Origin: Halovibrio variabilis
GTDB taxonomy: Bacteria; Pseudomonadota; Gammaproteobacteria; Pseudomonadales; Halomonadaceae
DNA length: 64,000 bases
Reading direction: 5' to 3'
NCBI RefSeq assembly: GCF_007991175.1
Contig: NZ_BJXV01000001.1
Location: forward strand, 372,001 to 436,000
This document shows, one piece after another, positions 1-64,000 of this stretch. Position 1 is the stretch's first letter. The number at the start of each line of letters is the position of its first letter. Position numbers and translations under genes: made by a program. A model generated the notes under the pieces. The model searched no databases. It saw only the letters and a program-made list of their open reading frames with translations, and had not been told where the DNA came from.

Positions 1-1
1 T

Positions 2-379
2 CGCGAACGGCGCAATGCCGAAGCCTATATCCAGCAACTCAGCATCAAAACACCGGGCCCGCGCTCACCCATCGGCAAGCTCTCCGGGGGCAATCAACAG
101 AAGGTGATTCTGGCCCGCTGGCTGGCCGAAGAGATCGACCTGTTCGTCATGGACGAACCGACCCGAGGGATTGACGTAGGCGCACGGCGGGATATTTATT
201 CGCTGCTCTATGATCTGGCCGATGAGGGCAAAAGCGTAGTGGTGATTTCCAGTGACCTCGCCGAAGTTAGCTCCATTTGTGACCGCATCGCTGTGATGCG
301 CGATGGCGAGCTAGTCGAAGTGGTGCCACGCGAGTTGGCCACCCCGGAACGCTTGTTGGGGCTGGCGCTGCCCGCCTAA
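2..379 (+). CDS. Sugar ABC transporter ATP-binding protein, C-terminal part (cut by window start)
   Basis: The reading frame is open from the first bases of the window and stops with TAA, giving about 125 C-terminal residues of the second nucleotide-binding domain of an RbsA/XylG/AraG-type ATPase. The ABC signature LSGGNQQKV, the Walker B stretch [13 protein letters not shown] and the following H-loop region ([11 protein letters not shown]) are visible. This protein would energise uptake of a monosaccharide together with the permease that starts 55 nt downstream. Its N-terminal half and the cognate binding protein must lie upstream, outside the window. The substrate cannot be read from this fragment; the downstream sugar-acid dehydratase suggests a pentose. 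Confidence 0.93.
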
Positions 380-434
380 ATTGGCATTTATTCAGAATAA
401 TCGCTGTTAAAAGAACAAGCTCAGGACAACGACC

Positions 435-1448
435 ATGACAACCGACAATGTAGACCAAGGTGAAAAAAATGCACCTGCCCGGCCGTCGGGCCGCCAGGGG
501 CTTATCAAGCCACTGCGCACGCTGCTCGATACTTCAGGGCTGATCGCAATTTTCTTGTTGCTGTTTGTGGCCCTCGCCGTACTTATCCCTGACTTTTTGA
601 CCGGCCGCAATATGGTTGGGCTGCTGCTTTCTATCACCCTGATCGGCAGTTTGGCGACCACCATGATGCTGGTGTTGGCGCTGGGCGAAGTGGATCTTTC
701 GGTGGCTTCTACGGTGGCCTTTGCCGGTGTGGTCGCGGCGGTGGTGACCTCCAGTACCGGCAGCGTGTTTATCGGCGTGATTGGCGGTGTGGTTGCCGGT
801 GGCGCAGTGGGGGCTTTTAACGGCCTGGTGATTGCCAAATTCGGCATTAATTCGCTGATTGCGACGTTAGCGGCCATGGAGTTTGTGCGCGGGCTGGCCT
901 ATATCACCTCCGGCGGCGACGCGGTAATGATTACCGTGCCGGGCTTTTTTGATCTGGGTAGCGCCTCCTTTCTGGGCCTAACGTTACCGGTGTGGACCAT
1001 GCTGGCCTGCTTTGTGATTTTTGGCGTGGTACTCAATATGACCGCCTTTGGCCGCAATGTACTGGCCACCGGTGGCAACTCAGAAGCAGCGTCGCTTGCT
1101 GGGGTTAACGTCCGCCGTCTCAAAATTATTGTGTTTGGTTTGCAGGGCGTTGTTGCCGGCGTGGTCGGTGTATTGCTGGCATCGCGCATGGGCCTGGGCG
1201 ACCCCAATACCTCCATGGGCTTGGAGCTGGCGGTGATCTCTGCCTGTGTGCTGGGCGGCGTGGCGCTATCGGGCGGTGTTGCCACGATCACTGGCGTATT
1301 GGTCGGTGTACTGATTATGGGCTGCGTGCAAAACGCCATGGGCCTTCTCAACGTGCCGACCTTTTATCAATACCTGGTGCGCGGTGCGATTCTGCTGCTG
1401 GCAGTGATGTTTGACCGCTGGAAGCAAACCCGTCGTCAGCAGGCCTGA
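435..1448 (+). CDS. Sugar ABC transporter permease, RbsC/AraH/XylH type
   Basis: A 337-residue inner-membrane protein with about eight to ten hydrophobic segments after a hydrophilic N-terminus of about 30 residues. The stretch LALGEVDLSVASTVAF corresponds to the conserved GG(I/L)DLSVG region of BPD_transp_2 permeases, and GVNVRRLKIIVFGLQG to the cytoplasmic coupling region. It forms the transmembrane channel for the ATPase encoded just upstream. An AGGA box lies before the ATG. The dehydratase gene follows 62 nt downstream on the same strand, so transport and oxidative sugar breakdown may be co-transcribed. The sugar is not determined by the sequence; L-arabinose or D-xylose are reasonable guesses. 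Confidence 0.93.
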   Translation: MTTDNVDQGEKNAPARPSGRQGLIKPLRTLLDTSGLIAIFLLLFVALAVLIPDFLTGRNMVGLLLSITLIGSLATTMMLVLALGEVDLSVASTVAFAGVVAAVVTSSTGSVFIGVIGGVVAGGAVGAFNGLVIAKFGINSLIATLAAMEFVRGLAYITSGGDAVMITVPGFFDLGSASFLGLTLPVWTMLACFVIFGVVLNMTAFGRNVLATGGNSEAASLAGVNVRRLKIIVFGLQGVVAGVVGVLLASRMGLGDPNTSMGLELAVISACVLGGVALSGGVATITGVLVGVLIMGCVQNAMGLLNVPTFYQYLVRGAILLLAVMFDRWKQTRRQQA

Positions 1449-1473
1449 CGCTTCAATCGTTAACCCTTTATTT

Positions 1474-1486
1474 TTTAGTTACTTTT
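1474..1486. promoter_or_regulatory. Candidate ROK-repressor operator (degraded copy)
   Basis: TTTAGT-T-ACTTTT lies between the permease and the dehydratase gene. It matches 10 of 13 positions of the perfect palindrome TTTAGT-G-ACTAAA found beside the ROK regulator gene at 4643-4655. Its place 25 bases before the dehydratase ATG suits repression of that gene. No binding data are available; the call rests on similarity and position. Confidence 0.4.
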
Positions 1487-1510
1487 TACCGGTTGTACGG
1501 AGACTTTATT

Positions 1511-3256
1511 ATGCCCGATCGTAAGCCACCATTACGCTCTGCCCAGTGGTTTGGCACCGCCGACAAAAACGGCTTTATGTACCGCAGCTGGATGAAAAAT
1601 CAGGGCATCCCCGACCATGAGTTTCAGGGCAAGCCGATTATCGGTATCTGTAATACCTGGTCGGAATTGACCCCCTGCAATGCGCACTTTCGCAAGCTGG
1701 CGGAACACGTGAAGCAGGGCGTACTGGAAGCGGGGGGCTACCCAGTCGAGTTTCCGGTGTTCTCCAACGGCGAATCCAACCTGCGCCCCACGGCGATGTT
1801 TACCCGCAACCTGGCCAGCATGGACGTGGAAGAAGCCATTCGCGGTAACCCCATCGATGCCGTGGTGCTGCTGGTGGGCTGCGACAAGACGACTCCGGCG
1901 CTGCTGATGGGCGCGGCGAGCTGCGATATCCCTACCATCGTGGTCACCGGTGGGCCGATGCTCAACGGCAAGCACAAGGGCAAGGATATCGGCTCCGGCA
2001 CCGTGGTGTGGAAGCTCTCCGAGCAGGTCAAAGCCGGTGAGATATCGCTCCACGACTTTATGGCCGCTGAAGCGGGCATGTCCCGCTCCGCGGGCACCTG
2101 CAACACCATGGGCACCGCCTCCACCATGGCCTGCATGGCTGAAGCGCTGGGCACCTCGCTGCCTCATAACGCGGCGATTCCCGCGGTGGACTCGCGCCGT
2201 TACGTGCTGGCGCATCTGTCGGGTAACCGGATTGTTGAGATGGTCAACGAAGACCTGCGGCTTTCTAAGATTCTCACCAAGGAAGCCTTCGATAACGCCA
2301 TTCGCACCAACGCGGCCATCGGCGGCTCCACCAATGCGGTGATTCACCTCAAGGCGATTGCCGGGCGCATCGGTGTTGATCTCACTCTGGACGACTGGAG
2401 CCGGGTGGGGCGCGGCACGCCCACGGTGGTCGATCTGCAGCCTTCCGGGCGCTTTCTGATGGAAGAATTCTACTACGCCGGTGGCTTGCCCGCCGTGCTA
2501 AAACGCCTGGGTGAGGCTGACCGCCTGCCTTTCAAGGACGCCTTAACCGTTAACGGCAAAACGCTGTGGGAGAACGTTCAGGACGCCCCGCTGTATAACG
2601 ATGACGTCATCCGCCCGCTGGATAACCCCCTCACCGCGGACGGCGGCATCTGCGTGGTGCGCGGCAACCTGGCTCCCAATGGCGCGGTGCTTAAGCCCTC
2701 GGCAGCGACGGCGGAGCTCATGCAGCATCGCGGCCGGGCGGTGGTATTTGAAGACTTCGATGATTACAAAGCGCGCATCAATGATCCAGACTTAGACGTT
2801 GAAGCCAACGACATTCTGGTCATGAAACACTGCGGCCCGCGGGGCTATCACGGCATGGCCGAGGTGGGCAATATGGGCCTGCCGCCCAAGATCCTTGCCC
2901 AAGGCATCACCGACATGGTGCGCATATCCGACGCCCGCATGAGCGGCACGGCGTATGGCACGGTGGTGCTGCACGTGGCCCCGGAAGCCGCGGCAGGTGG
3001 CCCGCTGGCGGCAGTGCATAATGGCGACTGGATCGAACTCGACTGCGCAAGCGGGCGGCTGCATCTGGAGATCAGCGATGAAGAACTGGCCTCGCGCCTA
3101 GCCGAAAGCGACCCCACCGCTGCCTCGACGCTTATCGCTAGCCAGGGCGGCTACCGCCAGCTCTACATCGAGCGCGTACTGCAAGCCGATGAAGGTTGCG
3201 ACTTCGACTTCCTGGTCGGCTGCCGGGGATCGGAGGTTCCCCGTCACTCGCATTGA
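1511..3256 (+). CDS. IlvD/Edd family sugar-acid dehydratase (L-arabinonate dehydratase-like)
   Basis: A 581-residue Fe-S dehydratase that should remove water from an aldonate (L-arabinonate, or the related D-xylonate or D-fuconate) to give a 2-keto-3-deoxy sugar acid in the cytoplasm. Cys56 (ELTPCNAH), Cys124 (LVGCDKTTP) and Cys197 (SAGTCNTMG) match the three conserved Fe-S/metal region cysteines of the family. Length and internal motifs (RISDARMSGTAYG, GPRGYHGMAEVGNMG) fit the non-phosphorylative arabinose-pathway branch better than IlvD itself. I chose ATG 1511, preceded by CGGAG, over an in-frame TTG at 1493. It lies behind a sugar permease and faces the ROK regulator gene. The exact substrate is an inference. 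Confidence 0.9.
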   Translation: MPDRKPPLRSAQWFGTADKNGFMYRSWMKNQGIPDHEFQGKPIIGICNTWSELTPCNAHFRKLAEHVKQGVLEAGGYPVEFPVFSNGESNLRPTAMFTRNLASMDVEEAIRGNPIDAVVLLVGCDKTTPALLMGAASCDIPTIVVTGGPMLNGKHKGKDIGSGTVVWKLSEQVKAGEISLHDFMAAEAGMSRSAGTCNTMGTASTMACMAEALGTSLPHNAAIPAVDSRRYVLAHLSGNRIVEMVNEDLRLSKILTKEAFDNAIRTNAAIGGSTNAVIHLKAIAGRIGVDLTLDDWSRVGRGTPTVVDLQPSGRFLMEEFYYAGGLPAVLKRLGEADRLPFKDALTVNGKTLWENVQDAPLYNDDVIRPLDNPLTADGGICVVRGNLAPNGAVLKPSAATAELMQHRGRAVVFEDFDDYKARINDPDLDVEANDILVMKHCGPRGYHGMAEVGNMGLPPKILAQGITDMVRISDARMSGTAYGTVVLHVAPEAAAGGPLAAVHNGDWIELDCASGRLHLEISDEELASRLAESDPTAASTLIASQGGYRQLYIERVLQADEGCDFDFLVGCRGSEVPRHSH

Positions 3257-3277
3257 TTGATCAGCAAAAAACTGACC

Positions 3278-3314
3278 AACCCGCCCCGGTATGGCTAAGC
3301 TTTGCGGGCGGTTT
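3278..3314. terminator. Possible terminator between convergent genes
   Basis: AACCCGCCC (3278-3286) pairs with GGGCGGTTT (3306-3314) with one mismatch, in the 38-base gap between the convergent dehydratase and ROK genes, partly inside the 3' end of the latter. The loop is long, so this is a weak call. Confidence 0.3.
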
Positions 3315-4521
3315 GGCTTTCTAACAGCGTCTCGGTATCCGTGGCCTGCAGCGTCATGGCGATGCCGCCCATGCAGGTCATGTCGCGGTCCCAGGCGCAA
3401 CTTTCAATGCGGGTGGTGCCTTTCAATTCCGCCACCAGGGCATCATCAATGGCAGCGTGCATGGCGGTTTGCATCGCCTCAAAGCCGCGCACGCCGGAAC
3501 CGGTAATCAGTACCAGGTCGGGGTTGAACAGCGCCATCACGTTGGCGATGCCGACGCCTAGCGCACGGCCCGCCTCGGCATAGATGCGCTGGGCCACCGG
3601 GTCGCCTGTTAATGCCAACTGAGTCAGCGCCTGCATTTGCTGTTCTGAGGGGTGGGCGCTGTCGGTGGCGGTGAGTTCTAACTGTCCGGCGGCGGCGCGA
3701 TAGAGCGCGTAGTCGCTGGCGTAGGCCTCAATGCAACCGCGTCGCCCGCAGGCGCACAGGGCGCCATCGGGCTGGTACTTGCTATGCCCAAACTCGGCTG
3801 CGGAGCCATTGGCACCCAAAAATGGTACGCCGTTGATCAGCACCGACATACCGATGCCGTAGCCCAGCATGATGACCACTAAATTGGCGCAATCCGCATA
3901 GGCGGACCGTGCGGCCAGCACATTGGCGATACAGTTGGCGTCGTTTTCCAGCAGCACGCTACAGTGAAAGTGATCGGCTAAACGTGTCGATATTGGCGCG
4001 TTACGAAAGCTCAACGCGGGCGACCAGACAATCGTTCCGCTTTGCGATGATACCACCCCCTGAACCGCTAGGCAGATTGCCGCTAAGCGTTGAAAACCAT
4101 CTAGTTGTTGAGTGCAAACAGCGCTTATTTTCGCTTCCAGCATCATAGCAAAATCGTCGGCGCTCAGCGCCAACGTGGATACCGCGTGGTGCTCGCTATG
4201 GCGGACTCGGCCCGCGAAATCCCCCACCACCAGTTGGATTTCATTGATTGATAACTTAATGCAGACCACACAGGCGGCTTGCGGATTGAGTTGTATCAGT
4301 GTTTTCGGCCGACCGCGACCGTTGGGGCGGCCTGTTTTGGGCGGTTGTTGCGTGATCAAGCCCTGCTGGAGTAACTCGGCGCTGATCGAGGTCACGGTGG
4401 CAGCGCTAATGCCATTGAGCGCCCCCAGGTCGATGCGTGCAACCGGCCCATGCTCGCGCAGGGTATGAATCACCGCCAGGGTGTTGTCGGGGCGGCTGGA
4501 GTCACCGGACGGAAGGGCCAT
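3295..4521 (-). CDS. ROK family transcriptional repressor (NagC/XylR type)
   Basis: A 408-residue repressor with an N-terminal winged helix (about residues 12-70, including ISAATVTSISAELLQQG) and a ROK sugar-kinase-like domain. The zinc motif CACGRRGC (about residues 256-263) followed by IEAY, the ENDANC stretch and EFGHSKY are diagnostic of ROK proteins. It likely senses a sugar or sugar acid and controls the flanking transport and catabolic genes; it is divergent from the second ABC transporter operon at 4733. I chose ATG 4521; an in-frame TTG at 4602 would add 27 residues but neither start has a strong ribosome site. A palindrome at 4643-4655 is a natural operator candidate. Confidence 0.9.
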   Translation of the reverse strand: MALPSGDSSRPDNTLAVIHTLREHGPVARIDLGALNGISAATVTSISAELLQQGLITQQPPKTGRPNGRGRPKTLIQLNPQAACVVCIKLSINEIQLVVGDFAGRVRHSEHHAVSTLALSADDFAMMLEAKISAVCTQQLDGFQRLAAICLAVQGVVSSQSGTIVWSPALSFRNAPISTRLADHFHCSVLLENDANCIANVLAARSAYADCANLVVIMLGYGIGMSVLINGVPFLGANGSAAEFGHSKYQPDGALCACGRRGCIEAYASDYALYRAAAGQLELTATDSAHPSEQQMQALTQLALTGDPVAQRIYAEAGRALGVGIANVMALFNPDLVLITGSGVRGFEAMQTAMHAAIDDALVAELKGTTRIESCAWDRDMTCMGGIAMTLQATDTETLLESQTARKA

Positions 4522-4642
4522 AGAATCGCCATTATCAATTAAGGAGAAAGCGGCTATTAACGATTGTGCGCCTCGCGCCCTTATCCTGGGGCGTTTACGC
4601 AATGGCCAAAATACGACCTAAGTTGCATACGCAGGTATTTAA

Positions 4643-4655
4643 TTTAGTGACTAAA
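4643..4655. promoter_or_regulatory. Candidate operator, perfect 13-bp palindrome
   Basis: TTTAGT-G-ACTAAA is a perfect inverted repeat in the 211-base divergent region between the ROK repressor gene and the sugar ABC operon. ROK repressors of the XylR/NagC kind bind A+T-rich palindromes of this general style. A degraded version occurs at 1474-1486. Repression of both divergent units from this site is inferred. Confidence 0.5.
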
Positions 4656-4732
4656 GTAAATGTAGCATTACGTTATTTGTCTTCAATGCTGGCAAGTATC
4701 CACACAATAATAACAGTAACAATAGGTGGCCC

Positions 4733-6244
4733 ATGCTTTTATCAGCGCGCAAACTCTGCCGCTCGTTTGGCGACAACCAGGTGTTATTCGGCGTAGACCT
4801 TGACCTGCAGGCGGGCGAAGTGCATGCCCTGCTGGGTGAGAATGGCGCTGGTAAATCGACCCTGGTAAAAATCCTCGCTGGGTATCTTCGGCCCACCTCG
4901 GGGGAAGTGTTTCTCGACGGCAAGCAACAGCACTACCGCTCAAGCGGTGACGCGGAGGCTGACGGGGTGGTGATGATTCACCAGGAGCTGGCGCTGGCGG
5001 AACAGCTTAGCGTGGAGGAGAACATCTTCTTGGGCCGCGAGTTGCGCCGAGGGCTGTTTCTGGATCGGCGAGCGATGCGTGAGCGTAGCCGGGCGGCGCT
5101 GGCGGAGCTTGAAACCCATGTTGACCCCCGCGCCCGAGTGAAGGATTTAAGCACCTCTGATCAGCAAATGGTGGAAATCGCCAAGGCCATCACCCGCGAT
5201 GTGCGCGTGCTGATCATGGATGAGCCCACCGCCACCCTGACCGAAAACGAAGTAAAGGTACTGTTTGAGCTGATTGCCCGTCTGCGCGAACGGGGTGTGG
5301 CGATTCTGTATATCTCCCACAAGCTGCGCGAAATTGAGCAGATTGCCGACCGCGTCACGGTGCTGCGCGACGGCCACTTGGTGGATAGCGGACCCATGGC
5401 CGGGCGCAGCAAAGAGGAGCTTGCGCGGCTGATGGTAGGCCGTGAGATCAACGAGATGTACCCGCCGCGCACGCAGCTTCCAGCTGATACGCCGGTGGTG
5501 CTGGAAGCGCGGGGCTTCGTGGTGCCTGGGGCCGTTAAACAAGCCAGTTTTACTCTACGCCGGGGCGAAGTCCTTGGGTTCGGCGGCGTGGTAGGCGCCG
5601 GGCGCACCGCCTTGCTTGAAGCTGTATTGGGCCTACGCCAAAAAAGTGCTGGTCAAGTGCTACGTAACGGCCAGCCGGTAGTGTTGCGCCACCTGCGTGA
5701 CGCGGTGCATCAGCGTATTGCCTATCTCACCGAGGATCGTAAAAACAAAGGGTTGGTGCTCAATATGGACCTGCGCTCCAATGTTACGCTGCTCAATTTG
5801 CGTGCTCACTGCCACCCACTCATCGACCGTCGTCGCGAAGAGCAAGCCTTCCAGCAGGCCATTCAACGCTTTGATATCCGCCTAAGCGCGGCGGTACGCA
5901 CCGCTGCCGAACTCTCCGGCGGTAACCAGCAGAAGCTGCTGCTCGCCAAAGTGATGTCCATCGACCCCGAAATCGTGATTATCAACGAGCCGACCCGGGG
6001 CATTGATGTGGGTACCAAGCATCAGATTTATCACTTTATCCATGAATTAACCGAGGCAGGCTGCTCGGTGATATTGATCTCTTCCGAGATGGGCGAGCTG
6101 ATTGGGCTTTCCCACCGGGTGGCGGTGATGTGCGCGGGTGTGCTCACCGGGGTGCTCGAAGGCGAGCACATTAACGAACAAGAAATCATCCAGTACGCAG
6201 CTGGCATTAAGGGAGTAGGGGTCGATGAGCAGCGCCATGCCTAA
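4733..6244 (+). CDS. Sugar ABC transporter ATP-binding protein, RbsA type
   Basis: A 503-residue tandem ABC ATPase. The first domain has Walker [10 protein letters not shown] (about residues 35-43), a degenerate signature ([14 protein letters not shown]) and Walker [13 protein letters not shown]. The second has the degenerate P-loop [12 protein letters not shown], a full signature LSGGNQQKL and Walker [14 protein letters not shown], in which Asn replaces the usual Asp before Glu. This asymmetry is normal for monosaccharide importers. AGGTGG precedes the ATG. The permease gene starts 20 bases before this gene ends, so the two are translationally coupled. It lies divergent to the ROK gene and is probably repressed by it. 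The substrate is unknown. Confidence 0.94.
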
Positions 6245-7253
6245 TAATCAAACAACCAACAACAAAACCCTGACTTCGAAAGGCTTCTCCGTGGACCTGA
6301 AAACCTGGGGGCCCTTTGTAGCGCTGGTGGTCTTGGCGCTGCTGGGCGTGCTGATCAACCCGGCGTTTCTGGGACTGGATAATCTCTCGAACATGCTGAC
6401 CCGCAGTGCCTTTATCGGCATTATCGCCATCGGCGCTACCTTCGTGATTACCGCTGGCGGCCTGGATCTGTCGGTGGGGTCGATGGCGGCGTTTATCGCC
6501 GGGGTAATGATTATTCTGATGAACAGTCTGGTCGAGCAGTTTGGCGCGGGGGTGACCACTGTGCTGTTCGGCGTGGGCGCCTCGCTGCTGCTGGGGCTGT
6601 GCGCTGGCTTTATCAACGGCGTGGTGACCACCAAAGGTAAAATTGAGGCCTTTATCGTCACCCTTGGGACCATGGGGATTTACCGCTCGCTGGTCACTTA
6701 CCTCGCCGATGGCGGCACCCTGACACTGGATTGGGCGGTGCGCGATATCTATCGCCCGGTGTATTACGGCAGCTTTTTGGGTATCACCATACCCGTTTGG
6801 GTCTTCTTTTTTGTAGCCATTATTGGCTACATCCTGCTCAACTACACCCGCTTCGGGCGCTACTGCTTTGCCATCGGCTCCAATGAAAAAGTCGCCGAAT
6901 ACAGCGCCATTCACGTCGACCGTATCAAGACCATGACCTACATGCTGCAAGGCGTATGTGTGGCCTTGGCGACGATTATCTATGTGCCGCGGCTGGGCTC
7001 TGCCTCGGGGGCTACCGGGGTGCTATGGGAGCTAGAGGCGATTGCCGCGGTGATCATTGGCGGCACCATGCTGAAAGGGGGGCATGGACGCATCTGGGGC
7101 ACGGTGGTGGGGGCCATCATGCTCACCATGATCGGCAATATACTCAATTTGACCGACGCCATTTCCAACTATCTCAACGGCACGGTGCAGGGGATCATCA
7201 TCATCGTGGCGGTCTATCTGCAGCGTGCCTCGTGGAGGAAAGCTGGGCCATAA
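6225..7253 (+). CDS. Sugar ABC transporter permease, RbsC type
   Basis: A 342-residue integral membrane protein of the BPD_transp_2 family with the signature [18 protein letters not shown] and the coupling-helix region [16 protein letters not shown]. The start overlaps the end of the ATPase gene by 20 bases (ATG inside its last codons). It makes the transmembrane pathway of the second sugar transporter in the window. The hydrophilic first 20 residues ([10 protein letters not shown]) are rich in Asn and Thr and probably lie in the cytoplasm. The binding-protein gene follows after a 117-base gap that contains a short tandem repeat. Confidence 0.94.
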
Positions 7254-7314
7254 GGCCTCTTAACAATTCAACCGCAGCCAAAAGCTGCTCATAACCACAC
7301 GAGTACAAGCAGCA

Positions 7315-7346
7315 AAAACAATCATCAAAACAATCATCAAAACAAT
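7315..7346. repeat. 12-bp tandem repeat, 2.7 copies
   Basis: Two exact copies of AAAACAATCATC (7315-7326, 7327-7338) and a partial third (7339-7346) precede the binding-protein gene, just upstream of its ribosome site. They lie in the untranslated spacer between permease and binding protein. No function is evident; slippage could alter leader length. Confidence 0.8.
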
Positions 7347-7370
7347 GACAAGCACGAAAGGAGTATCACC

Positions 7371-8336
7371 ATGCCAATGATCAAGACAGCTGTGGCAACC
7401 TTTGTCAGCGCAGCAGCGCTCACGTCTGCAATAGGGCTATCCAGCGCTGCCGTTGCGCAAGAGCATACGATCGGGGTCTCGATTCCCGCCGCTACCCACG
7501 GCTGGACCGGCGGGGTCAACTACCACGCCGAGGAGGCGAAAAAGCGCCTTGAGGCGCTCTACCCGGATATTGAAATCACCATCTCCACGGCGAGCACGCC
7601 CGGTGAACAGGCCAACGATCTGGAGGATCTGGTGTCGCTGCGCAATATTGATGCCTTAGTCGTGCTGCCGTTTGAATCCGGTCCGCTGACCGACCCGGTA
7701 CGGCGCGTCAAAGATTCTGGCGTGTTCGTTACCGTGGTGGACCGGGGGCTTAATCAAGAAGGCATCGAAGACCTCTACGTAGCGGGCAACAATCATGAGT
7801 TAGGCCGCGTTTCCGGCGAGTACATCCGCGAGCGGCTTGATGGCGAAGGCGACATTGTCGTACTGCGCGGCATTCCTACCGTGATTGATGATGAACGGGT
7901 GCAAGGCTTCCAAGAGGCCATTGAAGGTTCCGACGTCAATATTCTCGATATGCAGCACGCCAACTGGAATCGCGACGACGGCTTTGAAGTCATGCAGGAC
8001 TACTTGGCGCGCTTCGATAACATCGACGCCGTCTGGGCACAGGATGACGATATCGCCCTCGGTGTCATAGAAGCGGTACGCCAGGCGGGGCGCGAAGATG
8101 AGCTGTTTATCGTCGGTGGTGCGGGCATGAAGGACATTATCAAGCGTGTCATGGACGGCGATGAATTAGTGCCCGTCGATGTGCTCTATCCGCCCGGTAT
8201 GATCGCGACAGCCATGGACCTGACCGTGCAGCACTTTGTCTCCAATGGCCCGGTGGTGGGTGAGTATATTCTGGGCTCCCCGCTGATCACCCAGGAGAAT
8301 GCCGAGCAGTACTACTTCCCCGACTCTCCGTTCTGA
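7371..8336 (+). CDS. Periplasmic sugar-binding protein of the ABC transporter
   Basis: A 321-residue exported protein of the ribose/galactose-binding (Peripla_BP_4) family. Residues 1-29 form a signal peptide ending AAVAQ-EHTIGV. The mature part begins like RbsB homologues (GVSIPAATHGWTGGVNYHAEEAKK) and contains the hinge-region pattern VWAQDDDIALGVIEAV. It delivers a sugar to the permease and ATPase encoded upstream. AAAGGAG lies eight bases before the ATG. A strong hairpin after the stop probably protects the 3' end so that binding protein is made in excess. The ligand is unknown; the following isomerase and oxidoreductase suggest a sugar that is isomerised and oxidised. Confidence 0.93.
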   Translation: MPMIKTAVATFVSAAALTSAIGLSSAAVAQEHTIGVSIPAATHGWTGGVNYHAEEAKKRLEALYPDIEITISTASTPGEQANDLEDLVSLRNIDALVVLPFESGPLTDPVRRVKDSGVFVTVVDRGLNQEGIEDLYVAGNNHELGRVSGEYIRERLDGEGDIVVLRGIPTVIDDERVQGFQEAIEGSDVNILDMQHANWNRDDGFEVMQDYLARFDNIDAVWAQDDDIALGVIEAVRQAGREDELFIVGGAGMKDIIKRVMDGDELVPVDVLYPPGMIATAMDLTVQHFVSNGPVVGEYILGSPLITQENAEQYYFPDSPF

Positions 8337-8364
8337 TCGCGGTCTGATAGCAAGTACTGACAGA

Positions 8365-8402
8365 TAGGCGCGGGTAAAAAGCACTACTCCCTCCCGCGCC
8401 TA
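8365..8402 (+). terminator. Hairpin after binding-protein gene (attenuator or 3' stabiliser)
   Basis: TAGGCGCGGG (8365-8374) and CCCGCGCCTA (8393-8402) form a perfect 10-bp stem with an 18-base loop. There is no T-run, so it is more likely a partial terminator or RNA-stabilising hairpin between the binding-protein gene and the isomerase gene than a full stop. Confidence 0.5.
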
Positions 8403-8440
8403 CCCAAGCACTTAATCAAAAACAATAGTGAGAGAGTCCT

Positions 8441-9493
8441 ATGAAAACGATCCAAGGACCAGCGCTCTTTCTCGCCCAGTTCGCCGGTGATGAAGCCCCC
8501 TTTAACAGCCTGGATAGCATCGCCGCCTGGGCAGCGGGGCTTGGCTATCAGGGCGTGCAGATTCCCAGCTGGGACGCGCGCATGATCGATTTAAAGCGCG
8601 CCGCCGAGAGTCGCACGTATTGTGATGAGATCAAAGGCACACTGGCCGAACACGGTTTGACGCTCACTGAACTTTCCACCCACCTGCAGGGCCAACTGGT
8701 GGCCGTGCATCCGGTTTACGATGAGATGTTCGACGGCTTTGCGGTCCCCGAGGTGCGCGGCAACCCCAAGGCGCGCCAGGCGTGGGCGGTGGATCAGCTC
8801 AAGCTGGCGGCTAAAGCATCGCAAAACCTGGGGCTCACCGACCACGGCACTTTCTCCGGGTCGCTGGCGTGGCCGTTTGTCTACCCCTGGCCCCAGCGCC
8901 CTGCGGGCTTGATCGAAACGGCATTTGACGAGCTGGCGAACCGCTGGCGGCCGATTCTGGACGCCTTTGACGAGGCGGGCGTGAACCTCTGCTACGAAAT
9001 CCATCCCGGCGAAGACCTCCACGACGGCATCACCTTTGAAATGTTCCTGGAGCGGGTCGGCCATCATCCGCGCTGCCACATTCTCTACGACCCCAGCCAT
9101 CTGATTCTGCAGCAGCTCGACTACCTGGGCTTTCTGGACGTCTATCGCGAGCATATTCAGATGTTTCACGTTAAGGACGCCGAGTTTAATCCCAGCCCCA
9201 AACAGGGCGTCTACTCTGGCTATCAGTCGTGGACAGATCGCGCCGGCCGTTTCCGCTCCCTGGGCGATGGCCAAATCGACTTCAAGTCGATCTTCTCGTG
9301 GATGGCCGCCAACGACTACCACGGCTGGGCGGTGCTGGAGTGGGAGTGCTGCTTGAAGCACCCGGAAGTCGGTGCGCGTGAAGGCGCAGCCTTTATCCGC
9401 GACCACATTATCAAGGTCACCGAGCGAGCCTTTGACGACTTCGCTGGCGGTGGTTCCGATGAAACCGCCAACCGGCGCATCCTCGGTCTTTAA
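8441..9493 (+). CDS. Sugar phosphate isomerase/epimerase family TIM-barrel protein
   Basis: A 350-residue AP-endonuclease-family-2 (xylose isomerase-like) TIM barrel. Likely metal ligands are visible in order: Glu in CYEIHPGED, Asp and His in LYDPSHL, His in MFHVKDAE and Glu in LEWECC. Such proteins isomerise, epimerise or beta-eliminate (keto)sugars. GAGAGAG precedes the ATG. It is followed after 15 bases by a Gfo/Idh/MocA oxidoreductase, a pairing common in pathways that oxidise a sugar at C3 and then process the 3-keto product. With a ribose-type importer upstream, the unit probably catabolises an unusual sugar or glycoside. The exact reaction cannot be told from sequence. Confidence 0.85.
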   Translation: MKTIQGPALFLAQFAGDEAPFNSLDSIAAWAAGLGYQGVQIPSWDARMIDLKRAAESRTYCDEIKGTLAEHGLTLTELSTHLQGQLVAVHPVYDEMFDGFAVPEVRGNPKARQAWAVDQLKLAAKASQNLGLTDHGTFSGSLAWPFVYPWPQRPAGLIETAFDELANRWRPILDAFDEAGVNLCYEIHPGEDLHDGITFEMFLERVGHHPRCHILYDPSHLILQQLDYLGFLDVYREHIQMFHVKDAEFNPSPKQGVYSGYQSWTDRAGRFRSLGDGQIDFKSIFSWMAANDYHGWAVLEWECCLKHPEVGAREGAAFIRDHIIKVTERAFDDFAGGGSDETANRRILGL

Positions 9494-9508
9494 GGAGAGC
9501 AATACGAC

Positions 9509-10672
9509 ATGAGCAATCAGCACGACACGCCGCGGCGGCTACGCCTGGGCATGGTTGGCGGCGGCCAGGGGGCGTTTATCGGCGGGGTGCACCGCATCGC
9601 CGCACGGCTGGACGACCATTATGAACTGGTCGCCGGGGCCTTTGCTTCTGACCCCGAGCGTAGCCGGGCCGCTGGCGCGGAACTGCACGTGGCGGATGAC
9701 CGCGCTTACCCCGACTACCAAACCATGGCTGAAGCGGAGGGCAAGCGCTCGGATGCGATCGACGTGGTCGCCATTGTGACGCCTAACCACATGCACTTCG
9801 ATGTCGCGCGCACCTTTCTGGAAGCGGGTTTTCACGTCATCTGCGACAAGCCGATGACGATCACCCTGGAGGAGGCGCAAGCGCTATCCGACCTGGTGGA
9901 ACGCAGCGGGCTGTTCTTTGGCTTGACCCATAACTACTCCGGCTACTCGCTGGTGCGCCAGGCGCGAGAGATGGTGGCCAACGGCGAGTTGGGTGATTTG
10001 CGCGTGGTGCAAGTGGAGTACCCGCAGGATTGGCTTTCCACCCGCCTGGAAGACAGCGGTGTGAAGCAGGCGGAGTGGCGCACCGACCCCAAACGCAGTG
10101 GCCCGGCGGGCTGTTTAGGTGATATCGGCACCCACGCCTACCACCTGGCGCGCTATGTGACCGGGTTGGAGCTCGAATCGCTCGCCGCCGATATGCACAC
10201 CTTTGTGGAAGGCCGTGCGCTGGATGACAACGTGCATATGCTGCTGCGCTTCAAGGGCGGCGCACGGGGCATGCTGTGGTCGAGCCAGGTCGCGGCCGGT
10301 AATGAAAATGGCCTGCAGCTGCGTGTTTATGGCAGCCAAGGTGGCCTTGAGTGGCGTCAGGAAAATCCCAATCAGCTTGTGCATTCGCCGCTGGGCGAGC
10401 CGCCACGCATCCTGACGCGTAATGGCCCCGGCCTGGGCGATACAGCGCTGGCGGCGGCGCGTATTCCACCGGGGCATCCGGAAGGCTATCTCGAAGCGTT
10501 CGCTCAGCTTTATTGCGATTTCGCGGTGCAGATCCATGCGCATCAAGACGGCACAAGCGCCAATGCGCTTGCCGCGCCAACGCCGGGTGTAGCTGATGGC
10601 GTTGATGGTCTGAGATTTATCACCCGCGCGTTGGCCTCGTCCGCCGCCGGTGGTCAATGGATAGACGTTTAG
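9509..10672 (+). CDS. Gfo/Idh/MocA family NAD(P)-dependent oxidoreductase
   Basis: A 387-residue dehydrogenase. The Rossmann nucleotide-binding motif [14 protein letters not shown] is at about residues 14-27. The family EKP motif appears as [13 protein letters not shown], supplying the catalytic Lys, and the Asp/His pair as [14 protein letters not shown]. It should oxidise a sugar or polyol with NAD(P). GGAG precedes the ATG; the gene directly follows the TIM-barrel isomerase and closes the sugar operon. Substrate candidates include C3 oxidation of a hexose or glycoside; this is inferred from the neighbouring isomerase type only. Confidence 0.88.
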
Positions 10673-10933
10673 TCGCAGGAATCGACAATCAGCGCGTTAT
10701 GCGAGCATTGAGCAGTGAAGTGGATAGTTACCCGATTAGCTACTACATTACGAATGAACGTATAAAAACGCATAGGTAGCAAATGGGTGGCATTTCACTA
10801 CCATGGTCGTGAGAAAGCCAAAATATCGACTAATGCTACTTGACTGATACAGGATTAGTTACTAGTGTGATTGTTGTACAAGGTAAGTGGTTTGATGTTC
10901 TTACCCGTAAAGCAAAGTCAAATAGGAGATGGC

Positions 10934-11305
10934 ATGATGATGAAGAAGGAATTTTCCAAAAAACTAGGTACTTTAGGCGTATCTTTTGCTCTGATGGCCA
11001 GTCCTTTGGCTTTTGCAGATATGCATGAAGAAGATGAGCCACCTACTGGAACACGTCAACAGAGTGATCAGATTGATCTAGAGGACCAAGAACATGCGGC
11101 TAATCCTGAACCAGGCGAAGGCGTAACGATAGGGCAAGACGAAGAGCCCAATATTGGCACTAGGCAACAAGCTGATTTGGACGATGAAGAAGGTACTGCA
11201 AGCTCTGTTGAAGGCGATGATGATGATACCGCCATTCCTGGTACCGGCGCTGAATCCGAGCCACCGACTGGAACCCGTAGACAGCCTGCTTTAGATGAAG
11301 AGTAA
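10934..11305 (+). CDS. Small acidic exported protein with three GTRxQ repeats
   Basis: I do not recognise the family. The 123-residue product has a clear signal peptide (MMMKKEFSKKLGTLG, then a hydrophobic run ending SPLAFA), so it is exported. The mature part is extremely acidic and contains three copies of a unit: EPPTGTRQQSDQIDLED, EPNIGTRQQADLDDEE and EPPTGTRRQPALDEE. The last copy ends the protein. Asp/Glu-rich spacers separate them. TAGGAGAT precedes three consecutive in-frame ATGs; I took the first. It stands alone, with a strong terminator about 140 bases downstream. The acidity suits a halophile periplasm; repeats suggest a binding or spacer role, which is speculative. Confidence 0.8.
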   Translation: MMMKKEFSKKLGTLGVSFALMASPLAFADMHEEDEPPTGTRQQSDQIDLEDQEHAANPEPGEGVTIGQDEEPNIGTRQQADLDDEEGTASSVEGDDDDTAIPGTGAESEPPTGTRRQPALDEE

Positions 11306-11627
11306 GATGGCATTATAGGTTTTGAGGAGATTTACCAACATATAGTTGGAAACTAAAGAGTCATTCATTGAAAGATTTCAACTGATAATTGTTGGTATGT
11401 TATCCGCCTATAAACGGTTGACTCCTCAAATACCAATGCTAAGCCTCAAATGCCCCGCCCTTGCGGGGCATTTCTCGTAGGGAGTCATGAACTGCCTATT
11501 CAAGCGCCGTCTATTCAAGGACCGAGCACGTAAGCGTTGACCGGCAAGCATGTATTGGGTTCATAATTGATGCCAAATGCGGTATTAACTTATTGACTGA
11601 AGCAGGATTAGCGCAGGAAATAAGGAC
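11306..11627. other. Intergenic stretch without a gene
   Basis: The 322 bases between the acidic-repeat protein gene and the acyltransferase-like gene hold a clear terminator at 11448-11475 and no convincing open frame. The part after the terminator presumably carries the promoter of the next gene, but no strong consensus is evident. Confidence 0.6.
11448..11475 (+). terminator. Rho-independent terminator
   Basis: AAATGCCCCGC-CCTT-GCGGGGCATTT forms an 11-bp perfect stem with a 4-base loop followed by TCTC. It ends the transcript of the acidic-repeat protein gene. Confidence 0.85.
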
Positions 11628-12752
11628 ATGCCAATGGCGATTGCCTGGAAAGAAACACCCCAACTCCCCAAGGCCGAAGGCCGCATAGACGCCATTGATT
11701 TGGCCCGTGGCATCGCCATTGGATTAATGATCGTGAGTCATTCGGTCAGCGGATTAGTGGGTATTCGTAATGTGCCCGACTGGGGCATGGTGCCGATCCA
11801 TTTTCTGACTAAATTCTCGTCATCGCTATTTATCGTGGTCTTTGGGATCGCTTTAGCCGTCGCGTTTCTCTCCCATACCCAAAGCGGTGACTGGCCTAAG
11901 CGGCGCTTAAAGCTGTGGCTACGTGCGGTAGAAGTATGGTTTTGGTACAAGGCGCTGTTGATTGTTGAAATGCTGCCCTTCAATACGCCGAGTGAAATTG
12001 TCGATGCGCTGCTCTATGGCCGCTTTGGTATCTGGGTGGAAATCCTGGGCTTTTACGCCATCGCGCTATTATGGGTGCCGCTGATGCTGCCGCTTTGGGC
12101 GCGGGCGCCACTGTGGAGCCGCCTAGCCACCATCGGCGTATTAACCGCGCTGACCATTTGGCTGCAAAGCCTGACGTTTGGCGGTAACGATATTCTGAAA
12201 GCGCTGCTGGTCGATCATGAAGACCACTACACCTGGGGGCAGGTTAGCCGCGCGCCGTTGATCCTGGTGGGGCTGCTCATCGGTGAAGCACTGTTGCGCT
12301 GCTACTTTGAGCCCGCCATGCGGCGACGCTTAGTGCTCACTCTGCTGGGGTTGGGTGCGCTGATGGTCGGCGGGTTTTATGCCCTGGCGCTGGCTAGCGG
12401 TGATGTGTACGCGGCGATGCGGGCAGTGGCCAACAACGTAGGCAAACACCCGCCAGGGCTGGAATTTATGCTGTTTAGCCTGGGCGGCGCGCTGGTGTTA
12501 TTAGCCCTGGCGCTGGCGGGCGGCGCCAAGGCCGCCAAGGCCGCCAAGGTACTTTTGCCGCTAACCATTGTCGGTTCTGATGCCCTCAAAGCGTTTATTT
12601 TCCACATTGTGATGATCTTTTTGGTGCTGCGCTTTTTGTGGGAAGGCGAAGGCGTGTACAGCTATCCACAGGCGCTTGGCGTTGGCGGCCTGTTGATACT
12701 TGGCGCTGCGGCATGGATTTGGGTGATCCGGTGGATGAACGCTCACCGCTAA
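11628..12752 (+). CDS. Acyltransferase-like multi-spanning membrane protein
   Basis: A 374-residue integral membrane protein with about ten hydrophobic segments. The start RIDAIDLARGIAIGLMIVSHS resembles the first helix of acyltransferase-3/heparan-N-acetyltransferase-like proteins (DUF1624 and relatives), which move acyl groups onto extracytoplasmic sugars. No catalytic residue can be confirmed by eye. Starts at 11628 and 11634 (both ATG) are possible; AAGGA at 11622-11626 is better spaced for the second. A run of AK repeats near residue 303 (GAKAAKAAKVL) is encoded by short tandem repeats. A beta-lactamase-fold hydrolase gene follows 21 bases later, so the two may act together on the envelope. 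Confidence 0.65.
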   Translation: MPMAIAWKETPQLPKAEGRIDAIDLARGIAIGLMIVSHSVSGLVGIRNVPDWGMVPIHFLTKFSSSLFIVVFGIALAVAFLSHTQSGDWPKRRLKLWLRAVEVWFWYKALLIVEMLPFNTPSEIVDALLYGRFGIWVEILGFYAIALLWVPLMLPLWARAPLWSRLATIGVLTALTIWLQSLTFGGNDILKALLVDHEDHYTWGQVSRAPLILVGLLIGEALLRCYFEPAMRRRLVLTLLGLGALMVGGFYALALASGDVYAAMRAVANNVGKHPPGLEFMLFSLGGALVLLALALAGGAKAAKAAKVLLPLTIVGSDALKAFIFHIVMIFLVLRFLWEGEGVYSYPQALGVGGLLILGAAAWIWVIRWMNAHR

Positions 12753-12773
12753 CGTCAATATTGGAGTTCTTCT

Positions 12774-13952
12774 TTGCGACACTGGATTCAACGCAGCCTA
12801 GTCATCGTGGCAATACTGATAGCGCTACCCATTCATGCGCAGGGGGACGATACAAATGGGTACGATACGCATCGGTATGACACAAACTGGTACTTTGAGG
12901 TGGATAAACAGAGCCCCTGGCAAGGCGACTTAACCGCTCGCTTACAGGCTATCGAAGAGGTTTTTGGCGGTGAGCTGGGCGTTTATGTACAAAACCTCGC
13001 CAGTGGCGAAGCCTACTCCTGGCGGGCGGGTGACCCTTGGTACCTGGCATCGCTAATTAAAATACCGGTGGCGGCGCAGGTACTCGCCGAGCGCCAAGCA
13101 GGCACGCTTTCCCTGGATGAACGCTTGACGCTGACGCGCAGTGACTATGTGGATGGCGCCGGGCCCACCAACTGGCACGACCCCGGCACGCCGATTTCCA
13201 TCGGTTACCTGCTGGAGCACATGATCACCGTCAGCGATAACACCGCTACCGATATGCTGATTGATCGCGTGGGGCTTGAGGCCGTCAATGAACGTGCCGG
13301 TCGCATGGTCGCGGCAAGCGGTGGCAATCCCGCTGAGATTGGGCCTATCTCCAAGCTGGTGGGCGTGCGCCAAGGCGTTTACGGCGAGCTGCACCCTGAT
13401 GCCCGCAAACTGGGCGGAATGGATTTTATTGCCCTGCGCCAGCATAGCGTTAATCAACGCGCCCAGGCATTGGCCCGCACGCTGGGCGTCAGCACGGCGT
13501 CTTTCACGCAGCCCGATTACGACCACGCCTTTGACGCTTATGAAGCCACCGGCGAGAACGTGGGTGCTCTTAGCGCCTATGGTGATCTTTTGGCCAGCCT
13601 GCATGATGGTCGAGAAAGCGTTCAACAAGGGCATGGCGGTATGGACGATTTAGATGCCCTGCAGCGCGAACGGTTGTTAGCGATGATGCAGCGAACCCGT
13701 TCCGGTCAACAGCGTCTTAAGGCGGGCTTGGGTGACGGCATAAGCTTCGCGCATAAAACCGGCACGCAGCAACGGCGCAGCTGTGATGCAGGCATTGCCC
13801 AACGTGAGCCAGCCAGTGCGGATAATGCCAGCGCGGGGCCATGGGTGATTGTTGCCTGCGCCCGTGGGCCGGCGGCAGTCAGTGCCCACGAACGCGCGCT
13901 AGCCGGTGTGGGTGACGCCATACGCCGCAGTGGTGCTATGGGCCCGCCGTGA
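12774..13952 (+). CDS. Class A beta-lactamase-like serine hydrolase
   Basis: A 392-residue exported protein of the serine beta-lactamase/transpeptidase superfamily. A signal peptide (VIVAILIALPIHAQG) is followed by the active-site SLIK (SxxK), SDN in TVSDNTATDM, and KTG in FAHKTGTQQ. The class A omega-loop ExxLN motif is not evident, so true beta-lactamase activity is doubtful and an envelope peptidase or esterase role is possible. The start is TTG with GGAG seven bases upstream. A 15-base unit repeated three times after the signal peptide encodes DTNGY-DTHRY-DTNWY. It probably forms an operon with the membrane protein upstream. Confidence 0.8.
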   Translation: MRHWIQRSLVIVAILIALPIHAQGDDTNGYDTHRYDTNWYFEVDKQSPWQGDLTARLQAIEEVFGGELGVYVQNLASGEAYSWRAGDPWYLASLIKIPVAAQVLAERQAGTLSLDERLTLTRSDYVDGAGPTNWHDPGTPISIGYLLEHMITVSDNTATDMLIDRVGLEAVNERAGRMVAASGGNPAEIGPISKLVGVRQGVYGELHPDARKLGGMDFIALRQHSVNQRAQALARTLGVSTASFTQPDYDHAFDAYEATGENVGALSAYGDLLASLHDGRESVQQGHGGMDDLDALQRERLLAMMQRTRSGQQRLKAGLGDGISFAHKTGTQQRRSCDAGIAQREPASADNASAGPWVIVACARGPAAVSAHERALAGVGDAIRRSGAMGPP

Positions 13953-14037
13953 TAAACTACGGCCCCTTTTGGGTATAAATTCCCAACGGACCATAACCCC
14001 CAAACGATCAACCCCCAAAAAATCTCAGGAGCAACGT

Positions 14038-14316
14038 ATGACACAAGCCAGCGCCCGCCACATTTTGGTCAGCAGTGAAGAGCAGTGCCTAGCACTCAAA
14101 GACGAAATCCAAAACGGCCGCGACTTTGCCGAAGTAGCCAAAGAACACTCCAGCTGCCCTTCTAGCCGTCAAGGTGGCGATCTGGGTAGTTTTGGCCCCG
14201 GTCAGATGGTGCCCGAATTCGATAAAGTCGTTTTCAACGACGAAGTAGGCCAAGTACACGGTCCGGTAAAAACCCAGTTTGGCTACCATCTGTTGGAAGT
14301 CACCAGCCGCAGTTAA
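14038..14316 (+). CDS. ppiC: Parvulin-type peptidyl-prolyl cis-trans isomerase
   Basis: A 92-residue stand-alone parvulin domain, as in E. coli PpiC. Characteristic motifs are ARHILV at residues 5-10, GRDFAEVAKEHSSCPS, GGDLGSFGPGQMVPEFDKVVF and a terminal GYHLLEV. There is no signal peptide, so it acts in the cytoplasm on proline bonds of folding proteins. CAGGAG lies seven bases before the ATG. It has its own short transcription unit between the beta-lactamase-like gene and an ABC exporter. Confidence 0.95.
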   Translation: MTQASARHILVSSEEQCLALKDEIQNGRDFAEVAKEHSSCPSSRQGGDLGSFGPGQMVPEFDKVVFNDEVGQVHGPVKTQFGYHLLEVTSRS

Positions 14317-14378
14317 TTTCGCCTCGAAGCGCCGCGGCCATGGTGTTGCCACTATAGTCGCGGCGTGAGGAGTACGCC

Positions 14379-15320
14379 TTGAACGACCCCATTATTAGCA
14401 TTAACGGTCTGAATAAAACCTACCAAGGTGGCTTTCAGGCGTTAACCCGGGTGGATTTAACCATTCAGCGCGGTGAAATATTTGCCCTGTTAGGCCCCAA
14501 CGGGGCGGGTAAAACCACCCTGATCAGCGTGGTGTGCGGTTTGGTTAACCCGACCGAAGGCCATGTGCTGGTCGACGGCTTTGATAACGTCCGCAACTAC
14601 CGCCAAGCGCGTGAACGTATTGGTTTGGTGCCGCAAGAGCTCACCAACGAAGCGTTTGAAACCGTCTGGAACACGGTCAGTTTTAGCCGTGGCCTGTTTG
14701 GCAAAGCGCCTAACCCCTCGCATATCGAAAAAGTGCTCAAATCGCTGGCGCTGTGGGATAAGCGCAACAATCGGCTGATAACGCTTTCGGGCGGTATGAA
14801 GCGCCGCGTGCTGATTGCCAAAGCGCTCTCCCATGAGCCACGCATTTTGTTTTTGGATGAACCCACCGCCGGGGTCGACGTTGAGCTACGCCGCGAAATG
14901 TGGGAAGTGGTGCGCCAACTGCGCGACAACGGCGTGACCATTATCCTCACCACGCATTACATCGAAGAAGCCGAAGAAATGGCCGACCGTATCGGGGTCA
15001 TTAATCGCGGTGAGCTGGTGCTAGTGGAGGAGAAAGCCGCCTTGATGAGCAAGTTGGGCAGCAAGCAGCTAACGCTCAATCTGCACAGCCCACTAACCGA
15101 GCTGCCCGCTAGCCTGCAACGTTTTGAGCTAAGCTTGGCCGCGGAAGGGTATGAATTGATATATACCTACGACGGCAGCAAGGAAGAAGAGGGGTACGGC
15201 ATTTCAGAGCTGTTAACCACGCTAGAGCGTGAAGGCATTACCTTCAAAGATCTGCACACTCGGCAAAGCTCGCTGGAGGATATCTTCGTCGACCTGGTGA
15301 ACCCCAAGGAGTATCCATGA
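14379..15320 (+). CDS. ABC-2 type transporter ATP-binding protein (YadG-like)
   Basis: A 313-residue ABC ATPase: Walker [10 protein letters not shown] (about residues 37-45), signature LSGGMKRRV, Walker [13 protein letters not shown] and H-loop [11 protein letters not shown]. Length and a C-terminal extension of about 90 residues match the YadG/CcmA-type exporters. The start is TTG behind GAGGAG; no ATG fits. Its last codons overlap the permease start (ATGA overlap at 15317), so the pair is translationally coupled. The exported substrate is unknown. Confidence 0.92.
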
Positions 15321-16078
15321 ACCTCTACCCCATTCGCGCCATCTATATGGCGGAAATGGCCCGCACGCGCCGCACTTTGCTGCAAAGTGTCGTCTCGCCG
15401 GTGATCTCCACATCGCTCTACTTTGTGGTATTTGGCGCCGCGATTGGCTCACGCATCAGTGAGGTTAACGGGGTCAGCTACGGCGCTTTTATCGTGCCCG
15501 GCTTGATCATGCTGATGCTGCTGAACCAGAGTGTCTCCAACGCTTCCTTTGCCATTTTCTTTCCCAAATTTTCGGGCAGCATTTATGAGTTACTTTCCGC
15601 ACCTATCTCCCATTTAGAAATCGTTTTGGGCTACGTAGGTGCATCGGCCTCCAAGTCGATTCTGCTCGGGCTGATTATTCTGGCCACCTCGAACTTATTC
15701 GTACCGCTGGAGGTTGCCCATCCGTTTTGGATGCTGACGTTCTTGGTGCTGACCGCGTTCACCTTTAGCCTGCTCGGTTTTATCATCGGCATTTGGGCCG
15801 ATGGCTTTGACCGGCTGCAGCTAGTGCCCCTATTAGTGATCACGCCGCTAACGTTTTTGGGCGGCAGCTTCTACTCTATTGATATGCTTCCGCCGTTTTG
15901 GCAAATCGTTACTTTAGCCAACCCTGTGGTGTACTTGGTCAGCGGCTTTCGCTGGAGTTTTTACGGCGTCAGCGATGTCAGCCTCGCGGCGAGCGTGGGC
16001 ATGATTATACTCTTCCTGGCTGTGTGCCTTGCCACCATTAGCTGGATTTTCCGCACCGGCTATCGCCTTAAACCCTGA
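15317..16078 (+). CDS. ABC-2 type transporter permease (YadH-like)
   Basis: A 253-residue permease with six hydrophobic segments, a usual size for the family. The stretch [20 protein letters not shown] and the C-terminal [15 protein letters not shown] match the ABC-2 permease pattern seen in YadH. It overlaps the ATPase gene by four bases. Together they should export a lipid, polysaccharide or small hydrophobic compound across the inner membrane; nothing in the sequence fixes the substrate. Confidence 0.92.
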
Positions 16079-16112
16079 TTCATTTATATACCCTGGACGC
16101 TAGTAAACCCCT

Positions 16113-17120
16113 ATGCCGCTACTGCAAAGCATTGTGCACCGCCTCGACCCAACGCTTGACGGTGAGCGCTTAACCCTTACCGCCGCGCCCCATACCCCAG
16201 AGCCCGGCGATGACCCGGTGATGGCAAGTTTGGTGGGCGCGTTGAACGACACCTATAACACCAAGCCCAAAGGCTGGGGGCGCTTTGCCGAAGAGGGCGA
16301 ACAGGCCGGGCCGCTGGTCATGTGGCTGCGTGACTACCTCGCCGGTGAACAGAGCTTTGCCGAGCTGTCTGTTGCGCTAGCCGAGCGGCTCGTTAAGCAA
16401 CTTCAAGAGCAGCTGTCAGTAAGTGGTTACTTAGTGATCAGTCACCAGCGCCAGGGCGATACTGAAACCCTGCTGATGGCGTTAGTACACCAGCGGGAAG
16501 GTATTGGCATTGACGCGGAACACCAGGCAGTGCCCGCTGCGCAGCTCAATACCCGCCAGCTGACCCTGGCCGCGCGTATCAACCTTACCCAATGGCAGAG
16601 CGATGCGCCCAGCGCTCAGTACGTGTCGTTCCTAAAAGATCGCGGTGGTAAAAAGCTCGCTGAAGGGCTGGTCGCGCTGCTGGGCATGGAAGAGGGCGTC
16701 GATGCCCCGGCCGAAACCCGCACGCTGCTCAAGGCGTTTAGCGACTACGTCGAGAAAGAGGATTTCGATGACGAGGTCAGCCGCGAAAAGACCGACACGC
16801 TGGTCGATTACGCCAACGAACAGCTGCGCCGGGGCGAGCCGATGACGCTAGACGAGCTTTCCGGGCTGGTCAATGAACAGCAGCCCAAGGCGTTTTACGA
16901 GCATATCCGTAACGCCGATTACGGACTCTCGCCGGAGATCCCGCCCGATAAGCGCACCTTAAGCCAGTTCCGCCGCTTTACCGGGCGCGCCGGTGGCGTC
17001 TCAATCAGTTTTGACTCCCACCTGCTAGGCTCAAGCATTGAGTACGACGCCGCCCAGGACCGCTTGATTATCAAGCAAGTCCCCAAGCAGTTAAGAGAGC
17101 AGCTCACCAAGCAGGATTGA
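16113..17120 (+). CDS. yejK: Nucleoid-associated protein YejK/NdpA
   Basis: A 335-residue protein matching the NdpA/YejK family in length (E. coli YejK is 335) and in motifs such as VGALNDTYNTKPKGWGRFAE near the N-terminus and the C-terminal RRFTGRAGGVSISFDSHLLG. It binds nucleoid DNA; its detailed role is poorly known in the family. It starts with ATG in an open context and is followed by a TerB-like gene. Confidence 0.93.
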   Translation: MPLLQSIVHRLDPTLDGERLTLTAAPHTPEPGDDPVMASLVGALNDTYNTKPKGWGRFAEEGEQAGPLVMWLRDYLAGEQSFAELSVALAERLVKQLQEQLSVSGYLVISHQRQGDTETLLMALVHQREGIGIDAEHQAVPAAQLNTRQLTLAARINLTQWQSDAPSAQYVSFLKDRGGKKLAEGLVALLGMEEGVDAPAETRTLLKAFSDYVEKEDFDDEVSREKTDTLVDYANEQLRRGEPMTLDELSGLVNEQQPKAFYEHIRNADYGLSPEIPPDKRTLSQFRRFTGRAGGVSISFDSHLLGSSIEYDAAQDRLIIKQVPKQLREQLTKQD

Positions 17121-17173
17121 GTGAAGAACGAAAAGGACGAAGCTGGAATCTGACTCTACCCAGGAGAAACCGT

Positions 17174-17638
17174 ATGCTGAACGCCATTAGTGATTTTTTT
17201 CAGCGCACCCTGGCGCAGCCAGAGCAGCGTGAAAACCAAACGCTGACCCTGGAGCTTGCCACTGCCGCGCTGCTGTGTGAAATCGTCCGCGCCGACTACG
17301 ACACCACCGATGAAGAGCTTGCCACGCTGCGCAGCATGCTGATTGAGCGCTACCGGTTAAGCGAGAGCGATGTGGAAGAGCTGATGGCGCTGGCCCAGGC
17401 AGAAGTGGATGACGCCGTCGATCACTACCAGTTTGTTAGCCTAATCAAAGACCATTATGGCTATGAGCAGCGCTGTGAGCTGGTCGCATTAATGTGGCAA
17501 CTGGCCTGGGTCGACGGTAATGTCGACCCCTTGGAAGAGCACCGGATTCGGCGTTTGGCGGACCTGCTGCATGTCAGCCACAGCGACTTTATCCGCACTA
17601 AGCTACAGGTTGAAGAGCGCCGTAACGACAATGTATAA
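17174..17638 (+). CDS. TerB-like (tellurite resistance/DjlA N-terminal) domain protein
   Basis: A 154-residue cytoplasmic protein. The helical pattern, with AALLCEIVRADYDTTDEELATLR and LVALMWQLAWVDGNVDPLEEHRIRRLADLLHV, has the two acidic clusters typical of TerB domains, which may bind metal. The ATG at 17174 has AGGAG seven bases upstream and is preferred to an upstream in-frame TTG. The stop overlaps the next start by eight bases. No tellurite genes lie nearby, so a general stress role is as likely. Confidence 0.85.
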   Translation: MLNAISDFFQRTLAQPEQRENQTLTLELATAALLCEIVRADYDTTDEELATLRSMLIERYRLSESDVEELMALAQAEVDDAVDHYQFVSLIKDHYGYEQRCELVALMWQLAWVDGNVDPLEEHRIRRLADLLHVSHSDFIRTKLQVEERRNDNV

Positions 17639-18224
17639 CCGCAACGAAGACACCAATTTAATGGAGTTAATTGACTCACTGGAGCGCATGGAAAAGGACG
17701 CTTCACGGGTCAGCGTTGATAATGTCGTTCGGGCGGTAGGCAGGCGTTCGTTTGGGCCGCTGTTGCTGGTGGCGGGGCTGATTACCCTTACCCCGATTAT
17801 CGGCGATATACCCGGTATGCCGACGCTGATGGCCGCGCTGGTGGTGCTTGTCTCAGTACAGCTGCTGTTGGGGCGCGAAGCCTTTTGGCTACCTAACTGG
17901 CTGCTGAAGCGCTCCATTTCTCAGCAAAAGTTTGATAAAGGCATTCAGTTAACGAAAAAGCCTGCGCGCTGGATAGATGGGCTGTTGCGGGTACGCTTGC
18001 CGTGGCTGACCGGTTATATCGGTATCCGGGTAACGGCTGTCGTTTGCCTGCTGATCGCCTTCGCCATGCCGCCGATGGAGTTTATTCCCTTTTCAGCCAA
18101 TGGCGCAGGTTTGGCGCTCTCCCTGCTGGGCTTAGGCCTGGTCGCTCGCGATGGGGTAGTCTTACTGCTGGGGTTTGCGCTATTTGCTGCCACCTGCGCG
18201 TTAATTGTGATGAACCTGCTTTAA
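17631..18224 (+). CDS. ExoD-like exopolysaccharide synthesis membrane protein
   Basis: A 197-residue membrane protein with the ExoD family layout: a charged N-terminus of about 40 residues, then ITLTPIIGDIPGMPTLMAALVVLVSVQLLLGREAFWLPNWL split across two helices, and two further C-terminal helices. ExoD was linked to exopolysaccharide production and alkali tolerance in rhizobia; its chemistry is unknown. The ATG at 17631 overlaps the TerB gene by eight bases; a second ATG at 17661 (10 residues later) is possible. Confidence 0.85.
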   Translation: MYNRNEDTNLMELIDSLERMEKDASRVSVDNVVRAVGRRSFGPLLLVAGLITLTPIIGDIPGMPTLMAALVVLVSVQLLLGREAFWLPNWLLKRSISQQKFDKGIQLTKKPARWIDGLLRVRLPWLTGYIGIRVTAVVCLLIAFAMPPMEFIPFSANGAGLALSLLGLGLVARDGVVLLLGFALFAATCALIVMNLL

Positions 18225-18238
18225 CAAGGAACTCTGCC

Positions 18239-18799
18239 ATGACCGATGCTTCACCACCCACGGTGCCTAAACCGCCTGAAAACCAGGGCCGCTGGGAGCG
18301 GCGTATTGAAACGGCGCTGTGGAATTCGCGCTTTTTGGTCATGCTCGCGGTCGTGCCTAGCCTGCTGGGGTCATTGATGCTGTTCATCGTCGGCACCGTG
18401 GATATTTTAAGCGTCGTCGTTGAGGTCATCCGCTACTACTTATTCGGTAGTAGCCAAAACATTCATGACAGCTTGGTACCTGATATTATTATCGCGGTAG
18501 ATATCTACCTGATTGCTATCGTGTTGCTGATTTTTGGCTTAGGCGTCTACCGGCTGTTTGTCTCCCACATTGACCAAGCCGAAGTGAGTAACCTGCGCCA
18601 CCCCTTTAATGTCGTCTCGCTGGATCAGCTAAAAGACAAAATCGCCCGCGTAGTGATTCTGGCGGTGATTATTGAGTTTTTCCGCGCCGTGGTGGATATC
18701 CGCTTTGCGACCCCGCTGGACGCCATCTATTTAGCGCTTTCGGTGTTAGCGCTAGCAGCCGCGCTCTACTTGATGAGCCTTGGCCACAAAGGCGAGTAA
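18239..18799 (+). CDS. YqhA family (UPF0114) membrane protein
   Basis: A 186-residue protein with four hydrophobic segments. The central DIIIAVDIYLIAIVLLIFGLG part and the pattern HPFNVVSLDQLKDKIARVV are typical of YqhA/UPF0114 proteins. AAGGA lies eight bases before the ATG. It is 14 bases after the ExoD-like gene, so TerB, ExoD and YqhA probably form an operon. The function of the family is not established. Confidence 0.88.
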   Translation: MTDASPPTVPKPPENQGRWERRIETALWNSRFLVMLAVVPSLLGSLMLFIVGTVDILSVVVEVIRYYLFGSSQNIHDSLVPDIIIAVDIYLIAIVLLIFGLGVYRLFVSHIDQAEVSNLRHPFNVVSLDQLKDKIARVVILAVIIEFFRAVVDIRFATPLDAIYLALSVLALAAALYLMSLGHKGE

Positions 18800-18904
18800 G
18801 CGGGTTTGAAATGCTAAAACCTGGGGAGGCACCCGCCTGCAATTAGCTGATGTTATGGATTTTGTAGCGCGGCGTAAGCGTCAGCGCACCCGCGACTGGC
18901 TGTG

Positions 18905-19930
18905 CTACTCACCATTTTCGGCTAATAAACCTTCTACCAGCTTGTTTAACCGTTGTTGGAACTGCCCGCCCGGTGAGGGCGGGTTAGGGTCTGAGGTGAT
19001 CACCACGGTCATCTCACGTTCAGGAATAACGAACAGCGCCTGACCACCGTAGCCGCGCCCGTAATAAACATCTTCCCCCGCCAACTGGGTAATAAACCAA
19101 CCGTAGCCGTAGCCATCGCCGGTCCACTGCGATGTGCCCCGCGCCTGCCACGATTCTTCCACCCAGCCTTCAGGCAGAACGCGCTCACCATTGCCTGCTT
19201 CATCAAATACGACACCATCATTCCGATACAGCTCACCTACTTCAATCAGCGCCCGGGGTGAAAGCTGCATATCATTGCCGCCAAAATAGATGCCTTGCGG
19301 GTCGCGCAGCCAAGGGCGAATGGTGATATCGAGCGGATCACCCAATAGCCGCTGGGCAAGCGCGTGGGTCGTCTCGCCGCTGGCATGGGTGAGCGCAGCG
19401 GAAAGCAGATGGCTGGTGCCGGTGGAGTAGAGCATGCGCCCGCCGGGTTCATCCACAAAGGGGCGCGTAATGGCATCGTTTACCCAGTTGGCACTGGCCA
19501 CCCAGGCGCCATAATTGCTGCCCGAGGTGCGCTCAAGCCCGGCTTGCAGGGCGAGTAAATGCGCCACGGTAATCTCGCCAACACGCGGGTCGGTGCCGTT
19601 TGGCACCTGATCGCCCAGCAAAGTGACCAAACGCTGCTGAACGGATTCGATAACGCCCGCTTCAATCGCCGCACCGGTAATGGCGGCGAGTACCGTTTTG
19701 GATAACGATTTAATGTTGGCAGGCGACGCCACGCCCGGGCCACCCTGATGGTGCTCGTGGATAATCTCACCCGCGTGGGCCACCACCACGCTGTGTACCC
19801 GTTCAAGCGCTGCGGTTTCACGGTCAAGTGCTGATAGGGCCGAGGGGCTAGGCGCAACCGCATAAACAGGCGATGCGCCCAATAGCGGTAGAACGCTGAA
19901 CGTTAGCAAAAGCAGTAGACGCATCGTCAT
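18905..19930 (-). CDS. Beta-lactamase family (class C-like) serine hydrolase
   Basis: A 341-residue exported hydrolase. After a signal peptide (LLLLLTFSVLPLLGASPVYA) it shows the nucleophile motif SLSK (NIKSLSKTV), the tyrosine motif LYSTGTSHLLSAAL and a C-terminal YGRGYGGQALFVIPE in place of the KTG/HxG box. Proteins of this type are mostly esterases or D-amino peptidases rather than antibiotic-destroying enzymes. It is transcribed against the surrounding genes, and the upstream side carries degenerate 15-bp repeats. Confidence 0.85.
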   Translation of the reverse strand: MTMRLLLLLTFSVLPLLGASPVYAVAPSPSALSALDRETAALERVHSVVVAHAGEIIHEHHQGGPGVASPANIKSLSKTVLAAITGAAIEAGVIESVQQRLVTLLGDQVPNGTDPRVGEITVAHLLALQAGLERTSGSNYGAWVASANWVNDAITRPFVDEPGGRMLYSTGTSHLLSAALTHASGETTHALAQRLLGDPLDITIRPWLRDPQGIYFGGNDMQLSPRALIEVGELYRNDGVVFDEAGNGERVLPEGWVEESWQARGTSQWTGDGYGYGWFITQLAGEDVYYGRGYGGQALFVIPEREMTVVITSDPNPPSPGGQFQQRLNKLVEGLLAENGE

Positions 19931-19966
19931 ACCTCAAGGCAGGGTGGGTTTGTAAAAGACACGGGA

Positions 19967-20039
19967 CTTGGAAGCAACTGGCATGGAAGAAAGTGGCTTG
20001 AAAGCAAATAGCTTGGAAAAAACAGCTTTGAAAAAATAG
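19967..20039. repeat. Degenerate tandem repeat, about 15 bp x 5
   Basis: Five imperfect consecutive units (CTTGGAAGCAACTGG, CATGGAAGAAAGTGG, CTTGAAAGCAAATAG, CTTGGAAAAAACAG, CTTTGAAAAAATAG) lie in the divergent gap upstream of the class C-like hydrolase gene. No open frame uses them. Similar but unrelated-in-sequence arrays occur at other gene borders in this window. Confidence 0.65.
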
Positions 20040-20173
20040 CCACGAGAAGGTTCCATCAGCGCGTTCAACGCCTGATTAGGCAAAAACCGCGAAGGACTGC
20101 TACGCTACAAGGATCATCTCAAGGCTGAACAAGCCTTTGATTTCCTTAAAACGCAAAAGCAAGGAGAGCCCTA

Positions 20174-20248
20174 ATGCGTAATATTATTTACATTATTGGT
20201 CTTATCGTAGTGGTGCTGTTTATTCTTTCGCTGCTCGGTCTGCGCTAA
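20174..20248 (+). CDS. 24-residue single-helix membrane peptide
   Basis: A very small open frame: MRNIIYIIGLI, then VVVLFILSLLGLR. It has a near-perfect ribosome site (AAGGAG, seven bases before the ATG) and a strong terminator 50 bases after the stop. The product would be one transmembrane helix with a charged residue at each end. The gene-like surroundings make chance unlikely. It is too short for a domain; function is unknown, possibly a regulator or a subunit of a membrane complex. Confidence 0.65.
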   Translation: MRNIIYIIGLIVVVLFILSLLGLR

Positions 20249-20296
20249 GCCAAAGAAAACCAGACGCTAGAAAAATAAGCCCCGCAAAAAAAAACA

Positions 20297-20333
20297 AAAC
20301 CGCCCGCAAGCAACAGCTGCGGGCGGTTTTATT
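20297..20333 (+). terminator. Rho-independent terminator
   Basis: AAACCGCCCGCA (20297-20308) and TGCGGGCGGTTT (20318-20329) form a perfect 12-bp stem followed by TATTA. The A-run on the other side means it may also work for the convergent hypothetical gene. Confidence 0.85.
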
Positions 20334-20346
20334 ACAGGCAATACAT

Positions 20347-20394
20347 GGTAAAGCACGGTTTAAAAGCAGGGTCTAAAAACAGGTTTTAAAAACA
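20347..20394. repeat. Degenerate tandem repeat, 12-13 bp x 4
   Basis: Units GGTAAAGCAC, GGTTTAAAAGCA, GGGTCTAAAAACA and GGTTTTAAAAACA follow one another just beyond the terminator, next to the 3' end of the minus-strand hypothetical gene. Confidence 0.6.
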
Positions 20395-20395
20395 G

Positions 20396-20752
20396 CTAGG
20401 CGCAGTCGGCGGCACCCTGCCCAAACATATCAAACATCAATTCACGCCCTAGGCGGGTCAACACAAAACGGCCATATTCATTAAACGTGGCGGCTTCACT
20501 GGCTTCCATCACTCGCTGGCAGGTTGCCCAGGTGGGCGCGGTCGCGCTAAGCGCTGAAAGCTCACGGCGAACCAAGCCGCGCTGGGGAAGGGTAATGGTT
20601 TCCAGCACATGGCCATGGTCGTATAATAATTCAGCCGCAATCGATAAACACTGGCGAAGGCTGCGTTGAACGTTGGCCGCAGTGGATAATCCATTGGGCG
20701 AAAGTGGGGGGCGTTCTTCAGAAAGCTCGGAAGGCATCGGTTCTGAAGGCAT
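20396..20752 (-). CDS. Hypothetical protein, 118 residues
   Basis: I do not recognise this protein. It is soluble, with no signal peptide, a Pro/Ser/Glu-rich N-terminus (MPSEPMPSELSEERPP) and a C-terminal half that looks helical (RRELSALSATAPTWATCQRVMEA, then FNEYGRFVLTRLGRELMFDMF). AGGAG lies eight bases before the ATG at 20752, preferred to an upstream frame extension. It stands alone, upstream of the flagellar region. A small regulator is possible but unsupported. Confidence 0.7.
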   Translation of the reverse strand: MPSEPMPSELSEERPPLSPNGLSTAANVQRSLRQCLSIAAELLYDHGHVLETITLPQRGLVRRELSALSATAPTWATCQRVMEASEAATFNEYGRFVLTRLGRELMFDMFGQGAADCA

Positions 20753-21208
20753 ACGATATTCTCCTGCGGGCAGCGCCAAAATGGGCTTGTTGCAGCGCAT
20801 TATAAACCACTGGGCGTATTAGACCAAGGTCTATAAGCGAAGAGGGCACTCCTGCCGGTGTGTCACGCTAGCTATCAAACGCCGGGTAATGGGCTCAAAA
20901 CGATTATTTCGCCACTTGCAAGGCCTATTCATAAAACGGCAATATACGTTAGGTTAATCTTTAAAAGGCATGATTTCGCTTGGTTAATCACATGTAGCGA
21001 CATAATGATATTACGGACCGTTACTGGATATTACGTTTTAATACGAAAAAAATAGCCTAATATTCAAGTTATAATTCACTTAGCCGTTAATTTAGGATAG
21101 TTGTATAAAAGGGGTTGTATTAAAAATAGTGCTACGTATCGCTTCATGGTAATCAGTAATGAAGGGCCTTAAACGTAGTAAAATGTATTTCAAAAAGGCA
21201 CTGGTTTT
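20753..21208. other. A+T-rich flagellar upstream region
   Basis: This 456-base stretch is strongly A+T-rich in its second half and holds the sigma-28-like promoter at 21064-21090. A 65-codon open frame (20858-21055) lacks a ribosome site and a recognisable product, so I do not call it. Confidence 0.6.
21064..21090 (+). promoter_or_regulatory. Sigma-28 (FliA) promoter of first fliD
   Basis: TCAAGTTA - 11 bases - GCCGTTAA matches the flagellar consensus TAAAGTTT-N11-GCCGATAA at 6 of 8 and 7 of 8 positions with exact spacing. It lies 118 bases before the fliD start. Confidence 0.75.
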
Positions 21209-22564
21209 ATGTCTGCTATTACATCGCTAGGTATTGGTTCTGGCTTGGATCTCAACGGGTTGCTTGGTCAGTTGAAAGAGGCAGAGCAAGCAAAGCTTGA
21301 GCCTATTCAGGAGCAGCTTCAGTCTGAAAATACGAAAATATCTGCTTATGGTACGTTGCAAAGCGCGCTTGAGCAGTTTCAAAGCTCTGCTCAAGCCCTG
21401 AACGACACGGCCTCCTTTGAGAGCCTAACAACCAGCGTTGAAGGTAGTGCAGTAGGGGCCGTTAGCAGCAATGAAGCCCAGTCAGGCCAATATGAAGTGC
21501 AGGTCGGCCAGTTAGCGACAGCCAGTAGCTTGGTGACTGAGCGCCTGGAAACAGCAGATGAAAGCATTGTGACTGGCGAGCAGTCCCTAAGCTTTGCCCT
21601 CGCTGATGGGGCCATGGACCCCATTACCATTGCCGATGGCAGTTCACTGGAAGGTATGCGAGACGCTATCAATGAGCAAAGCGATGGCCGCTTAAGCGCC
21701 TCGATTATCAACGATGGTGAAGGTTTCCGGCTCTCAGTCAATGCCACTGATACCGGCGCAGATGCCAGTATTGAAAGCACCAATTTTTCAAACATTCTAG
21801 CGGGTGATGTACAAACCACCGACGTGCAGGTAGTTCAAGCGGGCCAGGATGCGGAATTTAACGTCAATGGTATCGATATCGTTAGCCCCACCAATCAAGT
21901 GGAAGGCGCTATTCAAGGTATTACCTTAAACCTCGCTGAGGCAGGCGCTACCAGCACCGTAACCGTTGAGCAGGACAGTAATGCCATTCGCGAGCAGGTC
22001 ACGGCCTTTGTTGACGATTTCAATACGCTCAAGGACACCATTACCAGTTTGACTGCTTATGACGCAGAGTCGGGGCAATCGGCGGGGTTGAACGCTGATG
22101 CCACGACTCGTGCGGTTGAAAGGGAGCTGCGTCAAACCATTAGCAGCGTTGTTGGAGGTGATGGCTTTAGCGTATTGTCTGATGTCGGTATTTCGCTTCA
22201 AGTAGACGGCAAGCTGGAGATTGATGAGAATAAGTTAGACAGCATCGTGGCCAATCAGCCGGATCAGCTTGCTAACTTTTTCGCCGGGGATAGCGAGGAG
22301 GGTGGCATGGCAGGCCAAATTGCCTCATCGCTTGAAAACTTGGTGGGAGCAGGTGGCCGTCTTGAAAGTGCCGTTGATTCTTCTGAAAGGCGCTTTGCTT
22401 CGTTAGAAGACCGTTTTGCGACCACTGAAAGCCGTATCGAACAAACCGTAGAGCGTTATCGAACGCAGTTTCAAGCAATGGACAGTATGGTGGCGCAAAT
22501 GAACCAAACCAGTTCCTATTTGACCCAGCAGTTTGCAACGCTGGGGCAGCAAAACCAAAGTTAA
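21209..22564 (+). CDS. fliD: Flagellar hook-associated protein 2 (filament cap), copy 1
   Basis: A 451-residue FliD. The N-terminus (ITSLGIGSGLDLNGLLGQL) and the C-terminal coiled coil with the ending SSYLTQQFATL are diagnostic of FliD; FNVNGIDIV matches the conserved FliD_C/flagellin-IN segment. FliD pentamers cap the growing filament and fold incoming flagellin outside the cell. It has its own sigma-28-type promoter and a terminator. A second fliD of almost equal length follows. The ATG has only a weak AAGG ribosome site. Confidence 0.95.
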   Translation: MSAITSLGIGSGLDLNGLLGQLKEAEQAKLEPIQEQLQSENTKISAYGTLQSALEQFQSSAQALNDTASFESLTTSVEGSAVGAVSSNEAQSGQYEVQVGQLATASSLVTERLETADESIVTGEQSLSFALADGAMDPITIADGSSLEGMRDAINEQSDGRLSASIINDGEGFRLSVNATDTGADASIESTNFSNILAGDVQTTDVQVVQAGQDAEFNVNGIDIVSPTNQVEGAIQGITLNLAEAGATSTVTVEQDSNAIREQVTAFVDDFNTLKDTITSLTAYDAESGQSAGLNADATTRAVERELRQTISSVVGGDGFSVLSDVGISLQVDGKLEIDENKLDSIVANQPDQLANFFAGDSEEGGMAGQIASSLENLVGAGGRLESAVDSSERRFASLEDRFATTESRIEQTVERYRTQFQAMDSMVAQMNQTSSYLTQQFATLGQQNQS

Positions 22565-22595
22565 GCAGATAAGCTAGCTAAATTAATGGCTTACC

Positions 22596-22628
22596 AAATG
22601 CCCGGCACTATGTGTTGGGCATTTTTTT
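22596..22628 (+). terminator. Rho-independent terminator after first fliD
   Basis: AAATGCCC (22596-22603) pairs with GGGCATTT (22617-22624), followed by TTTT. It separates the two fliD genes into different transcripts. Confidence 0.8.
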
Positions 22629-22671
22629 GATAGCTTCAATTAGTAATAGCTTTTTTAAGAAGCATGATCGC

Positions 22672-22698
22672 TAAAGTTTTTCACTCAGCCGCCGATAA
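22672..22698 (+). promoter_or_regulatory. Perfect sigma-28 (FliA) promoter of second fliD
   Basis: TAAAGTTT - 11 bases - GCCGATAA matches the flagellar sigma-28 consensus at every position with exact spacing, 44 bases before the start codon of the second fliD. Confidence 0.92.
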
Positions 22699-22742
22699 TT
22701 AATTCAGATACTTTTATCTACTACTACAAGGAATTCAGCCCC

Positions 22743-24095
22743 ATGGCTTCGATTACTTCACTTGGTGTAGGTTCTGGCTTGGATCTCTCTGGTTTGGTGG
22801 ATCAGCTTCAGGCGGCTGAACGCCAAAAGCTTGTACCTGTTCTAGAGCAGCAAAGCGCCCAGAAAACCAAAATTTCTGCCTATGGGCGGCTTGAATCAGC
22901 CATGGATAGAGTGCAAACCTCTATCGCTGCGCTGAATGATGCTTCTACATTTAAGCAACAAAAAAGCACCGTGACGGGCGACGGCGTGTTAGCGACCGCA
23001 GGCGAAACCGCTAATACGGGTCGCTATGAAGTAACCGTTTCCCAATTGGCCCGCTCAGGCAGTGCTGCTTCCAACGGCGTCACGCTGGAAGAAACGATAT
23101 CCACAACGGCAGAGACACTGACGCTTAATTTTGGTGCTGGTGAAACGCAAACAAGTACCACCGTTGCTATTGCAGCAAACAGCACACTTGCTGATGTTCG
23201 TGACCAAATCAACGCGGACAAAGAGTCTGGCGTCACCGCGTCTATCGTTAATGACGGCACTGGGTACCGTTTAGCGCTGAGTTCAAAGGAGACAGGCCAA
23301 GATGCTTCACTGGAGGGCTTCTCAGGCTTGGCATCGCTGACCATGGATGCAGCCACCCAGCGTTCCGGTCAGGATGCTGAACTGAATGTTAATGGCATTG
23401 CTATCACCAGTAAAACCAATCGCGTTGAAGAGGCGATTCAGGGGGTAACCCTTGACCTCACGGCGGTTTCTGGTGATCCCGTTACGCTGGTAATCGAGCG
23501 TGATGAAGAGTCGTTAAGAGGAGCGATTGACGAATTCGTTAGTAACTATAACGAAATGAAATCTACCGTTGGTCGAATGACCGCCTACAACGGTGAAGGC
23601 GAAACATCCGGCGAGCTAGTGGGCGACCGCACTGTGCGCACCATTGAAGACCGCCTGCGCCGGGATATTACAGACAATCTAGGCACCGGCGATATTTCGC
23701 GGCTTTCTCAACTAGGGATTGCGATTGATGAGCGCGGCCGGCTCAAGGTAGACGAGGCGAAACTGGACGATGCAGTAGCCAACAACCCCGAGGGCATTTC
23801 CAGCTTTTTTGCCGGTGATACCGAAGAAGGCGGCTTTGCAGGGCGTTTAAATGCCACGCTTGAAGGGATCACTTCCGATGAAGGTATTATTCAAAGCTCG
23901 GTGAATAGCGCTGAGTTGCGAGTGGATAGCCTTGAAGATCGCAAACTACGTATGGAGGCTAGTATCGAGCGAAGCGTAGAGCGCTACCGCAAGCAGTTTG
24001 GACAATTAGATGGCTTGCTCGCCCAAATGAACTCAATGAGTAGCTACCTTACCCAGCAGTTCAGCATGATGAGCTCAATGCAGAGCAGTAATTAA
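22743..24095 (+). CDS. fliD: Flagellar hook-associated protein 2 (filament cap), copy 2
   Basis: A 450-residue FliD paralogue of the gene just upstream. The ends are nearly identical in pattern (ITSLGVGSGLDLSGLVDQL; SSYLTQQFSMM), while the middle domains, which form the cap surface, differ strongly (only patches such as AELNVNGIAI align). It is read from a perfect sigma-28 promoter; a GGAATTC ribosome region precedes the ATG. Two different caps could serve two flagellin types, and a second flagellin tail does survive at 37.3 kb. Neither fliS nor flaG follows, unlike the usual order. Confidence 0.95.
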   Translation: MASITSLGVGSGLDLSGLVDQLQAAERQKLVPVLEQQSAQKTKISAYGRLESAMDRVQTSIAALNDASTFKQQKSTVTGDGVLATAGETANTGRYEVTVSQLARSGSAASNGVTLEETISTTAETLTLNFGAGETQTSTTVAIAANSTLADVRDQINADKESGVTASIVNDGTGYRLALSSKETGQDASLEGFSGLASLTMDAATQRSGQDAELNVNGIAITSKTNRVEEAIQGVTLDLTAVSGDPVTLVIERDEESLRGAIDEFVSNYNEMKSTVGRMTAYNGEGETSGELVGDRTVRTIEDRLRRDITDNLGTGDISRLSQLGIAIDERGRLKVDEAKLDDAVANNPEGISSFFAGDTEEGGFAGRLNATLEGITSDEGIIQSSVNSAELRVDSLEDRKLRMEASIERSVERYRKQFGQLDGLLAQMNSMSSYLTQQFSMMSSMQSSN

Positions 24096-24098
24096 GCG

Positions 24099-24170
24099 AG
24101 TATTTAAGAGAGCAATTAAGAAAGCAGTTGGGAAGGTAGTTGAGATAGCAGTTGAGATGATGGTTGAAAA
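24099..24170. repeat. Degenerate 12-bp tandem repeat x 6
   Basis: Six consecutive 12-base units directly follow the second fliD stop: AGTATTTAAGAG, AGCAATTAAGAA, AGCAGTTGGGAA, GGTAGTTGAGAT, AGCAGTTGAGAT, GATGGTTGAAAA. The register is exact at 12 bases although the units drift in sequence. They are non-coding. Confidence 0.75.
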
Positions 24171-24207
24171 AGTTACAGATATTTACATAAAAAAGAGTAA
24201 TTTTTTC

Positions 24208-24234
24208 TAAAGAATTTGGTGGGGCTGCCGTTAA
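24208..24234 (+). promoter_or_regulatory. Sigma-28 (FliA) promoter of fliC
   Basis: TAAAGAAT - 11 bases - GCCGTTAA matches the flagellar consensus at 6 of 8 and 7 of 8 positions with the correct spacing, 69 bases before the flagellin start codon. Confidence 0.85.
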
Positions 24235-24303
24235 TTAATATAACGGCGACGCAAGCGCCGCTAAGCAGGCCACTAGGCCAGTTAAATTTCGAGGAGCACT
24301 CAC

Positions 24304-25197
24304 ATGTCTGTAATCAACACGAACATTACTGCGCTGATCGGCCAGAATAACCTGTCCAACTCTCAGTCCATGCTGGCCAATGCGCAAGAGCGTTTGTCTT
24401 CTGGTCTGCGCATCAACAGCGCGTCAGACGATGCCGCTGGCCAAGCCATCGCCAACAAAATGACCGCCCAGATCCGCGGCATGGAGCAGGCAAGCCGGAA
24501 CGCCAGTGACGGCATCTCCTTGGTGCAAACCATGGAAGGCGGTCTTGACCAAGTTAACGACAACCTGCAGCGTATTCGTGAGCTAGCAGTTCAGGGTGCC
24601 AACGACACCAACGCCGATGAAGACCGTGATGCAATCATCACCGAGATCAATGAGCGTTTGGAAGAAATTGATCGTGTGGCTGGCAGCAATAACTTTAACG
24701 GCACAAACCTGTTAAATGTAAGTGGTGGCGGTACTCTTAATATTCAAGTTGGTTCTAATACGGAAGATGAAGATGTTATTTCCGTTACTACGCTTGACGC
24801 CACCGTTGCAGGACTGGAATTGGATCAAGGTAGTGGCGCTAGCGTAATTACAGCTGCTACTGCTACAACTCCCTCAGAGTTCGCTATTGATGGCTCTGGA
24901 GCCAGTGCTGCGCATGATAGCTTCCAAAACTTGGTTGATGCAGTTGATACTGCAACTGAGACACTAGATACCAACCGTGCGACGCTGGGTGCTACGCTTA
25001 ACCGTTTCGACTCAGTGATCGACAATTTGGCGACGACGTCTACCAACCTTTCCGAAGCCCGTTCGCGTATCGAAGATGCCGACTACGCGGTGGAAGTATC
25101 TAACATGACGCGTGCTAATATTCTCCAGCAGGCTGGCACTTCCATGCTGGCACAGGCTAACCAGACGCCGCAGTCTGTACTGTCTCTGCTGGGCTAA
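24304..25197 (+). CDS. fliC: Flagellin
   Basis: A 297-residue flagellin, the filament subunit. The N-terminal D0/D1 region (INTNITALIGQNNL, RLSSGLRINSASDDAAGQAIA) and the C-terminal region (SRIEDADYAVEVSNMTRANILQQ, ending QTPQSVLSLLG) are standard. The variable middle is short (about residues 140-225), rich in Thr, Ser and Ala, and would hold any glycosylation sites. CGAGGAG precedes the ATG and a sigma-28 promoter lies upstream. A glycosyltransferase gene follows, which suggests that the flagellin is glycosylated. Confidence 0.97.
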   Translation: MSVINTNITALIGQNNLSNSQSMLANAQERLSSGLRINSASDDAAGQAIANKMTAQIRGMEQASRNASDGISLVQTMEGGLDQVNDNLQRIRELAVQGANDTNADEDRDAIITEINERLEEIDRVAGSNNFNGTNLLNVSGGGTLNIQVGSNTEDEDVISVTTLDATVAGLELDQGSGASVITAATATTPSEFAIDGSGASAAHDSFQNLVDAVDTATETLDTNRATLGATLNRFDSVIDNLATTSTNLSEARSRIEDADYAVEVSNMTRANILQQAGTSMLAQANQTPQSVLSLLG

Positions 25198-25232
25198 TAT
25201 TCCAGCTGGTAAAGCTACAAAAGAATATAGCG

Positions 25233-25258
25233 ACGGGGCCAATCGGCCCCGTTTTTGC
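25233..25258 (+). terminator. Rho-independent terminator of fliC
   Basis: ACGGGGCC-AATC-GGCCCCGT is a perfect 8-bp stem followed by TTTTG. It ends the flagellin transcript. Confidence 0.92.
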
Positions 25259-25384
25259 TTGCTCCATTCCTTGCAATAACTGATCGAGAGAATACCTACT
25301 TAAATACAGGCGGATTCGCGCCTTTGCCCACTGTGCTAGCACGGTAAGCTAGCTACATTGTCTTATTTCCGTGTGAGCCACTTA

Positions 25385-27688
25385 ATGGTCAAAAATAACT
25401 CTTCATCTATTACTCAAAAACGCAAACCCCGCGTACTTTGGGCTAATCCTTTTTGCTTATTGGATACCTCTAGCGGCGCGAGCATGACCGTGCGGCAAAT
25501 GTTGCTGCAACTGGTGGCCCATGGCTATGAGGTTCAAGTGTTGGGTGCGACGGTATTCGATAACCCCAAGGGCATGGGGCGGTTAAAGGAGCAATTCCCA
25601 GACCTAAGCGCTCACCAGCATCAGCTAATCGAAGCCGAGGATGGCCCGCTGACCCACCAATTGGTAGTGAGCTATAGCCACAACCGTAACCACTTTACGA
25701 CGCACGAAGAAGGACTTTGGTACAGCCAGTACCTCTACATGCTGGATTCCTTTAAGCCGGATATGGTGTGGTTCTACGGTGGCCAAACCTTGGACATGCT
25801 GATTGCTGATGAAGCGCGCGACCGCGGTATTCCTGTCGCCTTCTACTTAGCCAACGGCAACTATAAAGCGCCGCGCTGGTGCCGTGATGTGGATTTGATC
25901 CTCACCGACAGCCAAGCCACGGCAGATATGTATCGTAAGGAAGTTGGTTATGTAGCCAAACCAGTGGGTAAGTTTATCGCGCCGGAAAGCTTTGTTGCCG
26001 AGCACCATGAACGTAAGCGCCTGCTGTTTGTTAACCCTAGTTGGCAAAAAGGCGCCAGTGTGTTTGTCCAACTGGCAGAAAAGCTGGAGCGAGAAAGGCC
26101 CGATATTGAGCTTGAAGTGGTAGAAGCCAGGGCTGATTGGCCAGCAGTACTGCGAGAAACCACACGTAAAATGGGGAAACAGCGTAGTGCTTTAAGTAAT
26201 GTTGTGGTGACCCCAAATACCAGCGATATGCGCGGCCCTTACAGCCGAGCCCGTGTGGTGGTGGCGCCCAGCCTATGGTGGGAAAGCTCAGGGCGCATGC
26301 TGGCAGAAGCTATCCTGAATGGTATTCCGGCGCTAATTACCAACCGCGGCGGTATGCCTGAAATGATCGGCAACGCCGGTATCACCTTTGACTTCCCTGA
26401 CGCTTGTTATGAAGAGCCCTACCAACACCTACTTAGCGACGAAGAGCTTCAACCGCTAATGGATGCAGTCATCAGCTTTTTCGATGACGAAGCGCTTTAC
26501 CAAGATTATGTAGATCGTGCTTGGAAGATAGGTGAAGAGAAGCATCACCTTGATCGCGCCACTGACCGGCTGCTTACTGCGCTAGCGCCTTTAGTGCGTC
26601 AACACGCTGGCAACAAAGACTTCACTATTAGCCAGAAAAAGCGCCACCGCCAGCGTTTAACCTATCGGGCAACCAAGCCCGAATTTAAGGTTGATAATTC
26701 TCTACAGCAGTTGGTTAGCCCTAAAGCTGGAGCCAAACAGGTCAATGAGCCAGAAGCTAACCGCTTGTGGCTTACCGATAATTTTACCTGGGAAATTATC
26801 GGTAAAATTATGGTGCTCGATAACCGCGCCAGCCTGATCAAAAGTGGCTTTGCCGAACAAATGGCGGCGACAGAAGCCTTTGGTATTGTCGCTTTTGACC
26901 CCGCCAGCGAAATTAAAGATCCCAAGCAGTATGAAGGCAGCGATTATATCCAGTTATTCCAGCACGCCCTGCTAGGCGATGGAAAGGCGACAACCCTGCA
27001 CGCCTGTGTATCTCCAGAGATGAGCAGTATTCTTTCACCCCTACCGGTCGAGAAACTTCCCAAGCGCCACCATCTAGGTGCCAAGCCGCTGGCGGAATTG
27101 CCCATTACTACAGTGGCGCTAGACAGTATTGACGGCTTGGGAAATCTTGACTGGCTGATTCTTGATGAGCTAAGCGATGCCATGGCTGTGCTCGAGCATG
27201 GCAAAAAGTCGCTTACAGACACGCTGCTGATTCAGGCGCGTGTTGCCTTTCAGCTAACCCATGAAAAACAGCCCAACCTGGCAGAGCTACAACACTGGGC
27301 CAGCCGCAATGGCTTCCGCTTCTACCGCTTCCATAACATTAGCCACTACAGCCATTTGCCTGACGAACTAAACGCGAGAGTGCCCTGCGCAACTGAGCAA
27401 GAAGGTGCCGATGTACTATTTCTTCCCAGCCATGAGCGGATTGCGGCGCTGAGCAATGAAAATAAGACGAAACTCGCTTTTATATTAAGTGCAGTCTTTG
27501 CAGCGCATGATATTGCTTTTGATTTGATAGCAGACGTTAGTAAGGAGAAAGCGCTGGAGTTGCTTGAAGCCCAAGGGCTACTTCCACCGCCTGTAGCAAA
27601 AGATAATAATGAATTAAATGGAAAATTTCCAAAAAAAGAAACCGCTTTTTTAGGTCAGGATGATAATTTTTTAGAGTTGCTTAATTGA
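25385..27688 (+). CDS. Large glycosyltransferase with GT4 N-terminal half
   Basis: A 767-residue cytoplasmic protein. Residues 1-420 look like a GT-B glycosyltransferase of family 4: an N-terminal half with LDTSSGASMTVRQMLLQL, and the sugar-nucleotide site ARVVVAPSLWWESSGRMLAEA with NRGGMPEMIGNAGI. The last 330 residues (from about KPEFKVDNSL) have no motif that I recognise and may bind the acceptor protein. ATG 25385 is preferred to TTG 25358. Its position after fliC points to flagellin glycosylation. The next gene starts about 24 bases after the stop and uses lower-GC codons, marking the start of the acquired island. Confidence 0.8.
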   Translation: MVKNNSSSITQKRKPRVLWANPFCLLDTSSGASMTVRQMLLQLVAHGYEVQVLGATVFDNPKGMGRLKEQFPDLSAHQHQLIEAEDGPLTHQLVVSYSHNRNHFTTHEEGLWYSQYLYMLDSFKPDMVWFYGGQTLDMLIADEARDRGIPVAFYLANGNYKAPRWCRDVDLILTDSQATADMYRKEVGYVAKPVGKFIAPESFVAEHHERKRLLFVNPSWQKGASVFVQLAEKLERERPDIELEVVEARADWPAVLRETTRKMGKQRSALSNVVVTPNTSDMRGPYSRARVVVAPSLWWESSGRMLAEAILNGIPALITNRGGMPEMIGNAGITFDFPDACYEEPYQHLLSDEELQPLMDAVISFFDDEALYQDYVDRAWKIGEEKHHLDRATDRLLTALAPLVRQHAGNKDFTISQKKRHRQRLTYRATKPEFKVDNSLQQLVSPKAGAKQVNEPEANRLWLTDNFTWEIIGKIMVLDNRASLIKSGFAEQMAATEAFGIVAFDPASEIKDPKQYEGSDYIQLFQHALLGDGKATTLHACVSPEMSSILSPLPVEKLPKRHHLGAKPLAELPITTVALDSIDGLGNLDWLILDELSDAMAVLEHGKKSLTDTLLIQARVAFQLTHEKQPNLAELQHWASRNGFRFYRFHNISHYSHLPDELNARVPCATEQEGADVLFLPSHERIAALSNENKTKLAFILSAVFAAHDIAFDLIADVSKEKALELLEAQGLLPPPVAKDNNELNGKFPKKETAFLGQDDNFLELLN

Positions 27689-27711
27689 TGCCCTTAGGAG
27701 GGAGTAATTTT

Positions 27712-28995
27712 ATGCTTGCTGATGAAACATTTGATATTTATGACGAAATTGTTTCCAGTCTTCCTAATGACTATGCATTAACCTATTCTCCGCTTATAAG
27801 GGAGGGGTTTAAGTTTTGTCTTAAAGAGGTGAATCGGAAACATGCGCCTATTGCTAAGGGAGAACTAACATTTTCTGGCGTAAGTTCTGATAACTACCCT
27901 CAAAAAAGAAATATAAATAGAGTTGGTTACTTTTTTGACGAAAATTTTTTAAGGAGTGTTACTGAAGGGTTTATGGAAAAGGGAATTGAAGTGGTCAAAC
28001 TTGAGCTTCTTCCTGCCCAATTTAAAAACTTGTTAAGTAATAAGCAAAAAGAAGAGATCGAATTTTTTGATTCTAGGCTAAAAGAGAGCTTTGGTACTAG
28101 TATTCGTTCTAGTTTGGAAAATAGGTTTTATCTGATGAATGGCATGGTGGCTAAATACTATGAATTATTGAAAAGTTCAGGCGTCGATGCTCTTGTTTTT
28201 AGAGTTTATTATGGTTTGTATTATTTCCCTATTATTTTTGCTTGCAAAATGTTAGGTATTACTGTTATTGATGTACAGCATGGGATTAATGGTTTTAAGC
28301 ATCCATGTTATTCAAAATTTAAGAGAAATGAAGTAGATAGTCCATTGCTTCCAGATGTTTTTTGGACCTGGAGTGATATGTCAACTAAAATGCTAACGAA
28401 AGATAGTTTTATTGAAGAGGGAGCTCGTGTTGTAGAAGGTGGTAATCCTATTTATTCGGTACCTAGTACAGTTACCACTGACAACGGCGCAAAAATTACA
28501 TACGTAAAAGGGAATCGAATTCTTTATACACACCAACCTAAATCAAAAGGGGCTCCTGTCCCGGTTGATGAAATTAAATTGCTTTATAAAATAAAAAGGC
28601 AAAAGGTTATCATAAGGCCTCATCCTCTTCATATGGAAGAAGCAATTGAAGTTCAGGCATTATTAAAAAAGGAAGGTGTGAAATCTAAGATCGAGGACTC
28701 TGTTAAAGTGCCGATTAATGAGTCGCTTGCTCAAGCTAGTGTCCATGTTACCTACTCGTCTACTTGTGCATTAGATGCTCTAAATTTCGGTATACCATCG
28801 GTTTATTGCTCTGACTATATTGGGGAAGTTGAGGCCGAGTTCTCTACAGGACTTCTTTTTAGGATAGATGAAGTTAAAAAAGAAAAATTAGAGCCAATTC
28901 CTGAAAAGGCTATAGGATACAGTTTAGGATCTAATGATAAAGTCTCTTATGCTATCTCCCAGATATTATCTAGATCCAAAAGGGCGGAGTTATAA
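27712..28995 (+). CDS. Putative surface-carbohydrate transferase (GT-B-like), family uncertain
   Basis: A 427-residue protein, clearly A+T-richer than its left neighbour. It has a GT-B-like or capsule-synthesis-like pattern: VIDVQHGINGFKHP, then PDVFWTWSDMST, a KVIIRPHPLHMEEA stretch and the late SSTCALDALNFGIPSVYCSDY, as in proteins that move activated sugars or sugar phosphates. ATG 27712 has AGGAGGGAG nine bases upstream; an earlier in-frame TTG/ATG at 27685 is less likely. With the sialic acid genes at 31.5-34.4 kb it is a candidate for the nonulosonate transferase. That role is inference; no specific family is recognised. Confidence 0.6.
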   Translation: MLADETFDIYDEIVSSLPNDYALTYSPLIREGFKFCLKEVNRKHAPIAKGELTFSGVSSDNYPQKRNINRVGYFFDENFLRSVTEGFMEKGIEVVKLELLPAQFKNLLSNKQKEEIEFFDSRLKESFGTSIRSSLENRFYLMNGMVAKYYELLKSSGVDALVFRVYYGLYYFPIIFACKMLGITVIDVQHGINGFKHPCYSKFKRNEVDSPLLPDVFWTWSDMSTKMLTKDSFIEEGARVVEGGNPIYSVPSTVTTDNGAKITYVKGNRILYTHQPKSKGAPVPVDEIKLLYKIKRQKVIIRPHPLHMEEAIEVQALLKKEGVKSKIEDSVKVPINESLAQASVHVTYSSTCALDALNFGIPSVYCSDYIGEVEAEFSTGLLFRIDEVKKEKLEPIPEKAIGYSLGSNDKVSYAISQILSRSKRAEL

Positions 28996-29583
28996 GTGTT
29001 TAATGATCAGACAATACTCATCACAGGTGGCACTGGTTCCTTTGGCCATACGTTTATACCTATGCTTTTGGCGCGATATAATCCAAAAAGTCATAATTTT
29101 CTCCCGCGATGAAATGAAACAGTGGGACATGGCCAAGAAATTTGAAGGAGACTTACGCGTATGTTTCTTTATTGGAGATGTACGCGATCGCGAGCACCTC
29201 TATCGTGCACTGGATGGAGTGGACTATGTTGTTCAAGCTGCGGCGACTAAGATTGTACCTACTACTGAATACAACCCATTTGAATGCATCAAAACTAATG
29301 TTTTGGGAGCAATGAACTTGGTAGATGCCTGCATCGATAAGGGTGTAAGAAAACTCGTGGCGCTTTCAACTGACAAAGCTAGTAGCCCGATTAACCTTTA
29401 TGGGGCAACGAAATTAACCTCGGACAAGCTCTTTGTGGCAGGTAATCATTATGCTGGCCCTGACCCTTCGCGTTTTTCTGTGATTCAGCATGGAAATGTA
29501 ATGGGCTCTCGCGGTTCGGTAATCCCATTCTTTATATCGATTAAAGATAAAGGCTGACGGATCCCCACGAAATAAGTAACTAA
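28996..29583 (+). pseudogene. Broken UDP-GlcNAc 4,6-dehydratase (PseB/CapD type)
   Basis: The start (GTG 28996, GGAG upstream, directly after the previous stop) encodes FNDQTILITGGTGSFGHTF, the Rossmann motif of PseB/FlaA1 dehydratases. The frame is lost at the A5 run 29085-29089 and continues one frame over (KVIIFSRDEMKQWDMA) through GDVRDREHLYRAL, the catalytic-region YGATKLTSDKL and HGNVMGSRGSVIPFF. The match ends after LTDP near 29565, again with a frame change, so about 120 C-terminal residues are missing. The first step of pseudaminic or legionaminic acid synthesis is therefore not encoded here. One or both frame changes could be sequencing errors, but the truncation is real. Confidence 0.85.
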
Positions 29584-29606
29584 ATCAGAATGATATAATT
29601 GAAAAA

Positions 29607-29673
29607 GCCTGCATGGGTCGGCATGTTATAAGTCGCCAAACACACAACTATGTCAAATGAGACCCATGCAGGC
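29607..29673. repeat. 13-bp inverted repeat flanking a transposase start remnant
   Basis: GCCTGCATGGGTC (29607-29619) and GACCCATGCAGGC (29661-29673) are perfect inverted copies 41 bases apart. The second copy lies inside the start of the small transposase-like frame at 29657. It could be an insertion-sequence end hairpin. Confidence 0.6.
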
Positions 29674-29710
29674 CCCTCAATTCTTGCATAATCTGCTGAC
29701 CTCATCATAG
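29657..29710 (+). pseudogene. Possible IS4-family transposase N-terminal remnant
   Basis: ATG 29657 encodes only MRPMQAPQFLHNLLTSS before TAG. The wording resembles the N-terminus of IS4-group transposases, and the inverted repeat around it would suit an element end. Nothing recognisable of the element continues to the right. Identification is tentative. Confidence 0.35.
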
Positions 29711-29968
29711 TGATCCAACTCTAAACACTACACGCCCCCGAAACTTCAGGCTAAGCACTTAGTGTGATGCACATAAACTAGGCATAAGTTGAGCATTTTT
29801 AAGCTGTATAAAAGAATCGATTGATAGAGTGAAAGACTGGTATGGTGAGAAACTAGGCAAATACTGTCCGTTACAGAAGGTTACAAATTAATGTTTAATA
29901 ATAAATAAAAATCGTGCTTGTCAAACTTAAATCTAATCTATAATATTAGACTTACCATTAAACAATAG
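29711..29968. other. Non-coding A+T-rich stretch
   Basis: Between the transposase-like remnant and the H-NS-like fragment I see no gene, promoter consensus or hairpin that stands out. It appears to be decayed insertion-sequence or island DNA. Confidence 0.5.
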
Positions 29969-30184
29969 AAGGGTGAGATTAAATCTTATAACGAATTGAA
30001 AGCTGACATAGCAGCTATGCAACAGCAGATAGTTGAAGCTAAGAAGAACGAACGTGCGAATGCACTTCAAGAAGCAAAGCGTCTTTTCAAAAAGTTTTGC
30101 TTTACTGCAGGGATGTTCATAGGTTCACTTGCTGAAGGAAGTGATGAAAATGAAAGATGTAATTCGAAAGTTAAATCGTTCTGA
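29969..30184 (+). pseudogene. Fragment of an H-NS-like protein
   Basis: The open frame reads SYNELKADIAAMQQQIVEA and then KKNERANALQEAKRLFKKF, the coiled-coil oligomerisation part of H-NS-family proteins. No ATG lies at the expected place: GGGTGAG (29971-29977) is followed by AAATCTTAT where ATGTCTTAT would be expected, as if two bases were lost. The C-terminal DNA-binding part is absent: after SLAEG the frame runs into unrelated residues and stops. TTG 29996 could start a 62-residue truncated form. The 3' end overlaps the methyltransferase start. Truncated H-NS forms can act as dominant inhibitors, but decay is the simpler view. Confidence 0.55.
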
Positions 30185-30824
30185 TGTATGGGACTATGAA
30201 AATGGCTTTTACTGGTTCTCACCAAAGTCTCGATTAAACAAGATGCTTGCTCATTATGAGCTATACAAGACAATAGCCTACACTCCTGGGCATATATTCG
30301 AATTGGGGGTGTACAAAGGCGCATCTTTAGTCCGTTTCGCAACTTTTAGAGATGCGCTCGAAAATGATTTTTCAAGAAAAATTGTAGGATTCGATGCGTT
30401 TGGTGCTTTCCCAACTAGTAATCTCGAAGTTGAAGAAGATTTGCATTTCATTGAAAAATTTGAAGGTGCAGGAGGGCACGGACTTAGCGATGATGAAGTT
30501 GCTGATGTCTTGTCTTCGAAAGGTTTTGAAAACTTTAATTTAGTTAAAGGGAATATTTTTGATACCTTGCCAAAATATCTCTCTGATAATCCTGAAACAA
30601 GAATTGCACTGTTGCATCTTGATATGGATGTAAAAGAGCCAACCGATTTTGCCTTAGAACTACTGTACGACAGAATGGTTCCAGGTGGTATTATTGTGTT
30701 TGATGACTACAATTCAGTCGCGGGTGAAACAATTTCCGTTGATGATTTTGTTTCAAAGCATAGGCTGAAACTCGAAAAACTACCTTTCTATAATGTGCCT
30801 GCTTTCGTTAGAAAGCCAGTTTAG
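30150..30824 (+). CDS. TylF/MycF-type SAM-dependent O-methyltransferase
   Basis: A 224-residue class I methyltransferase of the macrocin-O-methyltransferase (TylF) group. HIFELGVYKGASLVRFA is the SAM-binding motif I, FDAFGAFP and LLHLDMDVKEPT hold the acidic residues, and PGGIIVFDDYNS provides the metal-binding Asp pair typical of this family. It would methylate a sugar hydroxyl, probably on a surface or flagellin glycan. AAGGAA lies nine bases before ATG 30150; ATG 30144 is also possible. It lies between a broken dehydratase and the sialic acid genes, and its codons are A+T-rich like theirs. Confidence 0.82.
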   Translation: MKDVIRKLNRSDVWDYENGFYWFSPKSRLNKMLAHYELYKTIAYTPGHIFELGVYKGASLVRFATFRDALENDFSRKIVGFDAFGAFPTSNLEVEEDLHFIEKFEGAGGHGLSDDEVADVLSSKGFENFNLVKGNIFDTLPKYLSDNPETRIALLHLDMDVKEPTDFALELLYDRMVPGGIIVFDDYNSVAGETISVDDFVSKHRLKLEKLPFYNVPAFVRKPV

Positions 30825-30834
30825 AAGTCGATGA

Positions 30835-31089
30835 ATGAGCGAGTGGTACGGCAGTCAAGAGAAACCAAACAATGGCTTTCGTAAGTCGCTTCCACAACAC
30901 TTAGACAGAGCTAATCCACGTCGTCAACTAACGAAAGAAGAAACTACGAAACTATCAAAGCTAGAAACTATTGCCTAGAAGTTTAAGTTTGGATAAAACG
31001 GGCAAAACCTTCAGCTACAAATTTTTCTTAGTGAAGATGAGTGCTCACAAATCGACGTAGAGTAGCAAGAGCAGCTCGAGTTAACCTGA
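30835..31089 (+). pseudogene. Decayed gene with in-frame stops, unknown product
   Basis: From ATG 30835 one frame reads MSEWYGSQEKPNNGFRKSL and continues with a gene-like composition (LDRANPRRQLTKEETTKLSKLE; LQLQIFLSEDECSQIDVE), but it is broken by stops at 30976, 30994, 31063 and 31087. The uninterrupted frame between stops and the regular charged pattern show that this was a coding sequence of at least 85 codons. I cannot name the family. It is probably mobile-element cargo. Confidence 0.6.
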
Positions 31090-31255
31090 ATCCGTGATAG
31101 CGGCGCCGATACTTTTCCTATCACCATCAGCGAGCATTTTTTGGTCACCGATACCGTCTCAATCGACCAACACATGCCTACTAGGGCCGACTCTTGTTGT
31201 GTCGGTCGGTGTAGACGGCCTGTTTTGATCTTACCCAGCAGCAGTGGACACTAGT

Positions 31256-31405
31256 TTAAGCGATTATTCGCGCTTCAAATACCTCTGGGCTGATCATCCC
31301 AATAGCACTGTGCCGCTGCTGCTTGCTGTAGTTCAGTTCGATGTATTCAAACATTTGGGGTCTCATCGCATTCCGCGTTTTAAATGGCTCCTCGTGAATA
31401 GCTTT
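31256..31405 (-). pseudogene. IS3-family transposase (OrfB) C-terminal remnant
   Basis: On the minus strand the 49 codons before TAA read KAIHEEPFKTRNAMRPQ, then MFEYIELNYSKQQRHSAIG and MISPEVFEARIIA, the well-known C-terminal end of IS3-group OrfB integrases (YIELNY..RRHSAIGYISP). The catalytic core is missing. It marks an old IS insertion between the methyltransferase and neuA. Confidence 0.85.
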
Positions 31406-31526
31406 TAACTTGTGACCGCCTTTTCAACTTCATAAGCGCTAAAACTAAAATACAATAATTTACTCAAACCGATATGGCTAGCATTATCGCCTACATTACC
31501 TGCGAAGTAAGCTAGATGAAGAGTCT

Positions 31527-32219
31527 TTATTTAATTATGCCTTTTTCAACAAATGACTCTGCAATTTTCCAGTCCAAGTTTTCATCTAAATCTAGAGAGT
31601 ATTTTGGATCCATGATAAAAGCTTCCTCAATGCCGGTATTAAAACTTCTCTCTTTTTTTAAAAAATCAATACATGTAAAGTATAAAGCACCATTACATTC
31701 ATAAACAGGCGGCATATCTTGTCTTCTAGTTTGCTTCCTTTTACTTAGCAGTGGGATCAGTTTATTGTCTTCTAAGCTATAGAAAAAAGCAGGATGCTTT
31801 TTAACGCGGGAGACAGAAACAGAGGAAAGAGAGTTATTATCAATACTTTTTTTAATAATAGAGTCAATATGCAGGTTTGTCCGGAACGGTGAGGTTGGCT
31901 GTAAAAGCAGCAAGTAATCGTAATCACCCTCAATCAAGTTTAATGCATGAATTATGACGTCCATGCTGCTACTAGTATCTGAAGCAAGAGCAACTGGCCG
32001 TTTAAAAGGGGTCTCGCAACCAGCTTTCTGAGCTGTGGTAATGATTTCATCACTATCAGAAGATAGAATTAATCTGTCTATATACCGGCTCTTTAATCCG
32101 CTCTCTATCGTCCAGTTAATTAATGGCTTACCAGCTAAAGGCTTTATATTCTTACCTGGAATTCCTTTTGAGCCCCCGCGTGCAGTTATGAGGGCAAGAA
32201 TTTTTTTTCCATTATACAT
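31527..32219 (-). CDS. neuA: CMP-N-acylneuraminate (sialic acid) cytidylyltransferase
   Basis: A 230-residue CMP-nonulosonate synthetase that activates sialic acid with CTP in the cytoplasm. LITARGGSKGIPGKNIKPLAG at the N-terminus is the nucleotide-binding signature, with LSSDSDEI and LLLLQPTSPFR as further family motifs. The C-terminal MDPKYSLDLDENLDWKIAE supplies the metal-binding acidic residues. The start overlaps the end of neuC by eight bases. It is the last gene of a minus-strand operon neuB-neuC-neuA. A legionaminic or pseudaminic acid substrate cannot be excluded from this gene alone. Confidence 0.93.
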   Translation of the reverse strand: MYNGKKILALITARGGSKGIPGKNIKPLAGKPLINWTIESGLKSRYIDRLILSSDSDEIITTAQKAGCETPFKRPVALASDTSSSMDVIIHALNLIEGDYDYLLLLQPTSPFRTNLHIDSIIKKSIDNNSLSSVSVSRVKKHPAFFYSLEDNKLIPLLSKRKQTRRQDMPPVYECNGALYFTCIDFLKKERSFNTGIEEAFIMDPKYSLDLDENLDWKIAESFVEKGIIK

Positions 32220-33345
32220 TTTTATTTAAATCCTTAAATTGCTTTTGATTAGCTATTTTCCAAGCCTCACTCTCTAAAGCTTCCATAAATTTTTCTGCAC
32301 TATTGCCATCCCCATAATATGTACAGAGTTCGTAACGAGTATGCTCGTGAAAATCACTAATTTTATTTAAAATTTGTGAGGTATCAAAATCAATATCAAA
32401 TATCGATTCATGATAAAATCTATTCCGCTGCCTAGTGCCAATATTGATTGTAGGGACACCATAAATTGGCGCTTCATGTACGCCAGCGCTAGAGTTTCCT
32501 ATTAAGAAGCGAGCATCTTTAAGAAAACGTAAGAAATACTCAAATCGTAAAGATGGGAAAAGACGAATATTTTTATGTCCTTCTAGCTTTTTATATGCCT
32601 TAAAAATAAATTCAGAACCATGATCGTTATTAGGATAAACCGCTATATAGTTTTGATTGCTTTCGAGCAAAGTCTTAACAAAAATATTAGCATGCTCTTC
32701 CTGTTTTTCATATTCAGTAGTAACAGGGTGAAGTATCGCCACACCATAGCTTTCAAAGGGTATTTGGTACCGCTCTCTTGCTAACTCAAGGCTAGGTAAA
32801 TTAGTTGAAAGCATTACGTCAACGTCGGGAGAACCTATTCTAAATATAGTTGAAGGATCCTCTCCCAGCTGTTGCAGTCTTTTTTCAGCCACTTCACTAG
32901 CCACAAAGTGAATATGAGAAAGCTTAGAAATAGCGTGACGCATCAGTTCGTCTATGGTCCCAGAAATTTCACCGCCTTCAATGTGGGCGACCAGCGTGTT
33001 ACGCAAAGCGCCTGTTGTAGCTCCAGCCAGAGCTTCAACTCGGTCGCCATGTACCACGATCATATCGACTGGGTGTTCATGCAAATATCGACTTAGGCCA
33101 ACAATTGTGTTTGCGAGGACTATTTCCATGTCCTCGCCTTCGATCTGATTCATATAGGTAAATACATTTTCAAAACCAGAACGGTAGATTTCCTTTACCG
33201 TATATCCGTATTTGGCCAGCAAATGAATGCCGGTAGCAAAAATTGTGTATTCGAAGTCATTATGTTTATCTACGGAACTAATAAGCGTTTTAAGCTTACC
33301 AAAATCAGCCCTAGTGCCAGTTAGGAAGAGTATTTTTTTTTTCAT
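32212..33345 (-). CDS. neuC: UDP-N-acetylglucosamine 2-epimerase (hydrolysing)
   Basis: A 377-residue enzyme that would convert UDP-GlcNAc to ManNAc plus UDP. Motifs: ILFLTGTRADFGKLKTL at the start, VVHGDRVEALAGA, HIEGGEISGTIDELMRHAISKL and GNSSAGVHEAPIYGVPTINIG, all standard in the NeuC/LegG group. As far as I recall the wording is close to the Campylobacter NeuC of the sialic acid pathway, though LegG (acting on UDP-diacetylbacillosamine) is related. The ATG begins on the base next to the stop of neuB, so the genes are tightly coupled. Confidence 0.92.
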   Translation of the reverse strand: MKKKILFLTGTRADFGKLKTLISSVDKHNDFEYTIFATGIHLLAKYGYTVKEIYRSGFENVFTYMNQIEGEDMEIVLANTIVGLSRYLHEHPVDMIVVHGDRVEALAGATTGALRNTLVAHIEGGEISGTIDELMRHAISKLSHIHFVASEVAEKRLQQLGEDPSTIFRIGSPDVDVMLSTNLPSLELARERYQIPFESYGVAILHPVTTEYEKQEEHANIFVKTLLESNQNYIAVYPNNDHGSEFIFKAYKKLEGHKNIRLFPSLRFEYFLRFLKDARFLIGNSSAGVHEAPIYGVPTINIGTRQRNRFYHESIFDIDFDTSQILNKISDFHEHTRYELCTYYGDGNSAEKFMEALESEAWKIANQKQFKDLNKNV

Positions 33346-34389
33346 TTACTTAAAATCCATCCAGTTCAAGTGCTCATCCATTTCAATATCACGTGTTGCG
33401 CATTTTCCTAAAACATCGTTGAAATATTCAGCTTTTAATTCGCCCACACCCGGTCGCTTTACCCATAAATTATCCATTGTAAAGACTTCACCTACATTGA
33501 CAGGCTTAATAGTCACCAGCGTTGAGAAAGCAAAATCTCTTGTAACTTGCTCTTCAATTAGAAGATCATTTTTGCTGCCGCCGCGCTCTCTTTTAAGCAC
33601 TTTTGAGCTTTCAATTAATTCAGATAATTGTTTAGGGTCCATTGAGCAAACAATATCGGGGCCAGGCCGATCCATTGAGTCGGTGAAATGTCGCTCCAAT
33701 ATAGAAGCCCCCAAAGCAACTGCACCTAAGCATGCCAAATTATCAGTAGTATGATCAGACAGACCAAACACCGCATCAGGAAACTTATCGGCCAATTCGG
33801 TCATGGCTCCAAGCCTGACTAGTTCTGGAGGTGTCGGATACAAATTTGTAGTATGTAATAATGCAAAAGGTATTTCGTTCCCTCTAAAAATATTAACTGC
33901 TTTTTCAACACTCTCAATATCATTCATGCCAGTGCTAATTATGACTGGCTTTCCGAAGGAGGATATATATTCTAGCAAAGGATAGTTGTTACACTCACCA
34001 GATCCAATTTTAAAAGCTGGAACATTGAATTTAATTAATCTGTCGACAGCGGCTCGTGAAAAGGGGGTGCTAATGAAAATCGCACCTTTATCTTGAACAT
34101 ACTGCATTAACTCATGCTCATCTTTCTCATCTAATGAGCAGCGTTCCATGATATCATATATAGAAATATCGGCATTACCAGGAATAGAACTTTTAGCCAT
34201 CTTACTCATCTCATCTTCAACGATATGAGTTTGATGCTTAATTACCTCTGCGCCAGCCGTAATGGCAGCATCGACCATGTCTTTGGCAACCGAAAGTGAT
34301 CCTTCATGATTAATACCTATTTCAGCAATTACAAGCGGATCGTAATCATATCCCACTACTCTTCCAGCAATTTGGAAACATGGATGCAT
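33346..34389 (-). CDS. neuB: N-acetylneuraminate synthase
   Basis: A 347-residue synthase that condenses ManNAc with phosphoenolpyruvate to give N-acetylneuraminic acid. The TIM barrel carries [70 protein letters not shown] and ERHFTDS; residues from about 285 form the SAF (antifreeze-like) domain that closes the active site. From memory this pattern matches the true sialic acid synthase (NeuB1) of Campylobacter better than its legionaminic or pseudaminic paralogues. AAGGAG lies seven bases before the ATG. It is the first gene of the neuBCA operon. Confidence 0.94.
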
Positions 34390-34713
34390 TTTAAACTCCT
34401 TGAATTTAAAGAATAAATTTAAAGACTATTAATGTAATCTTTAAATTGCATGTCAAAATATCTTATATGGCTTCACTTCTTTGAAAGTCTCAATCGTTGT
34501 GCAAGGGTTTTTCAAAAAAATAAAATAAAATTAAATAAAGGATCTTGGCGAATCATGGTTGACTCAAAAGCTTGATTTACAGTTGCATGATAGCCATCAT
34601 TTTTCTTAGTGCTGAGCCAAAGAGTTGCATAAAAACATCAATTTTATCAATGCTATGTAAATAAAATCAACTATTATTTTCTGTGCTGCATTAGGAGTTC
34701 CTTTAAATAAGGA
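34390..34713. other. A+T-rich leader region of the neuBCA operon
   Basis: About 320 bases upstream of neuB, very A+T-rich, without an open frame. It should contain the operon promoter, but several TATAAT-like runs occur and none can be singled out by eye. Confidence 0.5.
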
Positions 34714-35116
34714 TTATTGCGACAACATGAAAAAGAAATCGTCAAAGTGAATTTTTAAGATGCAGATTTTACAAAATCTATCTACTTTTCCCCCAGCAAT
34801 AACCCAGTCTAAGCTATTTATTGAGCATGCAACATCAAGATCGAACTCTTTTTTCACTGCCCATCAGTATATAAGGAGGCAAAAGTCTTTTCACCGAAAT
34901 GCTCTACGTCAAGTATTTCTCTATAGTTAAACTTGATCACGACATTATAACTATCAGTTTTATTTCCTTTTTTTAAGTCATTGTTAGCAGGGAAAGCGTT
35001 AGCGATAGACTTTACAGATATGGTTTTATAACTAAGGCCAATATAATTTTTATTTCTCGAAATTCCTCGATATTATTTACATCTAGCAATAATTTATCAG
35101 CTGAAGGGGGAGTATC
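34714..35116 (-). pseudogene. Decayed gene upstream of neuB, unknown product
   Basis: Read on the minus strand, three frames join into one gene-like product: DTPPSADKLLLDVNNIEEF, then after a one-base loss NYIGLSYKTISVKSIANAF to FGEKTFASLYTDGQ, then after another frame change VKKEFDLDVACSINSLDWVI and GGKVDRFCKICILKIHF before TAA. No start codon survives. Composition and direction match the neu genes, so it was probably the first gene of that cluster. I do not recognise the family. Confidence 0.5.
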
Positions 35117-35166
35117 CTATTGGTTGATCACCACCAAGATCACAATCAACAGAGGAATGATACGCC

Positions 35167-35293
35167 ATGTCCAAGTCTAATCTGCACGCTCTATAGCAAC
35201 CAGAGGTAGCCACCAACGACCTATTGCACTAGCTAATCCTTCAGAGTGCCCGTAATCTAAATGCCAAGGAGGTCGAGTCAGAGCTTCAGCTTG
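35167..35293 (+). pseudogene. IS256-like transposase N-terminal remnant
   Basis: From ATG 35167 the frame reads MSKSNLHAL, stop, QPEVATNDLLH, stop, LILQSARNLNAKEVESELQLAL. The last part resembles the N-terminal region of IS256-family transposases. Two in-frame stops show decay, and the left end of an IS1380-like copy interrupts it at 35294. Confidence 0.45.
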
Positions 35294-35607
35294 CCTTATT
35301 CATGACGCAGGCCTGAAAACAAAGATGACAAATGGTGCTGTCTAAGCAAATTAGCATGTTACGCCAAGAGCCTGGGCCTAGAGATCCATTCGCTATTAGT
35401 GAAAGATTACCTTCCTGGTCACCAACCTGCAACGGCTCTGTTCATGTGTAATTAAACGGCGATGCCACCACTAGTAATGCTGGTGGATTACTACTCCGCG
35501 AAGAGCTTGATATCAGCGACGTTATCAGCGCGCTTGAATATCAGCTAGTTGACCCGCGTGATCCTTTGCGCGCACGTCACTCGCTGGCCAGCCAACTCTG
35601 TACCCTG
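35294..35607 (+). mobile_element. Degenerate left end of an IS1380-family element
   Basis: This 314-base stretch begins with the same terminal sequence (CCTTATTCATGACG) as the element at 35608 and parallels its first 311 or so bases with many substitutions. Its transposase frame reads ISERLPSWSPTCNGSV, has a stop at VQL (V-stop-L), and then continues without a frame break through GGLLLREELD to DPRDPLRARHSLASQL. It ends exactly where the second copy begins, so the later element sits against or inside it. Confidence 0.75.
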
Positions 35608-37334
35608 CCTTATTCATGACGTGGGCCTGAAAACAAAAATAGCGAATGGTATTCTCTTTTAAAATCAGAACGTTCCGACAAGAACCTGATGCAAGAGGAC
35701 CATCCGCTATGGGTGAAAGACTACCTTCCTGGTCACCGACCTGCAACGGCTCTGTTCATGTGCAATTAAGCGGCGATGCCACCACCAGCGACGCCGGGGG
35801 GTGATACTTCGTGAAGCGCTCGATAATAGTGGAGTGATTGGCGCGCTTGAAGACCACTTGATTGACCCGCGTGATCCGTTGCGCGTACGCCACTCACTGG
35901 CCAGCCAACTCCGTACCGTCGTGCTGCAGCGGGCCATGGGATGGGGCGACTTAAACGATACTGACGTACTGGGTCACGACCCACTCTGGCGGCTGGCCTG
36001 TAGCGATGCACGAAGCTTAGTGCCGCTGGAGGAAGCACGCCCTTCGCAAGCCACGCTATCTCGCTTAATCACCTGCTTGAGTCAGCCAGACAACCTCGAC
36101 ACGGTGCACGAAGGCTTATTGCGGTTGGCGATCTGGCGCTTTAACAGCTTGCCAGATGTCACCCCTTATACGGCGAATACGCCGATGACCCTCGATATCG
36201 ATGGGCTGCCCATCGAGGTCTTTGGGCACCAGGGTGGCAGTGTCTACAACGGCTATGCCGGTGCCCGGATTTACTCAACGCTTATCGCCTCTATCGCCGA
36301 AACCGGTGACATGGTGGGCGGCTTACTTCGAGAAGGGAATGCCGGCCCGGCGGAAAACGCAGATACCTGGATCCCTCACCTCGTTCAGCGTTTGATGGAA
36401 GGCACCCATCGCGACGTGGATCAGTTTCGCGTACGCCTGGATGCGGGCTTTACCGATGGCGAAACGCTACGCGCGCTCGACTCAAAGGATATCGCCTATC
36501 TGGGGCGGCTAAAAAGCAATAAAACGTTACTGACACTGGCGGCACCCTATCTCAAACGGCCGCCCGGGCGACCACCGGAGACGCCGCGGGAGTGGTGCCA
36601 TGACCTGGACTACCAGGCCGGTAGCTGGGAGCCACCTCGCCGTGTGGTATTGATCGTCCAGGAAAAAACCGATGACCTGCTGCCTCATGCCTTCTTCCTG
36701 GTAACAAACCTCAGTCGCTATGATTACCCGCCGGAGAAAGTCCTGGCCCTTTATCGCAAACGCGGCAAAGCAGAGGCCCACATGGGCGAACTCAAGTCGG
36801 CTCTTGATCTCCATTTATCCTCAACAGACCGGGGGCACTTAACGGTGCAGGACGTCATGGCCCGGAATCAGGTTAACCTGCTGTTGAGCCTCACTGCTTA
36901 CCAGGTATTGTACAGTGTCCGTTGCGTGATGGAGCGACATGCCGGGCATGGCTGGAGCCTGATGAAACTGCGAGAACAGGTGTTGAAAGTCGCGGCGATG
37001 TTCACAGTAAAAGCCCGCCAGATCCGGGTGCGGCTTGGTGTGGCGGCCAATAAGTGGTGGCCCCGCTTACTTCCCGGTATCCGACGACTGCAGCCACTTC
37101 CCGACTGATACCCCATGAGTGGGTTCAACGGTGTAAGCATTACCATCGACGACAGGGTGGGGGCGGATCGTGGGTAAGTGGCGGTTGTTGATGCCAAAAC
37201 GTGATAAAAAACGGGCATTAAAAGATGATTTTGCATTGTTATGACGTCAAGAAGACGTCAGATAGCCACAAAGCCCTCCTCACGTAGTCATCAGGCGCTA
37301 AATAGTGGCGCTACTGCCGATGTGATGAATAAGG
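35608..37334 (+). mobile_element. IS1380-family insertion sequence, 1727 bp
   Basis: The left end CCTTATTCATGACGTGGGC and the complement of the right end CCTTATTCATCACATCGGC match at 16 of 19 positions, defining terminal inverted repeats at 35608 and 37334. The size is usual for IS1380. The only gene is the transposase. No clear target duplication is visible: the left flank is another IS1380 remnant and the right flank is the tail of a flagellin gene, which implies rearrangement after insertion. Confidence 0.85.
35709..37108 (+). pseudogene. IS1380-family transposase, frameshifted near the N-terminus
   Basis: ATG 35709 encodes MGERLPSWSPTCNGSVHV and runs to SDAGG, where a run of six G (35796-35801) is followed by TGA. 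The remaining 435 codons are open one frame over, from GTG 35801. They include the DDE-type catalytic parts TLDIDGLPIEVFG, VRLDAGFTDGE and the Y-x-K-R-G-K-A-E-x-H-M-G-E box (LYRKRGKAEAHMGELK). The older copy at 35294 reads through the same point without a break, so a one-base loss in the G-run is the likely cause. Initiation at GTG 35801 might still give a nearly full enzyme. Confidence 0.85.
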
Positions 37335-37342
37335 GGGGGTTA

Positions 37343-37396
37343 ATGTTAGCTCAGGCCAATCAGAACCCGCAAAGTGTTCTTTCGCTGCTGGATTAA
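37343..37396 (+). pseudogene. C-terminal tail of a second flagellin gene
   Basis: Nine bases beyond the IS1380 right end the frame reads MLAQANQNPQSVLSLLD and stops. It matches the last 17 residues of the intact FliC (MLAQANQTPQSVLSLLG) except at two positions. The rest of the gene is not in the window. It shows that a second flagellin gene once stood here and was destroyed by insertion and rearrangement. Confidence 0.9.
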
Positions 37397-37632
37397 TTAA
37401 CTTGCCGCTGAGTTTATTAATTCGGAGGGCGCGAGGGTCTGTTGCCGTTTCGCTAACGGCCGCGCTGGTGACCGTATTGAGGTTAGCTGGCTTAACAATA
37501 CAATGCCTGACAATTACCAAGCGCTGCTGGATATTCTGGATAACGCCATCAAACAGCAATGCGAGCATACACAGGAGATGTTGAGTAGCTGGCAGTGTTG
37601 CACTGTTTTGAAACAGTGCGTGCCTGAGGCGA
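37397..37632. other. Region after the flagellin tail, no convincing gene
   Basis: A 53-codon frame (37503-37664, starting MPDNYQALLDILDNAIKQQ) could be a remnant of a small flagellar gene, but it lacks a ribosome site and runs into the Rpn tail gene on the other strand. I leave it uncalled. Confidence 0.4.
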
Positions 37633-37893
37633 TCAATGCTTTATTTCTTTACGCAATGCTTTAATGTCATTTTCCGTTAGCTCTGATGCAGCAGCGATCT
37701 GAGTATCCGTTAACAGGTTCATTTCGATCAGCTTCCGGGCAACGTCTTCGCGGCCTTCTTCAAGGCCTTCTCGCTTAGCTTCGTTAGCAAATGAAACCTC
37801 ATCATGCAGTGCTCGCTCCCGCACAAGGGCGAGGAGTCGAGTTTTCTCATCAGCGCTGAGCGGTTTGATGCGGCTCATGTTTTTAGTAGTCAA
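37633..37893 (-). CDS. Duplicate of the C-terminal tail of an Rpn-family nuclease
   Basis: An 86-residue product that repeats the C-terminus of the gene directly upstream: SRIKPLSADEKTRLLALVRERALHDEVSF, EAKREGLEEG and DVARKLIEMNLLTDTQIAAASELTENDIKALRKEIKH (each with close matches there). It lacks the nuclease domain. The start overlaps the end of the larger gene by four bases. It is probably either a remnant of tandem duplication or a free tail, and may be translated with the large protein. In Rpn proteins this tail lies after the PD-(D/E)XK domain. Confidence 0.7.
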   Translation of the reverse strand: MTTKNMSRIKPLSADEKTRLLALVRERALHDEVSFANEAKREGLEEGREDVARKLIEMNLLTDTQIAAASELTENDIKALRKEIKH

Positions 37894-38759
37894 TGCTTTA
37901 TTTCCTCACGCAATGCCCTGATGTCTTCTTCCGTCAGCTCTGATGCAGCGGCGATCTGAGCATCCGGTAATAGATTCATCTCGATCAGCTTCCGGGCAAC
38001 ATCTTTGCGGCCTTTTCCTATTCCCTGCTCCATCCCTTGCTTAATCCCTTCTCGCTTAGCTTCGTTGATAAACGAAACTTCATCGCGTAGTGCCCGTTCT
38101 CGTACAAAGGCGAGGCGTCGGGTTTCTTCGTCTGCGCTGAGCTGCTTGATCCGGCTCATGGCCTTTTTGACAGGTTCGTGGGCAATGTTGGCCATGGTTA
38201 ATTCCTCCTGCCAATGTTTAAAAAAGGTGATCCAGTCAAGCAGTGGGCCGGGTGGCAAACCCAAGCGGTCTGCTTTGTTTAGTTCGATCAGGTTCATCTG
38301 CAGAATGTTCCCGAGCGAGACGTTGGGTTGTTGCTCATCGCGCATTTCAAAACGCCAAATCGCTTGCTGGCGCTCGTCCTCGGTGGCCGTGAACAAGTCG
38401 AAATCCAGCAGGTGCAGCCCTACTGAAGCCCGTAATTCTTGGTAATCCTCGCCCATGTTGAGCTGTGAGCCAAGCATGCGGGTAAGATAAAACAAACCGC
38501 GTTTGTGCCAAGCGCCATAGCGGCGCACCTGTATCTCTACATTATAGCAGTGGCCTTCGCTATCACGCGCTAACACATCAAGAATAATGTATTTGCCGGT
38601 TAGTTCGTTAGCTTCAATGTTGGGGTTGAGGATGTCTACTGAGGCTATGTCAGGCAGGTCTGGGCGCAGGTCGTTGATCAGATTAACCAGAAGATCAGGC
38701 GCTTCTGCGAAAAGCCGTTTAAAAACGTAATCGTTGGTAGGGTCGAGTAGATCGGCCAT
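37890..38759 (-). CDS. Rpn family recombination-promoting nuclease/putative transposase
   Basis: A 289-residue member of the PD-(D/E)XK Rpn family (transposase_31 type). LLDPTNDYVFKRLFAEAPDLL opens the nuclease domain; the catalytic pattern is D (ILDV) followed by ExQ (YNVEIQVRRYGAWHKRGLFY). The tail has the usual repeat-like segment with IKQGMEQGIGKGRKDVARKLIEMNLL. ATG 38759, with GGGAAA upstream, is preferred to TTG 38780. Rpn proteins promote RecA-independent recombination and some limit phage; which applies here is unknown. Its position at the edge of the rearranged region fits. Confidence 0.88.
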   Translation of the reverse strand: MADLLDPTNDYVFKRLFAEAPDLLVNLINDLRPDLPDIASVDILNPNIEANELTGKYIILDVLARDSEGHCYNVEIQVRRYGAWHKRGLFYLTRMLGSQLNMGEDYQELRASVGLHLLDFDLFTATEDERQQAIWRFEMRDEQQPNVSLGNILQMNLIELNKADRLGLPPGPLLDWITFFKHWQEELTMANIAHEPVKKAMSRIKQLSADEETRRLAFVRERALRDEVSFINEAKREGIKQGMEQGIGKGRKDVARKLIEMNLLPDAQIAAASELTEEDIRALREEIKH

Positions 38760-39009
38760 GTTTTTCCCTAATTTAGACAATTAAAGTTTATTAAGAAAGT
38801 TTAGCAGATTGGCTAGAAGTCGTCTTTCACCGGCTCATAAAGGGCAAATGATAGAATCAAAGCTGTGTCCGCTATCAAGCAGCCATAAGATTTAGCATGC
38901 TTATTCGATAAAAGAATAAAAATTAATTTGCATATTCTTTATTTGCTATTGAAGCAGGAGTAAAATGATAGCCATTGTCGTTTGAAGCTACCCAAAAGGA
39001 ATCAATAGC

Positions 39010-39780
39010 ATGCCACTGCCACGTCCGCTTAATATTTCCCTCGCCGCGCTTGCGCTAAGCGTCGCCAGCGGGTTGTTCGCCACCTCTGCCCAAGCCGATA
39101 CGCTGCGGGTGGGTATGTCCGGCGGTTATTTTCCCTTTACGTTTGTGGAGCAGGACGAGCTAAAGGGTTTTGAAGTCGATGTCATGAACGCTGTGGGTGA
39201 ACTGACCGGGGAGGATATCGAGTTTGTTACCGCGAGCTTTTCAGGTTTAGCGGGCATGCTGGAGTCTGGTCGTATCGATACCATTGCTAACCAGATTACG
39301 ATCACCCCAGAGCGTGAAGCCAAGTATGCCTTCACGGAGCCCTATGTGTACGACGGGGCGCAGGTCGTGGTGCGGGCAGGTAATGAGTCTATTCAGGGCG
39401 TTGAGGATTTATCCGGCAAAAGCGTTGCGGTCAACCTGGGTTCGAACTACGAGCAGCTTCTGCAAGCGTTACCCAATGCCGATGAAATCGATATTCGCAC
39501 CTATGAGTCCAATATCGAGCAGGATGTGGCCTTGGGCCGCGTCGAAGCCTTCGTGATGGACCGCGTGAGTGCTACGCAGGTCATTAAAGAGAAAGGCCTA
39601 CCATTAGAGCTGGCTGGTCAGCCGTTCTCAACCATTGAGAACGCGCTGCCGTTTCGTGATGACGAGGCGGGCCGCGAACAGCGCGACCGCGTTGACGCAG
39701 CCCTGGCAGAGCTTCGCGAAAGCGGTGAACTGCGCGAGATATCTGAAAAGTGGTTTGATACCGATATCACTCAGCCGTAA
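39010..39780 (+). CDS. Polar amino-acid (probably cystine) ABC transporter binding protein
   Basis: A 256-residue periplasmic solute-binding protein of family 3. The signal peptide ends ATSAQA-DTLRVG. The mature part has GYFPFTF, DELKGFEVDVMNAVGEL and NQITITPEREAKYAFTEPYVYDGAQVVV, a pattern shared with cystine and related binding proteins (FliY/TcyJ/TcyK). AAAGGA precedes the ATG. A hairpin terminator stands between it and the permease gene, which would allow more binding protein than membrane parts. The cystine assignment is by resemblance only. Confidence 0.9.
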   Translation: MPLPRPLNISLAALALSVASGLFATSAQADTLRVGMSGGYFPFTFVEQDELKGFEVDVMNAVGELTGEDIEFVTASFSGLAGMLESGRIDTIANQITITPEREAKYAFTEPYVYDGAQVVVRAGNESIQGVEDLSGKSVAVNLGSNYEQLLQALPNADEIDIRTYESNIEQDVALGRVEAFVMDRVSATQVIKEKGLPLELAGQPFSTIENALPFRDDEAGREQRDRVDAALAELRESGELREISEKWFDTDITQP

Positions 39781-39803
39781 CTTCTAGCGCAATTCGTTTC
39801 ACG

Positions 39804-39830
39804 CGGCCGTGGCATTGCCACGGCCGTTTT
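39804..39830 (+). terminator. Hairpin with T-tail after binding-protein gene
   Basis: CGGCCGTGGC-ATT-GCCACGGCCG is a perfect 10-bp stem followed by TTTTA. It lies between the binding-protein and permease genes and probably ends most transcripts, with read-through to the membrane components. Confidence 0.88.
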
Positions 39831-39875
39831 ACTTATGAGCGATTTGGCTAATTTTAATGACGACGTTGGATTGCC

Positions 39876-40544
39876 ATGCTTAACCTTGACTATATGTGGG
39901 GGCTGTTGCCGGTTCTGCTGCGCTATTTGCCGCTCACCCTTCAAATGGCGACGATCGCCATGTGCTTTGCGCTGATACTGGCGTGCCTGCTGGCGGTGGT
40001 TCGCGTCTCAAAAGTGCCGTTCTTCAACGGTGTGGCGCTGTTGTTTATCTCGTTTTTCCGCGGTACGCCGCTGCTGGTTCAGCTGTTTCTTTTCTACTAT
40101 GGTCTGCCGCAGCTGATTAGCGCGTTGATCTCGATTACCGGCGTCACCGCCGCGGTGCTGGGGTTAACACTCCACTTTTCTGCCTATATGGCCGAGTCCA
40201 TACGTGCGGCGATTGTGGGGATTGACCGCAGCCAGACCGAAGCTGCGCTCTCCATCGGCATGACCCAGTCACAGCTGATGCGACGCATTATCTTGCCCCA
40301 GGCAACTCGGGTGGCGACACCGACGCTGATGAACTATTTCATCGATATGATTAAGGCGACCTCGTTGGCCTTTACATTGGGCGTTACCGAGCTGATGGGC
40401 GCTACGCAAAAAGAAGCTGCCGGCAGCTTTCTCTATTTAGAAGCGTTCTTGCTGGTGGCATTGATTTATTGGGCGGTGGTGGAAGTGCTCTCCTGGGGCC
40501 AGCGTCGATTGGAAATTTACCTGAATAAGGCCTATCAACGATGA
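39876..40544 (+). CDS. Polar amino-acid ABC transporter permease
   Basis: A 222-residue HisM/GlnP-type permease with five hydrophobic segments, the usual length for the family. FISFFRGTPLLVQLFLFYYGLP and the EAA-loop region SIGMTQSQLMRRIILPQA are the typical motifs; the latter contacts the ATPase. It overlaps the next gene by four bases (ATGA). It resembles TcyL/YecS of cystine transporters, consistent with the binding protein upstream. There is only one permease, so it probably works as a homodimer. Confidence 0.93.
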   Translation: MLNLDYMWGLLPVLLRYLPLTLQMATIAMCFALILACLLAVVRVSKVPFFNGVALLFISFFRGTPLLVQLFLFYYGLPQLISALISITGVTAAVLGLTLHFSAYMAESIRAAIVGIDRSQTEAALSIGMTQSQLMRRIILPQATRVATPTLMNYFIDMIKATSLAFTLGVTELMGATQKEAAGSFLYLEAFLLVALIYWAVVEVLSWGQRRLEIYLNKAYQR

Positions 40545-41296
40545 TTTCGCTGCAAGGCATCACCAAACGTTTTGGCGACCATACGGTATTTCACGATATC
40601 GATTTGAGTCTTTCCCAAGGCGAGATCATTGTGATTATTGGGCCTTCTGGAACGGGTAAGTCAACGCTACTGCGCTGTATTAACTTCCTTGAAAAGCCAG
40701 ATGCAGGCCGTTTGCAGGTGGGCGACCTGAGTGTTGATACCCAGCGCGCCAGTCGGGCAGATATCTTGGCGCTGCGTCGGCGCACCGCGTTCGTGTTTCA
40801 GAACTATGGTTTGTTCGCCAACAAAACCGCGCTGGAGAATATCAGCGAGGGCATGATCGTGGTGGATAAGCTGCCCAAAGCTAAGGCCCATGCGCGGGCC
40901 AGAGAAATTCTGCAGCGCATTGGCCTAGCGGAAAAAGCGGATGCTTACCCGGCTTCACTTTCCGGCGGCCAGCAGCAGCGGGTAGGCATTGGCCGGGCGA
41001 TGGCCGCGAATGCGGATGTCATTCTGTTTGATGAACCGACTTCATCCCTTGACCCTCAATGGGTAGAAGAGGTGTTGAGCCTGATGAAGCAGCTAGCGGT
41101 AGAGCGCCAAACGATGATCGTGGTCACCCACGAGATGCAGTTCGCGCGGGAAGTGGCGGACCGTGTGGTATTCATGGACGAAGGTGGCATCGTCGAACAA
41201 GCCCCACCGGAGGAGCTATTCACCGCACCCAAAGATGAGCGAACGCGTCACTTCTTGCGCAAAATTCTAGCGCCCATGGGGCAGCCAGTGCCGTAG
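40541..41296 (+). CDS. Polar amino-acid ABC transporter ATP-binding protein
   Basis: A 251-residue ABC ATPase: Walker [10 protein letters not shown] (about residues 34-42), Q-loop [13 protein letters not shown], signature LSGGQQQRV, Walker [15 protein letters not shown] and H-loop [15 protein letters not shown], as in GlnQ/TcyN. It overlaps the permease gene by four bases and completes a three-gene import operon. GC content and codon style match the chromosome rather than the island to the left. Confidence 0.94.
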
Positions 41297-41352
41297 TGGT
41301 GGTGCTTGGTTTTAGATAGGACAAGCCACACTTGTACCCGGCCATGTTATGA

Positions 41353-41422
41353 ATGAGAAGTAGGCGGGTTTCCTCACGCAAAATTTTAATATCAACCTCG
41401 GCTAGCCCTGCTGCTGCGCCAA
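41353..41422 (-). pseudogene. Possible remnant of an Rpn-type tail
   Basis: On the minus strand the frame reads AAAGLAEVDIKILREETR. It is similar to the ending AAASELTEEDIRALREEIKH of the Rpn-family protein encoded about 2.5 kb to the left. No start, domain or stop context survives. This is a weak call. Confidence 0.35.
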
Positions 41423-41454
41423 ATCGTCGGGTTCGAGGTCTAAACGCTGGCTGG

Positions 41455-43422
41455 CTAAGCCTGTGAGTTAACCACTACTTGATTGCGGCCATTTTCTTTG
41501 GCTTGGTAAAGCCCCAAATCAGCACGTTTTAGCGCGGGCTCAAGAGAGCTTTCGTTGGGTAAGATAACGGCAACGCCTAACGAGGCCGTCAATCGTAGCA
41601 CTTGTTCTGTATTGCCGTTTTGCACTTGAATTCGGGTATTTTCAATTGTGTCGCGTATCCGCTCGGCTACCTGTAGGGCTTGTTCGAGCGACGTATTGGG
41701 TAGCAAAATAGCAAACTCTTCCCCGCCCACCCGGCATAACAAGTCTTCATGGCGGAGCAGGCCGCCCACTCGCTGTGTGAAACGTTGCAGCACCTCATCG
41801 CCAACATCGTGACCATAATCGTCGTTGAAGCGTTTGAAGTGATCAATATCGATCGCAATCAAGGCGATTGGGTGATTTTGCCGCCGTGCGCGGGAGATCT
41901 CGATAGTGGCTTGCGCCTGTAAGTAGCGCCGGTTGAAAACCCCGGTTAACGGGTCGGTCATCGCCTGAGTGCGTAGCTGTTCTTCTAGCTGTTTGCGTTC
42001 AGTGAGGTCAAAAACGGTGGCCCGGGAATGCACAAAGCGCCCGTCGCGTTGGTAGGCAGAGGCTTGAATCATCACGTCGCGACGTTCGCCGGTTCGGGTG
42101 AGCAGGCTGCACTCAGCGCTGCCTGGCTGACCGTTCTGCACGCGCTCGAAGGCGTTTTCAAACTGTTCGCGAGTGTCGGGTGTGATGAAGTCTCGATAGT
42201 CCACTTGGCCAATGACTTCCTCGGCGGTATAACCTAGCCAAGCGAGTTCGGTACGGTTCATTTTGATCACGCGGCCTTGGCTATCCAAGGAGTGATAGCC
42301 ACAGGGCGCGTTTTCATAGAGATCGCTTGCCTCAACGGCGCGCCGCTGAGCGGCCCGTCGTAATTGACGCTGGCGCTGACTGCTAAAGACCCAAAAGATC
42401 CCAAAGGCCACCGAGACGCTGTAAATAAGTACCAGAAACAAAATCACGGTGGTTTCTTCTTGAAGCAGCGTGTGCCAAGAAGGTTTGGGTAGCGTCACCC
42501 CGAGTGTCCAGGGGTAGTCGGCGGGGTCGCTGGCAATATTACCAGCAAGACTGCGATAGCGCTGGGTACGTATATCTTCCGTTTTAAACCGGAGTATGTG
42601 GTCGTCTATGGTAGTGCGGCCTTCATTTTGCTGCTGCATCGCCTGCCAATATTGGGGCGCAGAGGCACTGAAGTCGCCGCCAAAGGGTAGCAAACTCAGC
42701 TGTGAGGGCGAATCGTTGAGCAGCCAGCGGCCTTGGGCATTCACCAACAGTACATCGGCGTCTTGGTCGAGCGTCATGGCTTGATGCAAGGCGTTGGTAA
42801 GATAGTCCCAGTTGAGGCTTAGCATGACAACGCCAAGGCGTTTGCCTGTGGCATTAAAAATCGGGGTGGAGACGTTAACCACCGGAATTACATTTTGGCC
42901 GAGCAGCTCATACTGCAAGTTACGACCCGGCGGGGAAATATAAAGTTCGCGAGGCAGCAGCCGAACCGCTTCTTTGAAGTAATCGGTATTGGCGTGTTGG
43001 TTGCCGGTCACACGCGGCCCTGTGTTTACGCTGTGGGGAGCCCGCAGTATTTCGTGCCCGTTGTTATCCATCAGCACCAGTTTGCTATAGCGGGGATGGT
43101 GGCTGATAAGCGTGTTTAAGAAGGTCGACAGCTGAGATAAATCGCTAAGCGAATACGCCTGTTTATTCGGCGCCACGCTGTTTTGTGCCGATAGGAAACG
43201 CTGTAGCGTGGGCATTTCAGAGGTGGCCAATGCGTAATTAAGGCTATCATTGATATCGCGGACGAGCGCTTCTTGACCAACTTTCAGCAACGCATCCGCC
43301 TCTGCATGCAGGCTGTCGAAGCGCGTTTCCATGTGGATATGGAGTATAGGCACCAGCATCGATGACACCAATGCCAACGGTATGCTGACGGCTAACAGTA
43401 GCTTTGCGTGAAGGCGTCGCAT
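41455..43422 (-). CDS. Membrane diguanylate cyclase with sensor, PAS and GGDEF domains
   Basis: A 655-residue signalling enzyme that makes cyclic di-GMP from two GTP. Order: a transmembrane helix at about 7-29, a periplasmic sensor (about 30-325, dCache-like, with the CNTGPRV..NTDYF type of pattern), a second helix near 328-350 (LFLVLIYSVSVAFGIFWV), a PAS domain (about 365-480) and a C-terminal GGDEF domain with RVGGEEFAIL. RHED five residues before GGEEF is an intact RxxD inhibitory site, so the enzyme should be feedback-inhibited. It could influence flagellar and pilus behaviour, as both gene sets lie in this window. No EAL domain is present. Confidence 0.93.
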   Translation of the reverse strand: MRRLHAKLLLAVSIPLALVSSMLVPILHIHMETRFDSLHAEADALLKVGQEALVRDINDSLNYALATSEMPTLQRFLSAQNSVAPNKQAYSLSDLSQLSTFLNTLISHHPRYSKLVLMDNNGHEILRAPHSVNTGPRVTGNQHANTDYFKEAVRLLPRELYISPPGRNLQYELLGQNVIPVVNVSTPIFNATGKRLGVVMLSLNWDYLTNALHQAMTLDQDADVLLVNAQGRWLLNDSPSQLSLLPFGGDFSASAPQYWQAMQQQNEGRTTIDDHILRFKTEDIRTQRYRSLAGNIASDPADYPWTLGVTLPKPSWHTLLQEETTVILFLVLIYSVSVAFGIFWVFSSQRQRQLRRAAQRRAVEASDLYENAPCGYHSLDSQGRVIKMNRTELAWLGYTAEEVIGQVDYRDFITPDTREQFENAFERVQNGQPGSAECSLLTRTGERRDVMIQASAYQRDGRFVHSRATVFDLTERKQLEEQLRTQAMTDPLTGVFNRRYLQAQATIEISRARRQNHPIALIAIDIDHFKRFNDDYGHDVGDEVLQRFTQRVGGLLRHEDLLCRVGGEEFAILLPNTSLEQALQVAERIRDTIENTRIQVQNGNTEQVLRLTASLGVAVILPNESSLEPALKRADLGLYQAKENGRNQVVVNSQA

Positions 43423-43829
43423 CGGTAATAGAAGGATTCCTGTTAGGGTTTATTGTTCAAGACGGTTTTGCTACTGCGCATCATGTTGTCCGCTGTATCA
43501 ACGCTAGAGCGATAGTACGCTTCAAACGGTTCCGCGTGAATGGCTGCTTGGCGGCGCTGTAATCTTTACCTTACTGGTTGTTGCCAACAGGGATTGACAT
43601 CCGCTGGCAAGCACGCTTGGCGCGTGATAGACTACGCCATCCTCTCAGACAAGACCCGTTAGCGGGCAGCTTATTTTAAACTGCCTGTTATATGTTTTGG
43701 TGGGTTGAAACGCTCTCCAAATAAATTGGTTGTTGCGGAAACGTCGTGCTGTGACAGCGCAGCCGACGAATACATATTTAATTTCGTTGCCGTTTTTTCG
43801 GCGACCTTTATTCTCCAAGGAGATACTCT
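43423..43829. other. Divergent promoter region between the diguanylate cyclase gene and rpsT
   Basis: The 407 bases hold no gene. TGGCAA-N17-TAGACT at 43605-43633 is a possible sigma-70 promoter for rpsT. The 3' part forms the S20 leader, which ends in the ribosome site CAAGGAG. Confidence 0.4.
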
Positions 43830-44096
43830 GTGGCGAACAGCAAGCAAGCTCGCAAGCGCGCCCGTCAGGCCGAGAACCGTCGCGTCCTGAAATCCGGCCA
43901 GCGCAGCATGGTCCGCACCTACATCAAGCGTGTAGTGAAAGCGATCGGCACCGGCGACCACGCCAAGGCAATGGAAGAGTTTAAGGCTATGCAGCCGGTC
44001 GTTGACCGTATTGCAGACAAAGACGTGCTGTCTAAGAAGAAAGCAGCTCGCCTGAAGAGCCGTTTGAACAAGCGTATTAAGGCACTGGCGGCGTAA
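43830..44096 (+). CDS. rpsT: 30S ribosomal protein S20
   Basis: An 88-residue, Lys/Arg-rich protein beginning ANSKQARKRARQAENRR and ending LNKRIKALAA, the standard S20 sequence pattern and length. It starts with GTG behind CAAGGAG, and a strong terminator follows, so it is a single-gene unit as in many gammaproteobacteria. S20 binds 16S rRNA early in 30S assembly. Use of a weak start codon (UUG in E. coli) is a known feature of rpsT and is linked to autoregulation. Confidence 0.98.
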   Translation: MANSKQARKRARQAENRRVLKSGQRSMVRTYIKRVVKAIGTGDHAKAMEEFKAMQPVVDRIADKDVLSKKKAARLKSRLNKRIKALAA

Positions 44097-44111
44097 GCCG
44101 GCAGGCGCCCT

Positions 44112-44138
44112 AAAAAACCGGCTGCGGCCGGTTTTTTT
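44112..44138 (+). terminator. Rho-independent terminator of rpsT
   Basis: AAACCGGC-TGCG-GCCGGTTT is a perfect 8-bp stem followed by a run of T. Confidence 0.93.
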
Positions 44139-44156
44139 GTGTCTGGATGATTTTCT

Positions 44157-44195
44157 GGATAGTAGTTTTGGATAGTAGTTTTGGATAGTAGTTCT
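44157..44195. repeat. 13-bp tandem repeat x 3 between rpsT and murJ
   Basis: GGATAGTAGTTTT occurs twice exactly (44157-44169, 44170-44182) and once with one change (44183-44195). Further TTTCTGGAT copies stand at about 44152, 44217, 44231 and 44244. The array fills the leader of murJ, which has no other recognisable ribosome site than the last GGAT. Confidence 0.85.
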
Positions 44196-44257
44196 AGATG
44201 TTTTTTTGGGTGGGGTTTTCTGGATGAGTTTTTCTGGATGCGTTTTCTGGATAGTTT

Positions 44258-45841
44258 ATGACGGCGAGTAAAACACCCAATACTGCCTCCGGTACCCGTA
44301 TTGCTCCCAGCGGCCTGATGCGCTCCGGCCTTGTGGTCAGTGCCATGACCATGCTGTCGCGGGTGATGGGGCTGGCGCGAGATGTGGTGGTGGCCACCTT
44401 TTTGGGGGCAGGCAGCGGCGCCGATGCATTTTTTGTCGCGTTTAAAATCCCCAATTTTCTGCGCCGTCTGTTTGCCGAAGGTGCCTTCAATCAGGCCTTT
44501 GTGCCGGTGCTTTCGGAGTATTCCACCCAGCGCAGCCGGGAGGAAATTCGCGAGCTGTTGAATGCTACCGCTGGCAGCTTAACCGCGGTACTGGCGTTGA
44601 TCACCGCCTTGGCCATGCTCTGCGCGCCGTGGCTGGTGTGGGTGTTTGCGCCTGGTTTTGGACGTGACCCTGAAAAGCTGGCGCTGACTGCTGATATGTT
44701 GCGCTTAACTTTTCCCTATTTATTGCTGATTTCGCTCACCGCGTTTTCTGGCAGCGTGCTGAATACCTGGAGCCGTTTTGCGGTCCCCGCTTTTACGCCG
44801 GTGCTGCTTAACCTTTCGCTGATTGGCGCGGCGCTGTTGTTAATGCCGCTGATGGAAGAGCCTGCCATGGCGCTGGCCTGGGGCGTGCTAATCGCCGGGG
44901 CGGCCCAGCTGGTTTTTCAGGTGCCGTTTTTATTGCGTTTGGGGCTGATGCCCACGCCCTGGCCCAACTTTGCCCACGAGGGCGTGCGGCGCATTCTGAA
45001 ACTCATGGGGCCGGCGCTGTTCGGGGTCTCGGTATCGCAGATTAATCTGTTACTGGATACCGTTTTGGCGTCATTGTTGGCGGCAGGCAGCGTGTCGTGG
45101 CTTTACTACTCGGACCGTTTGGTGGAGCTGCCGCTGGGGGTTTTTGGGGTGGCGATTGGCACGGTGATTTTGCCCGCGCTGTCTAAGCGCCATGCGGAGC
45201 AGTCCAAAGAGCACTTTGCGGCGATGCTCGATTGGGCCATTCGCCTTGTATTGCTGTTAGGCTTACCCGCGGCACTCGCGCTGGCGGTGCTTGCCGAGCC
45301 GCTGTTGATCACGCTGTTTCATTACGGCGCGATGACCGACAACGATATCCAAATGGCGGCGATGAGCCTGCGAGCTTATGCTTTTGGCTTGGTGGCCTTT
45401 ATGCTGATTAAAGTATTGGCACCGGGGTTTTTCGCCCGTCAAGACACCAAAACCCCGGTCAAGGTGGGCATTATCGCCATGATCGCCAATATGGTGTTTA
45501 ACCTGCTGTTGATTTGGCCGCTGGCTCATGCGGGTTTAGCGCTAGCGACGGCACTTTCGGCGTTCTTAAATGCGGGCCTGCTGGGTTACCTACTGCATAA
45601 GCGGGGCGTGCTGGTGATCCAGCCCGGCTGGCAGCGCTTTTCTGTGCAGTTGGTGGGGGGGAGTGCCTTAATGTGCGCAGCACTTTATATGGTTGCCCCC
45701 GAGTGGCAGGCCTGGCTCACCTTTGGCCTTTGGCAGCGGGTAAGCTGGGTTGCCGGGCTAGTGGTGTTAGGCGGTGCGCTTTACTTTGCGTGGCTGGCAG
45801 CCCTGGGTTTGCGCTTCCGTCATTTTAAAATGCAATCGTAG
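44258..45841 (+). CDS. murJ: Lipid II flippase MurJ
   Basis: A 527-residue MVF/MOP-family membrane protein with 14 predicted helices, needed to flip the peptidoglycan precursor lipid II across the inner membrane. MTMLSRVMGLARDVVVATFLGAG, FKIPNFLRRLFAEGAFNQAFVP and TVILPALSKRHAEQSKEHF are typical MurJ motifs. An N-terminal extension of about 20 residues precedes the usual start; there is no good ribosome site, and the leader consists of short repeats. It lies between rpsT and ribF, the normal gammaproteobacterial order. Confidence 0.96.
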   Translation: MTASKTPNTASGTRIAPSGLMRSGLVVSAMTMLSRVMGLARDVVVATFLGAGSGADAFFVAFKIPNFLRRLFAEGAFNQAFVPVLSEYSTQRSREEIRELLNATAGSLTAVLALITALAMLCAPWLVWVFAPGFGRDPEKLALTADMLRLTFPYLLLISLTAFSGSVLNTWSRFAVPAFTPVLLNLSLIGAALLLMPLMEEPAMALAWGVLIAGAAQLVFQVPFLLRLGLMPTPWPNFAHEGVRRILKLMGPALFGVSVSQINLLLDTVLASLLAAGSVSWLYYSDRLVELPLGVFGVAIGTVILPALSKRHAEQSKEHFAAMLDWAIRLVLLLGLPAALALAVLAEPLLITLFHYGAMTDNDIQMAAMSLRAYAFGLVAFMLIKVLAPGFFARQDTKTPVKVGIIAMIANMVFNLLLIWPLAHAGLALATALSAFLNAGLLGYLLHKRGVLVIQPGWQRFSVQLVGGSALMCAALYMVAPEWQAWLTFGLWQRVSWVAGLVVLGGALYFAWLAALGLRFRHFKMQS

Positions 45842-45908
45842 CCCTGACCCTAGCGGGCGGGTTCGTTATAATCAGGGGCTTTATCGTCCTTCCAACGGCT
45901 GAGGTGCC

Positions 45909-46976
45909 ATGCGCGTCATTCGAGGTCTGCACAACTTGAAAGCGGCTCATCGTGGCTGCGTTGCCACTATCGGCAACTTCGATGGGGTGCACCGCGGCCA
46001 TCAAGCCATTCTGCAGCAGTGCCGTGAACACGCGGCGCGCTGGAGTGTACCGCTAACAGTGGTGGTGTTTGAGCCCCAACCGCGGGAGTTTTTCGCCGGT
46101 GACCAGGCGCCGCCGCGGTTAACCCGGCTGCGCGAAAAGGTGCGGCTACTGCGCGATTTCGGCGCGGAACAAGTGTTATGCCTGCCGTTCAACGATTCAC
46201 TGCGCAGCCTTACCGGGCGTGAATTTATCGACCAGGTGTTGATTGAAGGGCTGGGCGTTAAGCACTTGGTCGTGGGCGACGACTTCCGCTTTGGCTGCGA
46301 TCGCCGCGGCGATTTCGCGCTGCTGGCGGAGGTCGGGGGCGCACAGGAGTTTGGCGTTGAACATACCCGCACCTTCACCGTGGATAATGAGCGGGTGTCC
46401 AGTTCGCGGGTACGTACTTTGCTTGCCAGCGGTAACTTTTCCGCCGCCGCGCGTTTGCTGGGGCGCCCTTATTCGTTGCACGGCCGCGTGGTGCGCGACC
46501 AGCAGCTGGGGCGCACCATTGGCGTACCGACGGCTAACTTGCCATTGATGCCCCAGCCACTAACGCTGCGCGGCGTGTTCGCGGTGGTGGCGGAACTTGA
46601 AAATGGCGAGCGCCACCCGGCGGTGGCCAATGTCGGCTTTCGCCCTACGGTGGGGGCAAAACGGCCAACGCTAGAAGTACACCTGCTGGACTTCAAGGGC
46701 GACCTGTATGGCCAGCGGATGACGGTATACCCCTGCACACGCCTGCGGGGCGAGGTTAAGTTTGACGACCTTGACGCGCTGAAAACGCAAATTGAACATG
46801 ACCAAGCCCGCGCTCGCCAGTATTTTGCGGCGATGGTGGGTAAGCATGACTATTCGCTTCCGCTAGCCTCTGCCCCGCTTGGGCGTGAGGACATGTCTTC
46901 AAATGCGGCGTCTTCAAATACGATTCCTTCTGATTCTCCCTCGGCGGGAAACCCCGCTGATGCTAACGACGGCTGA
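45909..46976 (+). CDS. ribF: Bifunctional riboflavin kinase/FAD synthetase
   Basis: A 355-residue enzyme that phosphorylates riboflavin and adenylylates FMN. The N-terminal adenylyltransferase has [17 protein letters not shown] and the binding region [12 protein letters not shown]. The C-terminal kinase has [22 protein letters not shown] and [25 protein letters not shown]. The C-terminus is extended by a Ser/Asn-rich tail of about 35 residues. ileS follows after seven bases, so ribF, ileS, lspA and fkpB are probably one operon. Confidence 0.97.
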
Positions 46977-46983
46977 CCGGACT

Positions 46984-49821
46984 ATGGATTACAAGCACAC
47001 GCTGAATTTGCCTGAAACTGATTTTCCCATGCGCGGCATGCTGCCGAAGCAAGAGCCGGGGCGCGTTTCAAAATGGCAGGATATGAACATTTACCAGCGC
47101 CTGCGTGAAGCACGCGCGGGCGCGCCGTTGTTTGTGCTGCACGATGGCCCTCCCTACGCCAACGGCAGTATTCATATTGGTCACGCCGTTAATAAAATCC
47201 TCAAAGATATTATCGTCAAGTCGAAAAACTTAGCCGGTTTCGATGCCCCCTATGTGCCGGGCTGGGACTGCCACGGTTTGCCCATTGAGCACAAAGTAGA
47301 AACCACCCACGGCAAGCACCTGGCGCCAGCACATGCCCGCGAGCTGTGCCGTGAATACGCCGGCGCGCAAATCGAAACCCAGCTGGCTGACTTTGTGCGC
47401 TTGGGCATCATCGGCGATTGGGATCACCCTTACCGCAGCATGGACTTCGCCAACGAAGCGGGTGAGATTCGTGCCCTGGCGGAGATGGTCGAAGCGGGCT
47501 ATGTATTTAAAGGCTTGAAGCCGGTCAACTGGTGCTTTGATTGTGGCTCGGCGCTGGCGGAGGCCGAAGTCGAGTACGCCGATAAAAAGTCCGACGCCAT
47601 CGACGTCGCTTTCCCGGTGGAAGACGCCGATAAACTGGCCGCGGCCTTTGGCCTAAGCGAGCTTGCCAAGCCTGCTGCCGTGGTCATCTGGACCACCACG
47701 CCTTGGACCATTCCGGCCAACCAGGCACTAAATGTTCACCCCGAGTTCACCTATGCGCTGGTAGATACCGGTGAGCGCCTGTTACTGCTGGCTGAAGAGC
47801 TGGTGGAAAGCTGCCTTGAGCGCTATGAGCTAACCGGTGAGGTGATCGCCACCGCAAAAGGCGAAACGCTGGATTTAATCAACTTCCGCCACCCGTTCTA
47901 CGATCGCTTGTCGCCGGTCTATCTAGCCGATTACGTCGAGTCTGAAGTGGGCAGTACCGGTATTGTGCACTCGGCACCCTCTTACGGTATGGACGACTTT
48001 ATCACCTGCCGTGAGCATGGCATGGAGTTCGACGACATGCTCAACCCTGTGCAGGGCAATGGCGTTTACGCCGATGACCTGCCGTTTTTCGGCGGCCAGA
48101 TGATCTGGAAAGCCAACCCGCATATTGTTGAGAAACTTGGCGAAGTGGGCGCGCTGATGGCGCACAAAGTCATTACCCACAGCTATATGCACTGCTGGCG
48201 GCACAAAACCCCGGTAATCTACCGTGCCACCGCGCAGTGGTTTGTGGGCATGGATATTAAAGGTAACGACGGTAAAACCTTGCGCGAGCGTGCTCTGGAA
48301 GGCATCCAAGCAACGGCGTTTACCCCCGCTTGGGGCCAGGCGCGCCTGCATAGCATGATCGCCAATCGCCCGGACTGGTGTATCTCACGCCAGCGCAACT
48401 GGGGCGTGCCGATCCCGTTCTTCTTACACAAACAAACCGGCGAGCTGCACCCAGGCACCGTTGGGCTGATGGAAGAGGCCGCCAAACGCGTTGAGCAAGA
48501 AGGCATCGACGCCTGGTTCAAGCTCGAACCAGCAGAGCTACTGGGTGCAGAAGCGGCGGATTACGATAAGGTCACCGATACGCTGGATGTCTGGTTTGAT
48601 TCCGGCACCACGCACCGCCACGTACTGCGCGGCTCGCACCCCCATGGCCACGAAACCGGCCCGCGGGCTGATCTGTACTTAGAAGGCTCTGACCAGCACC
48701 GCGGCTGGTTCCACTCGTCGCTGCTGACCGGCTCGGCGATTGACGGCCATCCGCCGTATCGCCAACTGCTGACCCACGGCTTTACCGTTGATTCCCAGGG
48801 CCGCAAGCAGTCCAAGTCGCTGGGCAACGTGGTCGCGCCGCAAGAAGTGATGGATAAACTGGGCGGCGACATTCTGCGTTTGTGGGTTGCCTCCACCGAT
48901 TATTCCGGTGAAATGGCGGTCTCTGACGAGATTTTGAAGCGCACCTCCGATGTGTATCGGCGGATTCGTAACACCGCCCGCTTCCTGCTCTCGAACCTTA
49001 ACGGCTTCGACCCGGAACGTAATAAAGTCGCCTTTGGCGATATGCTGGCGCTGGATCAGTGGGTGGTGGACCGCGCCTTTCAGTTGCAGGCGCGGATCGA
49101 AACCGCCTATGAAGAGTACCGTTTTCTGGATGTATACCAGCAGGTGCACGGCTTCTGCGCCCGGGAATTGGGTGGCTTCTATCTAGACGTTATCAAAGAC
49201 CGCCAGTACACCACACAGACCGATTCGCTGGCGCGGCGCAGTGCGCAAACCGCGCTGTATCACGTGGTGGAAGCGCTGAGCCGCTGGATCGCGCCGATTC
49301 TCTCCTTCACTGCCGAGGAAATCCACGAGAATATCCCCGGTAAGCGCGGCGACAGTGTGCTGCTGGAGACCTACTACACTGAGCTGGGTAGCCTCGAAGA
49401 CGACGCCGAGCTGGGCAGGGCTTTTTGGGAGCAGGTGCTGGAGGTCAAGCACTCGGTCAACAAGTGCCTGGAAGACGCCCGGAACGCCAAAGTCATCAAA
49501 GGCAGCCTGGCAGCCGAGGTGACGCTGTACGTAAGTGATGAGCTGAAAGCGACGCTGGCCAAGCTGGGCGATGAGCTGCGCTTTGTGATGCTGACCAGCG
49601 AAGTCACGCTTAAGCCTCTTTCTGATGCACAAGCAGGCGCTGCCGAAGGCACTGAGCTAGACAGCTTGAAAGTGGCGGTTAAAGCCAGCGACAACACCAA
49701 GTGCGAGCGCTGCTGGCACCATCGCCCTGACGTCGGAACGCATGCTGATCATGTGGATCTATGTGGCCGCTGTATCAGCAACCTCCCCGAAGGCAGCGGT
49801 GAGGTTCGCTACTATGCCTGA
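46984..49821 (+). CDS. ileS: Isoleucyl-tRNA synthetase
   Basis: A 945-residue class I synthetase. HIGH motif: [12 protein letters not shown] (about residue 60). The editing domain follows ([12 protein letters not shown] and [12 protein letters not shown] types). The KMSKS loop reads KQSKS ([11 protein letters not shown]), a substitution at the second position. The C-terminal zinc site is CERCWHH with CGRCISN. ATG 46984 ([18 protein letters not shown]) matches the usual start and is preferred to an upstream frame extension into ribF. The end overlaps lspA by eight bases. Confidence 0.97.
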
Positions 49822-50338
49822 TACAGGCGCGCGGGCGACGATGCAGCGGCCGCTGCGCTGGCTGTGGCTAGCAGTGGCGGTGATCGTGTTGGATTTGGTC
49901 ACCAAGTACATAGCCAGTAGCCAGTTGAGCTATGCGCAGCCGGTCGAGGTGCTGCCGTTCTTTAACCTGACCCTGCTGCACAATACCGGCGCGGCGTTCA
50001 GCTTTTTAGCCACGCATCCCGGCTGGCAGCGCTGGTTCTTCGCCATTATTGCCATTGGCGCCAGCGTGGGCCTAACGGTCTGGCTCTCGCGCATCAAACA
50101 TGACGAAAAGCTACTGGCGATAGCGCTACCGCTGATTATCGGTGGTGCCCTGGGGAATCTCTACGATCGCCTGGTACACGGCTATGTGATCGACTTTCTC
50201 TCCTTCCACGCCGCCGGGTGGTACTACCCGGCGTTTAACGTGGCGGATATCGCGATTACCCTAGGGGCGGTGGCGTTAATTTGGGAATCTATTATGGGTG
50301 AGCGGCGGCGTAAAAAGACGCACAGCGCTTCGCATTAA
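49814..50338 (+). CDS. lspA: Lipoprotein signal peptidase
   Basis: A 174-residue membrane aspartyl protease with four helices that cleaves prolipoprotein signal peptides (signal peptidase II). Family motifs: [46 protein letters not shown] and [11 protein letters not shown]; the last two hold the catalytic Asp pair. ATG 49814 lies within the last codons of ileS, with GAGG nine bases upstream, so translation is coupled. The ileS-lspA-fkpB-ispH order is the classical one. Confidence 0.97.
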
Positions 50339-50357
50339 CTGACTATTGAGAGCTGTA

Positions 50358-50804
50358 ATGAGCGACTATTTAATCGATGACGGCATGGAAGTGACGTTGC
50401 ACTTCACCTTAAAGCTTGAAGACGGCACCTTGGTGGACTCCACCAAAGACAAAGCCCCGGCCACGTTTGAATATGGTGACGGTAACCTGCCGCCCGGCTT
50501 TGAACACCCGATTAAAGGCATGGCCGCAGGTCAGGAGGGTACCTTTCAGATAACCCCTGAACACGCTTTTGGCCAGCACAACCCGCAGAATATTCAAACG
50601 CTGAAGCGTAAGGATTTTGGCGATCAAGAGGCGGAAATTGGTATGGTGATGTCGTTTGCCGATAAAGCGGGAACGGAACTGCCCGGCGTGGTCAAAACCA
50701 TCGACGGTGATCGTATCGAGGTAGACTTCAATCATCCGTTATCAGGTCGTACACTGACGTTTGAAGTCGAAGTGTTAGAGGTTAAACCGGTGACTACCCA
50801 TTAA
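50358..50804 (+). CDS. fkpB: FKBP-type peptidyl-prolyl isomerase (SlpA)
   Basis: A 148-residue SlyD-like [24 protein letters not shown] begins the FKBP fold; [20 protein letters not shown] leads to the insert-in-flap region, and [19 protein letters not shown] ends it. ATG 50358 is preferred to an upstream frame extension. It acts in the cytoplasm as a folding helper. It sits between lspA and ispH, as in E. coli. Confidence 0.96.
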
Positions 50805-50872
50805 GCTCAGCCCACCACCTGGCGGCAGTCGAATTCACTAAAGCAGATGCGATATCGCATCAAGGCGCTCCT

Positions 50873-51898
50873 ATGAATTTACCCAGTACGCAGTCAACAA
50901 GTACTCAGCCAACAAGCACCCAGCCATCAGGGCCGTCACAGCCCATACAGATCAAGTTGGCTAATCCGCGCGGCTTTTGCGCCGGTGTTGATCGCGCGAT
51001 CGACATCGTCAACCGCGCACTGGATGTGTTCGGTCCGCCCATTTATGTGCGCCACGAGGTCGTCCATAACCGCTTTGTGGTCGAAACGCTGCGCGCCCGT
51101 GGGGCCGTATTCGTCGAAGAGCTCGACGAAGTGCCGGATGACGTCATTGTGATTTTCTCTGCCCACGGCGTTTCCCAGGCGGTGCAAGCCGACGCTGAGC
51201 GGCGTGGCTTGAAAGTGTTTGATGCCACCTGCCCGCTGGTAACCAAAGTGCACCTGGAAGTGTTGCGCTACGCCAAGCGTGGTCAGGAATGCATCTTGAT
51301 CGGCCATGAAGGCCACCCGGAAGTCGAAGGCACCATGGGGCGTTACGATACCTCCCACGGTGGGCGTATCTACTTGGTTGAAGACGAGCAAGACGTCGCT
51401 AAGCTAGAGGTGAATGATCCTTCCAAGCTGGCCTTTGTGACCCAAACCACGCTGTCGATGGATGACACCGCCAAGGTGATCGGTGCGCTGCGCGATAAGT
51501 TCGCCGAGATTCAGGGGCCGCGCAATGACGATATCTGCTACGCCACGCAAAATCGCCAGGATGCCGTGCGCGAGTTAGCCGCCCAAAGCGATCTAATGCT
51601 GGTAGTGGGTAGCCCCAACAGCTCAAATTCCAACCGCTTACAGGAACTCTCGGAGCGCATGGGCACACCCGCCTACTTGATCGATAACGCCGATCAGATC
51701 GACTCCCAGTGGCTTGAAAATGTCGCGCGTATAGGCATTACCGCGGGTGCCAGTGCCCCGGAAGTGCTGGTAAAAGGCGTCATTGCCAAGCTGCAAAGCA
51801 TGGGGGCTGCGTTACCCGAAGAGCTACAAGGTCGTGAAGAAACCATCACCTTCTCTATGCCAAAAGAGCTGCGTGAAAAGGTGATTGCCAGCAGCTAA
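50873..51898 (+). CDS. ispH: 4-hydroxy-3-methylbut-2-enyl diphosphate reductase
   Basis: A 341-residue iron-sulfur enzyme that performs the last step of the MEP isoprenoid pathway. The three cluster cysteines lie in [21 protein letters not shown] and [14 protein letters not shown]; the active-site Glu is in SAHGVSQAV and TTLS context downstream. The start is ATG with GGCGC upstream. A Ser/Thr/Gln/Pro-rich extension of about 22 residues ([14 protein letters not shown] type) precedes the usual start ([12 protein letters not shown]) and is absent from most homologues. Confidence 0.96.
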
Positions 51899-51979
51899 GC
51901 AATCAGCAGCGGATGCAATGCGTATGAGTTTGCGACATACTGAAACGGTATGAGCCAACTAATACAGGAGCAGCGCTGC

Positions 51980-52396
51980 GTGTCCTATGTTTCTCATCCC
52001 TTCTCTGGCCGTTCTTTGCTGAATGGCCAGCGCGGCTTCACCCTGATTGAGCTGATGATCGTGGTCGTCATCATCGGCATCATTGCCGCCATTGCCTACC
52101 CCAGTTATACCCGCTACGTGCAAAAATCAGTGCGAACCGATGCTCACGCGGGCCTTATGCAGGCTGCTTCGCAGCTAGAGCGCTGCTATACAAGCACTTA
52201 TTCTTACGCTGGCTGTAACATTCCTGATGAGTCGCCCCACAAGAATTATGCCATTACGGTTGATACCGCTACTGGGGGTGGTTACACATTAACGGCGAGC
52301 ACTGAACAGAACGACGGCTGCAGTGAGAACCTCACATTAACAGCGCGGGGCGAAAGAAAGCCGAATGGCTCAGAGGGTGGCCCGGATTGCTGGTGA
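51980..52396 (+). CDS. pilE: Type IV pilin (PilE-like)
   Basis: A 138-residue type IV pilin. The prepilin peptidase site is G-FTLIEL in [20 protein letters not shown], with Glu5 present, preceded by a 19-residue leader. The C-terminal head has cysteine pairs ([18 protein letters not shown]...PDCW). I chose GTG 51980 because CAGGAG lies ten bases upstream; ATG 51950 would add 10 residues without a ribosome site. It opens a run of five pilin-like genes, after ispH, as seen in pseudomonads and relatives. Confidence 0.9.
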
Positions 52397-52400
52397 TTCT

Positions 52401-52886
52401 ATGCTAAACCGCGGCTTCACGCTGATTGAGCTAATGATTACGTTGGCCATCGCGGCGATTCTCGCCACTATCGCGGTGCCGTCATTCTCCAATTTTATCG
52501 CTCGCCAGCAACTGGCAAGCGATGCGAATACAGTGTTGTCAGGACTAAATTACACCCGTAGCCAAGCGATTACACAGCGTATTGAAGTCAATTTTAAGAT
52601 TGAGAAGAACGATGATAGCTGGCGCTTTAGCGTCAAGCCTGAAGACGATAACGACACCTTGGCGCAGACGAGAAATGCCGTAGGCAACAGCTCTATACAG
52701 TTGGATGCTAATATAACGGTAAAATTTGAGGGGCTTGGTAAAGCTGTAAATTGCGGTAGTAGCGATTGTGAAATCAGGCTAGACCATTCGAGGTTAGAAG
52801 ATTGCCGTATCATTCTTGTTAATGGGCTAGGGCGTGTACGAAGCCTCACAAAGGATGAACGAGAACAAGAAGAGGCTTGCAGCTAA
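52401..52886 (+). CDS. fimT: Minor pilin FimT/GspH type
   Basis: A 161-residue pseudopilin. The leader MLNRG is followed by [24 protein letters not shown], the N-terminal helix, and IARQQLASDANTVLSGLNYTRSQAI, a pattern specific to GspH/FimT. The C-terminal domain contains two cysteine pairs (NCGSSDC; EDC...EACS). The ATG at 52401 lies just after the pilE-like stop. It probably primes pilus assembly or DNA uptake; FimT proteins of some competent bacteria bind DNA, which is a possible role here. Confidence 0.9.
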   Translation: MLNRGFTLIELMITLAIAAILATIAVPSFSNFIARQQLASDANTVLSGLNYTRSQAITQRIEVNFKIEKNDDSWRFSVKPEDDNDTLAQTRNAVGNSSIQLDANITVKFEGLGKAVNCGSSDCEIRLDHSRLEDCRIILVNGLGRVRSLTKDEREQEEACS

Positions 52887-53326
52887 TGGGGCAGTCCAGA
52901 TTGCGACAGCGAGGATTTTCATTATTAGAGGCCCTAATCGCGCTTTTGGTTCTCTCCATTGGTCTCATTGGTGTAGCGGCTATGCAGTTAAAAGCATTGC
53001 AGAGTGCCACCGCTGGCTACCAACGCTCGGTGGCAAGCGTCGCCGCTGTGGATGCTCAGGAGCGGCTCTGGGCTGAGTTGGCAAAAGACGAAGTTGATAG
53101 CTGCGTAAATATCAACCTAGAAGAGTTTCAGGAACGATGGAAAGATGACTGGTTTGCCGATAGTGACTCGAAGCCTTTGCGTAATGAGAATGGTGGCGAA
53201 AGCAGCATCGAAAGAGGCCGCGGCGAAGACGAATGCCAATTTACTGTAGTGGTGGTGCTGAACAATGATGAGAATGACCAATTCGACTACACCTTCCGTC
53301 TCCCAAGGCTTGAGGCACCGCAATGA
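52886..53326 (+). CDS. pilV: Minor pilin PilV
   Basis: A 146-residue minor pilin. RQRG-FSLLEALIALLVLSIGLIGVAAMQLKAL is the PilV-type leader and helix (FSLLE in place of FTLIE). The start ATG overlaps the previous stop by one base (TAATG); AGAGG lies upstream. PilV joins PilW and PilX in the tip complex that starts pilus assembly. Its head domain is short and charged. Confidence 0.92.
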   Translation: MGQSRLRQRGFSLLEALIALLVLSIGLIGVAAMQLKALQSATAGYQRSVASVAAVDAQERLWAELAKDEVDSCVNINLEEFQERWKDDWFADSDSKPLRNENGGESSIERGRGEDECQFTVVVVLNNDENDQFDYTFRLPRLEAPQ

Positions 53327-53796
53327 AACAGCGCCAATACGGGTTTACCCTAGTGGAGCTAATGGTCGCAATGGTCATCGGCACGGTGATTATCCTGGGC
53401 GCTGGTCAACTTTTTTTAACGACCTTTCAAACGTTTCAAACCGTTGACAAGATCAGTCGTAAACAAGAGTCATTAATTTTTGTGGTAAGTACTCTGACAG
53501 AAGCAGGTCGTAAAGGAGATATTGGAAACTACGCTATCGTTCCAGATGCGCGAAGCTCTGACAGCAGAACACGTTATTATTGTGTTTTGCAGGACGAGGT
53601 TGAAAATCAGCCTCTAGTTGATCTTGCCCAAGTTGATGACGAGAAAGCCTGCCCGGCGCTTTTTGAATCCAAAGGCGATACAGTAGTATCTCGCTTAATT
53701 ACGTTGCCTATTGGTGATTGCCGAGAAGACGTGAGTGAGACGTGCGATCGAATCACCTTCACCATCAGCGAGCGGAATAAAGTAATCACACAATAA
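53323..53796 (+). CDS. pilW: Minor pilin PilW-like, short form
   Basis: A 157-residue minor pilin. MKQRQYG-FTLVELMVAMVIGTVIILGAGQLFLTTF is the PilW type of start. PilW proteins are usually larger (often about 250-350 residues), so this is a short form. The start overlaps the pilV stop by four bases (ATGA). Three paired cysteines (YYCVL, KACPAL, DCREDVSETC) may form disulfides. It completes the V-W-X order of the minor pilin operon. Confidence 0.85.
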   Translation: MKQRQYGFTLVELMVAMVIGTVIILGAGQLFLTTFQTFQTVDKISRKQESLIFVVSTLTEAGRKGDIGNYAIVPDARSSDSRTRYYCVLQDEVENQPLVDLAQVDDEKACPALFESKGDTVVSRLITLPIGDCREDVSETCDRITFTISERNKVITQ

Positions 53797-53807
53797 AGGC
53801 CAGCCTC

Positions 53808-56231
53808 ATGAAGCAGCAACAAGGTGCAGCGTTAGTGATTGTTATGGCGCTTCTCTCGGGCGCGTTGATGTTAGGTATGTCAGGTATGCAGAGTGCGTTG
53901 ATTGATGAGCGTTTGGCAGGTAATTATCGAGCCTCGACGCAGGCTCAGATGACATCAGACAGCATATTAGCCGCCTTAGCCAGTGATTCAAACCAGGCTT
54001 CCCGTGAAAGCTATCTTGCTGAGCGCCTTGAAATGGGTGGCGGAAAACTGCAGGGGGTTGAGCTAGCAGGAGTTTTAAGAGACCGTACGTTAAATGATTT
54101 TATTAATGATTTGCTTCCTGGCAATTTTGCAGAGCTAGAAGAGAGTGAGCAGGATGCTATAAAAAGAGATCTATTAACCAATCTAGAATTAACTTTTGAA
54201 GTTAATACACAAGATAAAACAGTCACCATCACATCACGTGATCGAGGTTTACGTAATAGTGCACTACGTGATTCATCGGTTGTTTACCGCTATAATATTG
54301 AGAAGACAGACGGCGAAGGCCTGTTAAGTGAGGGTGTCATCACCTGCTATGGCGCTAATTTGCAAGGTGGAGGAGGCGTTGCAATTGATAGTTTTGATTC
54401 TCGGAAAGGTGCCTATGGTGTTGGGAAGAATAGCGGTGGAAAGGCTTCACTGATAGCTCTCCATGAAAATAGCGATTTACTTTTTAATATGGGGAGTGCG
54501 CCAGGAGTAACAGGTGATATTTATTCTGCAGGTCGAATAGAAGTAAATAATACAATGCCTATTGATGGTAATGTCTATGCGGTTGGGGATGTATCACTTG
54601 AGGGGAACAGTGCATTAATAACAGGCAGTTTATATTCTGAGAATAATGTGTTCTTTCGGGTAGGAACACGGGTGGATGGCGATGTTTTTGCAAATAATAG
54701 TATTCAAGTGTTGGGTAATTGGGGGGGAGTAAATGCATTGCAGCCAGATGGCAGCATTAGAGCAGATACATCCTACGCAATTGGTGGCGGTGCGACATCT
54801 CCAAATATTTATACAGAGATAGGAAATAGAGTTGAAGGGGAGATAAGCAACCGAAACCCAGATGTTGATTTTGAAAGTTTTTTAAGTGAGGGGTTGAAGA
54901 TTGTCAGAGAGAATGAAGCTTGTCCAGAGTACGGTTTGGGTCAGTTTTACGAAGATTACCAGTTTAGCAGTAATCCGAAAAATGTTGACGCGGTGAGTAA
55001 TAATGGTCCAACAAGTTCAGATGTGCTAGGTGAATCTAAGAATGTTAACGGATTTGAAGTTTTCCACGTTAATCGCTTGAAGATAGGTGGTAATGGTCTA
55101 GTCTTAGAAGAGCCGACTATAATCATTGCGGATTCAAATGTGGCTTTAGAGCTTTGGGGTGACGCTAATGCCATTACATTACGTGATGGCGCAGCTTTAC
55201 GTATAGTTTCAAAAGGAAAGGTCTCTTTGAAAGGGTCTAACGTTTTTGATATGAATGGTTTCGACCCGGTTGTTGATGTAGGTGGGAGGTCTATCCCGGC
55301 ATTCTCATTTATCTCGCTATATGAAGGTACTGGTAATGCTATCGATATGGCATCCGATGGTGATATGTATGGCGAGCTGTTAGCGCCATCTGGAGGTGTA
55401 AATATTACCGGCTCAGCACGTTTAATGGGACGTGTTTTTTCAAATATACTCAATCTGAGTGGTGGTGGTTCAATACACTATGATCGAGCTTATGCTGATG
55501 TGGCAATCGGGACGATAGCTTCTAACGCACAGTGGTGTAGTTTTGCTGATATATCACCTTTAACTATCGTCAGCCCGGTGGGGCGTTTGAGTTTACCTTC
55601 TTCTCGTGCAGAGTTTAATGGTTCAGAAAAAGTGCCTGATATTACAGTTGCCACTGGCGATGCGGAAAAGTTTTCCAGCGCTAGCACTGCTAATGGGGAT
55701 ATAGTTGAGGGTATCCCAGGTGGTTTATTTGATCGCGGAGAAAGTGCTGAAAACTTCGATAATTTTATCGAGTTACTAAGAAATAAAGCTGATGATACCT
55801 TCAATGGCGTCAGTGGGAATAATGCTGTTTTTGGAAGTATAGGCGATGAAAAAATTACCTTCGTAAATGGCGATGTCGATGCTAATAATGTTTCTGGTGC
55901 AGGAGTTTTGGTAGTAAATGGCAACTATAATGGAGGTGGGAATCCGGCTTTCAACGGGCTAATGATTGTGCTGGGTAACTTTACTCAAAAAGGGGGTGGT
56001 GGAAGCGATTTTAATGGTGGGTTACTGATCGCTCCGTACAGCCGTAATGAAATGGAGTTTAGTCCAGCCAATATTGAATTTAGCGGTGGAGGAAGCAACG
56101 ATTTTAACTATAATGAGCAGGTGCTAAGAACTGCGTTCAACTTACTGAATGAAGATGAGAAAGAAAGTTGGGGAAGTTGTGGCGTTCCTAGTGATGGATT
56201 GATTACATGGTCGTTAATTGATTGGCAATGA
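53808..56231 (+). CDS. Large PilX-like pilus protein with beta-rich C-terminal region
   Basis: An 807-residue protein. The N-terminus (MKQQQGAALVIVMALLSGALMLGM, then QSALIDERLAGNYRAS) is that of PilX, normally 150-200 residues long. Here more than 600 further residues follow, from about residue 180. They are rich in Gly, Asn, Ser and Val, with repeated G-D-V/G-N-V steps (DGNVYAVGDVSLEGNSALITGSL; RVDGDVFANNSIQVLGN) that suggest a beta-helix or bactofilin-like polymer fold. The end is GSDFNGGLLIAPYSRN. No pilY1 follows. It may replace PilY1 as tip adhesin. Base composition is A+T-richer than in neighbours. Confidence 0.8.
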   Translation: MKQQQGAALVIVMALLSGALMLGMSGMQSALIDERLAGNYRASTQAQMTSDSILAALASDSNQASRESYLAERLEMGGGKLQGVELAGVLRDRTLNDFINDLLPGNFAELEESEQDAIKRDLLTNLELTFEVNTQDKTVTITSRDRGLRNSALRDSSVVYRYNIEKTDGEGLLSEGVITCYGANLQGGGGVAIDSFDSRKGAYGVGKNSGGKASLIALHENSDLLFNMGSAPGVTGDIYSAGRIEVNNTMPIDGNVYAVGDVSLEGNSALITGSLYSENNVFFRVGTRVDGDVFANNSIQVLGNWGGVNALQPDGSIRADTSYAIGGGATSPNIYTEIGNRVEGEISNRNPDVDFESFLSEGLKIVRENEACPEYGLGQFYEDYQFSSNPKNVDAVSNNGPTSSDVLGESKNVNGFEVFHVNRLKIGGNGLVLEEPTIIIADSNVALELWGDANAITLRDGAALRIVSKGKVSLKGSNVFDMNGFDPVVDVGGRSIPAFSFISLYEGTGNAIDMASDGDMYGELLAPSGGVNITGSARLMGRVFSNILNLSGGGSIHYDRAYADVAIGTIASNAQWCSFADISPLTIVSPVGRLSLPSSRAEFNGSEKVPDITVATGDAEKFSSASTANGDIVEGIPGGLFDRGESAENFDNFIELLRNKADDTFNGVSGNNAVFGSIGDEKITFVNGDVDANNVSGAGVLVVNGNYNGGGNPAFNGLMIVLGNFTQKGGGGSDFNGGLLIAPYSRNEMEFSPANIEFSGGGSNDFNYNEQVLRTAFNLLNEDEKESWGSCGVPSDGLITWSLIDWQ

Positions 56232-56298
56232 TGTGATCCGTTCGCCACGTGCCCGAGTGCACGTTATCATAGCGGTATTTGCCGAAGAGCCTAAAACC

Positions 56299-57321
56299 AT
56301 GAGCCAGACCGCCAAAACCCGTGTCCTTACCGGTATCACTACCACTGGCACCCCCCATCTTGGTAACTACGTGGGGGCGATTAAACCCGCTATTGAGGCG
56401 AGCCAAGACCCCAGTGTGCAGTCGTTCTATTTTATGGCGGACTACCACGCCCTGATCAAGTGCCCCGACCCCAAGCGGGTGCAGGAATCGCGCCTGGAAA
56501 TTGCTGCCACGTGGCTGGCGCTGGGGCTGGATACCGACAATGCCATTTTCTATCGTCAGTCGGATATCGCGGAAATCCCCGAGCTTACCTGGATGCTCTC
56601 CTGCGTGTGTGCCAAGGGCCTGATGAACCGCGCCCATGCCTACAAAGCCGCCGTTGCAGAAAACGAAGAGGCTGAGAACCAAGACGCTGATAAAGGCATC
56701 ACCATGGGGCTGTTTGGCTACCCTGTGCTGATGGCTGCAGACATTTTAATGTTCAATGCCAACAAGGTGCCGGTAGGGCGCGACCAAATTCAGCATATCG
56801 AAATGGCCCGCGATATTGCCGGGCGCTTTAACCACCTTTACAAAGGCCAGCACTTTGTTCTCCCTGAGGCGGTGGTAGACGACAAGATACAGCTGCTGAA
56901 CGGCTTGGACGGTCGGAAGATGTCCAAAAGCTACGACAATACGATTCCGCTGTTTGCCCCCGAGAAAAAGCTACAGAAGCTGGTACGTAAGATTAAGACT
57001 AACTCCCTGGAGCCTGGTGAGCCGAAGGACCCCGACACCTGCACGCTGTTCCAAATTTATTCAGCCTTTGCCGCCGCAGAAGAGACCGCGAGTTTACGCG
57101 AGCAGTATGCCAACGGCATTGGCTGGGGCGATGCTAAAAATCAGGTATTTGCATACTTGAATGCTCACTTGAGCGCCCCCCGTGAACGCTACAATGCACT
57201 GATGCAAGACCCCGCTCATATTGAAGCGGTGCTGCAAAAAGGTGCTGAACGGGCGCGGGAAGAGGCGGCAGTGAGAATGGATCGTTTGCGCTCAGCGGTT
57301 GGCTTGGGGCGGTTCGTTTAA
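56299..57321 (+). CDS. trpS: Tryptophanyl-tRNA synthetase
   Basis: A 340-residue class I synthetase. TTTGTPHLGNYVGAIKP holds the HIGH-equivalent (HLGN), GRKMSKSYDN the KMSKS motif, and VPVGRDQIQHIEMARDIA the family signature. ATG 56299 with GAAGAG nine bases upstream is preferred to a longer in-frame start at 56218 that would overlap the pilX-like gene. It is a housekeeping gene not functionally tied to the pilin operon. Confidence 0.96.
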   Translation: MSQTAKTRVLTGITTTGTPHLGNYVGAIKPAIEASQDPSVQSFYFMADYHALIKCPDPKRVQESRLEIAATWLALGLDTDNAIFYRQSDIAEIPELTWMLSCVCAKGLMNRAHAYKAAVAENEEAENQDADKGITMGLFGYPVLMAADILMFNANKVPVGRDQIQHIEMARDIAGRFNHLYKGQHFVLPEAVVDDKIQLLNGLDGRKMSKSYDNTIPLFAPEKKLQKLVRKIKTNSLEPGEPKDPDTCTLFQIYSAFAAAEETASLREQYANGIGWGDAKNQVFAYLNAHLSAPRERYNALMQDPAHIEAVLQKGAERAREEAAVRMDRLRSAVGLGRFV

Positions 57322-57378
57322 ACCCCGAGTCTTGGCAATGCCAGTAGCAACACGTCTGTAATGAAACAGCTGTAATAA

Positions 57379-57407
57379 CGAAGCCTCTTCCGCCGGAAGG
57401 GGCTTCG
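57379..57407 (+). terminator. Hairpin after trpS
   Basis: CGAAGCCTCTTCC and GGAAGGGGCTTCG form a 13-bp stem with one G-T pair and a 3-base loop. It is followed by CTGGTTTT, a weak T-tail, so it is a probable terminator. Confidence 0.65.
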
Positions 57408-57529
57408 CTGGTTTTGGGCGTGCGGCAGAAGCAGGCTAATGTTCTATAGTGCGTGTCACACAGGTCAAGCACGTTCACCTTTTTGACAACCGCTTGGCGA
57501 TAGCAAAGCACCGACAAAGGAAATACGTA

Positions 57530-58543
57530 ATGCGATCGACGTACCGACATCAGGTATTTACCGAGTGTGCTTTGATTGTATTAACGTTGATGGTTGTTGC
57601 GTTAGTGCTTTGGCAGCTTGTTGGCCTGCTGGTGTTAATTTTTGGGGCAGTGGTAGGCGCCTGTGTGTTGCAAACGTGCATGACACCGCTTTTAAGGCGA
57701 GGCGTGCCACGTTGGTTAGCGCTTTTAACGGTGTTAATTGTGTTAACCCTGACGCTAGCCTTAGTTAGCTGGGCATTTGGCGCGCAGGTGTCTGCTGAGC
57801 TGGAATCGCTAACTACCTTGATACCCGATGCGTGGCAACAGCTGCAGGAACGCTTGGAAGGAACACAGCTAGCGCCATTGTTTAATAATGCCGCCGAGCG
57901 GGCAGCTAGCCTGTTAGGCAACGGTATTTCTCAGGTCGGGATGGTCGTGGTCTCGATGGGAGGCAGTATCGTCAGCTTCTTCGCGCTTATTGTCGGTATG
58001 GTTTATTTTGCTGCACAGCCTGGCCTTTATCGCCGTGGTTTATTGCTACTGGCGCCGATTAAAAACCGGCCACGTTTGGCTGAGGCGCTGGATGAAAGCG
58101 GCAAGGCGCTGCGGTTTTGGCTGGGTGGGCAGTTGGTCGCTATGGTGGTAACCGGGCTATTAGTGGGGGTGAGCATGTGGCTGTTAGGCGTGCCAGCCCC
58201 GCTGGGCTTGGGGCTGATTGCTGGCCTACTGGACTTTGTGCCCTTGGTGGGTCCGCTCATCGCCGCTATCCCGGCGCTGTTACTTGCCTTCACGGTAAGT
58301 CCTCAAACCACGCTGTTGGTACTGATCGTGTATACGATTATTCAGCAAATAGAGGGCAATATTTTGCAACCGCTGGTACAGCAGCGCGCCGTTCACCTGC
58401 CTCCGGCGCTGCTGCTATTTTCGCTGTTTGCGGCAAGCACGCTGTTTGGCGTGGCCGGGTTAATATTGGCCGCGCCGCTAACGGTGGTGGTGTTTGTATT
58501 GGTTAACCGCCTTTACGTCACCCGCGAAGAAGAAACGCAGTAG
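57530..58543 (+). CDS. AI-2E family transporter (YdiK/TqsA-type permease)
   Basis: A 337-residue membrane protein of the AI-2E exporter family with about eight helices. PLLRRGVPRWLALLTVLIVL and the C-terminal NILQPLVQQRAVHLPPALLLFSLFAASTLFGVAGLILAAPL split over two segments are the characteristic motifs. ATG 57530 has AAGGAAA eight bases upstream; an earlier GTG-type frame extension is rejected. The name comes from one member implicated in autoinducer-2 export; most members have unknown or ion/proton-linked functions. Confidence 0.9.
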   Translation: MRSTYRHQVFTECALIVLTLMVVALVLWQLVGLLVLIFGAVVGACVLQTCMTPLLRRGVPRWLALLTVLIVLTLTLALVSWAFGAQVSAELESLTTLIPDAWQQLQERLEGTQLAPLFNNAAERAASLLGNGISQVGMVVVSMGGSIVSFFALIVGMVYFAAQPGLYRRGLLLLAPIKNRPRLAEALDESGKALRFWLGGQLVAMVVTGLLVGVSMWLLGVPAPLGLGLIAGLLDFVPLVGPLIAAIPALLLAFTVSPQTTLLVLIVYTIIQQIEGNILQPLVQQRAVHLPPALLLFSLFAASTLFGVAGLILAAPLTVVVFVLVNRLYVTREEETQ

Positions 58544-58685
58544 CTAGATCAAAACGTAATAAACACCGCAATATAAATAATTGTACGATCTTTAGTGCCA
58601 GGGTTAAGCTTGTGTGCATTATTCACGCTGGTTAAGACGCCTACGCCGGTAGGTATCTTATTGCTCAAGCTTAAAAGGTGGCTCT

Positions 58686-59897
58686 ATGTCGACAAACTCT
58701 GTTGCTAAACCCGCAAGCTATCGCGTGCCACTGATCGCGACGGCGGCGATTGTGCTGGGCGCGTTGCTGGTGGGCGTGGTGTTTGACGCCAATACGGGCC
58801 TGCTGATGATTGTCGGTGGGCTGTTTGGTATGGCGCTTTATCACGCTGCGTTTGGCTTTACCTCGGCGTGGCGCGTGTTTATTACCGAGCGGCGCGGGCG
58901 CGGCTTACGCGCCCAGATGGTCATGCTGGCGATTGCCGTGGTGCTATTTTTCCCTGCCTTGGGGGCGGGCACACTGTTTGGTAGTGAAGTGTCGGGCTTT
59001 GTGGCGCCCATTGGTATCTCTGTGCTGGTAGGGGCGTTTCTGTTCGGATTAGGTATGCAGTTGGGCGGTGGCTGCGCCTCTGGCACGCTGTTCACGGCGG
59101 GAGGTGGCAATGCACGAATGCTAATTACCCTGCTGTTCTTCATCGTTGGCTCGGTCATTGGCTCGGCGCATTTTGCCTGGTGGCAAAGTTTTCCTGCCTT
59201 TCAGCCAATCTCGCTGGTCAATGTCGCTGGGGTTGGCGGTGGGATCGCGATTAGCTTAGTGCTGTTTGCAGCCATTGCTGCGTTTACATGGGTGATGGAG
59301 AAGCGTCGCCATGGTCAGTTAGAGCAGGCGCCAGCGGTCAATAAACACGGCTACCAGCGTTGGTTAACAGGCCCCTGGCCGCTAGTCGCGGGTGCCGTGG
59401 CGTTGGCGCTACTCAATTTTGCTACCTTGGCGTTGGCAGGCCGCCCTTGGGGGATTACCTCTGCGTTTGCACTATGGGGCGCAAAAGTGTTTGAACTCGT
59501 CGGCGGCGATGTGAGCCAGTGGGGCTATTGGCAGGCGCCGGGTAATGCAGCGGCTCTACAAGCCAGCGTTTGGAACGACATCACCACGGTCATGAACGTT
59601 GGGATTATGCTGGGCGCACTGGCCGCTGCCAGCTTGGCCGGTCGTTTTGCGCCTAACTTTAAAATCCCTTTGCGGTCTGTCCTGGCGGCGGTCCTCGGCG
59701 GCCTCATGCTGGGCTATGGGGCGCGCTTGGCGTTTGGTTGCAATATCGGTGCGTATTTCAGCGGTATTGCCTCGGGCAGCCTGCACGGCTGGGTATGGCT
59801 GGTCGCCGCGTTTGCGGGCAACATGCTCGGCGTTAAATTGCGGCCGTTTTTCTTTGCGGGCACAAAAGGCCCTAAGCCAAGCGCAAAAACTGCCTGA
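58686..59897 (+). CDS. YeeE/YedE family sulfur transporter-like membrane protein
   Basis: A 403-residue membrane protein with about ten helices and both conserved cysteine motifs of the family: GMQLGGGCASGTLFTAGGG in the first half and ARLAFGCNIGAYFSGIASGSLHGW in the second. Members related to TsuA import thiosulfate through these cysteines. AAAAGGTGG precedes the ATG. No sulfurtransferase (TusA-like) gene is adjacent. Thiosulfate uptake is inferred. Confidence 0.92.
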   Translation: MSTNSVAKPASYRVPLIATAAIVLGALLVGVVFDANTGLLMIVGGLFGMALYHAAFGFTSAWRVFITERRGRGLRAQMVMLAIAVVLFFPALGAGTLFGSEVSGFVAPIGISVLVGAFLFGLGMQLGGGCASGTLFTAGGGNARMLITLLFFIVGSVIGSAHFAWWQSFPAFQPISLVNVAGVGGGIAISLVLFAAIAAFTWVMEKRRHGQLEQAPAVNKHGYQRWLTGPWPLVAGAVALALLNFATLALAGRPWGITSAFALWGAKVFELVGGDVSQWGYWQAPGNAAALQASVWNDITTVMNVGIMLGALAAASLAGRFAPNFKIPLRSVLAAVLGGLMLGYGARLAFGCNIGAYFSGIASGSLHGWVWLVAAFAGNMLGVKLRPFFFAGTKGPKPSAKTA

Positions 59898-59918
59898 TTT
59901 AGCGTTAAAATACCCTTG

Positions 59919-59957
59919 AAGCCTCGGTTTTTAATACCCTTAAACCGAGGCGTTTTT
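59919..59957 (+). terminator. Rho-independent terminator after the YeeE gene
   Basis: GCCTCGGTTT (59921-59930) and AAACCGAGGC (59942-59951) form a 10-bp stem followed by GTTTTT. It separates the YeeE gene from the malic enzyme gene. Confidence 0.88.
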
Positions 59958-60074
59958 ATATCTTCGTGGTCGCTCTCTTCCACTTTTGTCGCAGTTGCAT
60001 GTTACATTACCCCAGCCGCTGCATACGCCCTAGGTTGCTGCATTGCAACAGAAATTGATAAAAAGAGAGTGCTT

Positions 60075-61754
60075 ATGACTACCCAGAGTAGACGCCCCTT
60101 ATACCTTCCTTACGCCGGTCCTTCTTTGCTCGAAATGCCGCTATTGAACAAAGGCAGCGCGTTTACTCAGCAGGAGCGCCTGGCGTTTAACCTGATTGGT
60201 TTACTGCCGCAAAAGGTAGAAACGATCGAGGATCAGCTAGAGCGTGTCTATCGCCAGTATCAGCTGTGTCACAGTGACCTTGAGAAGCACATTCATCTGC
60301 GCGCCATTCAAGATGACAACGAAACGCTCTACTTCCGTATGGTTTCCCAGCATCTTGAAGAGATGCTGCCGATTATTTATACCCCCACGGTCGGTCAGGC
60401 GTGTCAGGAATTCTCCAATATCTACCGTAATCACCGCGGCTTGTTTGTCAGCTACCCGGACCGCGAGCACATGGATGATATCCTGCGCAGCGCCACCAAA
60501 GATAACGTTAAAGTGATTGTCGTGACCGACGGCGAGCGCATTCTAGGCTTGGGCGACCAGGGCATTGGGGGAATGGGCATCCCGATCGGTAAGCTGGCGC
60601 TGTACACCGCCTGTGGCGGCATTAGCCCCGCCTACACACTGCCGATCATGATCGATGTCGGCACCAACAACAAAGCGCTGCTGGATGACCCCATGTACAT
60701 GGGCTGGCGCCACGAGCGGGTTGGGCAGGAAGATTATGACGCCTTTATGGACGAGTTTATCGCTGCCGTGAAGCGTCGCTGGCCTAACGTCCTGCTGCAG
60801 TTTGAGGACTTTGCCCAGGCCAATGCGGTGCCGCTGCTAGAACGTTACCGCAATGAGCTTTGCTGTTTTAATGATGACGTGCAAGGTACCGCCTCGGTGG
60901 TGGTGGGGACGCTGATGGCCGCTTGCCAAGCCCGTGAAGAAACTATCGCTGACCAGCGCGTGGTGTTTGTGGGGGGTGGGTCGGCAGGCTGCGGGATTGC
61001 CGAGCAAGTGGTGGTGTCGATGGAAGCCGAAGGGCTCACCGAAAGCGAAGCACGATCGCGCATTTATATTGTCGATCGCGATGGTTTGATGACCAACGAT
61101 CAAGCTTGGCAACGCGATTTCCAGCGCCGTTTAGCCCACGATTCCTCGTTAGTGGCGCAGTGGAACGGCCAGGGCTTGGAAGAGACGATTGCTCAGGTCA
61201 AGCCGACGGTGTTGATTGGCGTCTGCGGCCAGCGCGGTATTTTTACCGAGCAAGTGGTGCGCACGATGCATGCGGGCTGCGAGCACCCGGTGATCATGCC
61301 GCTGTCTAACCCCACGTCTCAAGCGGAAGCCGTGCCCGAAGATGTCATTCGCTGGACCGATGGACAGGCGCTTGTGGCCACCGGCAGCCCCTTCCCGCCG
61401 GTGGTTTACAACGGCCGCACTTATCCGATTGCCCAGTGCAATAACGCTTATATTTTCCCAGGCATTGGGTTGGGCGTCATTGCCGCTAGTGCCAACCGCG
61501 TCACCGACGAAATGCTGATGAGCGCCTCGCGCGCGCTGGCCCGTGAAGCGCCGTTGGTCAAAGAGGGCAAGGGCGCACTGCTGCCGCCGCTGTCGCGTAT
61601 TCGCGATATCAGCAAGTCGATTGCTTTTGAAGTGGCCGCTCAGGCACAGCAAAACGGCGTGGCGTTAAAAACCAGCGGTACCACGTTGCGGGAGCTGATT
61701 GAAAAGGCTTCCTGGTCGCCGGACTATCGCACCTACCGTCGTCGGGCGTTTTAA
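60075..61754 (+). CDS. maeA: NAD-dependent malic enzyme
   Basis: A 559-residue enzyme that oxidatively decarboxylates malate to pyruvate and CO2. [17 protein letters not shown] holds the catalytic Tyr, [30 protein letters not shown] is the malate-site region (split in the family pattern), [14 protein letters not shown] the metal site, and [15 protein letters not shown] the nucleotide fold. Length and motifs match E. coli MaeA/SfcA (565 residues) rather than the MaeB type with a phosphotransacetylase domain. ATG 60075, with AGAGAG upstream, is preferred to a 53-residue longer frame. Confidence 0.95.
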
Positions 61755-61766
61755 CAAAAGAAAACC

Positions 61767-61793
61767 AAAAAAAGCCCCCACCGAGGTGGGGGC
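61767..61793 (-). terminator. Rho-independent terminator of the aconitase gene
   Basis: GCCCCCACC (61774-61782) and GGTGGGGGC (61785-61793) form a 9-bp stem. The run of A just before it (61767-61773) becomes a T-tail on the minus strand, so it terminates the aconitase transcript. On the plus strand no T-run follows, and it may only slow the malic enzyme transcript. Confidence 0.85.
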
Positions 61794-61819
61794 ATGCAAG
61801 CATTGGTAGGTTTGATCCT

Positions 61820-64000
61820 TCAGGCTGCGCCGATCATCTTGCGCAGCACGTAGTGAAGGATACCACCGTGACGATAGTAAGCCAGCTCGTCTGCCGTATC
61901 AATTCGGCACTTGGCTTCAATGCTACGCTCCCCATCGTCGTTTTTGATCACGACGTTGACCGTGCCGCCCGGCGAAAGGTCGCTCAAGCCCGCAATAGAA
62001 ATCTCTTCATCGCCGGTTAAGCCCAGCGTCTGGCGGCTTTCGCCTTCGGCAAACTGCAGCGGCACAACGCCCATGCCAATCAGGTTTGAACGGTGAATAC
62101 GCTCGAAGGATTCGGCGATGACGGCCCGGACCCCCAGTAGGCGGGTGCCTTTGGCCGCCCAGTCCCGCGACGAGCCGGTGCCATACTCTTTGCCGGCAAT
62201 CACGACCAGCGGTTTACCTTCCTCTTTGTACTTCATGGCGGCATCGTAAATGGCCATTTGCTCGCCGCTGGGCACGTGGCGGGTCTCGCCGCCGACCACG
62301 CCATCGAGCATCTCATTTTTGATCCGCACGTTGGCAAAGGTGCCGCGCATCATGACTTCGTGGTTACCCCGGCGTGAACCGTAAGAGTTGAAGTCGACCG
62401 GTTTTACCCCGTTTTCTTGCAGATAGCGCCCAGCGGGGCTGTCGGGCTTAATCGCGCCGGCAGGCGAGATGTGGTCGGTGGTGACCGAGTCGCCCAGCAT
62501 CGCGAGTACCCGGGCACTGTGCACATCCTCAATGGCATCCGGTTCGCGGCCCATGCCTTCAAAGAACGGCGGGTGCTGGATATAGGTGGATTCAGGCCAC
62601 TGGTAAACCTTGCTTTCGGGAACGTTGATCGATTTCCAGACGTCGTCGCCCTCAAACACCTCGCCGTACTCTTTACGGAACATCTCGGTGTTGACCTGCT
62701 CGACGGCGCTGGCAATCTCGGCTTGGCTGGGCCAGATATCTTTTAGGTAGACCGGTTCGCCGTGGCTGTCTTTGCCAAGCGGTTCCTGGGTAAGGTCAAG
62801 CCGAACGTTACCGGCCAGGGCGTAAGCGACCACCAAGGGCGGCGAGGCGAGCCAGTTGGTTTTGACCAACGGATGAATGCGGCCTTCGAAGTTACGGTTG
62901 CCGGAGAGCACCGAGGCCACTGCCAGGTCGCCATCGTTGATGGCTTGCTCAATCTCCTCGGGTAGTGGGCCTGAATTACCAATACAGGTAGTGCAGCCAT
63001 AGCCAACCAGATTAAAGCCCAGAGCGTCTAAGTCGTCGTTTAAATCGGCCGCGGCGAGGTAGTCGGTCACGACTTTGGAGCCAGGCGCTAACGATGTCTT
63101 AACCCACGGCTTGGTAGCTAGGCCTTTTTCCCGGGCCTTACGCGCTAGCAGGCCGGCAGCCATCATTACGCTGGGGTTCGAGGTATTCGTGCACGAGGTA
63201 ATCGCCGCGATCACCACCGCACCAGGGTCAAGGGTGAAGTCGTGGTCATCAACCTTAATGGTTTGGCTATCCTCATGCTTGAAGCTGCGATCAACCCCCA
63301 CGGCGGTTTGACCACCTTCAGAGGCCAATTTGCCATTTTCAGCGGCGCTCGCATTGGTATCTTCGTGCATGAATTTTTCAAACGTTGCCGCCATATCTCG
63401 TAACGCCACGCGGTCTTGGGGGCGCTTGGGACCGGCAAGGCTGGCTTCTACTTCGTTCATATCCAGCTCTAGCGCGTCGCTGAACACCGGCTCATCGTTA
63501 GGCTCGCGCCATAGCCCTTGGGCTTTGCTGTAGGCTTCCACCAGCGCGATCTGCTCGTCTTCGCGACCGGTCAGGCGCATATAGGTGAGCGTTTGATCGT
63601 CGACCGGGAAGAAGCCACAGGTGGCGCCATATTCGGGGGCCATATTGGCAATGGTGGCGCGGTCGGCTACCGGTAGGTCTTTCAAGCCGTCGCCGTAGAA
63701 CTCAACAAATTTACCCACCACGCCTTTTTTACGCAGCATTTCGGTGACGGTCAGCACCAAATCAGTGGCGGTAATACCTTCGCGTAGCTTGCCAGTGAGT
63801 TTGAAACCAATCACTTCGGGGATCAGCATGGAAACCGGCTGGCCCAGCATGGCTGCTTCGGCTTCAATGCCGCCCACGCCCCAGCCGAGCACGCCCAGGC
63901 CGTTGATCATGGTGGTGTGGGAGTCGGTGCCTACGAGGGTGTCGGGGTAGGCAAGGGTCTTGCCGTCTGTGTCCTTGGTCCATACCGTTCTGCCTAAGTA
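61820..64000 (-). CDS. acnA: Aconitate hydratase A (cut by window end)
   Basis: The C-terminal 726 residues of an AcnA-type aconitase, open to the window edge; the complete protein should have about 890-910. It interconverts citrate and isocitrate in the TCA cycle. Cluster cysteines lie in [14 protein letters not shown] and [35 protein letters not shown] and [13 protein letters not shown] are substrate-site and swivel-domain regions, and [12 protein letters not shown] the conserved C-terminal motif. A terminator follows the stop. The gene converges with maeA. Confidence 0.97.

Follow-up and report, generated by a model that had tools for sequence, protein, structure and literature searches.

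The window, a 64,000-nucleotide stretch of Halovibrio variabilis DNA, contains three intact ORFs in the order neuB-neuC-neuA, all on the minus strand (Table 1). Their coordinates match the places where an earlier note on this DNA had located three sialic acid genes, and the tight coupling and A+T-richness described there were confirmed: neuB directly adjoins neuC, there is an 8-base overlap between neuC and neuA, and the GC content of the three genes is 37–40%, compared to 52.7% for the window. The sequence AAGGAG is found just 5′ of the neuB ATG.

Table 1. Genes, gene remnants and insertion sequences of the flagellin locus in the window.
Feature	Position	Strand	Remarks
Flagellin, likely acceptor	24304..25197	plus	PF00669, PF00700
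GT4 glycosyltransferase protein, 776 aa	25358..27688	plus	PF00534; relatives next to flagellin in 8 stretches of the genus
gtHP, HP-motif GT-B protein, candidate transferase for nonulosonate	27685..28995	plus	
pseB remnant, frameshifted and truncated	28996..29554	plus	
TylF-type O-methyltransferase	30129..30824	plus	PF05711; likely start 30144 or 30150
Start of pyruvyl transferase gene, remnant	31453..31530	minus	65% over 26 residues to 8790-9965 of locus L114
neuA, CMP-nonulosonate (CMP-Neu5Ac) synthetase	31527..32219	minus	230 aa; ORF, family models, solved relative
neuC, hydrolysing UDP-GlcNAc 2-epimerase, Neu type	32212..33345	minus	377 aa; ORF, family model, tree
neuB, sialic acid synthase, SiaC type	33346..34389	minus	347 aa; ORF, family model, trees
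Tandem degraded copies of IS1380 element start	35292..35917	plus	
IS1380 family transposase	35801..37108	plus	NF033539 282.8 bits, above cut-off

The genes are arranged in the order flagellin, GT4, gtHP, pseB remnant and tylF, followed by neuA-neuC-neuB in reversed orientation, IS debris and the IS1380 transposase, and the distance between the flagellin gene and neuA is 6.3 kb. The flagellin, GT4 and candidate transferase genes are kept at the locus, in agreement with the proposal that the sialic acid genes stand beside flagellin glycosylation genes. The pseB remnant is split between two frames: positions 28996–29088 correspond to residues 1–31, and positions 29084–29554 to residues 31–187 of the 332 present in the homolog of genus relative L121. 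The polysaccharide pyruvyl transferase remnant lies just 3′ of neuA, and its L114 counterpart is a PF04230 protein. A scan of the locus for promoters and terminators found promoter-like sites at chance level. The frame at 29969–30184 has an H-NS-like appearance, but its only match in Pfam was weak and unrelated. A plasmid search with the IS region as query gave no match. Debris surrounds the neuB-neuC-neuA set, and decay of the locus may be under way.

NeuB scored 384.5 bits with model TIGR03569, slightly below its cut-off (399.65), and 219 bits with the PseI model. NeuC scored 400.6 bits with TIGR03568, above the cut-off of 235.9. Neu and Leg proteins are not distinguished by these models, since the NeuB and NeuC of a Leg locus from the same genus reached 456.8 and 455 bits, respectively. 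NeuA belongs to family CTP_transf_3; its top NCBIfam model is PseF (144.2 bits, below the cut-off of 205.7), its top solved relative is a CMP-N-acetylneuraminate synthetase, and it is 55–56% identical to the neuA products of loci L035 and L114.

The NeuB motifs quoted in the earlier note are present in the protein, whose closest solved relative is N. meningitidis SiaC (61% identity; 205 of 334 residues, ungapped). The same residue is found in both proteins at all 20 positions inspected, which were chosen partly from recall. The identity to PseI (8h2c), to one gene from a Pse locus of the genus and to two from its Leg loci is only 30–33%. The meningococcal SiaC-type synthase, with NeuC and NeuA, is among the closest known systems; the window set differs from it in its position near flagellin, rather than in a capsule locus, and in its neuB-neuC-neuA order.

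Phylogenetic analysis was performed with Leg- and Pse-locus genes of the genus and the solved SiaC, PseI and LegG as references, a set that leaves aside the Campylobacter proteins, including NeuB1. In a tree of 46 rows, NeuB grouped with L035 (100/98) within a 31-row group holding SiaC (100/99), apart from 11 Pse-locus genes, three Leg-locus genes and PseI 8h2c. The rows were picked by hand and spread over taxa (29 of the 86 SiaC-type loci L029–L114), and some joins may be false on account of the long branches of L131, PseI 8h2c, L137 and L034. Locus L131 contains pseB, but its NeuB lacks the Phe discussed below and stands apart. In the NeuC tree (18 of the 19 rows besides the window from L029–L114, likewise hand-picked and spread over taxa), the window protein grouped with L035 and L114 (100/99) in a 20-row Neu-type group, separate from LegG 5zlr and three Leg-locus genes of the genus (100/100). 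Against these references, neither protein fell inside the LegI or LegG clades, a placement that the earlier note had named as contradicting its reading.

Two positions of the NeuB pocket, discussed in PMC7371886, were compared among the aligned rows. At the C2 position NeuB has Gly131, whereas Phe is found in 11 of the 12 Pse rows; this residue excludes Pse, but not Leg. Asn182 is shared by 29 of the 30 SiaC-type rows and is absent from all 12 Pse and all three Leg rows. PMC7371886 gives Tyr at this position in Leg enzymes, and the three Leg rows compared have Ser or Thr, not Tyr. Asn182 is therefore a loose marker, which fits Neu. A pseudaminic acid set was rejected as a candidate on the grounds of the 33% identity of NeuB to the PseI of the genus and the absent C2-position Phe.

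The H. variabilis genome contains only one NeuB-family gene. No LegB was found in it (best match 129.4 bits, compared to a cut-off of 475 and 516.8 for a LegB of the genus), nor was an intact PseB matched at E 1e-90, leaving the pseB remnant only. LegB exceeded 400 bits in three of the 25 genomes searched, H. variabilis being among the negatives, and the cut-off in one; PseB exceeded its cut-off in 12 of 82 genomes of the genus. NeuB groups with a proven Neu5Ac synthase and is accompanied by a NeuC of Neu and not LegG type. Since a SiaC-type NeuB (64% identical) also occurs in genome G385 inside a Leg cluster (locus L143: LegB 56%, a NeuC closer to LegG, and PtmE), the NeuB type alone is not proof of Neu5Ac, and the assignment rests mainly on the Neu-type NeuC and the missing LegB. 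The genome of L035, the closest relative, contains on another contig a LegB-like gene (421 bits, below the cut-off of 475; 51% identity to LegB of the genus) with PtmE-like genes, and no NeuB homolog in the 20 kb seen there; the L035 sugar could therefore also differ. CMP-Neu5Ac is the best-supported product predicted from these genes, and synthesis of Neu5Ac is considered likely.

A NeuB homolog was detected in 18 of 82 genomes of the genus. Apart from the H. variabilis protein, none exceeds 45% identity (full-length proteins at most 37%, short fragments at most 45%). Eighteen stretches, covering all 17 other genomes with a homolog, were opened, and in 8 of these 17 relatives flagellin, a GT4 relative and a nonulosonic acid cassette occur together. 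The cassette is pseB-type in six (L121, L122, L129, L130, L131 and L132; L131 was counted by its pseB only) and Leg-type in two (L123 and L124), that of L123 comprising LegB (516.8 bits), a partial LegC and NeuD. The transporter genes at 39010–41296 of the window belong to families that recur 3′ of the locus in both L122 and L131; in L136, which is fragmented, they lie close to it, and the stretch from L121 stops short of this point. The window locus has the composition of a flagellin glycosylation island, in which sugar genes and a glycosyltransferase accompany flagellin at a site that is conserved.

The earlier note had held that the only nearby 4,6-dehydratase is broken and that this agrees with a pathway that does not need it. 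The first part is correct, as the pseB remnant is the only such gene nearby. The second needs refinement: because pseB is intact at the corresponding position in relatives, the remnant is more plausibly a scar left when a Pse cassette was replaced, and an intact WbpM/CapD-like dehydratase of 711 aa is encoded on another contig of the genome (contig 25). The site is most simply explained by replacement of a Pse cassette, with neuBCA apparently representing a cassette swap.

The four close homologs of the candidate transferase gtHP within the genus have GT4 on one side and a Pse or Leg cassette on the other, and both distant homologs found without the aid of neuB (G303 and G179) have as neighbors either pseI or neuA together with a NeuB homolog. 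The HP motif of gtHP (His313-Pro314) is invariant in 9 of 9 sequences. This motif and the GT-B fold are shared with the bacterial sialyltransferases of families GT-38, GT-52 and GT-80. In contrast to these, gtHP has no conserved D/E-D/E-G motif (EEG occurs once in the window copy and is missing from the four other close homologs). Fold comparison indicated GT-B only, with 2-epimerases as the best matches; a ranking in which sialyltransferases are not first is evidence neither way. No Pfam family exceeded its cut-off (a weak sub-cut-off match to DUF6716 was the only one), and a PDB sequence search with the L121 homolog gave no match. A GT-52 search found nothing in the H. variabilis genome or in the control genomes, and so carries no weight. 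Given the missing motif, the 2-epimerase fold matches and the Pse/Leg setting, the use of CMP-Neu5Ac by gtHP is only putative. The gene has a GC content of 35.5%, and since low values are common to the copies of the relatives (36–47%), this marks no transfer. A Maf-type gene (MptE-like, PF01973) was found in none of the 82 genomes of the genus, H. variabilis included, in a search whose control matched only in four archaea; hmmscan with the same model detected PF01973 in L084 and L144.

The earlier note had considered a host-like sialic acid on the surface or flagella of a free-living halophile unusual; as regards the free-living host, the distribution of NeuB does not support this view. At least 563 matched stretches in one genome collection encode NeuB relatives, and the best 80 of these include many environmental Flavobacterium and other taxa; for this reason, the idea of a NeuB type with few free-living carriers was rejected. 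In the class, NeuB matches at E 1e-80 or better were found in 7 of 369 genomes, H. variabilis included, and a DNA search against E. coli gave no match. Judged from these sequences, the SiaC-type NeuB is widespread and has no tie to hosts, and the surprise is the flagellin link, not the free-living host.

Contiguous neuB-neuC-neuA genes are present in 6 of the 87 loci examined, including the window. Near flagellin, they were also found in L035, L084 and L144, two of which contain a Maf-type gene. In L035 (a Chromatiales MAG), flagellin, a FliD-like gene and genes read as hook-associated and FliS-like immediately precede the set. In L084 (Virgibacillus senegalensis), the set is followed on the opposite strand by flagellin and a Maf-type gene, with a frame-broken tylF directly after. 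In L144 (genome G299), a flagellin fragment at the end of the stretch and a Maf-type gene accompany the set. Flagellin is thus near the contiguous genes in four of five loci with sufficient flanking sequence (the window, L035, L084 and L144, but not L114), compared to none of 12 others (hypergeometric 0.002, or 0.007 without the window). The count was made post hoc and calls for caution: the 12 comparison loci were hand-chosen Pseudomonadota (L092, L093, L142, L143, L145 and L148–L154), and L088 (too short), the Bacteroidota and other phyla of the 80 named loci, and short contigs (L029 and L033, for example) are outside it.

The explanation that we favor, with somewhat better than even confidence, is that a Pse cassette decayed at the flagellin locus and was replaced by an acquired neuBCA set, whose CMP-Neu5Ac is used on flagellin or on a GT4-started glycan. 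It builds on the gene identities, family placement and synteny, on the pseB scar and on the missing LegB and intact PseB. The ancestral pseudaminic acid cassette would have decayed to the pseB piece, and neuB-neuC-neuA would have arrived horizontally in its place. If expressed, NeuC would convert UDP-GlcNAc to ManNAc, NeuB would condense ManNAc with PEP to Neu5Ac, and NeuA would activate the latter to CMP-Neu5Ac. The putative transferase gtHP, kept from the earlier system, would place Neu5Ac on flagellin or the GT4-started glycan, and the TylF enzyme may methylate it. Attachment to flagellin as such seems rather more probable than its absence. A bolder version holds that flagellin is sialylated naturally, the locus taking Pse, Leg or Neu5Ac cassettes behind one HP-motif GT-B family that tolerates all three CMP donors, to give a flagellum with Neu5Ac, perhaps O-methylated by TylF; this is proposed tentatively, at less than even chances.

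It is possible, though unlikely, that neuBCA supplies CMP-Neu5Ac for a surface polysaccharide or LPS and that the flagellin neighborhood is only an insertion-prone island. In L114, neuBCA is accompanied by genes for a pyruvyl transferase and a polysialyltransferase-like protein, with no flagellin seen, and the remnant 3′ of neuA in the window derives from an L114-like pyruvyl transferase. In addition, the WbpM/CapD-like gene adjoins an exopolysaccharide export locus, with genes read as wza/wzb/wzc-like. Neu-type neuC occurs (at E 1e-85) in 9 of 398 genomes of a phylum sample, H. variabilis included, and the eight other loci have neither flagellin nearby nor the neuB-neuC-neuA order. This alternative is opposed by the use of the same site for nonulosonic cassettes in the relatives, by the kept candidate transferase and by the polysialyltransferase family PF07388, which had no match in the H. 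variabilis genome (the control matched in four genomes). The improbable case of a decaying island, in which neuBCA may be silent or lack a transferase and flagellin is unglycosylated, would account for the broken pseB, pyruvyl transferase and IS copies, the debris on both sides and the promoter signal not above chance; against it, the reading frames of neuB, neuC, neuA, tylF, gtHP and GT4 are all unbroken and neuB is preceded by a ribosome-binding site. A legionaminic-type or other 2,4-diacetamido sugar, made by NeuC and NeuB from a bacillosamine-type sugar fed by the WbpM-type dehydratase, appears very improbable: that dehydratase, the Leg cluster of G385 and the LegB-like gene of L035 speak for it, and the NeuC grouping, the lack of a LegB match and the absence of an aminotransferase among ORFs of at least 150 aa at 7–20 kb of contig 25 speak against it.

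The preferred explanation, a neuBCA cassette serving flagellin, would place the locus among the Pse/Leg flagellin islands of Campylobacter, Aeromonas, Clostridium and Geobacillus, which likewise combine flagellin, glycosyltransferase and nonulosonic acid genes; it differs from them in its Neu5Ac cassette, the pseB scar and the lack of Maf-type genes in the genus. According to a 2016 survey (PMC5109656), flagellin glycans had not been seen to contain NeuAc, and Geobacillus type I islands were predicted to make neuraminic acid. The epimerase, aminotransferase and nucleotidyltransferase genes listed there for the type I locus suggest Leg instead; a methyltransferase gene is noted amid the locus of one strain. 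Another survey (PMC4875605) describes the island of one enterobacterial strain as predicted to contain neuraminic acid genes. The idea of neuraminic acid in flagellin islands is thus not wholly new, and the chemistry is the missing part: no report of natural Neu5Ac on flagellin was found in the titles and abstract openings of the open-licence literature. As summarized in PMC11339370, a C. botulinum Maf places Neu5Ac on flagellin in engineered E. coli. This system is alike in having Neu5Ac as a flagellin O-glycan, and differs in its engineered donor, in its native sugar, a Leg derivative, and in using Maf and not gtHP.

If correct, our explanation would provide a natural case of Neu5Ac on flagellin, a transferase family outside Maf and a clear exchange of sugar cassettes at one chromosomal site with a scar left behind; a flagellum bearing a sialic acid identical to that of a host would not then have to imply host mimicry. 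Should the chemistry be confirmed, this flagellum would bear an unusual decoration, the same sialic acid as coats animal cells.

Relatives of tylF were absent from the other stretches of the genus and from two further sets of 6 and 7 stretches, the latter set from the phylum sample. They were found between neuB and neuC in three loci (L073, L086 and L089), and L100 has one immediately preceding neuC, which makes 4 of 80 named loci (five with the L084 fragment), and the TylF enzyme possibly acts on the sialic acid.

In genome G385, a NeuB of the type of SiaC, the N. meningitidis Neu5Ac synthase, is enclosed by a cluster of the legionaminic acid genes LegB, LegG and PtmE (L143, 8964–17426); therefore, the identity of the sugar should not be named from NeuB alone. 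This cluster also contains HisF-, HisH- and PseA-like genes. Where such genes lie near Neu-type neuBC (L035, L148 and L151; see table), an acetamidino form of sialic acid could be produced.

LegB-like and PtmE-like genes were identified in the genome of the Chromatiales MAG that carries the closest relative of the window's neuBCA (L163, G449 contig 83; 38965–47490, contig numbering), with no NeuB homolog within the 20 kb viewed around them. Genome G179 encodes a 621-aa protein (L147, 6273–8138) that resembles NeuB in its first part but not in its second; it is located in the vicinity of neuA and a relative of gtHP, the candidate nonulosonate transferase.

In genus relatives lacking gtHP (L129–L132), the glycosyltransferase GT4 is joined to additional parts, giving proteins of 1168–1488 aa in total.

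Coordinates of the identified features
Feature	Stretch	Position	Remarks
HisF-, HisH- and PseA-like genes near Neu-type neuBC	L035	12898–15526	putative names, by reading
Same	L148	11386–14114	
Same	L151	7148–9813	
Fused GT4 protein	L129	11493–14999	added part GT2
Same	L130	10841–14374	
Same	L131	3695–8161	added part FkbM methyltransferase
Same	L132	9042–12623	
Two tandem degraded copies of the IS1380 element's starting sequence	window	35292–35917	80–81% alike
PD-(D/E)XK nuclease family transposase-type gene and upstream direct repeat	window	37633–37893 and 37890–38780	PF12784

In the window, the degraded tandem copies are located at the edge of the IS1380 element, and the direct repeat upstream of the PF12784 transposase-type gene is 111 bases long (87% alike).
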